From: Fragum whitleyi
Taxonomy: Eukaryota; Mollusca; Bivalvia; Cardiida; Cardiidae
DNA: 64,000 bases
Direction of reading: 5' to 3'
Assembly (NCBI GenBank): GCA_948146395.1
Contig: OX411559.1
Span: 25,312,010 to 25,376,009, forward strand
Below the pieces are notes generated by a model. That model was given only the letters and a program-made list of their open reading frames with translations. It was not told the DNA's origin and ran no database searches. The position numbers and the translations under genes were made by a program. Of this stretch, positions 1 through 64,000 are shown piece by piece. The number at the start of each line of letters is the position of its first letter. The stretch's first letter is position 1.

Positions 1-565
1 CAAACTCGGAAATGCCCTAAAAGCAAAATTCAATTACAACTAATTAGTTGTCCACAACAAGTTGAGGTAAAAAATAATCCGGCGTAAAGATGGTGTGATA
101 TGCGTTATCAAATTGTTTTTAAATTTGGCTAATTTGTTCGGTATTTTAAAGGAGTTTTTTAGCATGTCTTTAAGACAGTGATACCCATTCAATTAAATAT
201 GAAATATACATGTTTTGAGTTAGTTGTATTTTTTCCACTGTAGAATAGTGGCATATTTAGGATTATTTCCCATTTTGAGAATCGTCATGAAATTTTGATT
301 GGCAACATAATATAGGATTGGCAGGACGGGTCTTATTTTGACTCCGAAATATTTGAACATCTTCTTTTCCGTTACCTATGTGCAGATTTTGACCAAACTT
401 TGCATAAAGTTCCTTCTTTGAAGACCCTTCATAAGTTTGTTCTTGTTAATGTGATTGAACCTTACCTATGGGCGCCGTAGGACGGGGGTAATTTTGACCC
501 TTATATCTTTTAACACAATCTTCTCACAAACCAAATCGGTAGAATGTTCCTTGTTAAAGAAATCC

Positions 566-841
566 TTAAACATATCTCGTAATTAACGAAAAGGCGGATT
601 TCAACATAACTTGGTAGGAATACTGCTCAGGTGACCCTTCTCTTAAACTGTTCCAATCGGGAACCCTCGGCGATTCTACGGAATAGACCTCGGGAATAAT
701 ACGGGCGCTGCCATGAAAGCGCGTCATTTCGCACGCGGTTTTACATGACGTCACAAACATCAACGATTCCGCTAAGGATGACGTTGCATAAAATAAAATC
801 AACGAAAGAATAAAAGTGGGCATATTATAACTTGATAACAA
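566..841 (-). CDS. candidate first exon of a secreted protein (unidentified)
   Basis: An open frame of 91 codons has a strong signal peptide: a hydrophobic run LSLILFYATSSLA follows MPTF, so the second Met (MPTFILS..., codon 8) is a better start than the first. After the predicted cleavage come a Cys pair (SCKTAC) and a polar segment (RIIPEVYSVESPRVPDW). The last third overlaps family G repeat, so a real exon would probably end before it. A weak donor (GTTTAAG) lies near 645-650. The gene would continue left, outside the window. I do not recognise the protein. Its first codons lie inside an inverted repeat (818-886), which could be coincidence or could mean the frame is spurious. Confidence 0.28.
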   Translation of the reverse strand: MLSSYNMPTFILSLILFYATSSLAESLMFVTSCKTACEMTRFHGSARIIPEVYSVESPRVPDWNSLREGSPEQYSYQVMLKSAFSLITRYV

Positions 842-886
842 AACGCAGTGTTTGACTGCGTTTTGTTTTCAAATTATAATATACCC
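818..886. repeat. 69-bp inverted repeat over the candidate start codon
   Basis: Two arms of 31 bp (818-848 and 856-886) flank the 7-base spacer TGTTTGA. The inner 12 bases of each arm (ACAAAACGCAG / CTGCGTTTTGT) pair perfectly. The outer parts pair with a few mismatches. Confidence 0.7.
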
Positions 887-1582
887 AAAAGTTCTCCATA
901 GACGATCGGAAAGAATTTTAAAAAATGGGATTTTCTTCAAGCGTACTAAATAACCGAAGTACCACCTGAAGCCGAATTACCTAAAAAATGACCCAAAATT
1001 ACTACACTTACGTCCGAGTTACTTTCCAGTTTACGGAAAAGTCCGAGCGATGTTCCGAATGAAACTGTTCGTGACATTTTGATTGAAGGTCTTCTTTCAG
1101 TAACCGATGAGCAGATCCAACCAAATTTGATAGAAACGTTCCTTGGGTGACCCTTTATTAATTTTTGATTGACCGTCAAATATTTGTAGGGTACGGTAGG
1201 GATAGTTTTACCCCTTCTTTTTTTTATCGAAAATTCCTTCTACTTCAACTTTATAATTGAGTTGAGCGATTCCGATTCACACCCTGTTGGCCATGTAAAC
1301 TGGTGAATCCGACAACATAGGGCTAATGTTAGAGCAATAATTTTAATTGTGTGAAAGCTCTTGGACTCATGGTTTAGGAGATTATGGCAATTGTTGACGG
1401 ATGGACGGACAGCCAGACGAACGCCGGACAGTGATCGATCGCAAAAGCTCACCTTGAGCACCTCGTTCTAATGTGAGCTTTAAATATCACTATACACGCC
1501 ATATAGCTCTAAGCAATCAAATTTAATTTCAACTCCGTAAGGTTATCAGATATAGAATAGAAGCGACCTGTTTTCATTTATA

Positions 1583-1714
1583 GGATGAAGGAAGCATTTG
1601 TTGATTTCATTGAGGTATGAAACTAAAAACCTAATTACATTGGATTTATACATGATTGTAATTAGGTTTTTAGTTACATTCCTCCTTGATATCAATAAAT
1701 ACCTATTTTATCTC
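1583..1714. repeat. foldback element, family R, copy 1
   Basis: Arms of about 55 bp face each other around 1650. The core is GTAATTAGGTTTTTAGTT paired with AACTAAAAACCTAATTAC. A related copy is at 16692-16826. The hairpin tip lacks the GGC-NNN-GCC motif of families A-D, so I keep it separate. Confidence 0.6.
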
Positions 1715-2056
1715 TTATAATTGAAAATCATTAAGCAAAAAATGAAAACTATTTTTTTCAAAACAGAAGCAAATTTCTAATCGGACTACTTTGTGAGGAA
1801 GCTTGCAAAATAGCTGGATACTTAGAATTGTTTTCATTTGGAAATACATGTAAAACCAACTTTTCTGCCAATCAGAATGCACGAAGCTTAGTTTATACTA
1901 ATTTATTTTAGTTCGATTGCGACGATTATAGAATCGCTCTCGAACGCTCAATCCTGATGTTTTCACGTCCCCGAGAGAGAGGCAGTGGTTTAAACCCACT
2001 GCTACCCATTTTTACAGCTGGGTGAACTGCACGAAGCTTGATGAACAGTTTTTTTT

Positions 2057-2476
2057 CTTTAATGCTTTTCGGTGATTTATCGAGAAATAACGGTAGATTA
2101 TCACTTGATAAACTCACCGCAAAAGCAGGGAAATTATCAAATACTTATACCCTGCTTTTGTGCATTTCATTCTATCTGACGTCATCTATGCGGGGCGAAA
2201 TAAGTGACGTCACAATGAACGTTGCATAGCAATCACGCGCAAAATGACGCGCTTTATGAAAATATGTCCTATAAATTTCACATTTTGTCTCATTTTTGCA
2301 TTAAAGAAATAGAATAATCGTTTGTTTTTCGATTAAGATCGATTAATATTTCATTTCGTGAAAAACAAAAGCTATATCTTCACTCGTGGCTCCGCCACTC
2401 GTGTAAATATAGCTTTTGTTGTTCACTCAATGCAATATAAATCGATCTTACACTGAAACAAACGATTATCCTCTAT
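2057..2476 (+). mobile_element. bipartite foldback MITE, family A, copy 1
   Basis: The body (2057-2306) is bounded by the inverted repeat CTTTAATGC / GCATTAAAG. A foldback (about 2308-2476) follows directly. Its inner end reads ATAGAATAATCG and its outer end CGATTATCCTCTAT. The tip at about 2391-2402 reads TC-GTGGC-TCC-GCCAC-TC. The body carries two perfect TGACGTCA palindromes (2177-2184 and 2205-2212). Nearly the same sequence recurs at 14058-14476 and, reversed, at 18708-19125. The frame 2038-2229 belongs to this repeat and is not a gene. Confidence 0.8.
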
Positions 2477-2975
2477 ATAATTAAATTATTAGTTTATTAT
2501 TGATGAATACGGAATACCTCCAAAGCCTCATATCGCTTCTTTTTTTCACGTACCTTTACGGTTTATGGTAGATGCGGAACAGGGTATAGTTGGACGTGGT
2601 TTTTTTCATATTTGAGGATTACTTCGGGGCCCGAGGTTATAACACCTTTCTCATTCTCAATTCAAAATTTTCTAAAATTTCAATTTGAGATTAAAGTCGT
2701 CATTCTGTTTTAATACTCATTGTAATGTATATACTTAAACGATAATATCAATAAGCTGTAATAAATAACAACTTAATTTTTAATATTATTTTTTATTTTG
2801 ATACATTTATTTGAATTTAAGATTGGAGAAAATTTTCAGTTGAACCCGAGAAAAAATTCATAACCTCGGACCCTGAAGCTTTATGATGACTAAGAGACAA
2901 GCCGAATGTCATTCAGTCAAGTCATTATCATGCATATATACACTCTACTTGCATTCTATCCAAGGAATGTGAAAC

Positions 2976-2983
<8 letters not shown>

Positions 2984-3006
<23 letters not shown>

Positions 3007-3072
3007 CAAAAAAAAAAAAAAAAAAAAAAAAAACAAACAAACAAAAAAAAAAAAACACACACACACACACAA
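2984..3072. repeat. poly-A / (AAAC)n / (AC)n simple repeat
   Basis: An A-rich tract interrupted by C runs into a short CA dinucleotide array. Confidence 0.9.
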
Positions 3073-3969
3073 AAAGAGTTTAAGGACACTAGTGCATGAC
3101 AAGCTATTTTTCTCACTCTATGATTTTTTTCCTTTTCACATATGTTTTAGATTTATATATCCTTGTTGAAATATCAAATTTTCAGGGTAGCTTACCAGGC
3201 TTAATTTCGCACCAGAGAATATCCCATGGCAACGGGATAAATGAGTAGAAACAGTCGAAGATCGAGCGGTAAAATTTACTTTTTTGTATGGCTTCCAGCT
3301 TTATTCATGACTTTCGCATGAAGAGTGACGCCAGGAATCAACACCATGTGATCAAATTCCGAGTCATGTGACCGCATGGACTAGTATCCTTTAACATTGC
3401 ATAAAAACACTCTTCTCCTTCAATATTTCTTCAAAAATTGTCTTTATCAAGAATAATGAAATATCCATCGAATTACTAGAAAATAATATTAACACTTACC
3501 GCCTACAGTTTTTTTATATATATAAATGATATTTTTTTCAATTAATGAAATGTCAGTGCTATGGTTTAAATCTATACAATCCGTCAGAAGAAAAGGAACG
3601 ATCTTGTAAAAAAGCGAAACATTCCGACTCTGGGCCCTGTTTTATTAAACATGTTACGACGCTTTTGCGTAAGTCAAAAATTAAAGTTGGTTTTAAAGTA
3701 AGCAACTGAATACGATATTCTGCCATGCATCATCTACTTGGAATCGTCTTTTAAAGACGATCTCAATTAGATATTGCACGGCAGAATCTAACGATGGTTG
3801 AAAACACTAGGTACGATTTGTGATTTGTAGTTACGATTAATTATTTCGTGAGAAGTTTAGTTAAACGGACCCCTTGGTCTGGCCGAGGGGATTTCGAAGG
3901 TTAATCAGGACAGAAACGTTTCGATTTCCATACGTTCTTATGTCCCAGTATCGATAGATCAGTGGCATA
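3073..3969. other. no gene seen
   Basis: AT-rich sequence without a supported gene. The fragment around 3640-3860 ('gggccctgttttattaaac', 'ttacgattaattatttcgtg') resembles the one at 15800-16140, so it is probably an old dispersed repeat. Confidence 0.4.
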
Positions 3970-4890
3970 TTGTTTTTGGTCTGTCTGTTTATCTGTTTGT
4001 CTGTTACTCTGTTTGTCCTTTGCCAGAAGAAAACTTTAACGTTGGCCATAACTCAAAGTCAAGGTCGTTTGTCAATGTCAATTTTTCAAGGTCAATTGTT
4101 TTCAATATAAAAAACTATAACATTTGCCATGGCTTTTGGATTGATAAATGATAGAGCCTTCATGTTTTACATGCTGTTTGTTTGGGATAAGTCCTGACTA
4201 TTGACACCAAGCTCTAGCATCTGTCAAGTTCAAGTTAATTTTCAAGGTCAAATTTATGAAAAATTTAAAGTGGCCATATCTTTAGATTAGTAGGCGTTAC
4301 ATCCTTGATATTTTCACATATGCATCGCTTGTGACACGACTTTCTGTGAATACTAAAGTCGAGGTATTTTGTCAGAGACAATGTCTTTTTTTCAAGGTCA
4401 ATATTTTTCAACATTAAACTTTAACATTTGCCATTAGTTTTGGGTTAGGAAGTGTAACAGCCTTCATATTTCACATGATGGTGTCTGGAGACAAGTATTT
4501 TTTGTTGATTCGAAGCTCAAGGTCATATGCCAAGGTCAAGGTATGTATTCAAGGTTGTGAAAAATTAAAACGTTGACACTGGTCATATCTTTGGTAAGTG
4601 ATAAAGCTTTGATATTTCTTATGTACATTACTTGTGACAAGCCCTTTCTAGGAATACTAAAGTCATTGTCGTCTGTCAAGGTCATTATTTCAAGGTCACT
4701 ATTTTGAACTGTAAATTTTTAACATTGGCCATAATCTTTGATTAGTTTGTGATAAAGTCTTCATATTTCACATGATGATTTCTTGGGACAAGACCTTTCG
4801 GGAGGCACCATGGTCAAGGTCATATCTTGAGGTCAATGTTATTTTGCGGGAGTTGCGGGGATATTCGTATTTACCAACACATCTTGTTTT
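3970..4890. repeat. tandem degenerate ~165-bp repeat (family J)
   Basis: About five diverged units each contain TTTAACATTGGCCATA, a 'ttcatatttcacatgatg' phrase, a 'gggacaagacctttc' phrase and CAAGGTCA-rich spacers. The array opens with a GTCTGTCTGTTT minisatellite. A shorter relative is near 38270-38370. Confidence 0.75.
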
Positions 4891-5165
4891 TTTCTTTTTT
4901 TTTTTGTTTCCTCCGGAATGATCATTCTGGTATGGTTATTCTGAACAAGCGACCTTTCAACTTTTAAGGGACAATATCTTTTACAAGTAAGTATAACGGA
5001 GTTCAAAGATGACCTCTATTTGCATGACGGGTCACACATGATTGTAGAGATATTTACGACATTTATGACATAAACACGTTTGGAAAAATCCAAAATATAA
5101 CGACATATTCTATAGAATCATGGCCGTCTCATAGATTTCAAAATTTGTCACGTCCACTCTTCAGG

Positions 5166-5318
5166 TAGTGAACCCGTTATAGTTCCGCAACATTTCGGAT
5201 TTCATGAACTTTCACAATGTTGACCGAGGTTTCCTAATGAAGATCATTAGGAAACCTCGGTTAACATTGTTAAAGTTCATTAGTTCCAAAGCGTTGCGGA
5301 ACTATTACGGTTCCACTA
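5166..5318. repeat. 153-bp foldback (family P)
   Basis: Two 75-bp arms (5166-5240 and 5244-5318), about 85% complementary by eye, are separated by AGA. The inner 17 bases (GAGGTTTCCTAATGA side) pair perfectly. The foldback lies 2 bp from the TTAA of the element at 5325-5852. The frame at 5204-5455 is a by-product. Confidence 0.75.
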
Positions 5319-5324
5319 CCTTAA

Positions 5325-5852
5325 AGCTGCTCTTGAATTTTAACATTTTTCGTAAAATCAATCGGAATAAACTACCCCATCATGTTGAAGTCTTTGAAAT
5401 AACAAGATTCAATCTGGTAATGCATCGAAAGAAAGACCGATATACCCGAATTTAGGTTAAATTCATTCTGAAAAATAATGTGACTACTAACGCTAAAAAA
5501 TTATTCTTCAATTTCGAGCCAACTACTTTTGCTTGACATTCGGCATGTTTGTCTTATTCAATCAAAGATTGGGGTTAAAGTATTTGACAGCTAGAAATTT
5601 CATATCAATACAAGCAAAAAATGAAAGGTTATTCACGGTAAATAACGATTTTGTAATAAATAGACTAGAAATAAATAGACTGGGTACATTACTGAGCTTG
5701 CCACTTCGAAAAAATAAGTTACAAAATTATTGAAATATGTTGTTTCTAGTGCAAATGCCTTGGGCCATTCCTAATAGTCTAAAAATACACACATTTTCAA
5801 AACTTAGAACGAGTTTTGTATTTTTTCTATGAAAAACTGTGAAAGAGCAGCT
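5325..5852. mobile_element. TTAA-flanked MITE, family N, copy 1
   Basis: Terminal inverted repeats begin AGCTGCTCTT and end AAGAGCAGCT. TTAA flanks both sides (5321-5324 and 5853-5856). A TTAA target duplication is typical of the piggyBac and Kolobok superfamilies; no transposase is present. A reversed relative is at 40262-40809. The right TTAA overlaps the stop codon of the galectin-like last exon. Confidence 0.75.
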
Positions 5853-5975
5853 TTAAACATCGGAGAAATACTGAATTTGTTGACAGTAACTTGATTTGCC
5901 TTTAAACTTGAAGTAGACAGGTGCCTCTGTGTACCGTTTAGTGAAGTTGTAGATGGAAAGTCCGTCCAGGAAAAT
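5853..5975 (-). CDS. secreted galectin-like gene, exon 4 (last exon)
   Basis: The exon opens after the acceptor ttgcactttcag and encodes 40 residues plus stop (residues 191-230), beginning IFLDGLSIYNFTKRY and ending in ...FSDV. Joined to exon 3 it gives YQIFLDGLSIYNF, matching the galectin C-terminal strand pattern (YQV-F-NG-..-F-HR). It has an N-glycosylation sequon (NFT, N200) and one Cys (C221). The stop TAA lies within the right TTAA duplication of a MITE (5325-5852), which preserved it. A near-identical exon at 62610-62732 (35 of 40 residues) confirms that this is coding sequence. The 9-kb distance to exon 3 is the weakest part of the model. Exon 4 could belong to another gene copy, but the phase fits. 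Confidence 0.75.
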   Translation of the reverse strand: MFLDGLSIYNFTKRYTEAPVYFKFKGKSSYCQQIQYFSDV

Positions 5976-6001
5976 CTGAAAGTGCAACATGATGTTATTT
6001 A

Positions 6002-6621
6002 CAGTTAGGAACATCGTGAAATTGACATGCTAAATGATTTTAGAATGACTTAGAAATGATATTGAACGAGTGTGTGGAGTGAGATTTGAATGAAATTATC
6101 GGGAAGTAATACAATATCGTCCATCATGGACGAAATTACAAATATTTTATTATCCCCCTTTTAAAAATTTCTGCGTACTTTTCTACAAAAAAGTGTGTGT
6201 CTCTTCCAAACAAACATCTGATTCAGTAAATGGAGACAAAACAAGCGAACAGACGAAAAAGAAACAAAAACAAAAACGATTTGTTCCAGTCAATATAGTT
6301 TTAAACCATGTTTAACGACTGTGGGGCTTTTTAGGAAGATTTTAGAGCGTTTCTGCATATGTTGAGTGGCGTAATTGAAAGCATAAGCATCTGGTCGGTT
6401 CTTGAAGAAATTATTGAATGAAGAAGCTATCTATAGAACTTATTTACATATTCTATTACAGGAATGTAATAAATGTTGCTAAATTTGTTCTTCCTGAACA
6501 AAAGCTATTTTAGATTACCTCCCTTAAATATCATTCAAATATCACTTAACAAAATCTTCCAGTATCATCCAGAAATAATTCCAAATCACCCAACTTGTCA
6601 AATTTACGTGGTGGTTAACTG
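6002..6621. mobile_element. TA-flanked MITE, family E, copy 1
   Basis: The left terminus CAGTTAGGAACATCGTGAAA and the right terminus (ending GTGGTTAACTG) form an imperfect inverted repeat of about 28 bp. The left side is preceded by TA. The inner part carries the family E phrase 'ttcctgaacaaaagctattt'. A CAGT terminus with a TA target suggests Tc1/mariner-type mobilisation. It starts 27 bp upstream of the exon 4 boundary, in the intron. Confidence 0.7.
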
Positions 6622-8974
6622 CAATTCCCTTATTGAAGCCCAATCACAGATCTAGGATGTATTCAAGTTACGGGCTGATTTTCTAACTATTGTTGCGCTT
6701 TTGATTAAATATCAATGCAATATTATGCCATTGACTGGCGAGCCTGTCTCAATCTGTCGATATTGAGACAGGTAAAACCTAATGTTAGCATGGATATCAT
6801 TGGTCCGTTGTATCCTTTTGTTTCATTGGCCAAAATGCATCGATGATTCTGATTGGCCGTTTTGTATATGGGCGTGGCGTGTCGACAAATGCCGTGTACA
6901 AAACGATATAATAACCCAGACAGAATTAAGGGTTTATTACAGTTAAATTCCCGATTTCAATATATAGATGAAAGAGACCGCGGTTTTGGAATCGCGTGTC
7001 ATGTATATTCAGCGTTGAAACATCTGGGCTCCCTTCTTTCCGAGACATGTATAAGATAAATATTCAAATTCTCTCTCTCTTAACTCTATTTTGTTAAAAC
7101 GATTCCCCAGATTTTTTAAAGTTTATTATATTTCGATGGGCCACTAAAATCACGCAAGTATAGTTTGACGTTTTTGCATTACAAAAAATGGAACATGAAC
7201 CTTATGACAGAAAACACACTTAATTGCACGTTTAAACGAACATGAAGATTACTTTTTGTGTAAATAAAAAGTTTTGACTCGTTTCACTTAGTCATTCGCG
7301 TCTCGCGCTGTCTGATAAGTGATTATGAATTTCCCTAGGTCGCAATACGAAAAACAGAAAATTTGTAGAATATTTTCGAAAATTCCTCATTGTCCATTAA
7401 TTTTCCGGTTCTATACTACTCTCATTTTTCGACAGTCAGTGAAAAATTCCTTGATGTCACGATGCATCTGAAATATGTTGTTATTTAAAGATTTAATTTA
7501 CAAAAAATAACTCTTAATTTTTTGAAATTATAGAATTTCTATGATTGTTTCTTCTGTGAAAGCCACTGATTTCGCAATTTAAATTACCAAAATAAGCACG
7601 AAAGACTGATTAATATTAATAGAGAAATAAATAAACAATACATACATGTAGAGAAAATAAACTATGTCATGCCGTATAAAAGTAGATAAAAGTAGATAAG
7701 TGTTTGTCGGAAGAAAATACAATAAAAAGACTTTGTTTGGTTTATTTGTAAAAATGTTTAATGGCGAAGCGTGATAAAGTTTTGTATTTATGAAAATTTT
7801 ATGCTTTTTATGCAAAATGGATTTCCCATCTTTCGGTGCTTATTAACTACAAACATTACAATCGGAAAAAGAACAAAAAACTCTTTCAGGTAACCGAGTG
7901 CGGGAAACAAAAATTATTCAATCAGTGGTCTAAACGTTTTCCGTTGCAAACGAATGCTAATGTCACATTATAAAGAAATTGTGTAAATTGAAGTTTTGCT
8001 GAACATCAACTTTATCATATTTAAATTTCTTTTCTCGTCAATGATGAATAAGATCGATCAATAAATAAAAAGGTCTATAAGTGAACAAATAGCGGTAGAG
8101 TATTATAACATAAAGTCATTTCCTTTCCCATCTTCACGAGTCAAGGGATATCGAATCAATAGTAAGTAAAGCGTTCATAACCCTCGGTTCGACAAGATAT
8201 TTCCTTCCAATAAACTCCGCCCATCCTTGCGCATGCGTTATTGTTACCATGCAGAAACCTGCATGGTAAAAATTAGGTTTTTCCTGTCCCAGTATCGGAG
8301 GGTAGCGTAGATTGGGACAGGTTAACCAGTCTATATTATGCCACAGATTATGGTTATTCGGAACATCACTCGGCCATTTCCGTAAACTGCAACAGACCTC
8401 GGATGTATGTAAGGCGGATGGATATGTAACAAAATCATGCGTTTTGTTAGGCGGAAGCAGTGTAAGAAAAGCTAACACTGTAGTTTATATCTTTTACATT
8501 AAATAACGGCTGTGAAATCTTAATAGACCTATTTCACATAAGTCTACGCATGCGCGGAAATCTCTCGACTCCGCCCCTTATACGAACGAGGGGCATTGTC
8601 ATTTTATTCCAGTAATAGTTTATAGAAAAATAATATATATTAAACCACAAAATACTCGTCGTTATAAACGAAATTAAAGTAATTTTTACACATAATTAGA
8701 ATGTAGTTTTAATGCTTTAATTCTTCATGCTTATTTTTGTCATTTTTCTATTTTTTGCTTTTGATTAACTTATATTAATCTAACTCTATTTCGCGTTCCT
8801 GACCTATGAAGAGGTATTTTGTATTTCTTGTTGGTAATTATGTACTGACCTTTTTTTTTTAAATTTGTCATCAAAGTTTGTCTTTGAATTATATTTATTC
8901 GTATATTATTCCCTTTTTTATGCAGATCTTATCATTTATTCGCTCTTCTCATCAAAATACCAATACATGTATTA

Positions 8975-9016
<42 letters not shown>

Positions 9017-10054
9017 GTAACCTTCTCAATCCTTTCTTTATATAGTAATTTCTTTGTATAAAACATTATTACCATCACATCGTAATTAACACACTGAGAC
9101 AAGGAAATGTATTCTCGCAAAAAATAATAATAAAAAATAAAAGAGATAAATAAATCGATGAGCGAATAATCCAACCAAATACGCCACCTCTTTTCATAGA
9201 TTGTTTGTGAGATTGCGCTGTTGAAACTTCGTGACAAAGAACAACTGAATCCAACACATTGACGATCTTTCACTCTGTGAATCATGATTGAGGAAAAGTA
9301 GACCTATGTGATACAATGTATTTTGACCGTGCAATATATATTTCTTTGTGAAAATGTTATCTATTCACAACAACGGTTTTTTCTGTTTTTTTTTTTTTTT
9401 TTTTTTTTTTTTCTTTTTTGCAAAAGAAATTTCCATACTAAGGAAATATTTAATAATAATATTAAATAGATAAATACGTGGTATTTTTTAAAAAACACAG
9501 AAAGACCAGAATAAGTTAAAGTTAGATTAATGTTTTCTTAACGTATAGGGGTTATATATCTGATACTCATTTAGAAGCGTTAAAATATTTTATCACAAGC
9601 CCCTTGCAGCACTGTTGTTTTTCATTTTGCTTGATAAAACTTAAGCGTTAAAAGATGTAGGGCTGAATTTAATATTCATGTTTGTTTATGATTTTAGAAA
9701 GGGGTTTTCAATATGCCATAGACCCCAGATCAAAGAGCGGTAAAACACTAAGGCAGCAGTTATAAGTTACAACACGTGCGCTAAATAAACATTGTACTGG
9801 TGACAATTAAGCGTCGTATGTGACATATGGTATTACGTAATCGTATTTAACTTCTATCACATCTTCAAGATTAATATATATCCATAAAAGGGGTATCTAA
9901 ATTATGCGTTCAATAATTCATGAATTTGGAAAATTAATTGGATTCGTAAGAGGTGAGTGTTAAAAAAAGGCTGTACGAAAAGAAATCAAGTGAAATTCAG
10001 AACTACAAATTTTAATTTCGAAACAGCGAATGCAAGTTTCCAATGTATTTAAAA
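6622..10054. other. intron 3 sequence of the galectin-like gene; minor inverted repeats and homopolymers only
   Basis: No exon is seen. Visible structures are small foldbacks at about 6744-6773 (CCTGTCTCAAT / ATTGAGACAGG), 8247-8270 (TTACCATGCAG / CTGCATGGTAA) and 8284-8322 (CCTGTCCCA / TGGGACAGG), a poly-A at 8978-9012 and a poly-T at 9386-9411. The phrase TTCGGAACATCACTCGGCCA (8358-8377) is a dispersed repeat also found at 34.7-34.9 kb. The frames at 8134-8478 and 8932-9285 run through these repeats and are not supported as genes. Confidence 0.5.
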
Positions 10055-10660
10055 GGGTTTATTCCCACTTCGTCTAATCCCATTTCGTCTACACTATAAA
10101 AATATTGGTTTAGACCAAAAATTCCCATTTGGTCTAAAACTTTTTGACACTTTAGTGTATCAATTTCCCAATTTGTCTACAAAATGGTTTTTGACATGTT
10201 ATGAGTGTCATAGAGGTGTTGATGCCATATAGGTGTTATATATATGCCCCCCCCCCAACACACTCACACATACACACAAAGTTATTTTTCGAAAAATGAA
10301 AAAAGAAGAAATCAATTTATATTTCTGACTAATTTCTTTTTTAAGGATTAAAAGTTTGTGATTTTCAATAAATTATAAAAAAATTTTAGTTTGTTCTTAT
10401 AATTTTACATTGGAAGATTAGTTAAAACCATTTTTTAAATAATTTCTTAATAAATTTATGAATTAAAACCCATCAATAAACTCTTATTTTCATGATTAAA
10501 TCAGAAAATGTAAAAATAAACTTTACATAAAGCATAATTATTCAGACAAAAGAGTAAATCATCTTTTAGACCAAATGGGAATTTATCAAAATATGGCTTT
10601 TAGACCAAATGGGAATTTGACTTTTAGACCAAATGGGATTAGACGAAGTGGGAACAACCC
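10055..10660. mobile_element. TIR element with phrase-repeat termini (family M)
   Basis: The termini GGGTTTATTCCCACTTCGTC and its near complement at 10641-10660 form an inverted repeat. Each terminus continues into short repeated phrases: 'taatcccatttcgtcta', then TTCCCATTTGGTCTAAAA on the left and TTTTAGACCAAATGGGAA three times on the right. The heptamer TTTAAAA flanks both sides (10048-10054 and 10661-10667), a probable target duplication of 7-8 bp. It has no coding capacity. Confidence 0.75.
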
Positions 10661-10887
10661 TTTAAAAGCCCTTCCCAATGCAAGTATGTGTTCAAATTTG
10701 AATCATTATTAAAATGAAATAGCAACTCGTAATAACAAACCTACGGTGGAACTGTTTCTCCCCTTTTCACATTATCTTTCACTCTCGATATGGTTTCGTG
10801 TTTTTTATTTTTCGTTAGAAAGAGAGAGAAAAAAACATGTGTCGAATTTGCATTCTGTCGTCTGCCGTTTTTGTTGTCTGTTTTTTA

Positions 10888-12823
10888 GGGTGTAGGACAA
10901 AAGCCCCCTGGGACAAAAGCCCCCTAGGACAAAAGCCCCCTGGACAAAAGCCCCTTGGGACAAAAGCCCCCTAGGATAAAAGCCCCCTAGGACAAAAACC
11001 CCACAACATAATAAATACTGGTATTTATATTTCCATTTCTTTTACTTATTACTGAATCATTTAGATAAAATGGATCATCTTTTTGTTTTATTTGCTATTT
11101 CAAAAGATGAACTTTTACAATTCTTAGCAATAGAAACTACTGTTTAAGCCCTCTTTCTGACAACCCAAAATCAGTTTTGTTTGAAATCTATTATAAGAAA
11201 ATTTAATTAGATATTTTAGCAAACAATGAAATGTACATTGAAAAGGAAAATCCAAAATTATTTATTCCTTTATTAATGTTTTTTTTTTCTTTTATTCACA
11301 CATTTTACATTCTTGAGTTCACTGAAACATAATCAATATTTTTCATTGACTTATTTCACACCTTTTTAGAGTACAAGTATAACTATACATGTAGCCTACA
11401 ACATAAAAGGTGTTGACAAAATTGATTATAAAGACAGTATATTTTTGTCTTTAAACTCCTGTTATGACCTTTTGATTATTATTTTATTAAATAACAAGTC
11501 GATTATGAAATATAAAACTAAATGGAGGATATTTTCAAAGTCATCTTTCACAGATAATTATACTCAAGAAAATATTTTTACACCCGCCTAAAATGTTAAA
11601 TTTTATTAGTCCCCTACCGGTGTTAACACCGGAGGGGACTATAGGTTTGCCCTCCGTCTGTCCGTCCGTCTGTCCATCCGTCTGTCCGTCCGTCCGTCTG
11701 TCCGCTCAAATCTGGATCCCGCGATAACTTAATAACTAAGCAAGCGTTTTTGATGAAAGTTGGTATATGACTAGATGGTAATGTGTAGATTATGCACATC
11801 ATTTTATTTTTGTTTTTCGACTTAAATTGAGGTTGCTATGGTTACAGAAATAGTGAAAATATGGCCAAAAATGGGATCCTGCGATAAGATAATAACTAAG
11901 CAAGCTAGTTTGATGAGACTTGGTATATGACTATATGGCAATGTGTAGATTATGCACATCATTTTATTTTTTTTTTTAGACTAAAATTGTTGTTGCTATG
12001 GTTACGGAAATAGTGAAAATATGGCAAAAAATATTGGATCCTGCGATAAGTTAATAAGTAAGCAAGCTAATTTGATGAGACTTGGTATATGACTAGATGG
12101 CAATATGTAGATTATGCACATCATTTTATCTTTGTTCTTTGACAAAAAGTGCGGTTGCTATGGTAACGGAAATAGTGAAAATATGGCAAAAAATGGATCC
12201 TGCAATAACTTAATAACTAAGCAAGCTAACTTGATGAAACCTGTTTTAAAATGTAAAAAAATTTATAAGCCATGTTAGTCAGGGTGGTGATGCAGCAGTA
12301 TTAATCACCTCCAGTGAAAGTTCTCATTTCTTACCAACAAGACTGAAGAAAAACATCTTGGATCAGACAAGGTAACTGTTATTGATACTATTTCTTGCAT
12401 CTGTCTATTGCTTCCATGAATTGTATAGTGGGCACAGCAGAGACAACAACTCATGTAAGTCTTGTTAAACCCTTTAACAAGACCTGGTTTTGACGTCCCT
12501 GATATAATTGGCGTGGGAAAACATTGAGACAAACAAAGCCGGTAGGGGCTTATGCCCATGTGCAACATGGCTCTTGTTCTATCTAAAATGACTAAAATAT
12601 TAATTTCTTTAAAGAATAAACAAATTAATATTCACAACTTCATATAAAAATCATAACTTTTAAGACTTTTTTCAAAAATTCACAAAAAACACTTTTTATT
12701 ATAACCATGGGGCTTTTGTCCTCTTTTCAGTTAAGGGCATGGGGCTTTTGTCCCATGGGGCTTTTGTCCATGGGGCTTTTGTCACAGGGGGCTTTTGTCC
12801 TATGGGGCTTTTGTCCGTACCCC
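10888..12823. mobile_element. foldback element with minisatellite-like termini (family L)
   Basis: The left end holds about seven copies of a 16-17 bp unit (GGACAAAAGCCCCCTA) at 10895-11003. The right end (12708-12823) holds about six copies of the complement (GGGGCTTTTGTCC). The outermost bases are GGGTGTAGGACAAAAG and the complement of GGGGTACGGACAAAAG. The octamer GTTTTTTA is duplicated exactly on both sides (10880-10887 and 12824-12831), which fixes the ends. An 8-bp duplication is typical of hAT and P elements. FoldBack elements have similarly repeated termini but 9-bp duplications. No transposase is seen. A second element (11609-12549) is nested inside. Confidence 0.85.
11609..12549. 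mobile_element. nested TTA-flanked element (family K)
   Basis: The ends are GTCCCCTACCGG and CCGGTAGGGGC, flanked by TTA on both sides (11606-11608 and 12550-12552). A 3-bp TWA duplication is typical of PIF/Harbinger. The left end adds a palindrome (ACCGGTGTTAACACCGG), then a GTCCGTCCGTC minisatellite (11645-11705), then 3-4 tandem units of about 163 bp (11709-12240). Each unit begins TGGATCCTGCGATAA and contains 'gattatgcacatcatttta'. No coding sequence is supported; the minus frame at 12305-12568 is not recognised. Confidence 0.7.
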
Positions 12824-12831
12824 GTTTTTTA

Positions 12832-14057
12832 TTATCTTTTATTTTAATTTTTTTTATTTTTATTTTTTATTTAATCAATTACGATCGATTTGTGACGAAC
12901 AATGACGAACAATGACTAGTTCTAGTATTGAAATAATGAAAATGAATAGTCAAAATGAAAGAAATCCATACAAACTATCATATTGAAGTGTGTTCTCAAA
13001 ACGGTAGATTTTCGATGGAGGGTATCTGTTTCGACCAAATATAAATTCATTAAGTGGATAAACTCTGAAGAGTTATATCTGCAATTCATTCCACCAAACT
13101 CAAATCAAACGTCGCTTTTTGTCATTATTTAAACATAAAAATTACTAAAAGCGGTCGAAATAGTTTCTAATGACATTTAAGTACTGGTTTGAATTAAGAA
13201 AATTAATGATCTTTTTTTTAACTGTTGAAATCGACTGATTTATTCGGATAAATTTCAATGAAATAAAGAGTGGAGAAAAGAAGGACGCCCCCTCGTTTGC
13301 ATTGTTATGTAAATTTGACTGGAGAGTACGCAAGGGAGATAATTACGTGAAATACATCTATTTTTGAGAATGACGAATCATTCTCAAAAATTAAGATTTT
13401 TTCAGCCGCTATTAAAGAATCTAAAGATATTAGGATACGATGGTTGCACGTCAGTGACATAAACGAGTAGCGTTAGCGACGTCGAATGTTTTCGCTCACA
13501 GTTTCGAGGGCTTACGCCATTTTAACTGACGTCATCGCGATTTTCCAAGGTTTTCCCGTAATTTTCAAAAATAGTTCGTCTAATTACATCCGAGGTTGAT
13601 CGTGAGATTGGCCTAGTGGTGTTCCGAATGAGATTATGGTGTTGATTGAACATCTCCGTCTGTATCCGCCTCCGAAAAACGGATAATCGAACGCATTTGT
13701 AAATTAAAACGACCCAGGAAAGCAGAATCTAGAAGAAACAATCACGGACAATAATATGAACGAGGAACATCCTGAAATCGTTCTTAAATGATAACTATCC
13801 TTATCCGACCGTTTTTGCATTCTGTGACCTTGATATGTTTTCCGAAGGCACGAAATCCGATTACATTGCAGTTTTAACATCCAATCAAGCCCAAGTTTAA
13901 GCTAGTCTTAAACGTCAATCTCGGGGTTTGAGTGATATCAGGCTGCACCGTTCTTCGATTATGTTCATCTCGGTACCCAATCGATTTTCAAAGAATACCG
14001 GTGACATCGTTGACAAAGTTGTCGTTCTTAGATCTATACAGTGTAAGATTCGCCTTT
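12832..14057. other. no gene seen
   Basis: Intron 3 sequence. The only clear structure is a perfect hairpin at about 13361-13390 (TTTTTGAGAATGA-CGAA-TCATTCTCAAAAA). The phrase 'ttgatcgtgagattggcctagtggtgttccgaatg' near 13598-13632 is a fragment of the dispersed repeat seen at 34.7 kb. Confidence 0.4.
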
Positions 14058-14476
14058 CTTTAAAGCTTTTCGGTGGTTTACCGAGAAATAACGGTAGATT
14101 ATCTATTGATAATCTCGCCACAAAAGCAGTGAAATTATCAAAAACTTATACCATGCTTTTGTGTATTTCATCCTATCTGACGTCATCTATGCGGGGCGAA
14201 ATAAGTGACGTCACAACGAACGTTGCATAGCAATCACGTGCAAAATGACGCGCTTTACGAAAATATGTCCTAGAAATTTCACATTTTGTCTCATTTTTGC
14301 ATAAAAGAAAAAGAATAATCGTTTGTTTTTCGATTAAGATCGATTAATATTTCATTTCGTGAACAACAAAAGCTATATTTTCACTCGTGGCTCCGCAACT
14401 CGTGAAAATATAGCTTTTGTTGTTCACTCAATGAAATATAAATCGATTTACACTCAAACAAACGATTATCCTCTAT
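14058..14476 (+). mobile_element. bipartite foldback MITE, family A, copy 2
   Basis: Collinear with the copy at 2057-2476: body with two TGACGTCA sites, then a foldback ending CGATTATCCTCTAT. Here the tip has one change (GTGGC-TCC-GCAAC). Confidence 0.8.
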
Positions 14477-14649
14477 TTATTGCTTTCGTTACTTATCTCA
14501 ACAATGTCTAGCGCCAATTAAATGGTCTTTTGTTTCTTAGTATCGTTATGTTTCCTCGAATTTTAGAAACTCAATTCATGATGGCGACAACAATTTATAA
14601 AAACATTTTTTCCTTTGTTTCAATACGCGAAATTAGCAAGAGCCGTGGC

Positions 14650-15015
14650 AATGAGTGCGTTTTGAGTGAAATTAAAGGGAGGTAATCCTTTATTGCAAAT
14701 TTTGTTCAGAATGAACAAAATTAGCGATATCTATTTCATCCATTTAAGAAAAAAATATGCGTACATGTTCTATAAAAAGCTTTGTATTTCTCCAAAACAT
14801 ATCAGACGCTTATAATTTCAATTACATAATAAGATCGCGATTTGTTTGAAGCTATATCTATTTTTAATGTAGTTGTTGATCTTTTCTTTTCAGTAATTTC
14901 GGAGCACTTTTTCATGCTTAAATTGAGTGTTTGGAATAAATGAATGGAGTTCTGAATGAACGATTTAGAATGGTCTCGATTGGGATGAATGTTAATTTCA
15001 TGATGTAACTCACTG
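14650..15015. mobile_element. family E MITE, left-truncated, copy 2
   Basis: It contains the family E phrases 'gtgaaattaaagggaggtaa' and 'ttcagaatgaacaaaattag' and ends in the family terminus 'ttaatttcatgatgtaactcactg' followed by TA. The left terminus is missing. The right end directly abuts exon 3 and supplies its splice donor. Confidence 0.6.
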
Positions 15016-15018
15016 TAC

Positions 15019-15217
15019 CTGATAATCTGTCTCTGCCAATAGTATCTCTAAGACATAAGTTGTATTTGGATAGTCAACAAACAGGTCCGAGTCTTCTTGT
15101 CTACCCCATTGACCGTTCTTGAATGTATTATACGTTGTTATGTTAAAATCGTACTTCACTCCCATACTAAAGAGGATGAACCCTGGGGATGTTGTCGCAT
15201 ATAATCGAAATAATATC
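15019..15217 (-). CDS. secreted galectin-like gene, exon 3 (core of the carbohydrate-recognition domain)
   Basis: Acceptor cgttatacag and donor CAG|GTACAGTGAG bound a 199-nt exon open in one frame (residues 124-190). It contains NTFKNGQWGRQE (154-165), the galectin signature with Trp161 and the following Glu165, and ends ETDYQ, leading into exon 4 in phase 0. The upstream HxNxR motif of sugar-binding galectins is not preserved: the region reads GVKYDFN. Ligand specificity is therefore probably altered, or sugar binding may be lost. Two sequons (N149-IT, N175-TT) fit a secreted product. The donor GTACAG is made of bases from a family E MITE terminus. Confidence 0.78.
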
Positions 15218-16691
15218 CTGTATAACGGATAAATATAAAATATTTAGCGAGTTTTCATGATCCTATATGAATCTATATAAATGAAAAAAAAAAAAAAACC
15301 AACAACATAGTATTGAATGAAAGGTCAATATCGAATATATAAAGTGATTCGTCTATAAAAAAGGAGGTCCATTGGATAAATATCAATCTTACTCTGGCTG
15401 AAAGATGCATAATGATTTTAAGACAAAATGTTAGTTGTGATGCTTTGAATACCGTTTAACATCGCTTATAACAATGTGTTCCCACCTTAAGCACCAAACC
15501 ATGGATTTCTTGTACAGTTTGAAACATTGTGATACAGACAAGTTGAATGATTTTTCAATGATTTCGGAATAAAATTGAATGAGTGCGACTTGTGAGTTTT
15601 GTATGGAATTAAAGGGAGGTAATAAATATTGATAATTTTGTTCATGACCCACAACAACCTTTAGACGATAAAAAGGGCAATAAAAACGTTTTCTAAAATG
15701 GTTTATTACTTTAGTGAGTTGATGTTAATGCAATCGTGTAAAGGCTGACAAAAACAACAACAACAACAAAAAAACCCGGCATGTCTGCTAATATCCTTGG
15801 GCCTGTTTTACTTACGATCATTATTTGCGCACGTTAAAAACTAAAGTTGATTCTATAGTAGTATCTAAACATGGATTTCTGCAATGAATAGAAAAAGAAA
15901 AAAAAAAAACGCCTACGGTTTGTGATTTACTATCGATCTTGCGAAAAAAAATCGTAAGCCAAAATCTAAAATCTGTTTTTTTTTCATTCATTGTTAGATT
16001 CTGTCCTGCAATATCTTTAGAAGACGATTCAAATGATATGATACATGACATAATGCTATTTTTAGTTTCTTCTGTAGAGGCAACTTTGATTTTCGACTTA
16101 CGCAAAAAAATGATCTTAAGATCGTTAGTAAAACAGGCCTCCCTGGTCAGGTACATCAGCCGCACCACTAACCGAGCGTGACACACATTTCAGGCAGGCA
16201 ACTAGAGTGCACCAGTCCTGACTTGGCGAAAATGACACTGCTCCGAATAAATGAGCCCATGTGTTGCATTTTCTACAATTTTGAGAAGCCTAGACAATTA
16301 CAAAGTGGTAATATAATTAATATTGGCTCATAGCCGAAAGAGGGGTAAAACCTCGTGAGTCTCAAGAGCGCAAAAGGTTTGATTAGGCTGTGCAAATGCA
16401 CAGGCTGGCCAGAGACCTTGATTTGCGCACATGTGAAAATTATGAAATGTTACGCACGAACTCAATCTAGTTTTACGGATTTTTGCGAAAATTTAGTAAT
16501 AATTTAGTCTTAGCTGTGTCCATCAATGTTCGTGCGATCTGATTGGCTTAAAGATTGGTTTAATTACGCAATAAAAGAAATTTTGAGTATGCAGCTATTT
16601 TGTAAGCTTCAACAAGTCCAATTTACAATTATATATAATTATGAACAAATCTTTACGAAACTTGCTTCATGATATTAGGTTATGAAATATA
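15218..16691. other. intron 2, repeat fragments only
   Basis: A family E fragment lies at about 15540-15650 ('ggaattaaagggaggtaata'). An AAC microsatellite is at 15750-15775. An old inverted repeat, also seen near 3640-3860, spans about 15800-16150 and produces the frames at 15821-16186. No exon is supported. Confidence 0.4.
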
Positions 16692-16826
16692 AAGAGATTA
16701 TTTATTGATTTCCTGCAGGTATGAAGCTTAAAACCCAATTACATTCATGTATGAATCATACAGTGTAATTATGTTTTAAGTTTCATGCCTCAGTGAAATA
16801 AACAAATACTGTCTTCATCTCTTAAT
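16692..16826. repeat. foldback element, family R, copy 2
   Basis: Arms of about 55 bp meet near 16757; GGTATGAAGCTTAAAACCCA pairs with the complement ending TTCATGCCTC. It is related to 1583-1714. Confidence 0.6.
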
Positions 16827-16921
16827 AAAAATAAACTTGTTTGAGCAGAGCCCCCCTTTTTAGGTCTTCGTCGTTCCAGACTACTCATACTCAATTTACA
16901 AGGGAAGGTTAAAATACCAAC

Positions 16922-17010
16922 AATTTAAGTTCCTTCAGAGCAAATGTGATAGCTATTGAGGATCCGCTTCCGATCTGTCCGGGCAGTTCTAGAAATCCAG
17001 TATCCATGGT
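16922..17010 (-). CDS. secreted galectin-like gene, exon 2
   Basis: The acceptor tattctacag opens an 89-nt exon (residues 95-123 plus two bases) reading TMDTGFLELPGQIGSGSSIA, the N-terminal strand pattern of a galectin domain (LPG..I.-GSSI.I). Exon 1 ends in phase 0 and joins in frame. The donor required for the frame of exon 3 is TT|GTTGGT at 16921-16916, which is weak. A stronger-looking GTATTT three bases on would break the frame of exon 3. Without a splice, the reading frame ends in TAA at 16909, which would give a truncated product. The foldback element C (17022-17391) starts 11 bp upstream of the exon, so its end forms the intron's 3' tract. Confidence 0.65.
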
Positions 17011-17021
17011 CTGTAGAATAA

Positions 17022-17391
17022 ATAGAGGATATTGAATGAGTGGTCATTGAATACTGAATTTATTAAACGAGTCATCTATATATTTTTAGATGACGAGTTT
17101 AATAAATTCTGTATTTTATGAGCACAAATTTTATATTCTGTTTATAATATGACCCTAATTTTTGCGAAAAATCGTCAAAATTCTTGAATTTCAACGTTTC
17201 AATTTTCCGCGAAACTTATAACGTCGTTTAAAAATGACGTCACAAAGCATAGATTATGACGTCATTTTCGTGGTTACAATATAGCGTTGCTATTCGCGCT
17301 GAGCTCATTTGCATAGTGTAATAACACCCGTGTGATATCAATAATATCCAACGGGATTATTTCACTCCGGCAACGTCGGTCATATTATAAA
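17022..17391 (-). mobile_element. bipartite foldback MITE, family C, copy 3 (reversed, tip deleted)
   Basis: It begins ATAGAGGATATTGAATGAG and ends CGTCGGTCATATTATAA. The two foldback arms are joined by a short AT sequence: the GGC-NNN-GCC tip present in the other C copies has been lost. It contains TGACGTCA at about 17234 and a second one near 17259. Confidence 0.7.
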
Positions 17392-17465
17392 TCAGTAATA
17401 CAGGTCGTGAAAAGTTATCGAGAATCGGCAGTTTGTGGGGAAATGGTATTGTGATAACATCTAGG

Positions 17466-17640
17466 TTACAGTTAGTAGCATCGTGAAATTTACTGTCATT
17501 GCGATCAAAAACTATTCTAAATCGCTCATTCAGCGCTCCATTCTGTCATTCCAAACACTCACTAAAACCATTCAAAAACGCCCAAATTGACTTAAAATTT
17601 TAAGATCAACAACTACTGTTAAAATAACAACAACAACAAC
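17466..17640. mobile_element. family E MITE fragment
   Basis: It starts TTACAGTTAGTAGCATCGTG and continues with family E phrases ('cattcagcgctccattctgt', 'ccaaacactcactaaaacca'). The far end is unclear. An ACA trinucleotide run sits at 17618-17640. Another terminus (CAGTTAAGAACATCATGAAA) is at 18243-18262. Confidence 0.5.
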
Positions 17641-18707
17641 AATCAAAGCACTGAAAGTACTGACGGTAGACGTTTCTGTTGGCATGCTAGAGTGATTGTT
17701 CCATTTTGTTGAGAAAAGAGAAATTTTACATCCAAAATTACGATAAAGAGAAAATGACCAAAGTTTGCATCTCGCTTAGATATACATTTCTCAACATATA
17801 TCGTCGATCGTCAACCAAAGTCCTGTAATTACTAGTACAAGGTTTCGATCACTGAAGGCATTATGCCGGGAGGTTTAAAGAGTGATTGTCAGATCAATCG
17901 GGTATAAAAGGAAAGACAGACAATTAGATGATCTAGGTCATTTTTCTTATTTTGTAATGCTAATCTATTCTTCGTAATCGCTTAATTCAAATTATGGTGT
18001 TATCTGCTTAAAAAATTCTATAAAAATATAATAATTAATTGTTCCGCGATTTCCGATTGCTCCTGTGGTTGTACTTCCTGGTTTGTGTTGAACATGATCC
18101 GGGCCCGAAATTTTAAAACTTTTCTCGTGCTCATCTGAGAATTTTCTCAAACTTGGAATTTAAGTAAATGTTGGAGCATAAAATTTATTATTTAGTGACA
18201 ATTTATTAATATTACCTATTATATTCATCGATTGATATTAGTACAGTTAAGAACATCATGAAATTTACAATATGAATAAGAATAGAAAAAGGAATAGCAA
18301 TGAATAGACTAAGAGCCAGTATACCCCCCCCCCCCACCCCCCTCCACACGGGGAATTTTTGGGACTATGTTTTTTGAAAGCCCAATGTTTACCGAGTATA
18401 TTCTGAAAGTCTGCAACTTGGCTGTTGGGGCTTTTAGGAATTATTGAGGTCAAAGTTCAACAGGTGAACTTTTCTATGAAAGAAAAAAATGAGCTGGATT
18501 TGAAATGGTATGTTCAATTATCTTTTCATTTCAATCAAAGTATAAAAAACACCAAATAACAAACAAATATTGACAATTGGTGAAATATGAATATAAGTAT
18601 AGTTAAGTAAAGTTGGTATAATTACATCTATGACATTAATTTGAAGTTTTGGTAAATTCTAGGTTGGACACAAAAAGACGTTTATGGTCTTTGGTCCTGA
18701 AAATGAA

Positions 18708-19125
18708 ATAGAGGATAATCGTTTGTTTCAGTGTAAGATCGATTGATATTTCATTGAGTGAACAACAAAAGCTATATTTTCACGAGTGGCGGAGCCACGA
18801 GTGAAAATATAGCTTCTGTTGTTCACGAATGAAATATAAATCGATCTTACACGAAAAACAAATGATTATTCTATTTCTTTAATGCAAAAATGAGACAAAA
18901 AGTGAAATTTCTATGACATATTTCCATAAAGCGCGTCATTTTGCGCGTGATTGCTATGCAACGTTAATTGTGACGTCACTTATTTCGCCCCGCATAGATG
19001 ACGTCAGTTGGATGAAATGCAGAAAAGCAGTGTTTAATTTTTTTATAATTTCACTGCTTTTGCGGTGAGATTATCAAGTGATAATCTACCGTTATTTCTC
19101 GATAAACAATCGAAAAGCATTAAAG
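18708..19125 (-). mobile_element. bipartite foldback MITE, family A, copy 3 (reversed)
   Basis: The outer foldback end is ATAGAGGATAATCG. The tip reads GAGTGGCGGAGCCACGAG. The inner end is ATTATTCTATTT, followed by the body bounded by CTTTAATGC (18887-18895) and GCATTAAAG (19117-19125). Two TGACGTCA sites are present. It lies in intron 1 of the galectin-like gene. A C-run is at 18324-18352. Confidence 0.8.
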
Positions 19126-19536
19126 AATGGTCAGTATTCTGTGTTACTATTCAACTGGCAGGGCGTGGTTTAGCACTGACCTAATTTTGCCAGTTTACTT
19201 TTCAATATTTTGGAATCTTTCAAAGATGACTCCGCCATTATCGTTAATGCGTGCAAATAACTGTACCCTAACCCCAAAAAGCATTTACGTGTTCGGGGAA
19301 AGTAAACACATTTTATAGTTTGGTTACCAAAGCCTCGTAACTTCACCTTATAAAAGCTGAAGTTACAAAGCTTTGGTTATCAACCTATGATTAATGGCTT
19401 CAAGTTTAATATGTCGAATATCAAAAGAATGAAGTAATTGTAAATGAAAGCTCATTTACCTTAACCTTAAATGCAACGACCCGTTACTTAGGATCCACCC
19501 TGCCAGGGCAATAATCATGGATTATATAAGCAACTT

Positions 19537-19690
19537 AATAGTAAATAATTGTTTGTTACAGTATAAGATCAATCTATATTGCATTATGTGAAAAACAAAA
19601 ACTATATATATATTATTATATATTGTTTCACGAGTGGCGGAGCGTTCAATGGAATATCAACGATCTTATTCGAAAACCAAACGGTTATTA
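19537..19690. mobile_element. degenerate family A foldback
   Basis: Only the foldback part is recognisable: GTTTGTTACAGTATAAGATC at the start, GTTTCACGAGTGGCGGAGC at the tip, and GATCTTATTCGAAAACCAAA on the way out. The second arm is partly deleted. Confidence 0.5.
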
Positions 19691-20235
19691 CATTTTTAAT
19701 TCAATTTAACGATGTTGTGTACTGTACACATGAAACAAAATTATGCTGGCTGATCTTTAGGAGTCTTAACTATCTTCCAAAGAATTGCATATTTTGTGGA
19801 CAGCATGAAAGAATTAAAGAATAAATGTTTAGAACAAGTAGAATGTACAATGTTACAGTGTACAATTAATTGATTAATTGAATCGCATTTTACGCCGTTA
19901 AGAACTTATTCTTAAGCTATATCGCGGCTGATAGAGCACAAAACAAAGGTTACCAGTACTAACAAAGAATTTACGGGGTGTTTTTGTAACACGAATGTTT
20001 CTAATGATTAATTATGTATGGAGGTCAATAGGAACCATACACAAATTTTCGGTAACTTTATATCTTAATTGCATTTTGCAAGAAGAAAAAAAATCAATTT
20101 AAATCAGTTTTAGTCGATTAGAGAACTTTATATAATTTTTAATGTTATGACTCAGCTTCTTTGAATTCTATTTGACGTTCACCCTTAACAAATCGACATA
20201 GAGTAAATGTTAAACGAAAACGAGACTTTCCTTAC

Positions 20236-20517
20236 CGGTTCAAACATCTCCCCATACATTCTTTTTAGAAAGTAGACGTTACCCTGTATTATCGTCCTGT
20301 TGGTAAACCAAGAATCCGGGAGAGACGTGCATTCTTGTGTCGTAGTGTCGTACCTGACACCGAGGGTCTGTTTGTGCTTCATTACGACACATATGAGAAC
20401 CTCGATAGATATTTCAGTCGTCTGTCCGTTGAGCATCAAGGCAAAATGAGCTCTACTAGCTTTACCAATGCAACCCGACACCATGAGTAATATGCACAAA
20501 GACAATTGGCTGATCAT
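20236..20517 (-). CDS. secreted galectin-like protein gene, exon 1 (signal peptide and PAN-like segment)
   Basis: This is the first exon of a four-exon gene (20517-20236, 17010-16922, 15217-15019, 5975-5853) for a 230-residue protein. The exon encodes 94 residues and ends at a strong donor (CCG|GTAAGG) in phase 0. Residues 1-20 are a signal peptide (hydrophobic SLCILLMVSGCIG). Residues 37-66 (SIEVLICVV...GVRYDTTTQECTSL, Cys43 and Cys63) resemble a small PAN/apple fold. There is a sequon at N73. Exons 2-4 add one galectin domain. Galectins usually lack a signal peptide, so a PAN-like/galectin secreted protein is unusual; comparable secreted lectins take part in mollusc immunity and mucus, which is inference here. 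Introns are 3.2, 1.7 and 9.0 kb and full of MITEs. Fragments of E and C elements lie 90-220 bp upstream of the start. Confidence 0.7.
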
Positions 20518-20611
20518 TTCGTCAACCTATGAATAGCAAAAAGAATCAAGTCTTTGAAAAATCACTCTTTAAATAAAAGCATTGAACCTTGAACCTGACG
20601 TTTTGAAATAG

Positions 20612-20745
20612 TTTGAGGGAGTGTTTGGAATGAATGAATGATGCGCTGAGTTAGCGATTTAGCTTGGTTTTGATTGAGACGATGTCAACTTCGCGATGTA
20701 ACTAACTTTATAATATGACCTACGTCGCGGGAGTGAAAAAAAAAA
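20612..20745. mobile_element. fragments of families E and C upstream of the galectin-like gene
   Basis: A family E right end ('ggagtgtttggaatgaatga' ... GCGATGTAACTAAC) runs directly into a family C left end (TTATAATATGACCTACGTCG), which breaks off into an A-rich tract at about 20737. Both are truncated. Confidence 0.55.
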
Positions 20746-20939
20746 CAAAAACAAATACCGTTGGTTCAATGTTATATGAAGTGAAATTCAGTTTAAAAGC
20801 AAACTGTACTATTGACAGACACAGAAAATCTAATCGGGTGATACCCCCAAATATGAAATTGTTATACCAAAATATAACATGATTGAGTTATTTGATGTGG
20901 CGTGATTTATGGTAAAAAGATGTCAAATAGAACAACATT

Positions 20940-21256
20940 TTATCTTATAACTATACAAGTATCCGTATGATAACAACCCGTATGATATTTTTTATGATAT
21001 CACATAGTTATTTTTAGAACAATAATATCATACAGTTATTTTTAGAAACTAGCATTTAAGTTAGAAACATCGACTAAAACAAGACAAAAAGAGGTTATAA
21101 GATAAATATAATACGTACTAAGTGTATTGTATGAAAAAATATCTAACTCGGTTGTGAGAATTGGTAATTGTCTCGGCAGAGCCTCGACAATGATCAATTC
21201 TCCCAACCTCGTTAGATATTTTTTTCCATACAAAACACTAAGTACGTATTATATAT
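20940..21256 (+). mobile_element. bipartite foldback MITE, family B, copy 1
   Basis: The body (20940-21105) is bounded by TTATCTTATAAC and GTTATAAGATAA. The foldback (21107-21254) runs from TATAATACGTACTAAGTG to its complement. The tip reads TC-GGC-AGA-GCC-TC (21171-21183). Four further copies are at 24531, 26193, 43655 and 61951. Frames in this interval are by-products of the palindrome. Confidence 0.8.
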
Positions 21257-21278
21257 ATATCATTAAAAGAAAAGAAGT

Positions 21279-21425
21279 CATAGATCAATTAGTAATACAT
21301 TTATTGATGAACGATTTTAACGAGCAATTGCCTACAGAAAACTTGTATAATAATGCAATCAGTTAAGAGCGAAAGATTTTCGAGTCTAAATTAGTCGCGG
21401 AAAGAAATAGTTTGAAAACGAAAAT
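21279..21425 (+). pseudogene. small-ORF paralogue with an in-frame stop
   Basis: It is collinear and gap-free with the 59-codon ORF at 21842-22021 (about 90% identical by eye). It reads DQLVIHLLMNDFNEQLPTEN and so on. One Leu codon (TTA) has become TAA at about 21364, so the frame is broken while the downstream part still reads ERKIFESKLVAERNSLKTKI. Function unknown. Confidence 0.45.
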
Positions 21426-21841
21426 TATATTTCGGTTAAGCTTTGGCGAAATAATGACAAGTTATTTTTTTTTCATTGAAGTAAATGGTGACCATAACAC
21501 CACACAAACAGTCTGGATGCGCTGTATTGTGTTATGTAATGGTATCCAAATAGTATGACTGCAACCTTTTATTGGAGGAGCTTGCTGTTTTGAGTCGTGG
21601 ATCGAAAACAAATGTTCTGAAAGGGAGGGCCAAATAGCGTGTTTTGATAGATAAATATTTTTTCACAATACAAAAATGTATGTTATATCTCATCTTCATG
21701 TATGCTTTACTTATCACCTAGACTTTCTTCTATCGTTTTGTCTTTCTTCTTTTATTCACTCTCATTGTTCAAATGTTTTTCACATTTCACAACCTTGTCA
21801 TAGATTTGATGAATATTTGTTCCAACTTATATTCTTCATAG

Positions 21842-22021
21842 ATGGAGGAAATTAAAAAATATATAGGAATATATCAATTAGTAAGACATTTATTGATGAG
21901 CGATTTTAACGAATCATTGTTTACAGAAAACTTGTATGATAATTTAATCAGTTTAGAGCGAAAGCTTTTCGAGTTTAAATTATTCGCGGAAAGAAATAGT
22001 TTGAAAACGAAAATTATTTGA
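21842..22021 (+). CDS. small ORF, 59 residues, unidentified
   Basis: The ATG-to-TGA frame encodes a Leu/Glu/Lys-rich, probably helical peptide (MEEIKKYIGIYQLVRHLLMS ... ERNSLKTKII). It has no signal peptide or Cys. A second copy lies 560 bp upstream (21279-21425) with gap-free alignment and mostly conservative residue changes, which suggests a coding past. It could be an exon of a larger gene, because the conserved block starts before the ATG-equivalent in the other copy. I do not recognise the family. Confidence 0.35.
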   Translation: MEEIKKYIGIYQLVRHLLMSDFNESLFTENLYDNLISLERKLFEFKLFAERNSLKTKII

Positions 22022-22497
22022 GGATCCTCTAATTAACCGATCGACTTTGTACTATATTTCAAATGTTTATTTTTTTTTAAACAGAAAGTTCGCCATCCAA
22101 ATTATGATTTTATTTATTTGCATTTTTATGCTCACGTATTGAAAAGTCGGGAATAAATAGTTCAATCATTTTCCGTCTCTCTATCCGCCGGTCTTCAAAA
22201 CTTAGCCCCAATTATTATTGTAATTTCCATTTAGCCTATTTAAGACACAGGATTCACAGGATTCATATATACATTCAAAAAGGTTTTGAAACTTTTTTTA
22301 TGATTCATTTGACTTAGTTTTTGAAAAATACTATTTATCGAATAGATTAAAACAATGTTTAAAGAGCACCCCCCCCCCCGAAAACAAAATCTTTCGTCTA
22401 TATAACTTCACAACTTCTCAACAGAATTTGCTTTCATCGGATCAGTATTCACTACTCCAAGATCTCAAACTCCATGAATGAATTTTTCTATGTGTGA

Positions 22498-23241
<744 letters not shown>

Positions 23242-24530
23242 TTATGTGTTAGCACATGCAAGTTTTTTATGTTTATTCACATATGTCTGTATGTATGCGT
23301 ATGCATATGATAGTATTTTTCTTTGGAATAATTTATTGCTTGTTTGTTTTGCAAGGTATGCTTGTACGTTTGTATAGTTTTATGCATTAATGACATTACT
23401 TTCTGCTTGCTTTTATATGTCAACAAATATATCACACTTTTGCGTTTCTACATTCATTTTTTCTAGATACTATTGATTTTCAAGTTTTTTGTCCAACTGA
23501 TTAATTTTACGCAGTTACCAGAAAACAATCTCCTATAAAAACCTATCATTGTAATACAAGATCAATTATAATTCATTTCTGCTCTGAAGTGTGTATTTTT
23601 ACGCGCTTTCTAGGAACTAGAAAAAGACGTGTTAGCAAATATATGAAAAGAGAATCTTACTTGTAAAAAAGGCTTTTATATTTCGATGATATATTGGTTT
23701 GAGCAAACAATCTGATTCCCGACTCTCAAGTTTAATCTGTTAAAAAATGTGTAATTCTTCATAGTTTATTTTAATTTCAATTCTAACCACATTAAGATAA
23801 AAAAAATTGTAAACAAAAAAACCAAAAACATAATCATAGATTCTCTTTGAAACTGCGGTATATAGTTACAAGATAACACGCATTTCCAAATGCTGCACCT
23901 TTCATTGAAAAAAAAAAGATTGTGTATCCAAATCTCGACATTTTACACAATTTCTGATAAAAGCTGAGACACCCCCCCATAAGAGCGTAACGCAGTTATG
24001 AACAATTTGAAACTAATCAAAATAGCTCAACTGAATTCACATCCAATAAACTACGAAATTATGAGAAAGTTAATCTAGACAGTCTGAGTTTTCTGTCGAA
24101 GGTTTGTTGCCGTGATCGTAGCATAAACGTGAGGGAAATTGTTTAACCTTTTTCTCTAAGAGATGTCTTTGTCGGTTCTTTCCAGTAGTTTAAACACAAT
24201 CGTGTTTTTATGAAAGTTGTAAACCGTAGCTAACTGATTAGCGACGTAAATTCATTGCAGCTTCCGTTTTGGGAAACTGTATGTTGCTCCACTATGATTA
24301 CAGTGCAAACAAAGTTTAACCTACCGCGGTAAGGAATTTCTGTATGGTTGGGTTCAATAAAACGTCAAAATTGCAATTAAAGCATTACACTAATCACCTA
24401 AAAGCGCTCTTGATCGGTTAAAAAACGAAAAGAATAAAAAAAAGAAACTTCGAAATCGTTCAATACGATCAGTAATAAATATTTCATTTTTAAATAGATC
24501 GAATTATTCCACGATTTCAGTGTAGAAATA
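23242..24530. other. no gene seen
   Basis: AT-rich intergenic sequence without a recognisable feature. Confidence 0.4.
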
Positions 24531-24844
24531 TATAATACGTGCTTAGTGTTTTGTATGAGAAAAAATATCTAACGAGGTTGGAAGAATTGATCATTGTCGA
24601 GGCTCTACCGAGACAATTATCAATTCCCACAGCCGAGATAGATATTTTTCATACAATACACTTAGTACGTATTATATTTATCTTATAACCTCTTTCTGTC
24701 TTGTTTTCGTCGATGTTTCTAACTGAAATGCAAGTTTCTTAAAATGACTGCATGATATTTATTGTTCTAAAAATAACTATGTGATATCATAAAAAATATC
24801 ATACGGGTTGTTATCACACATATATTTGTATTGTTATAAGATAA
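24531..24844 (-). mobile_element. bipartite foldback MITE, family B, copy 2 (reversed)
   Basis: Foldback first (TATAATACGTGCTTAGTG...), tip GA-GGC-TCT-ACC-GA, then the body from GGTTATAAGATAA-type to GTTATAAGATAA (24833-24844). Confidence 0.78.
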
Positions 24845-25298
24845 TGTAGAATATCGTAGATGGGAAGTGCAATAAAATCGATAAGTTCATCCACTTGGAC
24901 GAAATAAGCGATATTGTTTTACCTCGCCTAAATAATATTAAAAACTTGTCCCCATTTATTAAATTCATTTCAAAATTATGCCAAAATCATTCACACTGTC
25001 AATTTTACGATATTCTAACTGTATTTATCCCGATGTCCAGAATTCGATACAAATAACATTTGAATTTCCATACCGACACCGCCACCCGTCTTACAAGTTG
25101 ATTGTAGCTTAGTAAATGATTCAAGCATTCCCTTAGCGGTTTCAATTATGTGCTTTTGTAAACGGATTATGAAACATTCATGTAGAACGCTCAAGTCTGT
25201 AACGAGTTAATATTATCTATAGAAGATAAAACGTCGGGCTTAATGGATTAACAGATGAAAATTTAATGGACATACGAGTTAAAGACAAATAGAAAAAG

Positions 25299-25715
25299 TA
25301 TTATAGTATGACCTAGGTGGCTGGAGTGAAATAAACCCGTTGAATATTTTTGATATTACACGGGTGTTATTACACTAGTGGAATAACTATGCAAATGAGC
25401 TCAGAGCGAAAAGCAACATTATTTTGTAACCGCGAATATGGCGTCATAATCTATATTTTGTGACGTCATTTTTAAAGGGCGTTGTAAGTTTCGCAGAAAA
25501 ATGAAACGTTGAATTTCGAGAATTTTGACGATTTTTCGCTAATATTCGGGACATATTATAAACAGAATATAAAATTTGTGCTCATAAAATACAGAATTTA
25601 TTTAACTCGTCATCTGAAACAGATAAAAACTTGGCACAGCCTCGTTTTTATCTGTTTATAGATGACTCGTTTAATAAATTCGGTATTCGATGACCACTCA
25701 TTCAATATCCTCTAT
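25299..25715 (+). mobile_element. bipartite foldback MITE, family C, copy 1
   Basis: Body from TTATAGTATGACCTAGG to GGGACATATTATAAAC. It contains the ACACGGGTGTTATTACAC and TGCAAATGAGCTC phrases and a TGACGTCA at about 25461. The foldback ends TTCAATATCCTCTAT. The tip reads TT-GGC-ACA-GCC-TC. Confidence 0.78.
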
Positions 25716-25816
25716 TTTCAGCATGTAAATTTCTTACCAAGTTAAGGTCATTAACTCTAATTTGAAATCGGCTAGATGTCACAAAGCTTCGGAAGACATC
25801 GACATTCGGTAAAACC

Positions 25817-26056
25817 AAACATTTCAATTTCCATATTATCATATTATCCTCGTAAAAGTAAATCAAATGTCGCAAGTTCAATGCAATATATATATAAACA
25901 TTTCAATTTAAATATTATCATATTATCCTCGTAAAAGTAAATCAAATGTCGCAAGTTCAATGCAATATATATATATATAAACATTTCAATTTTCATATTA
26001 TCATATTATCCTCGTAAAAGTTAATCAAATGTCGCAAGTTCAATGCAATATATATG
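25817..26056. repeat. three tandem copies of an ~80-bp unit
   Basis: Units start at 25817, 25896 and 25979 with AAACATTTCAATT and share CATATTATCCTCGTAAAAGT and GTCGCAAGTTCAATGC. Each ends in a short TA run whose length varies between copies. Confidence 0.9.
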
Positions 26057-26192
26057 ATATTCAAAATACAACTAAAGATTTTCTCATTTTCGATGTTTTT
26101 TTTCTCCCTGAAATAGGAGGACTGAGTTGAACAAGGCAATATTCAATACATAAAAAAATACAAGTAATTAGAAAGTACGGTCATAATACATT

Positions 26193-26467
26193 TTATCTTA
26201 TAATTATACAAATATCCGTGTGATAACATCCCTTTACATAATATCACATGGCTATTTTTAGAACAATGACACAATGCGATTCTTTTAAAAATATCGACGA
26301 AAACAAGGCAAATAGATGTTTTAAGATAAATGTATTACGCATGAAAAAAATATTCTAACTCGATTGTGGGAATCGATTATTGTCTCGCCAGAGCCTCGAC
26401 AACTACGAATTCCCCCAACCTAGTGAGATAAAAAAAATCAAACAAAACACTAAGTGCGTATTGTATA
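26193..26467 (+). mobile_element. bipartite foldback MITE, family B, copy 3 (degenerate)
   Basis: Body start TTATCTTATAATTATAC, foldback centred near 26393. The tip is altered to TC-GCC-AGA-GCC-TC, so the stem is broken. Arms are more diverged than in the other B copies. Confidence 0.65.
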
Positions 26468-26992
26468 TATATATGTATTATTCGAAAAAAATGAGCACTG
26501 TTATATGAATTGTTATGAATAAGTAGAACTGATGATTTCCACATGCTAGTATAGAAAATCGGAAAAATGCAATCTAAGGATGGTTATAACGCTTATAATA
26601 ACTTATAATAAAGTTCAAACAGTGTTTTATTTCAGAATTATTGTCTTAAACCCAAGCGCTCTCGGAACATAAAATTTCGTAATCAGGTTTCTTTACGATC
26701 TGAATTTTAAAATTGGCCTACATGTCATCGCTTGCCAACCAATGTAAAGATGATAATGATAAGAGATATTACCGTTCTTCAATATGGGTTCTTTACAAAC
26801 TTTATTGCAAAAAGGTTGGCATGCAAACAAATCACTGGTCTGTTAACGTTGGTCAAAGAATGCTGAGTGTTACTGATTTTCTGATACGAGTAATCGATGT
26901 GACCTACATAGAAGTCGCTTGTTCCTCAAAGCTTTTTGTCCGGACGTAAAATGACCTAAAATAGCGTATGTATCTAAATTAAATGTATTAGA

Positions 26993-29290
26993 TGGCTGAA
27001 AGTCTAAACGTTTGCTCCTATAATTGCAGAGACAATTAATAATAAAAAGAAACGTTTCGATTCTGTTCAACCTTCTAAACAAAAGTAGATACCAGCTAGT
27101 TTACAAGAAACATATTTCAAAGTGAATCTGGGAAACAAAATCTACTCTGAATGGGAAGGCAATTGTGTTTTGGTCATGGAAACAATAACAATGAATGTGT
27201 GGCTATTCTGTTTAGAAAAAACTTGATTTGAATTAACAGCATGCAAAACGGATACAAAGGGCAATTCATAGCTGTAAAATTAATATATGACGACTTGCTA
27301 TTTACTCTCATTATCATATATGCGATAAACTCAGACAAAAGGCATCTTTTAAAAAAATGTAAATGTAATGGACTCTTTAAACAACGAAAGTTATATTATG
27401 TGTGAAGATTTTTATCATGTGTTGAGCTCCTTATTTGATTATGAAAAATACGAGTCAGTATATGATAATATGAATTCCAGAATTTTCTTTGTCTTCAGAA
27501 ATATGTAAAAGATATATAATAGATCAATTTAGGCATCTCCATGTTGATACAAGAAGATACTCATTGAAACGCTTACTCCTTTGCAAATGGAAAGATTAGA
27601 TTTTTTTCTATAGATACCTAACTTAATTTCTTAGGAACTGTGACATAGATGTAAGTTACAGGTCTGATCACTCAATCATTCTTCAAAAACACATGGGAAA
27701 GGTACATTGAAATTCAAAAACTCATTTCTACCTGACAATGACTATGTTTATCATATAAACAAGATAATTGAAAGGAGTTCTTTGCAATATTGTTTACCAG
27801 TTTATAATTTTGACAACCTGTCAAATATTAATAGAGAACATTTACAGTGTCTAATAAACGTATAGCTTTATCTTGAAACATTGCTAATGGAAATACGCGG
27901 TGAATAATTTCTTATTCATGTCACAAGATAAAGAAAAAAGAAATACAAGAGGAGAAAATTAACAAAAGGAATTTTACCAAAAAGAAGATTATTTATGTGA
28001 AGCTAATAAAGATACATATCCGATACTTCCGACAGAATTAGAGAAAGTTCTCAAAGAAAAGATGAGGGGGTATTTTATTAGATCACGATCAAACCTGATT
28101 AAAATTAATGAAAGAAATACTAAGTATTTTTGCACCCCCAATCTCAATTTATACCTTTGCTAGAAAAAGAAGACGGTACTTATATATTCAATCAATCCAA
28201 AATATTAGATGAAGCAAAACTATTCTACGAAAATTTATTTAAGGAGCAATGCAAAAAAAGAAAATAAAATACAATTTAAATGATTTCTTAGTTTATTGTA
28301 ACATATCAAAATGAAATGAAAACGATAAGCAAAATATCGAGATTTTTTCAAGCTACATTGTAGTAACCGATACTTTGAAAATGAGCAACTACAAAAGCCC
28401 GGGAATGGAGACGGTTTTTCAGTAAACTTCTTTAAAGATTTCTGGGTCGAGATGGGACAGCCTGTTGTAAGGGCGCTTAAATATGTTTTCAACAATAATT
28501 CTTTATCGAAAAATATTAAACAAGGAACAATAATTTGTATCTAGAAAGACAACAAACCAAAACAATTTTTAAAAAAACGAAGATATATTATATGTTATAA
28601 CGTTAATCACAAGCTTACTTCGGGCAGCATTGCAAATAGAATGAAATCAGTTTTAAACCGAAACATATGAAAAGAAAAAAAACGGGTTTTATGAAAATCG
28701 ATACATTGTCGTAAATACTAGATTAGTGTGTGAAATTTTGCATTTCTGTGAAATTAATCAAATTCCAGGTCTTTTAATCATTTCAGATTAAGCGCTGAAA
28801 TTCTTAATAGCATTATTAAAATGACAATGACATTAAGGGAATTAATGTAAATAACAAAGAATTTATACCATCTTAGATTGCAGACGACACGACACTCTTC
28901 TTGTATGGATCGAACAATTCTCTCTATAAAACATTAAACATTAGAGTTACTGCAGTCCTTTTCCGACAATTCAGGTTTTACAGTAAACTGAGACAAAACT
29001 CACCTAATTGGATAAAAAAAACACAACACATAACAAGTTCTATTATAACGAAACTGAAAATTTCTTCGAGAGAAACCCAATTTAAATTGCTAAGCATTAA
29101 TTTTCATATTAACTGAGACAAAATGGTACAATTCAACTTTGAATCGAAAGTACTTAAAAATAGTATATTATATTGGACACTTTAGATATTTCTTGCTAAA
29201 ATTGTGTTCAAAAATCGGTAAAGGCCATGGAATGAGCATGCAAGTGCTATGACTATACCTTATACGTGTTCTACCAATTGTCAATATATA
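26993..29290 (+). pseudogene. dead L1-like LINE: endonuclease and reverse transcriptase remains
   Basis: Piecewise translation shows a non-LTR retrotransposon ORF2. It opens MAESLNVCSYNCR (apurinic endonuclease start), then LQETYF at about 27107. Near 28394 it reads NYKSPG, then VNFFKDFW and KQGTIICI, the RT entry pattern. Near 28690 it reads FMKNRYI and HFCEINQIPG. At about 28885 it reads IADDTTLFL, the catalytic (Y/F)ADD block with Ile in place of the aromatic. Many stops and frameshifts are present, and the DFEKAFDS block has been lost with a deletion near 28790-28830. The L1/Tx1 type is inferred from these phrases. No intact frame remains, and no poly-A tail or target duplication was identified. 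Confidence 0.8.
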
Positions 29291-29294
29291 CTAT

Positions 29295-29700
29295 TTATGA
29301 TCCACGAAGAGGGGGGGATATAGCCTTCGTTTTGTTTGTTTGCCCGTCCGTCCGTCTGCCCGAAGCTCCATAATACTCCGTATCCCTTGAGCCAAATTTA
29401 ATCAAACATAACATGCGAACACCCTATAAAATTGCGCCAACTCATTTCCCAAGTTTTTTGAATTTGAAGCCCCGTCACGAAAAAATAGGCACTTATGTAA
29501 AAATTGTTTTTAAGTCGCCATTTGTCAAAATGGCATACTTATTGCGATTAGCTGGAAGGGTGTATATGGTGATAGTGTACAGGGTGTCTGTATACTGGTT
29601 TAGGCAAAGAACTACTTTTTTTTCTGGAATTTACTCTATCTCTTTGCCCCGGACCCAATGACACCAAAAAGTAGTGCAGACAGTTTGAAAAAAGCAGCTA
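29295..29700. repeat. dispersed repeat with GTCCGTCCGTC head
   Basis: 'gatatagccttcgttttgtt' followed by TTTGCCCGTCCGTCCGTCTG at about 29338-29358 and a non-coding tail. It resembles the heads of the other tandem families. The frame 29413-29661 is not supported as a gene. Confidence 0.4.
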
Positions 29701-30980
29701 TCTTGTTTGTTTAATGTAATACTTTGACTTATATTTTTCCTTTTGAAGATAAACACAATCGTATGAAAACTTCATAATGGATATCTTGTTGTCAAAGGGA
29801 AATTTGAGTTGCAAAATTAGCACGCCGAGGATTCTACATATTTTATTGTCAAGAAAATCATCGATCTTTGTATTGCACGTTTAAGCACTAGGTGAGTAGA
29901 CAAATTGTTTTGGCTTGTCCGTCTGTTTTCTTTTATTCATCCATCAACGTTGAATTTAACGGAAAACTTCCAACCACATCATTGATTTAGCCTTTCAAAA
30001 ACATCGTTCTAGCAAGCTGTAGCCGTAGGCCTCCATATTGGAAAGATTGACGCCCCAGATTTATACATGTAAACAAAAACGGTACCGCTTTGTATTTCAC
30101 TTCCACACAAATTTTCGTTCAATGTATTTGACGAATTAATTAGTGCGTGGTCAATGTATATAAGAAAAAATTCTGATAGTGCTTGAGCCGGGGGCTTCCA
30201 TTGTATTGACCTTATTTTATTTTGTAACCGCTTTTATGATACTACGATTTTGATAATCCAGTACACAACTTTTCAATTCTACACGATATCGGTTTACATT
30301 GAACCGGCCAAGTAAAGATATTGTTGATAAGAATTCAAGAGTGCTATTTGCGAACGGAATTAAATTCTGAACATCGATGTCAAATCAGTCAGCTAGGTTT
30401 TACTTCGTTTTGAACTGAAGTGATAAGCTCGTTGTTTTTTGTTTTTTCAAAAAATACGATTATTCAGAGGTTGGGCTTTTTGCAGTGTTTATACTTTGTA
30501 TGTCTGTCCAATTTGTTTGGACCACTAACCTTTTAATATGAATTGTCTTGATCATTGAAGTTTGAAACAAAAACTAGATCTACATGCTCCAATGATCATT
30601 ATCAGGAATTTGAACCAGGTTTTTGTTTTAACTTGATATTCTCTATTTGAAAATTGATACATCTTGAACTGGAAATTGATTTTGGATTTGGATTCTCAGG
30701 AGTTGGAAATTGAAAGTGAAAAAATGTTGTTGTTTGGGAAAGGGTTAATATAATATATTTTGTCGTCTTCAACTCTTTTCAAATTGTATCATCCCAAAAT
30801 TTCGCCGTTTGGTTAATTGTTGATAATCATAAACCTAAGTGCAATAAAATATTGGATGCTCAGAGAGGATGTGGTATTAGTGGTGGGAAATCGATGTGTA
30901 GGTGTTGCATTCATCAAAACATGAAGAAACATTAGAATCTGCCAAACAGAACCCTTGAATTGATAGAAAAGGCTTAGCAT
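29701..30980. other. no certain gene; lower repeat density
   Basis: No transposon termini or tandem repeats are visible. The part from about 30820 looks weakly coding in several frames, with stops. I cannot place exons with confidence. Confidence 0.3.
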
Positions 30981-31163
30981 CTGAAATTGAACAGCAACCT
31001 GAACAAAAGGAGCTTGTAATTCAGCTGTTTTTAGATCAGTAAGTGCTTGGGGTGAGCTATTGTGATCTCATATCATCTGTTTGCCTGTTAACAATACTGT
31101 CGGGTTATTCTCGTCTCAAAAATTTGAGTTATTGATCACAAATAACCAAAGTTCCAAAATATC

Positions 31164-31337
31164 ATGGTATCATCCTCATGGCGATTTCAGGATCTTCAGA
31201 CCTTTGATTTCCCTCTACACTCCTTGTCTTATGGTCAGAAAAATGAAATTGTATACTTGAGTAGCAAAGCAGATGCCCTTTACCATAAACTGATTGAAAA
31301 TGAGTATAAAAACGCGCCATGGAAAAAAGGGTCTTAA
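31164..31337 (+). CDS. small ORF or exon, 57 codons, unidentified
   Basis: The frame from ATG encodes MVSSSWRFQDLQTFDFPLHS and so on, ending NAPWKKGS before TAA. The composition is balanced and unlike the AT-driven chance frames around it. An acceptor-like ggcgatttcag lies at 31181-31190, just inside it, so it may instead be an internal exon starting DLQTFDF. A good donor (GATCA|GTAAGTGC) sits at 31037, after a short open stretch reading SEIEQQPEQKELVIQLFLD, but the phases do not join simply. I do not recognise the protein. Confidence 0.3.
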   Translation: MVSSSWRFQDLQTFDFPLHSLSYGQKNEIVYLSSKADALYHKLIENEYKNAPWKKGS

Positions 31338-31736
31338 TTTTGTTACCTTTGTGTAAGCCCTCTGTTTCTTGAAAAAATCTAAATCTACATCATTGCTGCT
31401 ACTTTGATATTCATAGACAATGTAATTTTCAGTGTAAACTAGTGTTTGTGCTTTTTTTATGACCCTACGTGTATTAATTGCATAATTATTTCCTCTTGAA
31501 CATTTTAATTTATAAGATGGTGAATAAAAATTACGTAGACTTGCGTTACAGAAATTTTGATTTTACAGATTTTAAAAAGAAAACTTCACTATTATTCAAT
31601 TGCGGCATTTTTCTCTTTGTCTTGAAAATTTAGATGAAATCCAAGTAGTTGGTCACCTGTAGCAACCATTCTAAAATATGAAGTCATTTGGTACCGGCGC
31701 ACGTAACGACGTCATTATAACAATGTATCTACGGTA

Positions 31737-32315
31737 TTGGTAACTTCCGTTGAATGCACTTTTCAAAGCACTAATCTCACTAATGAACACAATTTCTGTA
31801 TCGCATATCCATTGGATAAGTACTATTTTCATATCCATCTGATCCAAAATAATGAACTTAAATGTATAATGTGTATTAAAGATACCGAACTGATGTTGAT
31901 CTGTGACAATTACAGATCAAACGTCGAGGAGACGTTTTCCATTCTCCGAGTGCTATCCTTCAGAAACGCTCTCCATTATAGAGCAAAACATTAAAACCAT
32001 TGAAAAGAATGTATTTGCTTACTTTAGGAGACCTTTAGCATATCTTATCATTTTAACCTCTCCATTAGGTTTTCCATTAGGTCCAGTGGAGCTTTATTAT
32101 TGCCCAGTTGTCTATGGCTGCGCCGGTGCCGTCATTTGGAAGTTCACAAATTGGCGCGTGCCCATAGCTTACTGGCTTTGAATTCGAAAATACCAAATGG
32201 ATCATGCTTCAATTTTAAACATTCTAAGAGATTACCTGAACACGTAATAAGGCAAAGTTTGGAAGGCTTTGGTCAAATTGAGGGGACAATTACAGGTAGT
32301 AACACTAGGAAGTAA
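31737..32315 (+). pseudogene. coding-like region in three overlapping frames, unidentified
   Basis: Three plus-strand frames (31737-31994, 31903-32181, 32100-32315) overlap, each with plausible composition, as if one coding sequence carried frameshifts. The first reads TFQSTNLTNEHNFCIAYPLD, the second FRRPLAYLIILTSPLGFPLG, the third SKRLPEHVIRQSLEGFGQIE. No family is recognised. Chance frames or a decayed retrocopy are both possible. Confidence 0.25.
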
Positions 32316-32466
32316 AGTTACAAGTGGGTTACACCGGTGGCACACACCCAGAAATATCAAATGTTTGATTTTTAAGTTGGAATGCGGAGCAATTCCAACT
32401 TAGATTTAACAAAACCGCAAAATGAACACAAGATAATTTCATTTCGGGTTTCTTGATAACACATGT

Positions 32467-32819
32467 CACGTGAACAGGATGTGAATACACTTCGGCCTAT
32501 TTTGTATATCTCAACTTGACATAGACATATGGTTGATTACATCAAAAAGAAATAATGTTGAACAATTACACAACTATCACTTTATGTATATTGTTAAGAC
32601 GCTAATTTATGTTTTAAACTAAACTATATTAATTAAAAGTAGCGTACGAATTTACTAGTATCACATGTTTGCATTACTATATTTGGAAATCACGTGATAA
32701 ATCAAGTCCAACAATGTCACCTATTGACAAAAGCACTAGCCAATCACGTGATCTGCTTATTTGGTAATGTCGCGATCTCTTTTCTCTGAATTGTGGCAAT
32801 AGCACAAGCCAATCACGTG
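32467..32819. promoter_or_regulatory. cluster of four CACGTG sites, two with CCAAT
   Basis: CACGTG occurs at 32467-32472, 32691-32696, 32745-32750 and 32814-32819. The last two lie in a 69-bp tandem duplication (32734-32870) whose units share AGCCAATCACGTGATCTGCT. Palindromic E-boxes next to CCAAT boxes are typical promoter elements of USF/MITF-type genes. No transcript start can be assigned. Confidence 0.4.
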
Positions 32820-32870
32820 ATCTGCTTATTTGGTCATGTCGCAACCTATTTTTCTAAGAATTACGTTATA

Positions 32871-35004
32871 GCTTCTTTTAGAGGTCTAGTTTCTCTTTCT
32901 GAACGACCTTATTACACACTTCAACAAAATGGTTCAAATGTTTTGAACCTCATTGTTCCGTAAACCGTCATTAGAAATGCGCAACCTCTACAGATTATTC
33001 ATCTGTATTAAAAATCCGACCCAGTAAATATTCTCTTTTATTACTAACCTATGCACCGTAAAATCTTTTTTCCCGTGTACTCTCCTATGACACGAGTTGA
33101 ACCCACGCATGTGTAAACAAAAGCCGTTTTCTGATTGGCCATACCACACGACCTGATGACCTACTACGATTTTATCTGCCCTTTTATGAATGAAATCTAC
33201 GAAAGGTCAAGTTTACAAACGAATGGAATGTTCCTACATATATGAAGTAAAATTTACCCCAACACCAGACGACTTATGTTCTTAACTGTCCCGGCAATTT
33301 AAACCTCTCGTTTTTATCACACACTTTGTTGATGCATCCTTGTGTAAAATAAATATTTTGTTTCGGTTACGGGTTTTATTTTTGTATCATATTCCCCAAT
33401 TCCATTCCTGTTTTTTTCGTTTCGAACAAGAACGGGCAAAAACCAGGGGATATAGCCATCTCGGCACGATTTACTGTAAATTCATGTTGTTGTTATTTTG
33501 TTCTCAATCAAATAAATCAAAGGCCTGAAAGGCCTGAATTGAAGACAGGACTGAGTGTGAACAATTTGAATGAAAATTGTGACGTTTTGAGAAGATCTCT
33601 TGAGTGGGAATCAAAAATTTAAAACAATCATTGATGGTTACATACGGAAACTGCACTTCCATTACAAATGAGTATGCTTTACTTTGAAGACTAATCACTT
33701 CCAGATAAACCTATCCCTCTAGCCAATTCAAGCTTAACAAGAGGGTAACTGCCTTCATAATCGCTATTCATCCACCAGTGTAAGTTTTCAATATCCTAAA
33801 TGAAAAACATTCATTTAACCAACAGACGGTGGCAATTCCTGAATTCTAAAAACTCATATGAATTATGGCAACCCTGTATTGTAAAATTGTATAGATTATC
33901 CCCAGCAATCAAAATATGATCCAAATCCGATTTTTACCAGGCAAACTCATTAAGTGAATGTGTAAAAAAATTAAACAAAAATGTTAATCCACATGACGCA
34001 CATTGCTTACCCCTTGATGAAGAGCTGAAAATTTCATTGCCATGGTGAATATTGTCCTGAATTGGAAATTTGTTCAAACTTCTTTTACATTTATTTTCTG
34101 GTCCAGGATGTGATTAAATATCTCCACATAAAAGAAGCAATGAAAGTAATACCAATATTCTTATACTTTTACTAGTCTAAGTCAATACAAAGAAATATTT
34201 TCGTACAATAGCTGTAGCTTAACTTTTTTATGAATATCATTTAAGTTTATTCCAGGAGTGAAACATTCTATTTCTAATTCTCCTTTGAGATATTTCGATC
34301 TCCCTTTCAGGTTATTCTTGTTGCATATGGTCTTACTAAGTAGAAAATTATTTTAACTATAAAATAATACATAAACCTGTTAAAAAACCAACCTTTCAGG
34401 CCTTTTCCACGGGACAGCTTTTCTAGATCAAGATTCGGATTGAACTATTCGTTGAACTATCAATTTTGACAAAACTGTCAAAATGACAGATAGTTAAATG
34501 AACTCCCAAGCTACAGCATTTATCACCTTGAGAAGAATTCTTTCAAAGTCCACTCCAGAATGTTACATTAAATCCATTCCAGTTTCCCAAACAGTTTTTG
34601 TTATTGTCAGAAAATTGTCTAAAACAAAAGCGGAAACTCAAAACCGGGGTCGCGCATGCGTGGTACAACTGTACAGGCAGGCCATTCGGAACACCACTCG
34701 GCCAATCTCACACATTCGTCTCAACTCGGCCGATTCCGTAACCTACATTTAGATTAGATCGGAGACTTCGGAGATCGCCCGAAAATTGCCGTGTGAATAT
34801 CATGATCACGATCTGTTGTAGTTTACGGAAATGGCCGAGTGATGTTCCGAATGCTGTACAATATGGATAGACAAAACAAGCCTTATAATAAAGTAATTTG
34901 AAAATCCATCGAATTGATTTCTCCGTAAATCAAAGTAAAAATTCAAACCTAGGAAACTCCGAGGGTTTACGAGTTTATTCAAATAGCCTTGTGTATTTTA
35001 GAAT
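32871..35004. other. no gene seen; dispersed repeat fragments at 34680-34860
   Basis: Mostly featureless. Near 34685-34860 the phrase ATTCGGAACACCACTCGGCC and its complement GGCCGAGTGATGTTCCGAAT face each other, fragments of a repeat also found near 1030, 8360 and 13615. Confidence 0.4.
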
Positions 35005-35199
35005 TTATCCATTTACACTACGACAGGCCCGGGAGACGGATAAATAAAGCAACCTTAAGGACTCAAAAACGCACAATTTAACGAGTAATAGCGAGTCTAA
35101 AATCGGGAACTGAAAATAGCTTGTCAATGCATAAAGACAGTTGTAGGATGCAATTGAATATTTGGAGCAAATGCAAAAAAATGCAGCCAAAAACGCCAT
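35005..35199 (-). CDS. candidate small ORF or first exon, 64 codons
   Basis: The frame starts MAFLAAFFCICSKYSIASYN and contains two hydrophobic stretches (residues 2-12 and about 32-42). It is followed upstream by GC-richer sequence (35220-35300) with a CACGTG at 35256-35261 and CCCCTGAGGTCCCGGCC, which looks promoter-like. No homologue is recognised. It could equally be untranslated or chance sequence. Confidence 0.22.
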   Translation of the reverse strand: MAFLAAFFCICSKYSIASYNCLYALTSYFQFPILDSLLLVKLCVFESLRLLYLSVSRACRSVNG

Positions 35200-35603
35200 A
35201 AAACAGCACCACTTACGAATGCAAACACGTTTCTGCAGGCGACTTCTGCATGCATCACGTGTTCACTCCCCTGAGGTCCCGGCCAGCATTTAGGTCAGCA
35301 CCAAAATTTTACGGTATTTTACTCCACTATTGATTATTTTTGCCGCGTTTATTTTAATGAATGGGTCTACTTTTTTTTAGCGTAATGACACATGTAAGTT
35401 TGTTATCAGAATCCGATGGCGACGATCCCTATATTGAAAGACAGGCAAGCCTGTCTTCAATAAAAATAAACAATTTTCCAAACACAAAAGATCTAATTTC
35501 AATTTATAACATCGAATGGAGACCGAAACGTCGAAACTATAGCATACTTAACCTTTGGCTGCGATGTTTTAAGTCCCAACCGGCTATTTTTCTTGTCCAC
35601 TAG

Positions 35604-36159
35604 TTTATCACTGATAACAAAATATATTTCTTCAAAGTACTTGACATAGTTACTACAACTTTATAGTAGCGCTTCTGTTCTTTTCTGTTCTAAAGTGCGA
35701 TAATTTCACTTGATTGTGGACGAGGTAAGCATCGATGGAGGTAGGTAAACATTTATCTTCTCCTTCTGCTTTTGTCAATTTTCTTAAAAATTGCCTTGCC
35801 ATTAATTTAGTCAAAATATTTTAATGAGAAATAGAACATGAATGAATGAAGCATTATTTAAAGTAGACAATTAAACATTTCAATCTACGTTGGTTTTGTA
35901 AACCTTTGATCTACGGTCTAAGAATAAATCGACGATATAACAAACGTGTTAGATTGTCTAATTACGACTCGGTCTAATCCCAGCGAAGGCAAAAGTTAAT
36001 GATAAGAAATCATGCATGCTTGTACACAATATCTTGATGATATCGCGCATAGATTTTCCTAAGCAATAACTTCGAGACATTTACTTTCTAATTAAAGCTT
36101 CATTGGATAAGACAAAACAGGACAGAACTTTTGTCCTTAAGTATAATTTTATGGGATAC
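35604..36159. other. no gene seen
   Basis: A possible splice donor (GACGAG|GTAAGCATC) lies at 35722-35731 on the plus strand. Nothing else is recognisable. Confidence 0.3.
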
Positions 36160-36476
36160 GTGGGTAATCCTTTATTAGACTACAATGAATATTGTTATTA
36201 GATGAAATGTATGTCTTTTATAGGCACAGGTCATATCTCTTTATGTTATATTGTAACTTAATCATTTTCTCGAAAACATAAAGATGGATATCGACCATAT
36301 TTCGCTTGAGTTATCCTTTGGTAATCCTTTAACAGATTACAAAAACTGAATATTGTGATTAGATGAAAAATATGTCTTTTATTGGCGGAGGTCATTTCTC
36401 TATATGTAATATAGTGGACACTCTCTAAACCATTTTCTCAGAACCTAAAATTTGGATATCAACCAAATCTTAGGCC
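36160..36476. repeat. two tandem copies of a ~157-bp unit
   Basis: Both units contain 'ggtaatccttta', 'ttagatgaaa.tatgtctttta', 'aggtcat.tctct.tatgt' and 'ggatatc.accaaat', the second starting near 36318. Confidence 0.7.
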
Positions 36477-37194
36477 TGTGAAGCTATTTACCTGCTAAAG
36501 TCGCTTGACTTATTGAATTTTAGAAAGATTAAAACTTGATTACCTTTGCCCTAAAAACAACATACTTTCAAAATGGGTTGACTCTTACTTCAGTAAAAAA
36601 CTTTGAACACAAAGAGTCCAAGCTAAACTAGGGATATTTAAATACTAAGGTGACAGTGTGGACAAAAAGAAAGTGCTTCTTTATAACAAACAACAATTTC
36701 GACAATACCTGCCAAAAATAATATTGATGGCTCAGTGTAAAACAGTTGTAACTTCCTATATGCATACTGATCCATTTATATGTTTTTTGTTAATCTTTAA
36801 ATGATATTTATTGGATGAAAAAACTTGTACCTGCAAAAACTTGGACAACATTTTGACTGACACATTAAAAAAGAAAACTCTGCTTTTGTTAAAGTGATGA
36901 TACACTTTTAAAGTTAATAAATATTTTCCCAACATTTTGCAGTTTGTTTTCCGTCATATTGCAGTTATCTACATGAATGTTTCATTGTCAAAACCCATTT
37001 TTCATCCAATAAAAGTCTGGCCACCACATCTCTAATGGAATTATGAATATCTTTGCCCAATTGCATCCTATCGCCAAGATAATTTGGCATTTGAAAAAAA
37101 AACCTACTAGTTCAACTTGTTTTCTTCACATTCTTGAAGACGTTAAAGAGCACCATTATACCGCTAACTCAGAAGTAGAGGAGCATATATTGAT

Positions 37195-37640
37195 TTCATC
37201 ATGTCTGTCTGTCCATTGACCATTTGCTTTCCGCTAGCTAAACGGGGGAGCAATTGACCTGCAATAACGAAACTTTACACAAATGTTGCCCATGACCCAA
37301 AGAAATGCCCTATTATTTTCGAGGTCATACATGTCAAGGCCATAAGTAAGCTTTACCTGTTAACAGTTACCACTCTTATCTAACAACAAATTGACCCAAA
37401 TCATAAAACTTGACACAAATGTTGTCAATGACCCAAGAAAATGCCAAATTTTGGAGTCACGAAGGTCGAAGTCACAATTTACCTTCGTCCAAAAATTTTC
37501 TTGAGATTCCAACTCATGAAGCAAAAGACTTCGCTGCGAAAATAGCATTTCATCAGGGACAAAGCGCTTGTTCAGGTCAGCTTTTCGACAATTATAGTCA
37601 AAATGTAATTCATAACTCAAATTGAGCTGAAGCCATTTGA
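37195..37640. repeat. degenerate ~165-bp tandem repeat with GTCTGTCTGTCC head
   Basis: Two to three units share AACTTTACACAAATGTTGCC / AACTTGACACAAATGTTGTC and 'atgacccaa.aaaatgcc'. The frames at 37360-37650 and 37410-37625 are by-products. 36477-37194 shows no feature. Confidence 0.6.
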
Positions 37641-38390
37641 AAAATTGCATTTTAACTGTTGTGAGTGTATAAGTGTCCGCCTGTGCGTCCTTTAGTCGGC
37701 TGTATGGTCCGTATCATTTTCTTCCTTTTTATCATTTTTCTTTCGTCAGATTCATGCCTGTATAGCAATTTATGGGTTTGAGCATATTTCGTTGGTGAAA
37801 TACATTGATTATATTCGCCCGTAAAAAGTCGCGACCTATTATGTGACCACCTGTGGAGGGCGAGAGGCGTCAGCTTTGTAAGTGGCTTGGGGTCACCGTC
37901 TCTTGAACGCATTCCAACTTATCACTACTTTGAGTACTTTGATTTACACCGTAGTCATAGCAGACTCTTAAAAATCTAGTATTATGTCAACATTAAATGG
38001 TTTGAGACTCACACAAACTTTCATTTAATCCGTCGGGAAATTCATAAGTCATAGCAAAAGTCCACTTAAATTTTGATCCACCCTCGTACATCATTTTTTT
38101 TCATCCAGAGCATTTTACCTACAATATTGCACAAATTGGTTTCCAAATCATCTTCTTGAATTTGATTTTTATTCTCAATTTTTGTTATTTTGCTGCAAAT
38201 AGATAATGTACTGAAAGCACTTATACTGGGAAATAGCCCTGGTAGGACATTGCCCTGGTAATGTTGGGTACCTTTCAGCAGATACCAAACTCAAGGTCAT
38301 CGGTCGATGTCAAGGTCATATTTCCAAGGTTATTTTCAGATTTCTTCTGAGCAGAACTCTTAAACAATGGTTGCATTCAATATTCTTTTT

Positions 38391-38787
38391 AATAATATGA
38401 CCTACGTCGCGAGAGTGAAATGACCCCATTGAATATTTTTGATATTACACGGATGTTTTGTCACTAGTAGGATAACTATGCAATTGAGTCAAGAATGTAT
38501 AACAACGTTATATTTTCATAATGAAAATGACAACATGATGCATTTGCAGATGTCTTTCACAAACGGCGTTTTATGTTTAGCGGAAAATTAAAATCTAATA
38601 ATTTCCGGAATTTCCTCGCCTTTTTGCAAAAAATTCAGGTCATAAAATAAATAGAATATCAAATCTGTGGTCATAAATACCATATATTTTTACTCGTGGC
38701 TTTGCCATTCTTTAGAATTTAACTGTTGTTTACTAATTGAAATATAAATCGATCTTGCTATTAAACAAACGATTATCCTTTATTTTT
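38391..38787 (+). mobile_element. chimeric foldback element: family C body with family A foldback
   Basis: The left part follows family C (AATATGACCTACGTCGCGAG, ATTACACGGATGTTTTGTCA, 'ttcaggtcataaaat'). From about 38680 the sequence follows the family A foldback (TTTTTACTCGTGGCTTTGCC at the tip, then ATATAAATCGATCTTGC and ACAAACGATTATCCTTTAT at the end). It is degenerate. 37913-38390 holds a family J-like fragment and nothing else. Confidence 0.6.
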
Positions 38788-39004
38788 TGTAACAAGAGAC
38801 TCAATAGTCCGGTTTCGCTCCATTTGCTTTCAATATATGAATGAGAAATTTGTAAAGAGGCCAAAAGACGGACATAAAATGGTAGGCTAAACCTTATATA
38901 AAAAGCTATTTTGAAAAAAATATTCTTTTAAATAGGCATAGTTTTCTTTTTTGTGAGATAGATATATCTTGATGGATCTTTAACAATGAAACAATACCTA
39001 TATA

Positions 39005-39589
39005 TAAACTGAAACCAACTTCTAATCGGTCACTGCATGTTTTCCTCTTTTCGACACATTTACAATAAAAGAATTGAATAGAATATTACGTTCATGCAAA
39101 GACAAATCAATTCCGAGGATTTTGGTGAAAGAATTGTGAGAAAAGAACCGACAGAACGATTGTAACAGACAAAAGAAGTCACCAACCCTACATAGAAAAA
39201 GTCTCATAACTCGCAAAATGCAGGGAATTTTCAAAATTTCTGTCGAAGAAATACCGTTATGTTGATGAAAAAGTACTACGATTTCGATGCTTTACAGGTA
39301 GCTGAATACAAATAAGTTAAGAAAACATTATCTAAGACGTTCATTTGCGTAAATGAGGTGAATTTGTTAAATTTACCCCACCCACCAATGTTAATTTTGA
39401 AATTGGGGTACTCATGTTCTTTTGCAAGTTAAATTGATTTCCCTGGAGAATTTTTTGATGCATTTTGGTTTTGCTATCTACCAAGTGCAAGGGCTATTGG
39501 AAATCATCAAATACTTGTATCTTTAACATTATTAAGCATTACTTTTCGTACTTTATTTGGGTGACCGATTAGAAGTTGGTTTAAGTTTA
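39005..39589. mobile_element. TIR element, 585 bp, unclassified
   Basis: Terminal inverted repeats of about 28 bp (AACCAACTTCTAATCGGTCAC at 39013-39032, complement at 39561-39581; one interior mismatch further out). No target duplication could be fixed and no transposase is seen. The minus frame at 39022-39234 starts inside the element and is not supported. Confidence 0.65.
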
Positions 39590-40261
39590 GCATGAAAATT
39601 GAAGATCATTCTCATGAACATAAGCCCGGCCAGGCCACAGCCATATATGATTTTAATCAAAGTTCTGTTGGTTTTACCAAAGGAATAGTATCCTGCCACG
39701 TTTGATCGAATTGGTACAATGGTTTGGAAGAAGAACTTTTTAGCTCACCTGAGCCAAACGAGCTCAAGGAACTTTTAGTACGAGGGATGTTCAATTTTTA
39801 TCCGGATTAGGTCAATAAATCTTCATTAATTTATTCGATATGTGAATAAAGAATACTTATATTAACAGGACATGGAAGAAGGGTGAATTCAGTCTTTCCG
39901 TTATAAAGCTGTGCTTTTATGGTTTGTATAAAGGTAAATCGAATTGTGAAAATTAAAGTTCACAGAAAGGTGCCCCTTAAAAAATCGCCTATATCTTCCA
40001 GAGACTCGGCAATTGACGTCCCTAAAGTTGCTTGGATAAGTGTCTCTCTCTCTGTTGTTCTTCCTCTTATATCACGGGGCACAGAAGCATCTTCACCGAT
40101 GAAAATAAAGCATTAGGAAGACTGAACCATTCCCTTTCAGTGTTACAAGTATTTGATTTATGTCTTTCGGTATTTCGTAGATTTCGAATAGAATCAAATT
40201 TCCGAGCATTCATTTGACGTAGTCTAGAACGTTCCGAAACACTTACTTCGCCACATTTTAA

Positions 40262-40809
40262 AGCTGCTCTTTCACAGATTTTCACAGAAAAATATAAAAC
40301 TTGTTCTTAGATTTGGAAATGTGTGTATTTTTAGACGATTAAGAATGGACCAAGGGCAATGGCACTAAAGCCGACATATTTCAATAATTTTGTAACTTAT
40401 TTTTTCGAAGCTGCACGGTCAGTAAGGGTTCCAGTCTATTTATTTCGAGTCTATTAATTTCAAAATCATTACTTTCCGTGAATAGTCTTTAATTTTTGCT
40501 TGTAATGATATGAAGTTTCCAGCCATCAAATACTTTTACCATCATCTTTGATTAAACAAGACAAACATGCAGAATTCACATGCATAAATAGTTTGCTTGA
40601 AATTGAAGAATAATTTTTAAGGCGTTAGTAGTTGCTTTATTTTTTCTGAATGATTTTCGCTAAATTCAGAAATATCAGTCTTTCTTTCAATGCATTGCCA
40701 GCCTGAATCGTATTATTTTCAAGGCTTCAAGATGATAAGGTCATTGCTTCCAATCAATTTTACAAAAAAATTCAAAAATCACATTTTCTCGATCTGTGAA
40801 AGAGCAGCT
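40262..40809. mobile_element. TTAA-flanked MITE, family N, copy 2
   Basis: Termini AGCTGCTCTTTCACAG and CTGTGAAAGAGCAGCT are perfect inverted repeats flanked by TTAA (40258-40261 and 40810-40813). The interior is the reverse complement of 5325-5852 ('tcaataattttgtaacttat', 'ttgcttgtaatgatatga'). Confidence 0.85.
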
Positions 40810-40989
40810 TTAAACAAACCCTATCGAAAAATTATACGGTCAAATTACTTCAAATTAAGACAATGCATTTTTAATACTTATTCCAGAAACTCAACTAATT
40901 TTCAAGTTTTTCAACAATAAGAAAAGAAAGAATGTTTAAAAACGAAGACCAAATATATGGATTATTTTATCTGCTGCGCCGGGTACTCG

Positions 40990-41214
40990 TTATCATGGCA
41001 TTTTATATGGCAGATGCGCGAGCGCTTTGTTCGATAACTATACTAATTTTACATAACCATATGTAGATTGAATTCCGACAGCGAATGATACCCGATTTTG
41101 TTTGATTGCTTCAAAAATAAGATTTTGCGAGGAAAATCCGATTAATTTTTTATCAACCCTCGTATCCCCCTAATTCCATTATCCGCCGTCAACAATCTTA
41201 TAAACTTCTTCTTC
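40990..41214. other. no feature seen
   Basis: Short intergenic stretch without recognisable signals. Confidence 0.3.
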
Positions 41215-42830
41215 TCATAAACCACTAGGCCGATTTCTTACTTTACCAGAAGGTTGCTTGGGTGCCACTTTTCAGTTATTGTTTGCGAAATTATGATTGG
41301 CCAATAAATATGGGCGTGGCATGGTGTGGCATTTTTTTTACTTTTTAAATTTTTGAACAACATCTCCATCTGAACTACTGAGCACTGGGTCGACTGGGTC
41401 GACTTCAATGAAATTTTGCCTAATGTTCCTTGGGCGATCCTTTTGGGAAATTTGTTTTTTATTCTTTATTGGACCATAAATATGGGCCTGGCAGGGGGGG
41501 GGGGGGGGCTTTTTTGATTCCAAACTCTTGGAACGACATCTCCCCTTCAACCATTGGACTGATTTCAATGAAAATTAACTAAAATGTTCCTTTGGTGACC
41601 TTTTCTTAAAAAAATATACGCGAAGTTTTGATTGGCCCATAAATATGGGCGTTGCAGGGCGGGCTTATTTGAGCCCGAGATCTTTGAACGGCATCTCCTG
41701 CTGAACCACTGGGCTGATTTCAACGAAACTTAACCAGATTGTTCCTTTGGTGACCCTTTTCAAAAAAAACTGTTCGCGGAAATTGGATGGGCCCATAAAT
41801 ATGGGCGCGGCAGAATGGAGCTTATTTTTAGTCTCCTCAATAATGAATGGTTTCGCAGGGCCTATTTCCACTTTAAATTCTTGGAATAATATCTCCCCTT
41901 TAACAATAAGGCAAATGTAAATAAATCAATGCCAGAAAGCTACTTGGATAATATCCACTGAACCAATTATGTTCAGATGAGCGGTTTAGGGCTATCTGGT
42001 CCTTTTGTTTTAAATTTCTTCAGAAAAGGATCACCAACTAAACATTCATGCCATTTTTCATTAATATTGGCGGAATTGTTCGGGAGGAGAAGGTTTTTGA
42101 ATGATTTTATTGTGAAAATGAGCAAATTTCTTGAGCATTAAATGGCATTGGTTACTCAAAGGACAATCATGCCAAGCTTTTTTGAAATAAAAAAATTGTT
42201 AGGGACAAAATTCATTTTTAAGATTTCATGAAAAAGATAAAAACCGCCTTAAACACAGGGTGGATTTCAAATAAATTAAAATCTTTAGTGAAAATAAGGC
42301 TTCAACTGCCACACCCCTTTTTGGGTGGGTAAATTAGCTTTCTTGAACAACAAAAGATGAGGGTCACCTAAGGAACATTCATGCCATTAAATTATTAGCC
42401 AATAGTTTTGGAGGAGAAAATATTCATACATTTTAATAGTGCAAATATGCCCGTCCTACCTTGCCCATTATTGGGGGGCCGATCCAAATTTCTTGATAGA
42501 TTCCAGAAGAGGGTCACCAAAGGATCATTCATGCCAAATTTCAGTGAAATCGGGCCAATGTTTGGATGGAGAAGATTTTTAAAGATATTATAATGAAAAA
42601 AGACCGACCTACCACACCATATATTTTGCCAATCTTATTTTCTTTAGAACAACTTTAGAAAAGGCTAATCCTTGAATCATTTCTGTCAGGTTTCGTCGAC
42701 ATCCGCCCGTTTGTTACGGGGTAGAAGATATTTAAAGAAAATTATATGCACGGACGGACGAATGGACGGCGGATACACCGACATGACAATAGCTCGCTGG
42801 CATATTGCCAGAGGAGCTAAATATTAAAAA
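41215..42830. repeat. degenerate tandem array in two opposing orientations (family G)
   Basis: From about 41215 to 41880, four units of about 165 bp share GATTGGCCCATAAATATGGG, 'aacgacatctcc', 'ctgatttcaatgaaa' and 'aatgttcctttggtgacc'. From about 42010 to 42720 related phrases occur in reverse orientation ('gggtcaccaaaggatcattc', 'catgccaaatttcagtgaaatc'). A GGACGGACGAATGGACGG tail lies at 42751-42768. The single-frame ORFs here are repeat artefacts. Confidence 0.7.
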
Positions 42831-42899
42831 TGCTTGTCAGTAATGAGTTTCATAAGTCCCAGAAGAAAAAAATCTTATTTATTCCTTATGAAATAATTT

Positions 42900-43241
42900 T
42901 GTCCCCCGCCATTTTCGGAGACAGATGGGTGTAAAACTTTGCGAATATTTGTCGGTCGGAAGGTCGGTCAGTCGGTAGACAATTCCTAGTCCGGATGATA
43001 GCTCAAGACATAACTGACACGCGGTCACCAAGGTTGAAGATATTCCCGATATATTCATTAAAATTCAAGGTCATTGGCAGATAGGCTAAATATACGTAAA
43101 TACATAAGCCCGTATATATACTTAAAAGACAATTGACCTAGGGTCACCAAAATAGTTGAAAGTCACATCCAGTTTTTGACGAACCCTTTTGTTTTGAGAG
43201 AAATCCATTAAAGATAAAGGCCACTTGGAGACCTTACTATA
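42900..43241. repeat. tandem repeat (family Q), left part
   Basis: Two units with GACCTAGGGTCACCAAAATA, 'tatatatacttaaaag' and 'gagagaaatccattaaag', headed by a GGTCGGTCAGTCGGT minisatellite (42953-42977). The array continues at 44487-44541 and 55651-55980, having been split by the mariner and D insertions. Confidence 0.6.
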
Positions 43242-44486
43242 CGAGGGGGTATCAAAAAGTTCTGAGACAATTGCAATATCTTTTGTATCATCCAAAAGAT
43301 TTTGATGAAATTGTCAGTAATTATTCGTGTGGATGTGAGTGCTAATTATACAAACATGCAACCAAATATGACAACGCGTCTGGTAAGGAACCGTCGTCAT
43401 GGAAACCGAACAATGCGCTTTTTGGGACACTTAAAGTTTTAAACTAGCTATTGAGAATATTTCCACATAAAACGCGCAATTCACAAGTGACTAACAAGAT
43501 TCTTTTTGTTTTGAAATAAGGATTGAAAGGACAATTAGTGTGCTTGCAACCATGAGGTTTACTAAAAGGACTCGAAGCTGGAAGAGTTCTAATCAACAAA
43601 GACGACGTCCTATTTCCGGAAAGAATGTAACGTCGGGGTACATGATAAGGTATATATATAATACGTACTTAGTGTATTATATGAAAAAAAATATTTTACG
43701 AGGTTAGGAGAATTGATCATTGTCGAGGCTCTGCCGAGACAATTATCAATTATCACAACCTCGTAAGATATTTTTTTTCATACAATACACTTAGTACGTA
43801 TTATATTTATCTTATAACCTATGTTTATCTTGTTTTCATCGGTGTTTCTAAATGAAATCGAGTTTCCAAAAATAACTAACAATTTAACATTGGTCTAAAA
43901 ATAACCATGTGATATCATAAAAAATATCATACGGGATGTTATCATACGGATATATGTATAGTTATAAGATGATATTACAACTGATATGGGCTATTCTGGG
44001 GTTGTTTTATTAAAAACTTATCGAAGATTGATAACTGTGTTCCCCCTGCTTGGAATTTTTACTGCGTTTTGAGTGTAAATGAAATTGTCTATTGTAGATG
44101 TTATCGCAATAGTCAAACGTCCGTCTTTTAACGAGTTTTATTTGAAAAAAAAGTTGTATGTATTTGTGAAGATGTGCACTTACCTTTTGGAAAGATTTAA
44201 TTGGTGGGATTTGATAGGAGTTCACAGTTAATAAAATATAAAAACAGTGCTGACAAAAGTAATCAAGAGTGCTTCTGACGTCCATGACGTCTCCATTTTG
44301 CCCCGAGACGCCGCACCCACCTTAACTCAAATTGGCATTGAATTGAGTGTATTCATAGTTTTCTATTGAAACTTGATATAGTCTTTGTCAGAGGGAGTAC
44401 AATTGAACTCATGAAAATTTCAAAGTCGTCGGACATCTACGCTGGAAAATATGATTGGAGTCTCAAAACTTTTTGATAGCCCCTCG
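43242..44486. mobile_element. mariner-type element, coding region destroyed
   Basis: Termini CGAGGGGGTATCAAAAAGTT and the complement of CGAGGGGCTATCAAAAAGTT at 44467-44486 are typical mariner inverted repeats. TA flanks both sides (43240-43241 and 44487-44488). The length of 1245 bp is near the family norm, but about 320 bp of this is a nested family B MITE and no transposase frame survives. It is inactive. Confidence 0.88.
43655..43972 (-). mobile_element. bipartite foldback MITE, family B, copy 4 (reversed), nested in mariner
   Basis: The foldback begins TATAATACGTACTTAGTG. The tip reads GA-GGC-TCT-GCC-GA (perfect). The body is bounded by CTTATAACC and GTTATAAGAT. Its presence inside the mariner dates B transposition after the mariner insertion. 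Confidence 0.8.
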
Positions 44487-44543
44487 TATATACTTAAAAG
44501 CCTCTGGATTATAACGCGATTTGTTATAGACCTAGGGTTACAT

Positions 44544-44697
44544 AAATAGAGAATAATAGGTTAGTGTCTTAGATGGGTCAAGTTTATCGGGCGAGGCGTA
44601 GGAATTTATTAGGTGAGCCGCAGGCGAACCTAATAAATTCCGAAGCCGAGCCCGATAAACTTGACCCATCTAAGACACTAACCTATTATTCTATTTA
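44544..44697. repeat. foldback of the D element
   Basis: Arms of about 47 bp (AATAGAGAATAATAGGTTAG inward and its complement) are almost identical. The inner part continues in imperfect pairing to a tip reading GA-GCC-GCA-GGC-GA (44613-44625). On the other strand this is the same TC-GCC-TGC-GGC-TC form as in families A, B and C. The outer end (AATAGAGAATAAT) resembles the family A and C ends (ATAGAGGATAAT and ATAGAGGATATT). Confidence 0.8.
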
Positions 44698-44980
44698 TCC
44701 TGTTACCATCAATTGGTAGCGGAAAATAAATGGGTGTAATAAAAAAATCCAATTTTAAATTCCGCGCCGAAAGAGGTGGGCGGAGTTTGGTTGGTGTCAA
44801 TATCTCAACCGACAGAAGGGTCACAAAAATAGTTCCTAATTAAAACCAAGATTTCGACTCAAAATACCAATAAATGGAGCTACGACGTGTTCAAAATTAA
44901 TTGAAAGATAAAATTAAAGTTTTTCTGAGCATTTGAAGTGCCTCAAACTGTGTATGTTTGTCTTCGCTTCGGAAATACAC

Positions 44981-45226
44981 TGTTGTGTTTTTTTAATCAC
45001 ACAACACACATGGCACAATGCATGTGCAATGTTAAAAACAGGTATGTTAAAAACAAGTGATAAGTTTTAATACTTACCTTTTGGTTCTCCGCAGAGCAAC
45101 TCAAAACACGTCTGTTATCATTCACATCATGGCTAGAAGAGACTGGTGCACGTGTTTTTCGTGCGTTTTCCCGCCCTTTGTCACACTCCAGTGGATGTGA
45201 CGGAAGTGGTTTTAAAAGTCACAACA
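44981..45226 (-). repeat. LTR (3' LTR of the minus-strand retrotransposon)
   Basis: 246 bp, TG...CA ends (TGTTGTG to CACAACA). About 96% identical by eye to 51661-51904. Next to it, on the element strand, is the purine-rich GGCATGGGAGGAA (45227-45239), a likely polypurine tract. ACAC (44977-44980) matches ACAC at 51905-51908 as a 4-bp target duplication. Confidence 0.88.
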
Positions 45227-45403
45227 TTCCTCCCATGCCTAAAAATGGGCTTTCTTTCCATATGCTAAGTTTCGGTCCTAGCAAATAAGGTTTCTAGGTA
45301 ATATTGGAGTGCATGTTTTTAAGTTACAGGAATGAGCCAAATCTCCTGCAACTATTTACTGGAAAGCGATTCTATAAGTGCATGTGATAGTGAATAATTT
45401 ATT

Positions 45404-45590
45404 CCAGTTGTAACTGGAATGTCAAATATATTTGTTCCAGATAAGCTGGAACACCACATGAATCTATTTTTTCCTTTGTTATCAGGAACTTCATGTGAAA
45501 ACAACCCCTGATGATCAGAAGTTTTCAAAAGGAATGTTCCAGAGCTAGCTGGAACCCCCTCTAGCTTAGTGGTTCCAAAGTTACTTGGAA
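45404..45590. repeat. four short TTCCAG-n-CTGGAA palindromes
   Basis: TTCCAGTTGTAACTGGAA (about 45404), GTTCCAGATAAGCTGGAAC (about 45436), GTTCCAGAGCTAGCTGGAAC (about 45536) and GTTCCAAAGTTACTTGGAAC (about 45571). The arms are conserved while the loops differ. Confidence 0.85.
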
Positions 45591-46313
45591 CTATTTTAGT
45601 TAACATTATGCAGCTCAAGGGAGTTCAAGGTTATATTTCCTAAAAATACTCTAGGAATTTCTCAAGAAATATGAGACCTTAGTCAGAACTATTTTTCTAA
45701 AAATTTAGATTTTGCTTTATGGAAATTATAGTTTTGGCTTGAAGGAAATGGGTATTTATGCCACTTTTGAAATCGTTCAGTTTTGCATCATCTGGAGTCT
45801 GATTCAAAGAGTCTAGATATAATTTTATTAAGCTGATTTTACATGAAAGGGTAACAACACATTGAGTTGGGCAGAGTAATAAACTATTGAAGTAATAAAT
45901 AGACTTACCTCAGCAACCTAAGATTTCTGTTATTATTGGATATATAGACTAAAGGGCATGAAATCACAAGAATAAGGACCTTAACTTTTATTGATTTCAG
46001 CTTAAAAGGAAATATTTTTCTCCAAAAAGTAAATTCATTCCTATTCCGTAATAATAATGTTTTCTTTTTAAGCTATCTATGATCCATAGAATTAGTTTAG
46101 CCTCAATCCAGAGAATTAACAGGGAAATTTACTAAAATTTATTAAGGGTTTCAATGATTTTAAGATTGTAAGTTAATAAATGCTATTAGTGTTAAGATCA
46201 AAATATTATTGACAAAATGATAAAATCAAATCAATTTTGTTGCTGAGGAGAGTCAATTTTACTTGCCGAAATTGCTTGACAATTTGACAATTGCATTTTC
46301 TATGAGATCAATT

Positions 46314-47321
46314 TTAGTCTCTAAAGTTTGGATTTTGCCTTCCAAACTTGTCTTTTTCGCTAGAGGGGTCCTTATTAATTGGGGACTTAGTTATAAGCTT
46401 AACACAAGGCCTTTTTGAGTCTGACCTGGTAGATACCATGGGAACGGCCATGATAGCACAGTAATCATCACTATCTACCTCTGAAGAGCACATATCAAAA
46501 TGGACATTTTGCGATTCAGCCCCATCATGAAATCTGAAGGGCCTAGGTCTGCCAAAGATGATTTCTCTATTGAGCTGGCAATTCCTTACCAGCTCAATGG
46601 CCTGTTCAATGTTATTTGGCCCAGCATTAGCAGCATATGCTGCTGCCTCCTTATCATGGCAACCCTGGCAGAACCTTTTCAACGCCATCCCATATATATG
46701 CTCATTGGTCATATGCTTGAATGCCTCTGATGCAAGCTCAGTAACCCTCTGTCCCCATTCTGGAAGGGTTCGGCTTTTGTTTAGCCCCTTGAAATTCCAG
46801 AATTAGATTTTCAGTGATGTCACTGAAATCAAAGCGTCTCTTAAATCTTACAGCTAATCGCTCAAATGTGATGTTCGGCTCTTGATCAATCAAAAGTGAA
46901 TAGAAATCATCTACCTTTCCTTCAAAGAGCCCACATAATCTCCCTTTTTTCAGAGGATCAATTGCATTCTTCCCAAAAGATATTTAAAGTTAGTATAAAA
47001 TGAATGCCACTTTCCCTCCCAATCAAATGAGATAGGAATAGGGACACTCCTTGGTGCCTTTGGTTTTGCCCCTTTGTCATTGCTCATACACATATACGGA
47101 CAACCATCATCACTCTCTGACCCACTATTCATCATAGGATGTAATTGTGTAGTGGGCTTCAATGTTTTATTGTAAGAGTCTTCAATGGGCTGAGTTTCCC
47201 GCTGAGCTAGAAAATTTCCTGTTGGTTCCAGATCTATATGCTGGAACGTCATGAGACGCTTCAGGTTCCTGTTTAACAGAATGGAACCTTTCATCACCTT
47301 GAATCTTATTATAGGAATCAA
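46314..47321 (-). pseudogene. gag remnant of the LTR retrotransposon, frameshifted
   Basis: Two open blocks on the minus strand carry Gag-like sequence. The upstream block (47321-46950) contains SFDWEGKWHSFYTNFKYLLG, the W-x-x-F capsid entry. The downstream block (46712-46314) contains MALKRFCQGCHDKEAAAYAA and a following NIEQAIELVR helix, both typical of molluscan Gypsy-type Gag. The roughly 240 bp between them are also Gag-like but lie in other frames, so at least two frameshifts are needed, one near 46965 and one in a G run near 46785. No zinc knuckle follows; the tail is Ser/Lys-rich. The protein is not functional as written. Confidence 0.7.
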
Positions 47322-47764
47322 ACATTTTGTTAAGGGAATGCAAGTCCATCCCAGCTTGTGACTAACTGGGTACCATCCCAGATGTAGGACAGACTTTTAT
47401 TCATGTTCGTAACCATCACAAAAACCTGATTCATTTGAATATGTTTCAAGTTTCCGAGGTTTTGTTGTTTTTCTTATAAGATTTGACAATTTAAATTGGG
47501 AATTTGTACTTATCTATTGAGAGTCAATTTTATTTTACGCCTAGCTGGATTACTATTAATATCACAGGAACTCATAAGGTTTGAAGTTAGGTTCTACACT
47601 GGTTTATGCTAATGGGATATTTATAGATATTTGCTAGTTCCGATTACTAGATAAATAAGATATTTTGAAGGTTTTAATTTTTTTTTTTAAAAGCAGAGTA
47701 CATGTTTTGTGATTTATTTCCAAAAGCCTGAATCCTACAATACTTTCGTGTTTCATAATTACGG

Positions 47765-48022
47765 TTTCCAGTTGCCTGGAAATTACGATATTCATGGGTG
47801 ATGTGGTCTTCCAGGTGCCTGGAAGATTTTCTCTAGAATTGAATTGGATAATTTCCAGTTTTCTGGAAATTGATAATTTCCAGTTTTCTGGAAATTGATA
47901 TTGACTGAAATATGCTGGTGTTGGTTACCATTTCCAGTTGCCTGGAAATTTGTATCTCAGATTTTCTTTATACTAACTGTATTGTATGCGGATAGGTCTC
48001 CATTTCCAGTTGCCAGGAAAAG
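47765..48022. repeat. six short TTTCCAG-NNNN-CTGGAAA palindromes
   Basis: They occur at about 47765, 47808, 47848, 47875, 47929 and 47999 with loops TTGC, GTGC, TTTT, TTTT, TTGC and a variant. Further members are TTTCCAGATGGCTGGAAA at about 48825, and ATTTCCATAAGAATGGAAAT (48661) and TTTTTCCATTAAGATGGAAA (48503) with changed stems. They lie 5' of gag on the element strand. Confidence 0.85.
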
Positions 48023-48984
48023 AGTACAGACCAAGGGAAAAACCGATTAATTGATCATTAGTATTTTTTAGTGGAAATGGATCTAGATCAGAAAAGACTC
48101 ACAATCATTCCGTCCATTGACATTTTGAGATGAAAGGTTTAAGGTTTTTAGGCTATGGCTCTAGTTTTTGTTTGATTTTGACTACCAATATCAGTAGGTT
48201 CTCTAGAGTTAATTTGACTATGAATTGTTCAGCTAGTTTAAGATATGACTGAGATGGACTTGTAGTTCAGTTTACCAGCATTTATTTCATAATTCCTGAT
48301 AACAGGTATTGTCCAGTTTGTTCAACAAATTCACGACATCAACAGCTAGGGTTTTTCCCTGCTCATCGCAAAATTGCATATGCCACGCCCCGAACATGCT
48401 TCAGTATTGATTTAGAGCAATTACAGAATTGTAGCATTTACAAACACTGTAACCTAACATTGAGTGATATAGGCCAGATATGCCTTAAAGATAAATCATC
48501 TTTTTTCCATTAAGATGGAAAAATTTATTATTGAAATTTTGATATAGATGGAAACTGAAGAAATTGTGAATTACAATGTATATGGTGGTAATTTATTTTT
48601 TGAAAGAGGGACTGGACTAAGCGTGAACTAGAGCAGTTGAGAGTGAAGCAATGCGCGTCTTATTTCCATAAGAATGGAAATGTGCTACGGACGCATCAAT
48701 AGGCGAGTTCTGTTTCAGTGCTACTAAATGTCTTGTTACATTTTCTGACAATATGTTAGATGGATTTCTGTGTGATGGGAAATCTTTTGAAATACTTTCA
48801 ACGCCAGAAGAGAGCACTGTTTGGTTTCCAGATGGCTGGAAATAACCGGGGACTATGGACTGGACGACCCTGATCCATCTGTGAGGGATCATGGTCCCAA
48901 CTTTCTTCGCCTACTTCCCTCATATCTTAACTATCAAATACCTGTTTCACAGTCAGTTGAGCAAATGTTAATGTTTGTAACAGG

Positions 48985-49450
48985 GATATATCGGTCACCT
49001 GTCTTTGGAAAATGCGAGTAATGTTAACCATGCTTGAACAGGGATATATTGGTCACCTGCACATTTATGGAGATGAAATTAAAGTTATCAATATTTGGAA
49101 CAGGGATATATCGGTCACCTGCACCTCTTTGATAATGGAATTAATGCTACTAATTTTGAAACAGAGATATATCGGTCACCTGCACATTTATGGCTTTGAA
49201 ATTAATATTATCAATATTCGGAATAGGGATATATCAGTCACCTACACCTTTATGATAATTTCATTTATAAATTTCATTAATGTTTGGGAAAGGGAAATAG
49301 CAGTCACCTGCACCTTTATGATAATTTCATTTATAAATTTCATTAATGTTTGGGAAAGGGAAATAGCAGTCACCTGCACCTTTATGATAATTTCATTTAT
49401 AAATTTCATTAATGTTTGGGAAAGGGAAATAGAAGTCACCTGCACCTGAA
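48985..49450. repeat. minisatellite, ~7.5 units of 60-66 bp
   Basis: Each unit carries GGGATATATCGGTCACCTGC or a near variant (cores near 48993, 49051, 49113, 49173, 49235, 49301, 49366 and 49432). The last three units are almost identical. Stray single cores lie at about 49557, 50395 and 50780. The 145-codon plus frame and the 67-codon minus frame here arise because the unit length is near a multiple of 3. Confidence 0.9.
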
Positions 49451-51660
49451 AGTTATGTTTTTTATTGAAAAGAATTACTTAATTTCTTGTGCATGGATAA
49501 CTAACATGCAAAAGAATATGGTAAGCCTCATGTAATGACCCCCTCCTAGCATAGGGATATAGCATGTCACCTACGGCAGAACAATTGGTCACACATGTAA
49601 ACTTTGGTTTGAAATTTATCTGTTTTGAAGGATAGTACCGATTTTCCTTTTGTTGTATATACCAACCACCCAAACCTGGTGTTACAGCTCAACTGACCCC
49701 AGATCCAGAGTCTACACCCCCTTCTGTTACAGAAGGACTTGCAGGACCAACTTTTTGGCCAGCTAAGGCAGCTGTCTTTATTTGTGGCTATAGTTGATGA
49801 GTATGAGGGATCATTATTCAATTCCAGGGACTGGAATAGAATATGAAATAACTAACAATATTCTACTAGACTAGTTATTTCAGATGATGACTTGACTGAA
49901 ATGAATTGTGATTTTGAAGTCTGGTCACTACATGCAACCGCCCTTCAAATTCAATGGTATGGAAGAAGACATGTAATCAAAGTAATCTGTAAAAGAATGA
50001 ATACAATTAATATCCAATATCATCAACAGTGATATGCTGTTTCACAGAATCAGTGGTATTATTAATTTATCCTAAATTTATGTTAATTAAAATGTTTACT
50101 TATTGCAAAGATCAGATTCTTAGGTATGAGATGTCATGAGTTTCAAACCTCAACAATGACATACAGAGAATATGAATAATTATAACTAAATCAAGAGGAG
50201 TTATTTAACCCTTGACATATAGAAGAAGTTATTTGACACTCTTAAAGTCATAAGCACTAGAATTAAATTGATAGTAATCCAAGTTGTTGAATGAAACATA
50301 TATGGATACAGTGTTAAGACTCCAAAAGTCACATATATGAAGGAATCCCATTGATGATTATGTAACTGAAATTATTCATCAGTCATTGGAGCAAGGATAA
50401 AGCGGTCACCTGCACCAGTAAGTAATTAACATGAATGAAATTGATTGTTTAATTCTCAGATAGTTTAGGTGGGAAATATTTACTTCGAAAGGAAATGTGT
50501 TAATGATAGGATTATTTAATAAAATATTAAGTTTGCAAAAGATGTTAACAGCTTTTAAACTCTGACAATAATATCTACAAGAATATGAGTAATTATTGCT
50601 TATTCATATGCTATAATTTAATTGATAAGTATTAAAGTCGGTGAAAGAAATTATTAATCCCCTGCCATATGAATAAAGTGTAAGAGATTGCCAGTCTCCA
50701 ACTATCATACACGCAAGAATTTGATTATTAAGTCATTGCAAATTGTAAGCTGAAATGAATGACCAATTCATGTAGCATGGATAATGTAGTCACATGTACA
50801 AGAACACAATCAGCCATTTATGAAATCGACTAATTATGAATATTGCAATGTCAAACAAAATGCGTGACCTCACAATTAACAGGCAGGATAATGTAAAACT
50901 TTCACCCTGTCAGGTTTATTGTCTCCTGACAAATGAAATCCTTAGAAACTCTATCAAACAAGTCATAATATTGCCATGAAGAAGGGATATAATTGCAACA
51001 GACTAATTCAATGTTAACTTCCTTCCCCCTCACCAATAAATGAAATGAAATGCTCTTCTTGAAAACAGACGAAATAATTGCCCTACGTAATTCACTTTCA
51101 ATGGATTTTAAATGAAAACTTGCTGAATTTTAAATATAACCCTGTTAATTTACTTGGTTAATCAACAAATCGTGAATGAAAAGATAGAGGGATTGCCAAA
51201 GAGTTCAAAGATGGCGGACCGGAAGCGAGCACCTGCCAATATACTTGACCTAATTTTACATTTTTTTCTTTTTTGTTCTCTAAGAAAATTTGTAAATATT
51301 CTAAATGATCCGTGGCGCTCCAAAGAAATGTTTATAGATGGAATTATAAAACAAATAAATATTAATTGAATTAGAGAAGAAATAAATATGAACTGGGGTA
51401 TCGGCAGCGGGTACCTGCTAGGCTCCGTCATAGTATCATTTGAATTTCAGGGGGTAAATAACTGGATTATAAATTGTAGGATAAATGATGCAATCAGCTT
51501 GAATGATCAAGCAATTGCATTGCTCATAACTGTAATAATTGCTGCATGGCTAAATGGGAATATAGGCGACATGTCAAGCCAATAACTGGCCGATAATTAA
51601 AGTCGAATTCCCATATAAATGCAGCTAAATGCTCCGCACAAGCCGCTCAGGCAGCGCCAA

Positions 51661-51904
51661 TGTTGTGTTTTTTAATCACACAACACACATGGCACAATGC
51701 ATGTGCAATGATAAAAACAGGTTATGTTAAAAACAAGTAAGAAGGTAATACTTACCTTTTGGTTCTCCGCAGAGCAACTCAAAGTACGTCTGTATTCATT
51801 CACATCATGGCTAGAAGAGACTGGTGCACGTGTTTTTCGTGCGTTTTCCCGCCCTTTGTCACACTCCAGTGGATGTGACGGAAGTGGTTTTAAAAGTCAC
51901 AACA
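51661..51904 (-). repeat. LTR (5' LTR of the minus-strand retrotransposon)
   Basis: 244 bp, same ends as 44981-45226. On the element strand it contains AACCAAAAG|GTAAGTATTA, a strong 5' splice-donor sequence, also present in the other LTR, so LTR-initiated transcripts could be spliced. It starts TGTTGTGACTTTTAAAACCA on the element strand. Confidence 0.88.
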
Positions 51905-52381
51905 ACACAATTGTGTAAACAAACGTTTATGTCCGCAACAAGACATACAAGACACGGATAATATTCGTCCAATATTAGGAATTATAGATATCTTTCTACA
52001 CACTTGAAGTAAAATTGTGTTACAACATTAACTTTGTGAGGATACAGGGACCCTTCCGAATTGATCTGCGTTGATATGACGATTTTGGAAATAAATGAAG
52101 GGGTGAAATTGATCAACGGTTCAACAAGGATTTATTCAAACATAAACACTGTGAGTACACATCTTGAATTTGTAGCATTTGTAATGAAGAAAAACACATA
52201 TTATTCAAATGTGGTAAATTATCAGCATCTGTCAATTTTTCAGTATTTAGAAACTGCATATTGTGCTGTTTAGGCAAGCATTTTTGTACATCATTGTGCT
52301 TGAGTCACAGCAAGATCTTGGATGGAGTGTGTGGAAATATGCCATTTTCCTCTTGTCCCTGAACAAGTAAAAGATATTTTT

Positions 52382-52403
52382 CTACTTGTCCATGGACAAG
52401 TAG
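52382..52403. repeat. perfect 22-bp palindrome
   Basis: CTACTTGTCCA followed by its exact complement. Nearby lie further CTTGTC phrases (52352, 52424, 52448). It lies in the D element, 3' of the recombinase gene. Confidence 0.8.
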
Positions 52404-53126
52404 TTTAGAAAAAAATTCTTGTCTGCAAGTGAAAAGCCTGTTTTAGACAAGTCAGGCGGTGGAATTTCACACCCCTGAACAGAAGATTTTAGGATTACTG
52501 GGACCAAAAGACTTCAGTTGCATTCTACATATGAACATGAAATTGTTGAGTTGTTTTTTTTTTAATTCTCCACAATTGACCTTCCTTTTTGACTGTTTGA
52601 AATTATTTTTTAAATGATATAAGAATAGAATGATGAAGAAATAATTTTATGTCAAAAATAACTTGAATTCATGAGAATTCAATTTTTCTGCTCTAATGAA
52701 TTGATTACTTTTCATATGAGCAAAAGATTTGGATTCTCATGATCAGTATTTTTTTACTTAAAATATTACAAAAAGTTGATTTGTTAGTGACTAAATGAAA
52801 GAAACCTTAAAAAGACTGTTCAGGCTGCACTGGATCTGCCAAGGCTTTTTTGATTCAGAGAAAATTTGTTCCTTTTTTGAGTGTGTTTAAAGATTATGGC
52901 TCAAAAAAAGAGTTCTTTGAACTGTCACTTAAAATTGGACTATCTTGGAAGATAGGGTGTTAGTCTTGACCCTGGTCGGACTGCATGACTTTTCTTAAAT
53001 TATGAATTTTCTGAATCTGGAATGATTATTCCCAAGCCCCCTCTTAAAGTAATGCATCATGTCTTGCTATCCTCAAGAATTCATAAACATTAACAAATGC
53101 TTAATATCTTAAAAATGATTTTTTTT
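52404..53126. other. 3' flank of the recombinase gene inside the D element; no gene seen
   Basis: AT-rich. No clear AATAAA was found on the minus strand just past the stop codon. Confidence 0.35.
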
Positions 53127-53943
53127 TCAATTTTTCATGTAGACATTGAAATTTTGAATGTTCAAAATTGCCCCTGAAAACAAAGAATTCATTTGAGTAT
53201 TTACATTAATTGTGTCATTCTGTAAGCTCATTGAGGACAGATTTCCTGAATTTTGGACACACCTTAGAGAATCTGACATATTCATTTGTGGGTTTGCAGT
53301 ATTATTATTTTGAAAATTTAAGTTTTCTTCATTTTCTGAGGTGCCAGAATTGTTTCCATTGCTAGTTTGATTACTGCAGTCAGTAAATGAAATACTAGGT
53401 GTTGCCTGTGGTCTAGAACAAAGAATTCTTGAACATTCTTTTTGTTTTTGTTCTGAAATTTCAGAATAGTTTAAAACAGATTGAATGTTCTTGTGGCCGC
53501 TTATCTGCATTATATCTGTTGGTGCTATTCCTGAATCACGCAATTTTTGGACCATATGTTTTCTAGTTGAATGATTTGTGATTCTTTTTTGTGATTCTAG
53601 ACCAGCATCAGCAGCCATAGATTTCATTAGTGACCCAAGTTTTTTTTCCCCAATTGCCATTTTCATGAACCATACATTTTCTATATGTTTCTGAGATCCA
53701 GTTCGGGGAGCTAAATAAAAAGGATCATTTGGACCACAAAAATCTGTAGGGCGTTTTTTTGCATATATTTTGTAAAAGTTCACAGGACATCTTTCTATGT
53801 GTTCTGGAGTGGCAAAAATCTTTGGATTGATGGGTCTTATGTTGTTCATGCTCTCTCCTGTCCTGGTTTTTGTCTGCCTTTCAGCGCAATATTCCAAATA
53901 TTGAATGCCATCTGCCCCTGTTCTCAATTGAACATCTCCCCAT
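53127..53943 (-). CDS. Crypton/KIAA1958-type tyrosine recombinase, exon 2 (catalytic domain)
   Basis: The exon follows the acceptor ccattattttcacag. Spliced to exon 1 (AG|A makes Arg244) it reads LRWGDVQL across the junction, the expected family sequence. It encodes residues 245-515. Visible active-site residues are Lys269 in ERQTKTRTG, the HxxR motif TNHSTRKH (His368, Arg371), His394 in QISGHKN and the nucleophile Tyr403 in VLNYSE. After about residue 415 a tail rich in Asn, Gln and Ser follows (100 residues, no domain seen). Together with Arg235 in exon 1 the catalytic set is complete. The spliced length of 516 codons including stop is exactly in frame. The frame upstream of 53943 up to 54008 is intron. 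Confidence 0.85.
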
Positions 53944-54561
53944 CTGTGAAAATAATGGGTAAAAAGGACAAAATAAATGATAATTATCCTTTTCTTATGA
54001 TTATACATTTTGACTTATTTGATTTCTAATATTTGCAATAGCCATTTTGGATACTTAAGCCTGTTACTACAGCCTCATTTAGTTGTAGTCACAAGGTTTT
54101 GGTCATCTAAAAAAGATAGGTCAAGAGTGTAGAATCTAATGAAATTGATATTTTTTATTCAAATATGATCCCTTTTTATTTACAAAGGAAATTGTCACAA
54201 ATGAAAGGAAATATAGCATTTTCATTCACAATGAATTTTGAGTTCTCCCTTGTGAAAATATGATTTTAATTTCACTACAATTGGTATTTAATACTTGGTG
54301 ATAGACACCCTTGTAGTTTTAAATGGCAAAACGCCTCGGTACAATGTATCCAGGAGATCTGAGTTCAAATCTCAGCAGGGGACAAATTATTACCAGTATT
54401 TAGATTATATCAGTTGTGTGAAATCTATATATATTCTTCATCGTTTATAGAACAAAACTGTCTAACTATGAATAGGAACCCACTTTTTTGGGGCAGAACT
54501 TTTTTAGGAGAGACATTTTTATATAGATCTTAAATTCATTCTAATGATAAAATCAACACAC
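53944..54561 (-). other. 618-bp intron of the recombinase gene
   Basis: Donor CTGAG|GTGTGTTG at 54561 and acceptor TTTTCACAG|ATGGGG at 53944 (minus strand). The first base of exon 2 completes an Arg codon. The intron contains a tRNA-like sequence on the opposite strand (54307-54383). Confidence 0.82.
54307..54383 (+). other. tRNA-like sequence (pseudo-tRNA or SINE head)
   Basis: A good T arm (CTGAG-TTCAAAT-CTCAG at 54359-54375) doubles as a Pol III B box. A D-arm-like hairpin (GTTT...AAAC, 54316-54332) lies at the right distance. The anticodon stem (CCTCG / CCAGG) has a mismatch and an 11-base loop, and the acceptor (ACCCTTG / CAGGGGA) pairs poorly. It is not a functional tRNA as read. Confidence 0.4.
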
Positions 54562-55292
54562 CTCAGATTATAATTTTCTTTGGTACCTCGTAGGCCGAAC
54601 ATTAAACAATTGTTCAGCCACAAGACATTGATGAGACTTTTTCCATCTTTACTGCCAACAATCCCTTTTTCATACAACACATTGATCTCATTGTCAGTAA
54701 GTGGGCTAGCTCTGTTAGGTTTATTTCCCTTTCCCTGCTTTTTCAAAGATTTCTGTTTTGCAGATAGGGCATCCCTTGTAAGTTGGAATTCATGGGAAGT
54801 TGAGTTCATAATTTGGTGTGGATATCTCATCCTCTTTAACTTTCTATCAATGCTAGAGATGATATTTCTCAGTGAAGATGGTTCATACTCTTGACCATCT
54901 GCCTTTCTTATTGACAAGATGAAATTGGCCAAATATTGATCAAGCTTCTCCGGGTCCATTTTTGTTATTTCCTCACTTTCATTTTTTGATTTGAGAAAGT
55001 TTTCAAATTTTTTGACATCTGACATCGTTTTCTTAATTGTAGATTTGTTAGATTGTTCATGTATGAAGCTGTGAACCTCTGTATCTGTCATGTCAAGAAA
55101 ATGACAGGCGCCGCTAGTGCCAGCCACTGGAACCTCGTTTTTCTCTTCAATTTGAGGGATTACCTCAAAGTCAACGTCCTCATTGAATAAAGAAGGGTCA
55201 ATCCCTACTAGTTCTCCAAATTCCTCAGCGCTCATCTCTTTAACAGTCGGGGATTCTTCCCAGATTAAATTAAAATTTGCGTTTTCCTTCAT
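54562..55292 (-). CDS. Crypton/KIAA1958-type tyrosine recombinase, exon 1 (N-terminal and core-binding domain)
   Basis: Encodes residues 1-243 plus two bases of codon 244 of a 515-residue tyrosine recombinase. The first ~70 residues are acidic (EEFGELVGIDPSLFNEDVDF). About residues 75-165 form an all-helical core-binding segment (SDVKKFENFLKSKNE, DQYLANFILSIRK, SLRNIISSIDRKLKR). The linker QKSLKKQGKGNKP is basic. The exon ends with box I of the catalytic domain, FGLRGTKENYNL, with catalytic Arg235. This arrangement is that of the DUF3504 proteins (KIAA1958, ZMYM, QRICH1) derived from Crypton transposons; these enzymes recombine DNA through a covalent Tyr intermediate. The start is the first ATG of the frame; a GGA repeat and TGACGT (55335-55340) lie upstream. 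It sits in the D element and could alternatively be a domesticated host gene. Confidence 0.85.
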
Positions 55293-55650
55293 TGTTTGTT
55301 TGTAAACATTGGCCAGGAGGAGGAGGAGGAGCTATGACGTAAATATTGCAGACGACATAATTCACGTGTTATTTCCACATTTAATACAATTCGGGATAAA
55401 ATAAAGATTTAAGTGATAAAACGATAACATATAGGCTTTTCATGTCTTTTTTTTTTATTTCTAAATTGTTCTCGATCGGGTCGAAAGCGATATCCTAGTA
55501 TCTTAATTTGAGCCAATCGTTGACGATGTTTATAGGTCAAAAGTAGTTCCGGTCAATATGCAAATGAGAAAGGTCAGATAGCAGGTAACCGTATAAAGCT
55601 AAGTTTATACGGCACCCCTTTATACGGTCAATATTTCAGTATGTGACAGG
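55293..55650 (-). promoter_or_regulatory. 5' flank of the recombinase gene, right end of the D element
   Basis: From the start codon outward: a (GGA)n tract (55314-55330), TGACGT at 55335-55340, CACGTG at 55364-55369, then TATGCAAATGAG (55557-55568, also a phrase of family C bodies), a hairpin formed by CCGTATAAAG and its partners (about 55590-55628), and the terminus GTGACAGG. No TATA box is certain. Confidence 0.4.
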
Positions 55651-55980
55651 ATAAATTGCACAGACATGCACCCTCGGGTTTAGCTGATCCCTATTGATTT
55701 TAGAGAAATCCATCGAAGGTCAAATTTACTTGGTGACCTTGAACCTCATGGTCTATGAATAAAAACTTGCTTGGTTGAAATATTCAGACAGGGTTGATCT
55801 TCGGTATCCAAATTGACAATACTTATTACATGTTTATCATCCCTACTATCTGTTTGATTTGAAGTTAATTTGTCAAAGGTCCATGGGATTTTGTTGGTTG
55901 TCATGACCTTTGGTTAGTGGTGATTTACATGTTGATGTACAGAACAGAAAAATAGACACATCATATTGAAAATTATCTCC
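55651..55980. repeat. tandem repeat (family Q), right part
   Basis: It continues the array of 42900-43241 with 'gattttagagaaatccatcg', 'aaggtcaaatttacttggtg' and 'gaccttgaacctcatgg'. The break point lies at the D insertion. Confidence 0.55.
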
Positions 55981-55992
55981 TTTGTGTTGCTA

Positions 55993-56574
55993 CAGTTAGT
56001 TACATGATACTATTGACATTCATCTAAATTAAATTCATTCTCAATCGCTTACACAGCGCTTAATTAATTAATTGATTAATTAATTAATTAATTAATTAAT
56101 TAATTCGTTCATTCATTCATTCATTCATTTATTCATTCTTTCGTTCATTTATTCATATATTCATCCATTCATTCATTCATTTATTCATTCTTTCGTTCAT
56201 TTATTCATTCATTCATCCATTCATTCATTCAAAACACTCACTTAAACGATTCGAAAACTCTCCAAATTCATTAAAATGTTTACATCAGCAAATTTTCCAA
56301 AAAATATAGCTAGAAAAAATCGCGATATCACTCACTTAATTAAATTTTAAGCGTCCGATTGGTTCTTGAAGAGATATAAAGCTATTTAAGGAACTTGTAT
56401 GCATATTTTATTTATTTTATTAGATATTGCTTATTTTTCATCCTGAACAAAATTAGCGACATTGGATTACCTTCATCTAATTTCACTCAAAACCCACTCA
56501 TCGCACTCATTCAGTTTCATTCCAAAATCTTTCAAATACCATTCACCTTGTCATTTTCACTATGTCGTTAACTG
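55993..56574. mobile_element. TA-flanked MITE, family E, copy 4, with internal microsatellite
   Basis: Left terminus CAGTTAGTTACATGATAC, right terminus ...CACTATGTCGTTAACTG. TA precedes and follows (55991-55992, 56575-56576). TTAA and ATTC arrays lie at 56055-56228. Confidence 0.72.
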
Positions 56575-56948
56575 TACTTGTATCAATGTGACAGTAGGGG
56601 CATGACTGTTGAAATGACTCTTGATTAATTAAAATTATAATTGAGCCTGTGCGTGACATTTTCAACGATTTCAAAAAGGGCAACTCAAAGACTCTGACCA
56701 GCGTGTGCATTGGCACAGACTGATCAAAGTCTTCTCTTTGCGCTTAGTAGATAGATAAGGTCTCAAATTTTATATAGACCATCTTGTTACTTAATATATA
56801 CGGTATTTGGCTGTCTATGCTTCACAATGTATACACATCAAACATTTTCTAAATTGTTGGAAATGTCACACACAGGCTCATTTATAGTCTGTTTTATGGT
56901 ATAAGTCTTTTGGAAGAGCGATTGCAATGTCACATAGGGAGAGTACTA

Positions 56949-57387
56949 CCGTTAAGAACATCGTGAAATTGACAAGTCGAATGATTTTGGAATGATTTTG
57001 GAATGATATTGAATGAGTGTGTGGAGTGAATTTTGAGTGAAATTAAATGAGAGGTAATCCATTATTGCCAATTTTGTTCAGGATGAACAAAATTAACGAT
57101 ATTCATTACCTCCCTTTCATAAAATACACGTACTTTTCTGTCGATACGTCTTCGTTGACCAACCAGACAATCTAAAGTCTACACTAGCTAATAAAATCTT
57201 AGAATAAATGATCGATTTGATTTAATTGTTGAAAGTTTTGGTCGATTTCGAAATGTTTTTCTAAAGATTTTTGTAGCGTTTTTGATCGATTTGAGTGAGT
57301 TTTTTGAATGAATGAATGCAGTGCTGAGTGAATGATTAAGAATGATTTTGATCGGAACGAGTGTCAATTTTATGATGTTTTTAACTG
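56949..57387. mobile_element. TA-flanked MITE, family E, copy 5
   Basis: Left terminus CCGTTAAGAACATCGTGAAA, right terminus ...TTTTATGATGTTTTTAACTG. TA on both sides (56947-56948, 57388-57389). The inner phrase 'ttcaggatgaacaaaattaa' is shared with other E copies. The frame 57188-57478 runs across this element. Confidence 0.78.
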
Positions 57388-57944
57388 TAAGTGTAAAATT
57401 ACATTCCTTAAATTGTCTGATTCCATCGACTCCAAAAAGTCGACTTCTCCAGTTTTCTAGTACAACAAGGAAATACACATTCTTTTTCTTAGAAAAGGAT
57501 CTATTGATTAAGCGCCAGTATTTTATTTTTGAATTTCTTCATGGCTTTTAAACTTTTAAAATAAGAAGCAAAATATAAAGTTCGTTGATTTGACTTTATT
57601 TCAAATGATCAAACACGTGGCAAATTATACAAACGCTTAAGATGTTCCAATTGAAGCGTCACTCTATCTGATTCTATTTACTACTACTATTCCTTGAATG
57701 ATTCATGAAAGATAACAAGACAATAAATAGTTATGTCGATATGTCTAAACATGGAAACAGAAATTTTCTTTATCATGGAACAAAATAGAATAACGAGTTT
57801 AAGATTTTATCAGCGAGTTTCTGTCTTCTTATCAAGAAATTAAAATATAAGAAACCCAAATTGATTTGTCAATGATTTATGATGAAAAAAAATTGCACAA
57901 TTTGTAAATCTGTTTATCTTGGTTTTAGACTTTACGATAACAAA

Positions 57945-58360
57945 GTTTATAATATGACCTACGTCGCGGGAGTGAAATAAACCCGTTGAATATTTTTGAT
58001 AATACACGGGTGATATTACACTAGTAGAATAACTATGCAAATGAGCTCAGAACGAAAAGCGACGCTATTTTGTAACCGAGAAAATGACGTCATAATCTAT
58101 GTTTTTTGACATCATTTTTAAACGGCGTTATAAGTTTCGGGGAAAATTGTAACGTTGAATTTCAATAATTTTGACGATTTTTCGCTAAAATTTGGGTCAT
58201 ATTATAAACAAAATATAAAATTTGTGCTAATAAAATACAGAATTTATTAAACTCGTCATTTAAAACAGATAAAAACTCGGCGAAGCCTCGTTTTTATCTG
58301 TTTAAGATGACTCGTTTAATAAATTCAGTATTCAATGACCACTCATTCAATATCCTCTAT
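57945..58360 (+). mobile_element. bipartite foldback MITE, family C, copy 2
   Basis: The body is bounded by GTTTATAATATGACC and GGGTCATATTATAAAC. The foldback follows and ends TTCAATATCCTCTAT. The tip reads TC-GGC-GAA-GCC-TC. TGACGTCA is at 58085-58092 and a one-base variant at 58107-58114. This is the best-preserved copy of C. Confidence 0.82.
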
Positions 58361-58449
58361 ATAGCAACTCTATTGAAAGCCTGTCGTTTGGGCTTCCCTT
58401 TTAATGTGAAACTATGTTGTTGTTTTAAGGTCAACCAAGTACGAAGTGC

Positions 58450-59420
58450 GTATGGTGAGATTTTGTGATCATGCTTTTTCCGACGTCCGTCGTTCGGTGT
58501 TTTTCGTCCTTAGACCGTCCTCCACCAACATCTTTATGAAATCTAGGCCACATTTTTGTTTTGGCCAAAATGTATAGAAACATTGTCAGAATGTTAAGGT
58601 CCAAGAAGTCTCAGTCGAGTTCGAAAATGGGTAATGCCAGGTCAAATCGAGTTCAGAGGTCTTAGAAAAATCTTTTGTGCATTCTGGGGGCCACATTTTG
58701 GCTCAAACGAATGAAAGCTGCTCATGTTGATGGTTATGAAATCTTGTTGAGTTCGAAAATTGGTCAAATTAAGTAAAAAAAAAAAAGAGGTCTATGGGTC
58801 AAATCTTAGAAAACCCGTTTGTGTACTTAAGAGGCCTCATTTTTAGCTCAGCCGTCATGAAACGTGGTCAGATCTTTTTTCTTCGTCGATGATTTCTCGG
58901 TTCAGTTCGATAATAGGTCAAGTGGTTTCAAAAATGACGTCAAAGGGAAATTTCTTAGAGAACCTTTTTGTGCGCTGCTTAGGCCATATTTTTTGCTCTA
59001 ATGTCTTGAAACTTGGTCGGAATGTCTGTGTCCATGAAATCTTGGTCGAGGTAGGAACTTGGTCAAAAGAGGTCAAGGGGTCATCTCTTAAAAAGCGTGT
59101 GTGCATTTGACAGGCCACAATTCGGCTCAAATGTCGTGTTATGGTTGTTAACTAAATATCTCACTCGAATTAGATATGGGTCAAGATGGGTTAAGAGTAA
59201 GGCCAAATGGTCATCATATTTTAGGAAAAAAATGGGTACTTTAGAAGCAACATTTTGCCCTCATGTATTGAAATTAGGTTAGAAAAAATAAGGTCACGGA
59301 GTCAAATAGTACAATAGCTTAGTCTGCATATCAGAGGGTCTATTTTTATTTTTGCTCAAATCTCTTTAAACTTGGTAAACATTATTCCTCGAATGTGTTT
59401 GAAAAATGAATCTCGCGGTA
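58450..59420. repeat. degenerate ~150-bp tandem repeat (family H)
   Basis: About six units share 'gaggccacattttggctcaa', 'atgaaacttggtcagaatg', 'gaaatcttggtcgagttcga' and 'gtcaaatcttagaaaaacc'. The frames at 58889-59282 are artefacts of it. The interval 59421-60150 shows no feature. Confidence 0.75.
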
Positions 59421-60150
59421 TCAGAATTAGATCACAAAGTCAAATTTTACATAATTGTTGAGTTTTTATGAAAATTTGTGAAAATAAATGAAGGAGCTGT
59501 GCTAACCAAGAATATGCTTAAATGCCTCTTGATAAAAGAGAAGTTATGTTTATTAAGAAGTTTACATTAAGGCCCAATTTTCTATTACGCAAAATGAAAT
59601 CAATAGATCACATCAATATGCAAATGGTCTAATGATGCAGAGTACTAAGGGAATTTTCCATTAACTTTCATAAATAAATGAAGGATTTGTGCTACTTAGT
59701 GAAATTGTCATTCACTTCCATGCATATACACAGTCGTATACCTGTTACAGTGTAGAAAAAAGTGTCTGGTGTAGAAACATACAAGATGGCGGACGCAAAC
59801 AACAATAAAGTGTAAGAACATTTTAAATCGCAAAACTACAGGATAATTTCACTGATGCTGTTTAACAATAAACATTGTAACCAAGACAAAATGCCCGCGT
59901 TTCTTATTTTCCCATTTTTTTTTTAATTTTTTTTTTCGTGAGGCCAACTGCACAACTTGGATTCAGTCGATAAAGTTAGGTGATTAGCAAATCCTTAAAT
60001 GTAGCGGTGATCCAAAGATTCATTCCAGAATAGTAGATTCATTACAAATAACATCACATATGTCCCACGACCAATCGTAAGCCTAAACCCCAACCAACCA
60101 TCCGAAATTGGACAACTCTGAAAAAGCGTTGTTGAAAGTGATATCTTTAG

Positions 60151-60905
60151 TTTTTGTACAACGGTGGACTATATAACGTTAAAGAGGATTTTATAATTAA
60201 ATTTTCATTTGGCCAATTTTACTGTGATGCTTTACAGATCAAGCCAATTACAGAAAAGAAGCATCATTATAAAAGTACAGTCATTTTGACCAAGTTTGAA
60301 GGCAAGCAGAAGAAAACTGTGGACTTTAGAGTGTAAACGAGGGTTTTCTAAATACATTTTTAATTATTTCATCTAGCCCCTTTTCCCGCGGCGCTTGACG
60401 GATCGGGCCCATTTTCGAAGGAACCATCCTTGTGGTAGTACAATTATTCTAGCAAGATGAAAGTCTACTGAATGAAAACTGTACATTTTAGAGAGTTAAC
60501 GACGATTTTCGTATTAAATTTTAATTAGCCTCCTATTTTAATGACGCTTGACGGATCTAGCCTATTATCCAAATTAGCGATCTTTATGATGGTCCAATCA
60601 TTCTCATCAAGTTTGAAGACAATCGGATAAAAACCGTGGAACTTAGAGCGTAAACGAGGGTTTTCTAAATAAAATTTTCAATTATTTTCATTTGGCCCCT
60701 TTCCCCATGACGCCTGACGAACCTGACCCATTTTCGAAAAGAACCATGCTTTTGATAGTACAATCATTCTGACCAAGTTTGAAGACAATTGGATAAAATT
60801 AAGGACTCTAGAGCGCTAACAATCAAAAGTAAACGAACAGACCGACAGACGGGCAGACGCCGGACGGGAAAACCGGTATCACAATAGCTCTTCTGACTCT
60901 CAATC
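60151..60905. repeat. degenerate ~180-bp tandem repeat (family I)
   Basis: Four units share 'cattctgaccaagtttgaag', 'gtggactttagagtgtaaac', 'gagggttttctaaata' and 'ttgacggatc'. The tail is an ACAGACGGGCAGACGCCGGACG-type minisatellite. Confidence 0.75.
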
Positions 60906-61950
60906 AGTAGAGCTAATAAAAATTAAATGAAATATGTAAAATATAATAAGACAACTCCTAGTAAACGTGCGGAAGAAAAATAACCCTTGATAATGTGATG
61001 TTTATGCCTTATTATTGCATAAAATTTGCGTTTTCTGGACGTTATAGGCATACATTAATGGACAAAACCCGGGCTTTAACGAGAGAAAACATGGATTAAT
61101 AGGTAAACGCCTGGCTTTTTTCACTTGAATATCCCAAGTAAGGGCCTCTACGCTTTGTCAGTTCCTTTGTGTAACACTTATAAAGAGCATAAATAGAGTC
61201 ATTGATCCTATTCCCGCGTTAAATTTTGTAACGTCATAAAGTAACCAAGCAACGTTAGTGTAAACAAAAGTGACGATGCAATTCATAATGAAATTTTCTG
61301 AATTTTCTCTGGCACATAAGATAGTTTTAAAGCGTTCCTATGGATTACTTTGCAACCTCTGTTTGAATGAATACTATAATAGTTTTTTATGCATTAATAG
61401 CGTCAATTCACGTTTTCTCGAGCATTAGCATTTCGGGCGTTGAACCATTTCTCGGGTCTCTGCAAATGTTAACGCACTCAAAAAGGTGAATTAACCCTAT
61501 AATTATCTTTATCTTATGAAGATGTAGATGACTATCCGCTTTTAACAGCTCATCAACTCTTCTAAAACCTGTACCAGCAATAGAGCCTGTCAAAATTGGT
61601 GCGTTTAAACTCACTGTAAACCAAAAGCCAAGATGTGTCTCTGCAACGTCCTACATTGTCCATGAAATGATGGCATTTCTTCATGACTGTCATAGATCAT
61701 ATCACTTAATTTTGTTTGAAAAAAGTATCTCTTTCTTCAAATCTCAAGGCTGAACTGAAGCTATAGCATATAGACACATTCTTAAAACATCATATAATCT
61801 CGAAATACACACTACACAGTAACCATACAGTGTTTATATTTCGTACCTAAAGCGTTTCTTCTTTATTTAAATTTCTTTTATTTTACCACAAAAATCACTA
61901 CCTATAAGTTGACAAACACTTACAATACTGAAGATCCCAGATTTTTAAAT
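60906..61950. other. no gene seen
   Basis: The minus frame at 61408-61614 (MSLNAPILTGSIAGTGFRRV) follows an acceptor-like tttacag and has normal composition, but I recognise no family and cannot place a donor. Confidence 0.3.
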
Positions 61951-62236
61951 TTATCTTATAACTATATACATATCCGTGTGATTACATCCCGTATGATATT
62001 TTTTATGATATCACATACGTATTTGTAAAACAATGATATAATGCGGTTATTTTTAGAAACTTGCTTTTCAGATAGAAACATCGAAGACAAATAAGACAGA
62101 TAGAGATAATGAGATAGATATAAAACGTACTTAAGGTTTTGTATGAAAAAATATCTAACTCGGTTGTGAGAATTGATATTTGTCTCGGCAGAGCCTCGAA
62201 AATTTTCAATTTTCCTAACCTCGTTAGATATTTTTT
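61951..62236 (+). mobile_element. bipartite foldback MITE, family B, copy 5 (end truncated)
   Basis: Body from TTATCTTATAACTATATAC; foldback with tip TC-GGC-AGA-GCC-TC (about 62188-62200). The outer arm stops at about 62236. Confidence 0.72.
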
Positions 62237-62609
62237 TATATATGTAGCCTGTTAGCTGTGGAGAAGACTGTTTTTAGCTATTTAAGAAGCTCATCTAAAT
62301 AACGACTTTGCATGCGTCTGTATATTCAAACTGTTACCTTTCGGTGATACAATGCTTATATTTTGCATGTAACTGTCTTTGTCGACAATTCGGATAAAGT
62401 CTTTCTCTTATGAAAAAAGTTGTCTCCGAAGGTGTAATAAAATGTGGCATGTTTAAATTGGTTAAAAAATTATCACCCTGGATGTGGGTGATTTTTTTCT
62501 TCAAAGATAGAAGCATCTGAATAACCGCAATAACAATTCGTCAATAATTCATTGTCGCACGATTACAGTGCTTACAGCACTTTTATTTTGGTTTATGTGT
62601 GTTCCACCT

Positions 62610-62732
62610 TTAAACATCGAAGAAATACTGGATTTGTCGACAATTACTTGAATCGCCCTTAAACTCGAAGTAGACAGGTGCCTCTGTGTACCGTTTAGTG
62701 AAGTTGTAGATGGAAAGTCCGTCCAGGAAAAT
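62610..62732 (-). CDS. last exon of a second galectin-like gene (partial gene, continues right)
   Basis: Acceptor ttgcatttgcag, then 40 codons and stop. The sequence begins IFLDGLSIYNFTKRY and ends ...FFDV. It matches exon 4 at 5853-5975 in length, phase and 35 of 40 residues, and has an intact TTTAAA at its stop codon where the other copy carries a MITE. The remaining exons lie beyond 64000 if the gene is complete. No other exon of it was found between 62733 and 64000. Confidence 0.75.
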   Translation of the reverse strand: MFLDGLSIYNFTKRYTEAPVYFEFKGDSSNCRQIQYFFDV

Positions 62733-62758
62733 CTGCAAATGCAATGTGGTGCTATTTA

Positions 62759-62880
62759 TAGTTACAAACATCGTGAAATTGACATGCTGATTGATTTTGT
62801 AGAGACTTTGGCACGATATTGAAAGGTTGTGTGGGGGTGAGATTTGAATGAAATTGTAAAAAAGGTATAACAATATGGAC
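62759..62880. mobile_element. family E MITE fragment next to the galectin-like exon
   Basis: AGTTACAAACATCGTGAAAT followed by the family E interior ('gcacgatattgaaaggttgt'). It sits at the same place relative to the exon as the copy at 6002, so it was inserted before the gene duplicated. Confidence 0.6.
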
Positions 62881-63224
62881 TTTTTTTGCTTAAAAATGTG
62901 GCGAAATAATCAATATTTTACTACATCCCATAATTTTCTACAATGTTTTTAAGACAGCGGGCTACGAGTTCAACCAGTTGGTCTCTGACGGGTTATGCTT
63001 CCCGAATAAGGCATTGGCACAAAAACAAATGTACGCAATCAATGGAAAAAGTTTGCTGTTGATTGCTTCTATAGGTCTTGGGATTTGCTTATGGGACATG
63101 TGACCTCATCTTTAGCTGTACCCATTTAAAGAGCTCTAAAACCTACAAGGCTGAAACTTGAGTATTGATTAATAATACTTACTTCAACATTTTGATGATA
63201 CTTATAAAGTGCTGTACTTCATCT

Positions 63225-63998
63225 ACTCAGTCAGTTCTAACCATCATCAAACTTTAAAATTCATTGCAACGAATCTTAAATGTTTTACCCTGAACACTCT
63301 CTGAGAGGCAGTTGTTATAGGGTAAAGGGTTGAACATTTTACAATGACATTCTGCAAAAGAGCTTTGTCAATTTCTGCTCAGTACTGAAATATGAGACAC
63401 AAGGAGCTAACATGAAGGTAACAAATATTAAGCACCTTTTTCCGTGACATTTTTTTGTATGAAATGTTCAAATAGTTTATTGTCAAGGGCATCTGATTTG
63501 TTACTCAAATATGAAATTTCATCAAATCCCGAACATACGATCAGGAGAAATGAAAGAAAAGGGTAACAAACATTTAGCCCCCTTTTTCCATTTAACATTT
63601 TTGTACGAAAATTTCAAATTGTTTATAGTAAAGGGCATCTGATTTGCTACTCAAATATGAAATTTCATTAAATTCTGACCATTAGACTAGGAGAAATTTG
63701 AGAAAACTGTATTTTACCCTCTTAGTCCTCTTTTCCCGTGACGAGGCCTCAAATCCAAAGACCGAGACAGATGCATCAACACTATATCATAGGATGTTTA
63801 CATGGTAAGTTTCATTTGATTTGGCCCAAGGGTTATGGAGAAATCGCCTGGACGGACGGACGGAATTACGGTCGGACGGATGGACGGAATTACGGACAGA
63901 CGGACGGAATTACGGACGGACGGACAGACGAAGCGGCGGCTATATGCTCTCCATTCTTGGAGCATAAAAATGGCCGCTGCAGATATGTTTTCTTCTAG
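63225..63998. repeat. ~165-bp tandem repeat with GGACGGAATTACGGAC minisatellite tail
   Basis: Three to four units share 'aagggcatctgatttg.tact', 'caaatatgaaatttcat.aaat' and 'aggagaaat'. The tail at 63851-63932 is a GGACGGACGGAATTACG array; the frame 63738-63998 is an artefact of it. The interval 62881-63224 shows no feature. Confidence 0.75.
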
Positions 63999-64000
63999 GT

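Follow-up and report, generated by a model that had tools for sequence, protein, structure and literature searches.

We consider it rather probable that the insertion F1 is a Crypton-like transposon whose own tyrosine recombinase moves it as a circle with a palindrome at the junction, and that the non-coding families F2–F4 are non-autonomous elements mobilised in trans. We infer the recombinase as the mover, the circle and the action in trans on F2–F4. The DNA evidence is drawn entirely from a single 64-kb window, the whole stretch of DNA analysed.

The F1 insertion and its split palindrome

The following features define the insertion and its ends.

44546..55654, strand unassigned: whole mobile unit F1; boundaries by analogy with F2 and F3, joined flanks align to a paralogous unit
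43132..43235, plus strand: paralogous repeat unit without the insertion, a diverged empty site found by joined-flank alignment
44542..44547, plus strand: ATAAAT at the left boundary, candidate 6-bp target/element overlap, same word at 55651–55656
55651..55656, plus strand: ATAAAT at the right boundary, same word at 44542–44547
44546..44694, plus strand: left-end hairpin, outer arm starting ATAGAGAATAAT, inner arm ending ATTATTCTAT, outer arm with two additional bases
44695..44706, plus strand: inner-arm extension TTATCCTGTTAC, the uncut copy of the palindrome foot
55643..55654, plus strand: right end GTGACAGGATAA, palindrome foot severed by the cut, 11/12 complementary to the inner extension
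44981..51904, strand unassigned: nested LTR retroelement, a later insertion outside the mechanism, recognised by its LTRs and flanking 4-bp repeat

The insertion measures 11,109 bp, or about 4,181 bp (4.18 kb) once the nested LTR element and its 4-bp repeat are subtracted. The LTRs of the nested element (TGTTGTG..CACAACA) are about 95% identical, and ACAC flanks it on both sides. The F1 unit was set at 44546–55654 because the copy alignments of the related small elements F2 and F3 place the ends, by analogy, at AA^ATAGAG.. / ..ATAA^; this placement holds to within the ATAAAT common to both sides. The initial annotation had an insertion splitting a tandem repeat, and the insertion itself was borne out. 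The joined flanks of F1 matched the diverged repeat unit 1.3 kb upstream at 69% over 106 columns across the join (E = 1.7e-10), and a longer local alignment of these flanks scored 51.4, while none of 200 letter shuffles scored above 25.0. The tandem array was dropped: Tandem Repeats Finder called none at the F1 target, and the split repeat is a diverged copy of the unit at 43132–43235.

The foldback at the left end, previously given as 154 bp, measured 157 bp (44542–44698). An alignment to its reverse complement spanned 159 columns with 88% identity (E = 1e-52), and its arms (44550–44619 and 44623–44692) are 91% complementary. Of the earlier description of a body bounded by inverted repeats, the end pair was retained: ATTTATCCTGTYAC matched without mismatch at only two sites in the 64 kb, ATTTATCCTGTTAC at 44693 and GTGACAGGATAAAT at 55643. 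The pair as a separate feature was abandoned, as its members are better read as halves of one palindrome. TATCCTGTTAC and GTGACAGGATA are not ordinary terminal repeats of F1, one lying at its right end and the other 150 bp inward from its left end. Placing the right end GTGACAGGATAA directly before the left end ATAGAGAAT... rebuilds a palindrome about 170 bp long. From the sequence, the F1 hairpin and the inverted-repeat body are better read as one palindrome that was cut in one arm by the insertion. What survives of the proposed distinct tyrosine-recombinase transposon with a hairpin end is a tyrosine-recombinase element with a long hairpin at one end of its mobile unit, and not the hairpin and the body as two features.

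The tyrosine recombinase gene

F1 carries a recombinase gene in two exons.

54562..55292, minus strand: exon 1, N-terminal core-binding part, ATG at 55292, QRICH1 Pfam match below cut-off
53127..53943, minus strand: exon 2, catalytic domain with H-x-x-R, H and Tyr, DUF3504 and Phage_integrase above cut-off

The exons are separated by a 618-bp GT-AG intron and encode 515 aa with no stop inside, and all six residues predicted earlier (R235, K269, H368, R371, H394 and Y403) were found in place. Pfam matched the protein to PF12012 (8.8e-14) and PF00589 (1.5e-6). In an alignment of the window protein with 15 chosen relatives, R235, K269, R371, H394 and Y403 were invariant and H368 nearly so. A search of this 16-protein alignment against viral contigs and genome contigs returned 2 and 57 pattern stretches, respectively, none of which was confirmed. 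Beyond the nested LTR element, F1 has just two further frames of at least 80 aa, at 53715–54029 and 54574–54894 (plus strand), both overlapping the recombinase gene on the antisense strand. Neither another mobility-enzyme family nor a reverse transcriptase, a trait of DIRS / Ngaro, was detected by Pfam in the four frames scanned, two of which came from the nested LTR element. With the AlphaFold model of a homologue (pLDDT 78.6), the best structural match by Z was Cre (19.1), with Xer, integron and Tn1549 integrases ranking lower; by E-value, Foldseek placed QRICH1 in the first row and Cre in the second.

A host gene akin to KIAA1958/QRICH1, domesticated or a relic, that lies beside a foldback MITE by chance would fit the names of the relatives (KIAA1958, QRICH1 or ZMYM2-like) and the match of the recombinase profile to the QRICH1 structure 9hjt in the PDB (E = 1.6e-18). 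We regard this as very improbable: the full catalytic set is present here and in 17/26 aligned proteins (the window protein and fragments counted), most of which is missing from DUF3504 host genes according to excerpts of PMC3212892, and the gene sits within an insertion whose bounds are given by alignment to an empty repeat unit. In addition, two more Mya arenaria proteins are 90% and 95% identical (gaps counted) to the best Mya match, and the three Mya relatives are listed with three contigs differing in size. These near-identical proteins on differing contigs do not fit a single-copy host gene, which the initial annotation had named as an outcome that would speak against it; we count them in favour of a recent spread of the recombinase relatives. 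The tree of relatives was built from database homologues alone.

Non-coding families with the same plan

Three non-coding families in the window, F2, F3 and F4, repeat the plan of F1 with different arm sequences, in line with the idea of a hairpin-ended recombinase element. They comprise 11 copies in 64 kb (two decayed), and the F1–F4 copies are dispersed on both strands.

18708..19127, plus strand: F2b, split-palindrome plan
14056..14476, minus strand: F2a, non-coding
2055..2476, minus strand: F2c, non-coding
17022..17390, plus strand: F3a, shorter hairpin tip than the other two F3 copies
25301..25715, minus strand: F3b, non-coding
57947..58360, minus strand: F3c, non-coding
43645..43970, plus strand: F4-A, ends TTATCTTATAAC / GTTATAAGAT
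20942..21262, minus strand: F4-B, non-coding
24524..24845, plus strand: F4-C, non-coding
61951..62243, minus strand: F4-D, left end decayed
26193..26472, minus strand: F4-E, diverged

The copies of F2 and F3 have sharp boundaries: homology in F2 (3/3) and F3 (3/3) begins with ATAGAGG and ends with AAAGAA / TATAA. That the body (TTATCCTGTTAC..GTGACAGGATAA) represents a conventional terminal-inverted-repeat transposon inserted beside an older palindrome is scarcely credible. Inverted ends of 12–14 bp would suit it, but in 6/6 copies of F2 and F3 the hairpin lies within the repeated unit, homology running from its outer edge, and the homology of the F1 flanks starts outside the hairpin.

The split palindrome was then compared between families using typed 12-mers. 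The foot was complementary to the inner extension of its own family at 11/12 (F1), 11/12 (F2), 12/12 (F3) and 12/12 (F4) positions, and to those of other families at only 4–9/12; complementarity is therefore kept while the sequence differs. In F2a and F3b the foot carries additional mismatches that their family 12-mers do not show. The split arm is the outer one, starting ATAGAG, in F1, F2 and F3, and two extra bases near the cut on this arm, which fold as a two-base bulge, were found in 7/7 elements (F1, F2 ×3, F3 ×3); AT repeats at the cut make this asymmetry unreadable in F4. The pattern AWAGAGRATAWT, drawn up after the copies were seen, occurs 8 times in the window against 0.34 expected, a count reached in 0/100 shuffles, and seven of the eight matches are outer arms, from three families. 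Taken alone, the right foot was weakly distinguished in F1, where 3/23 random stretches scored equally well, and failed in F2a (145/197 controls as good) and F3b (131/191); in the other seven elements tested, 0–11 of 193–199 controls were as good, with some family copies among the controls. Right-end pairing in folds was equalled by 2–13 of 60 random 20-mers, the right ends of F2b and F2c being one base short in this test. Stem differences among copies of one family, judged by eye, are mostly one-sided and not compensatory.

Apart from low-complexity sequence, the window holds 18 self-complementary stretches: 11 from F1–F4, two from a further foldback family, F5 (1571–1885 and 16529–16831), in which no split foot was seen by eye, and five others (at 817, 3717, 5160, 19315 and 52644). 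Three element patterns gave 0, 0 and 2 matches in viral contigs; the two matched contigs (L001 and L002) have a short stretch in common, with no hairpin visible by eye in 230–260 bases.

No target-site duplication of 2–12 bp was found at the boundary in any of the seven elements (F1, F2 ×3, F3 ×3). The bases common to target and element number 0–6 across these copies, with ATAAAT in F1. In total, 21 bases were shared between target and element core against a null mean of 6.8, reached by 5 of 20,000 draws; the cut in this test had been chosen with the sites in view, A/T preference is not part of the null, and the right end of F3c was placed one base late. The match was confined to the left side (3 of 20,000), with none on the right (2,949 of 20,000). 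At positions −4 to +1 around the cut, 32/35 bases are A/T (window 66%).

Whether the recombinase moves these elements was weighed against two other explanations. The F1–F4 foldbacks may have been moved by another enzyme, a DDE transposase, with F1 merely carrying a recombinase gene. Foldback-bearing MITEs are common; no recombinase match was found inside F2–F4 in a profile search of six frames of the window, where the two exons of the gene were the sole matches, and gene and split-palindrome architecture coincide in one copy, so that their link stands at n = 1. The ends of F4-C also bear a direct repeat of 7 bp, TGTAGAA, such as a duplication could leave; among 3,000 random flank pairs, 27 shared at least 7 bases. 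We nevertheless judge this explanation unlikely, since the outer termini are not the mutual inverted repeats that a DDE enzyme would need, target-site duplication is absent in 7/7 F1–F3 elements, and the putatively full-length member encodes the recombinase and, in the frames covered by the Pfam scan, no further recognisable enzyme.

F2–F4 might instead be non-autonomous rolling-circle elements of the Helentron/HINE type, with F1 a chimera carrying a Crypton gene, which we find quite improbable. Elements of this type are non-autonomous, have palindromes and subterminal inverted repeats, lack target-site duplication and occur in oyster, as described in excerpts of PMC4067079 and PMC7492417. F2–F4 resemble them as non-autonomous elements with palindromes and inverted repeats, and no duplication was found in F1–F3. 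The same excerpts give them a Rep/helicase origin, a TT preference, palindromes of only 5–10 bp near the 3' end and subTIRs of 11–15 bp, whereas the F1–F3 hairpin is 120–170 nt long and lies at one end only. Of the seven cut sites here, three are A^A, equal to T^T on the other strand, two A^T and two T^A. Pfam recognised no Rep/helicase in the four scanned frames, of which two belong to the nested LTR element.

Proposed mechanism and related systems

In the mechanism that we favour for F1, excision as a circle would join the right end to the outer left end and give a palindrome of about 170 bp, consisting of a foot (GTGACAGG), a crossover core (ATAA^AT), an arm with a two-base bulge, a tip and the mirror image of these. 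The recombinase would cut one arm only, at AA^ATAG, and join the circle to an A/T-rich target tending to match the core. The right end would thereby keep the short foot and the left end the remaining palindrome, and repair would create no duplication. F2–F4 would be of the same kind, non-autonomous and moved in trans.

The only mobility enzyme recognised in the scanned frames of F1 is a tyrosine recombinase of the DUF3504 type with catalytic R-H-R-Y, as in animal Cryptons. Fungal-type Cryptons carry a direct repeat of 4 or 6 bp at each end; F1 shows ATAAAT, and the shared bases across the seven copies number 0–6. Foldback (FB/Mutator) elements have long inverted repeats at both ends and a target duplication of about 9 bp, in contrast to the hairpin at one end only of F1–F3 and 0/7 duplications. 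Tn916/Tn1549-type conjugative transposons are not known to have a long palindrome at the joint, and unlike in these, no transfer genes were recognised in F1. When an integron cassette is inserted, its linear form splits the attC palindrome unequally, and the circle restores it. F1 resembles such a cassette formally only, in a palindrome split between the ends on insertion with extra bases on one side; unlike in an integron, its recombinase is encoded within the element, no attI platform was seen, targets are dispersed and the copies in the window form no arrays. Excerpts of PMC3053210 describe attC likewise as a palindromic site of a tyrosine recombinase with unpaired extra bases on one side, and say that its folding matters for recognition. 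By this analogy, we hold it possible but doubtful that F1 has a eukaryotic counterpart of attC, where the recombinase would read the folded palindrome, the bulge would direct exchange to the same arm and F2–F4 would be structure-mobilised passengers. Every insertion would then split the palindrome the same way round, and F2–F4 would be cassette-like, mobilised by hairpin structure and not by a common foot sequence.

Animal CryptonA and CryptonI also encode a single DUF3504-related tyrosine recombinase and have non-autonomous derivatives; a circle intermediate has been proposed for animal Cryptons, which are known from cnidarians and one mollusc (PMC3212892, in excerpts). In the same excerpts, Kojima and Jurka (2011) report finding no terminal repeats in animal Cryptons, for CryptonI of Rhodnius after a comparison of 50 copies; the long palindrome split by insertion at the F1 ends differs from this, in agreement with the initial annotation that Cryptons are not described with such ends. 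Among the matches listed from the open PMC literature (titles and abstract starts), no eukaryotic element with such ends is described, and among those listed there we found no later description of animal Crypton recombination sites. Should the split palindrome prove to be the recombination site, it would provide a concrete substrate and a signature by which complete elements can be recognised, and it would explain where some of the bivalve foldback MITEs come from. It would also raise, if true, the question of a second origin in animals for the structure-directed choice of strand seen in integrons.

Anatomy and boundaries of the recombinase-bearing insertion

The insertion F1, a whole mobile unit present in one copy in the window, comprised the following features:

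44546-55654: F1 insertion, with a hairpin at the left and GTGACAGGATAA at the right end
44546-44694: left-end hairpin of F1 (self-match 44542-44698, 88%, E 1e-52)
44981-51904: LTR element nested inside F1, flanked by the 4-bp repeat ACAC
53127-55292: the one gene of F1, on the minus strand, encoding a tyrosine recombinase (515 aa, single 618-bp intron, six catalytic residues complete)

The self-match confirmed the foldback that the initial annotation had placed at the start of the insertion, and the two-exon tyrosine recombinase with all six catalytic residues was likewise borne out. Joining the flanks of F1 gave a sequence that aligned, across the join, to a diverged copy of the repeat at 43132-43235 (E 1.7e-10); the local score was 51.4, and none of 200 letter shuffles exceeded 25.0. 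This places both the hairpin and the right end within the insertion.

F1 also carries a weaker self-complementary stretch at 52644-52764 (72.6% over 124 columns), located between its gene and the LTR element. At 55589-55627, less than 70 bp from the right end, CCGTATAAA/TTTATACGG occurs three times, once in forward and twice in reverse orientation, and the sole other exact copy in the window is at 7672; the copies near the right end are possible accessory binding sites. In the nested element, TTTCCAGTTGCCTGGAAA-type palindromes form arrays, and there are also tandem repeats of 62-66 bp. Its minus-strand frames look gag-like, and a Pfam scan of two of them matched no family.

A split-palindrome plan in four families

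A scan of the window, with low-complexity stretches removed, yielded 18 self-complementary stretches, of which 11 fell in four families built alike: one in F1, and three, three and four in the small non-coding families F2, F3 and F4, respectively. A twelfth element, F4-E, was picked up by homology. Alignment of the F2 and F3 copies with their flanks showed that homology begins with ATAGAGG, the outer hairpin edge, and ends after the foot, the short right end, with AAAGAA in F2 and TATAA in F3. This foot is the reverse complement of the inner extension, the stretch just inside the hairpin. The outer termini are thus not mutual inverted repeats; in folds of F1-F3 elements, the right end joined to the left end formed an unbroken palindrome.

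The foot sequence is specific to each family (GTGACAGGATAA, AGCATTAAAGAA, GTCATATTATAA and GTTATAAGATAA in F1-F4, respectively). It agreed with the inner extension of its own family at 11, 11, 12 and 12 of 12 positions and with those of other families at 4-9 of 12, as compared between family sequences, copies F2a and F3b showing more mismatches. Judged element by element, the foot is often matched as well by chance. The pairing nevertheless seems to matter, given that the sequences differ between families and complementarity is kept.

All seven copies of F1, F2 and F3 have two extra bases in the outer (split) arm, AGAGGAT or AGAGAAT versus AGA-AT, which fold as a bulge near the cut. AWAGAGRATAWT occurred 8 times in the window versus 0.34 expected, seven of these being outer arms of F1-F3; the pattern was derived from the arms themselves, and its seven arm copies represent three families. 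F4 carries AT repeats where the bulge would be, making the two-base asymmetry unreadable there.

Further foldback sequences were seen in the window. A decayed element at 38389-38788 (minus strand) has an F2-like outer hairpin arm and tip and an F3-like inner arm, body and right end (71%), the two families being joined near the hairpin tip. A decayed F2-like hairpin lies at 19537-19704, and at 20707-20741 an F3-like right end stands alone, with no body to match it. Another foldback family, F5, has two copies (1571-1885 and 16529-16831; 70% identical) whose right end showed no match by eye to their own inner extension, and is perhaps a different kind of element.

Insertion sites and a putative circle joint

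None of the seven F1-F3 copies showed a target-site duplication at its boundaries, at any length from 2 to 12 bp. Targets and element core (the proposed crossover point ATAA^AT, ^ marking the cut) had 21 bases in common against a null mean of 6.8, a value reached in 5 of 20,000 draws; the excess was confined to the left side, with none on the right, and the site was ATAA^A in three of seven copies. At positions -4 to +1 of the targets, 32 of 35 bases were A or T, and a general A/T preference may explain part of the sharing. Unlike the trace of a DDE transposase, the lack of duplication and the core sharing fit conservative recombination across a short core of matching bases. Contrary signs are a 7-bp direct repeat at the ends of F4-C, equalled by 27 of 3,000 random flank pairs, the missing core excess on the right side, and the frequent chance matches to single feet. 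The DNA evidence is drawn entirely from this 64-kb window.

In the most likely mechanism, the recombinase would release the unit as a circle in which the palindrome forms the joint; upon insertion, one palindrome arm would be cut at AA^ATAG and the circle joined into an A/T-rich target, with the non-coding families F2-F4 carried along. Some cue is needed for the cut to fall every time in one particular arm, as it does in F1-F3, and the two-base bulge, the lone consistent asymmetry seen in these families, is a candidate. The long hairpin may serve some other purpose.

The recombinase, its relatives and known systems

Pfam assigned DUF3504 (8.8e-14) and Phage_integrase (1.5e-6) to the F1 recombinase, both above cut-off, with QRICH1 below it. 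The protein had 140 homologues, the named ones among the 120 matches listed being mostly from bivalves and corals, and a tree built from 26 selected sequences grouped it with proteins of Mercenaria, Ruditapes and Mya (support 0.997), which makes a heterodont bivalve the likely host. All six catalytic residues were present in 17 of the 26 proteins compared, the remainder including fragments. Two further Mya proteins show 90% and 95% identity, gaps counted, to the best match from that genus; they are listed with contigs of 64.4 and 56.3 Mb, and the best match with one of 63.4 Mb. Such close copies, listed with contigs of different lengths, suggest recent mobility of the gene.

Foldseek, run with the Mya homologue's AlphaFold model, returned QRICH1 as top hit by E-value, then Cre. 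The model aligned to Cre with Z 19.1 (291 residues, 3.4 A), followed by archaeal Xer (16.3), QRICH1 (15.6), integron integrase (13.5) and Tn1549 integrase (12.5). A conserved tail past the catalytic domain, modelled at low confidence, is common to bivalve and coral relatives, with G501 nearly invariant in 16 sequences.

Judged by its enzyme, F1 belongs with the animal Cryptons. In the published account of animal Cryptons, terminal repeats were looked at and none found (PMC3212892), whereas the ends of F1 form a split palindrome. The hard clam genome paper counts 9,809 and 13,654 Crypton-labelled copies in two table columns, and its available portion gives no description of their ends (PMC8905726). 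In integrons, extra-helical bases of the folded bottom strand of attC, the palindromic recombination site of gene cassettes, have a role in recognition (PMC3053210); the two-base bulge near the cut in F1-F3 might be an analogous feature. By this analogy, an animal recombinase would act on the palindrome as integrons do on attC, which we consider rather unlikely; if true, it would add a new type of mechanism in eukaryotes.
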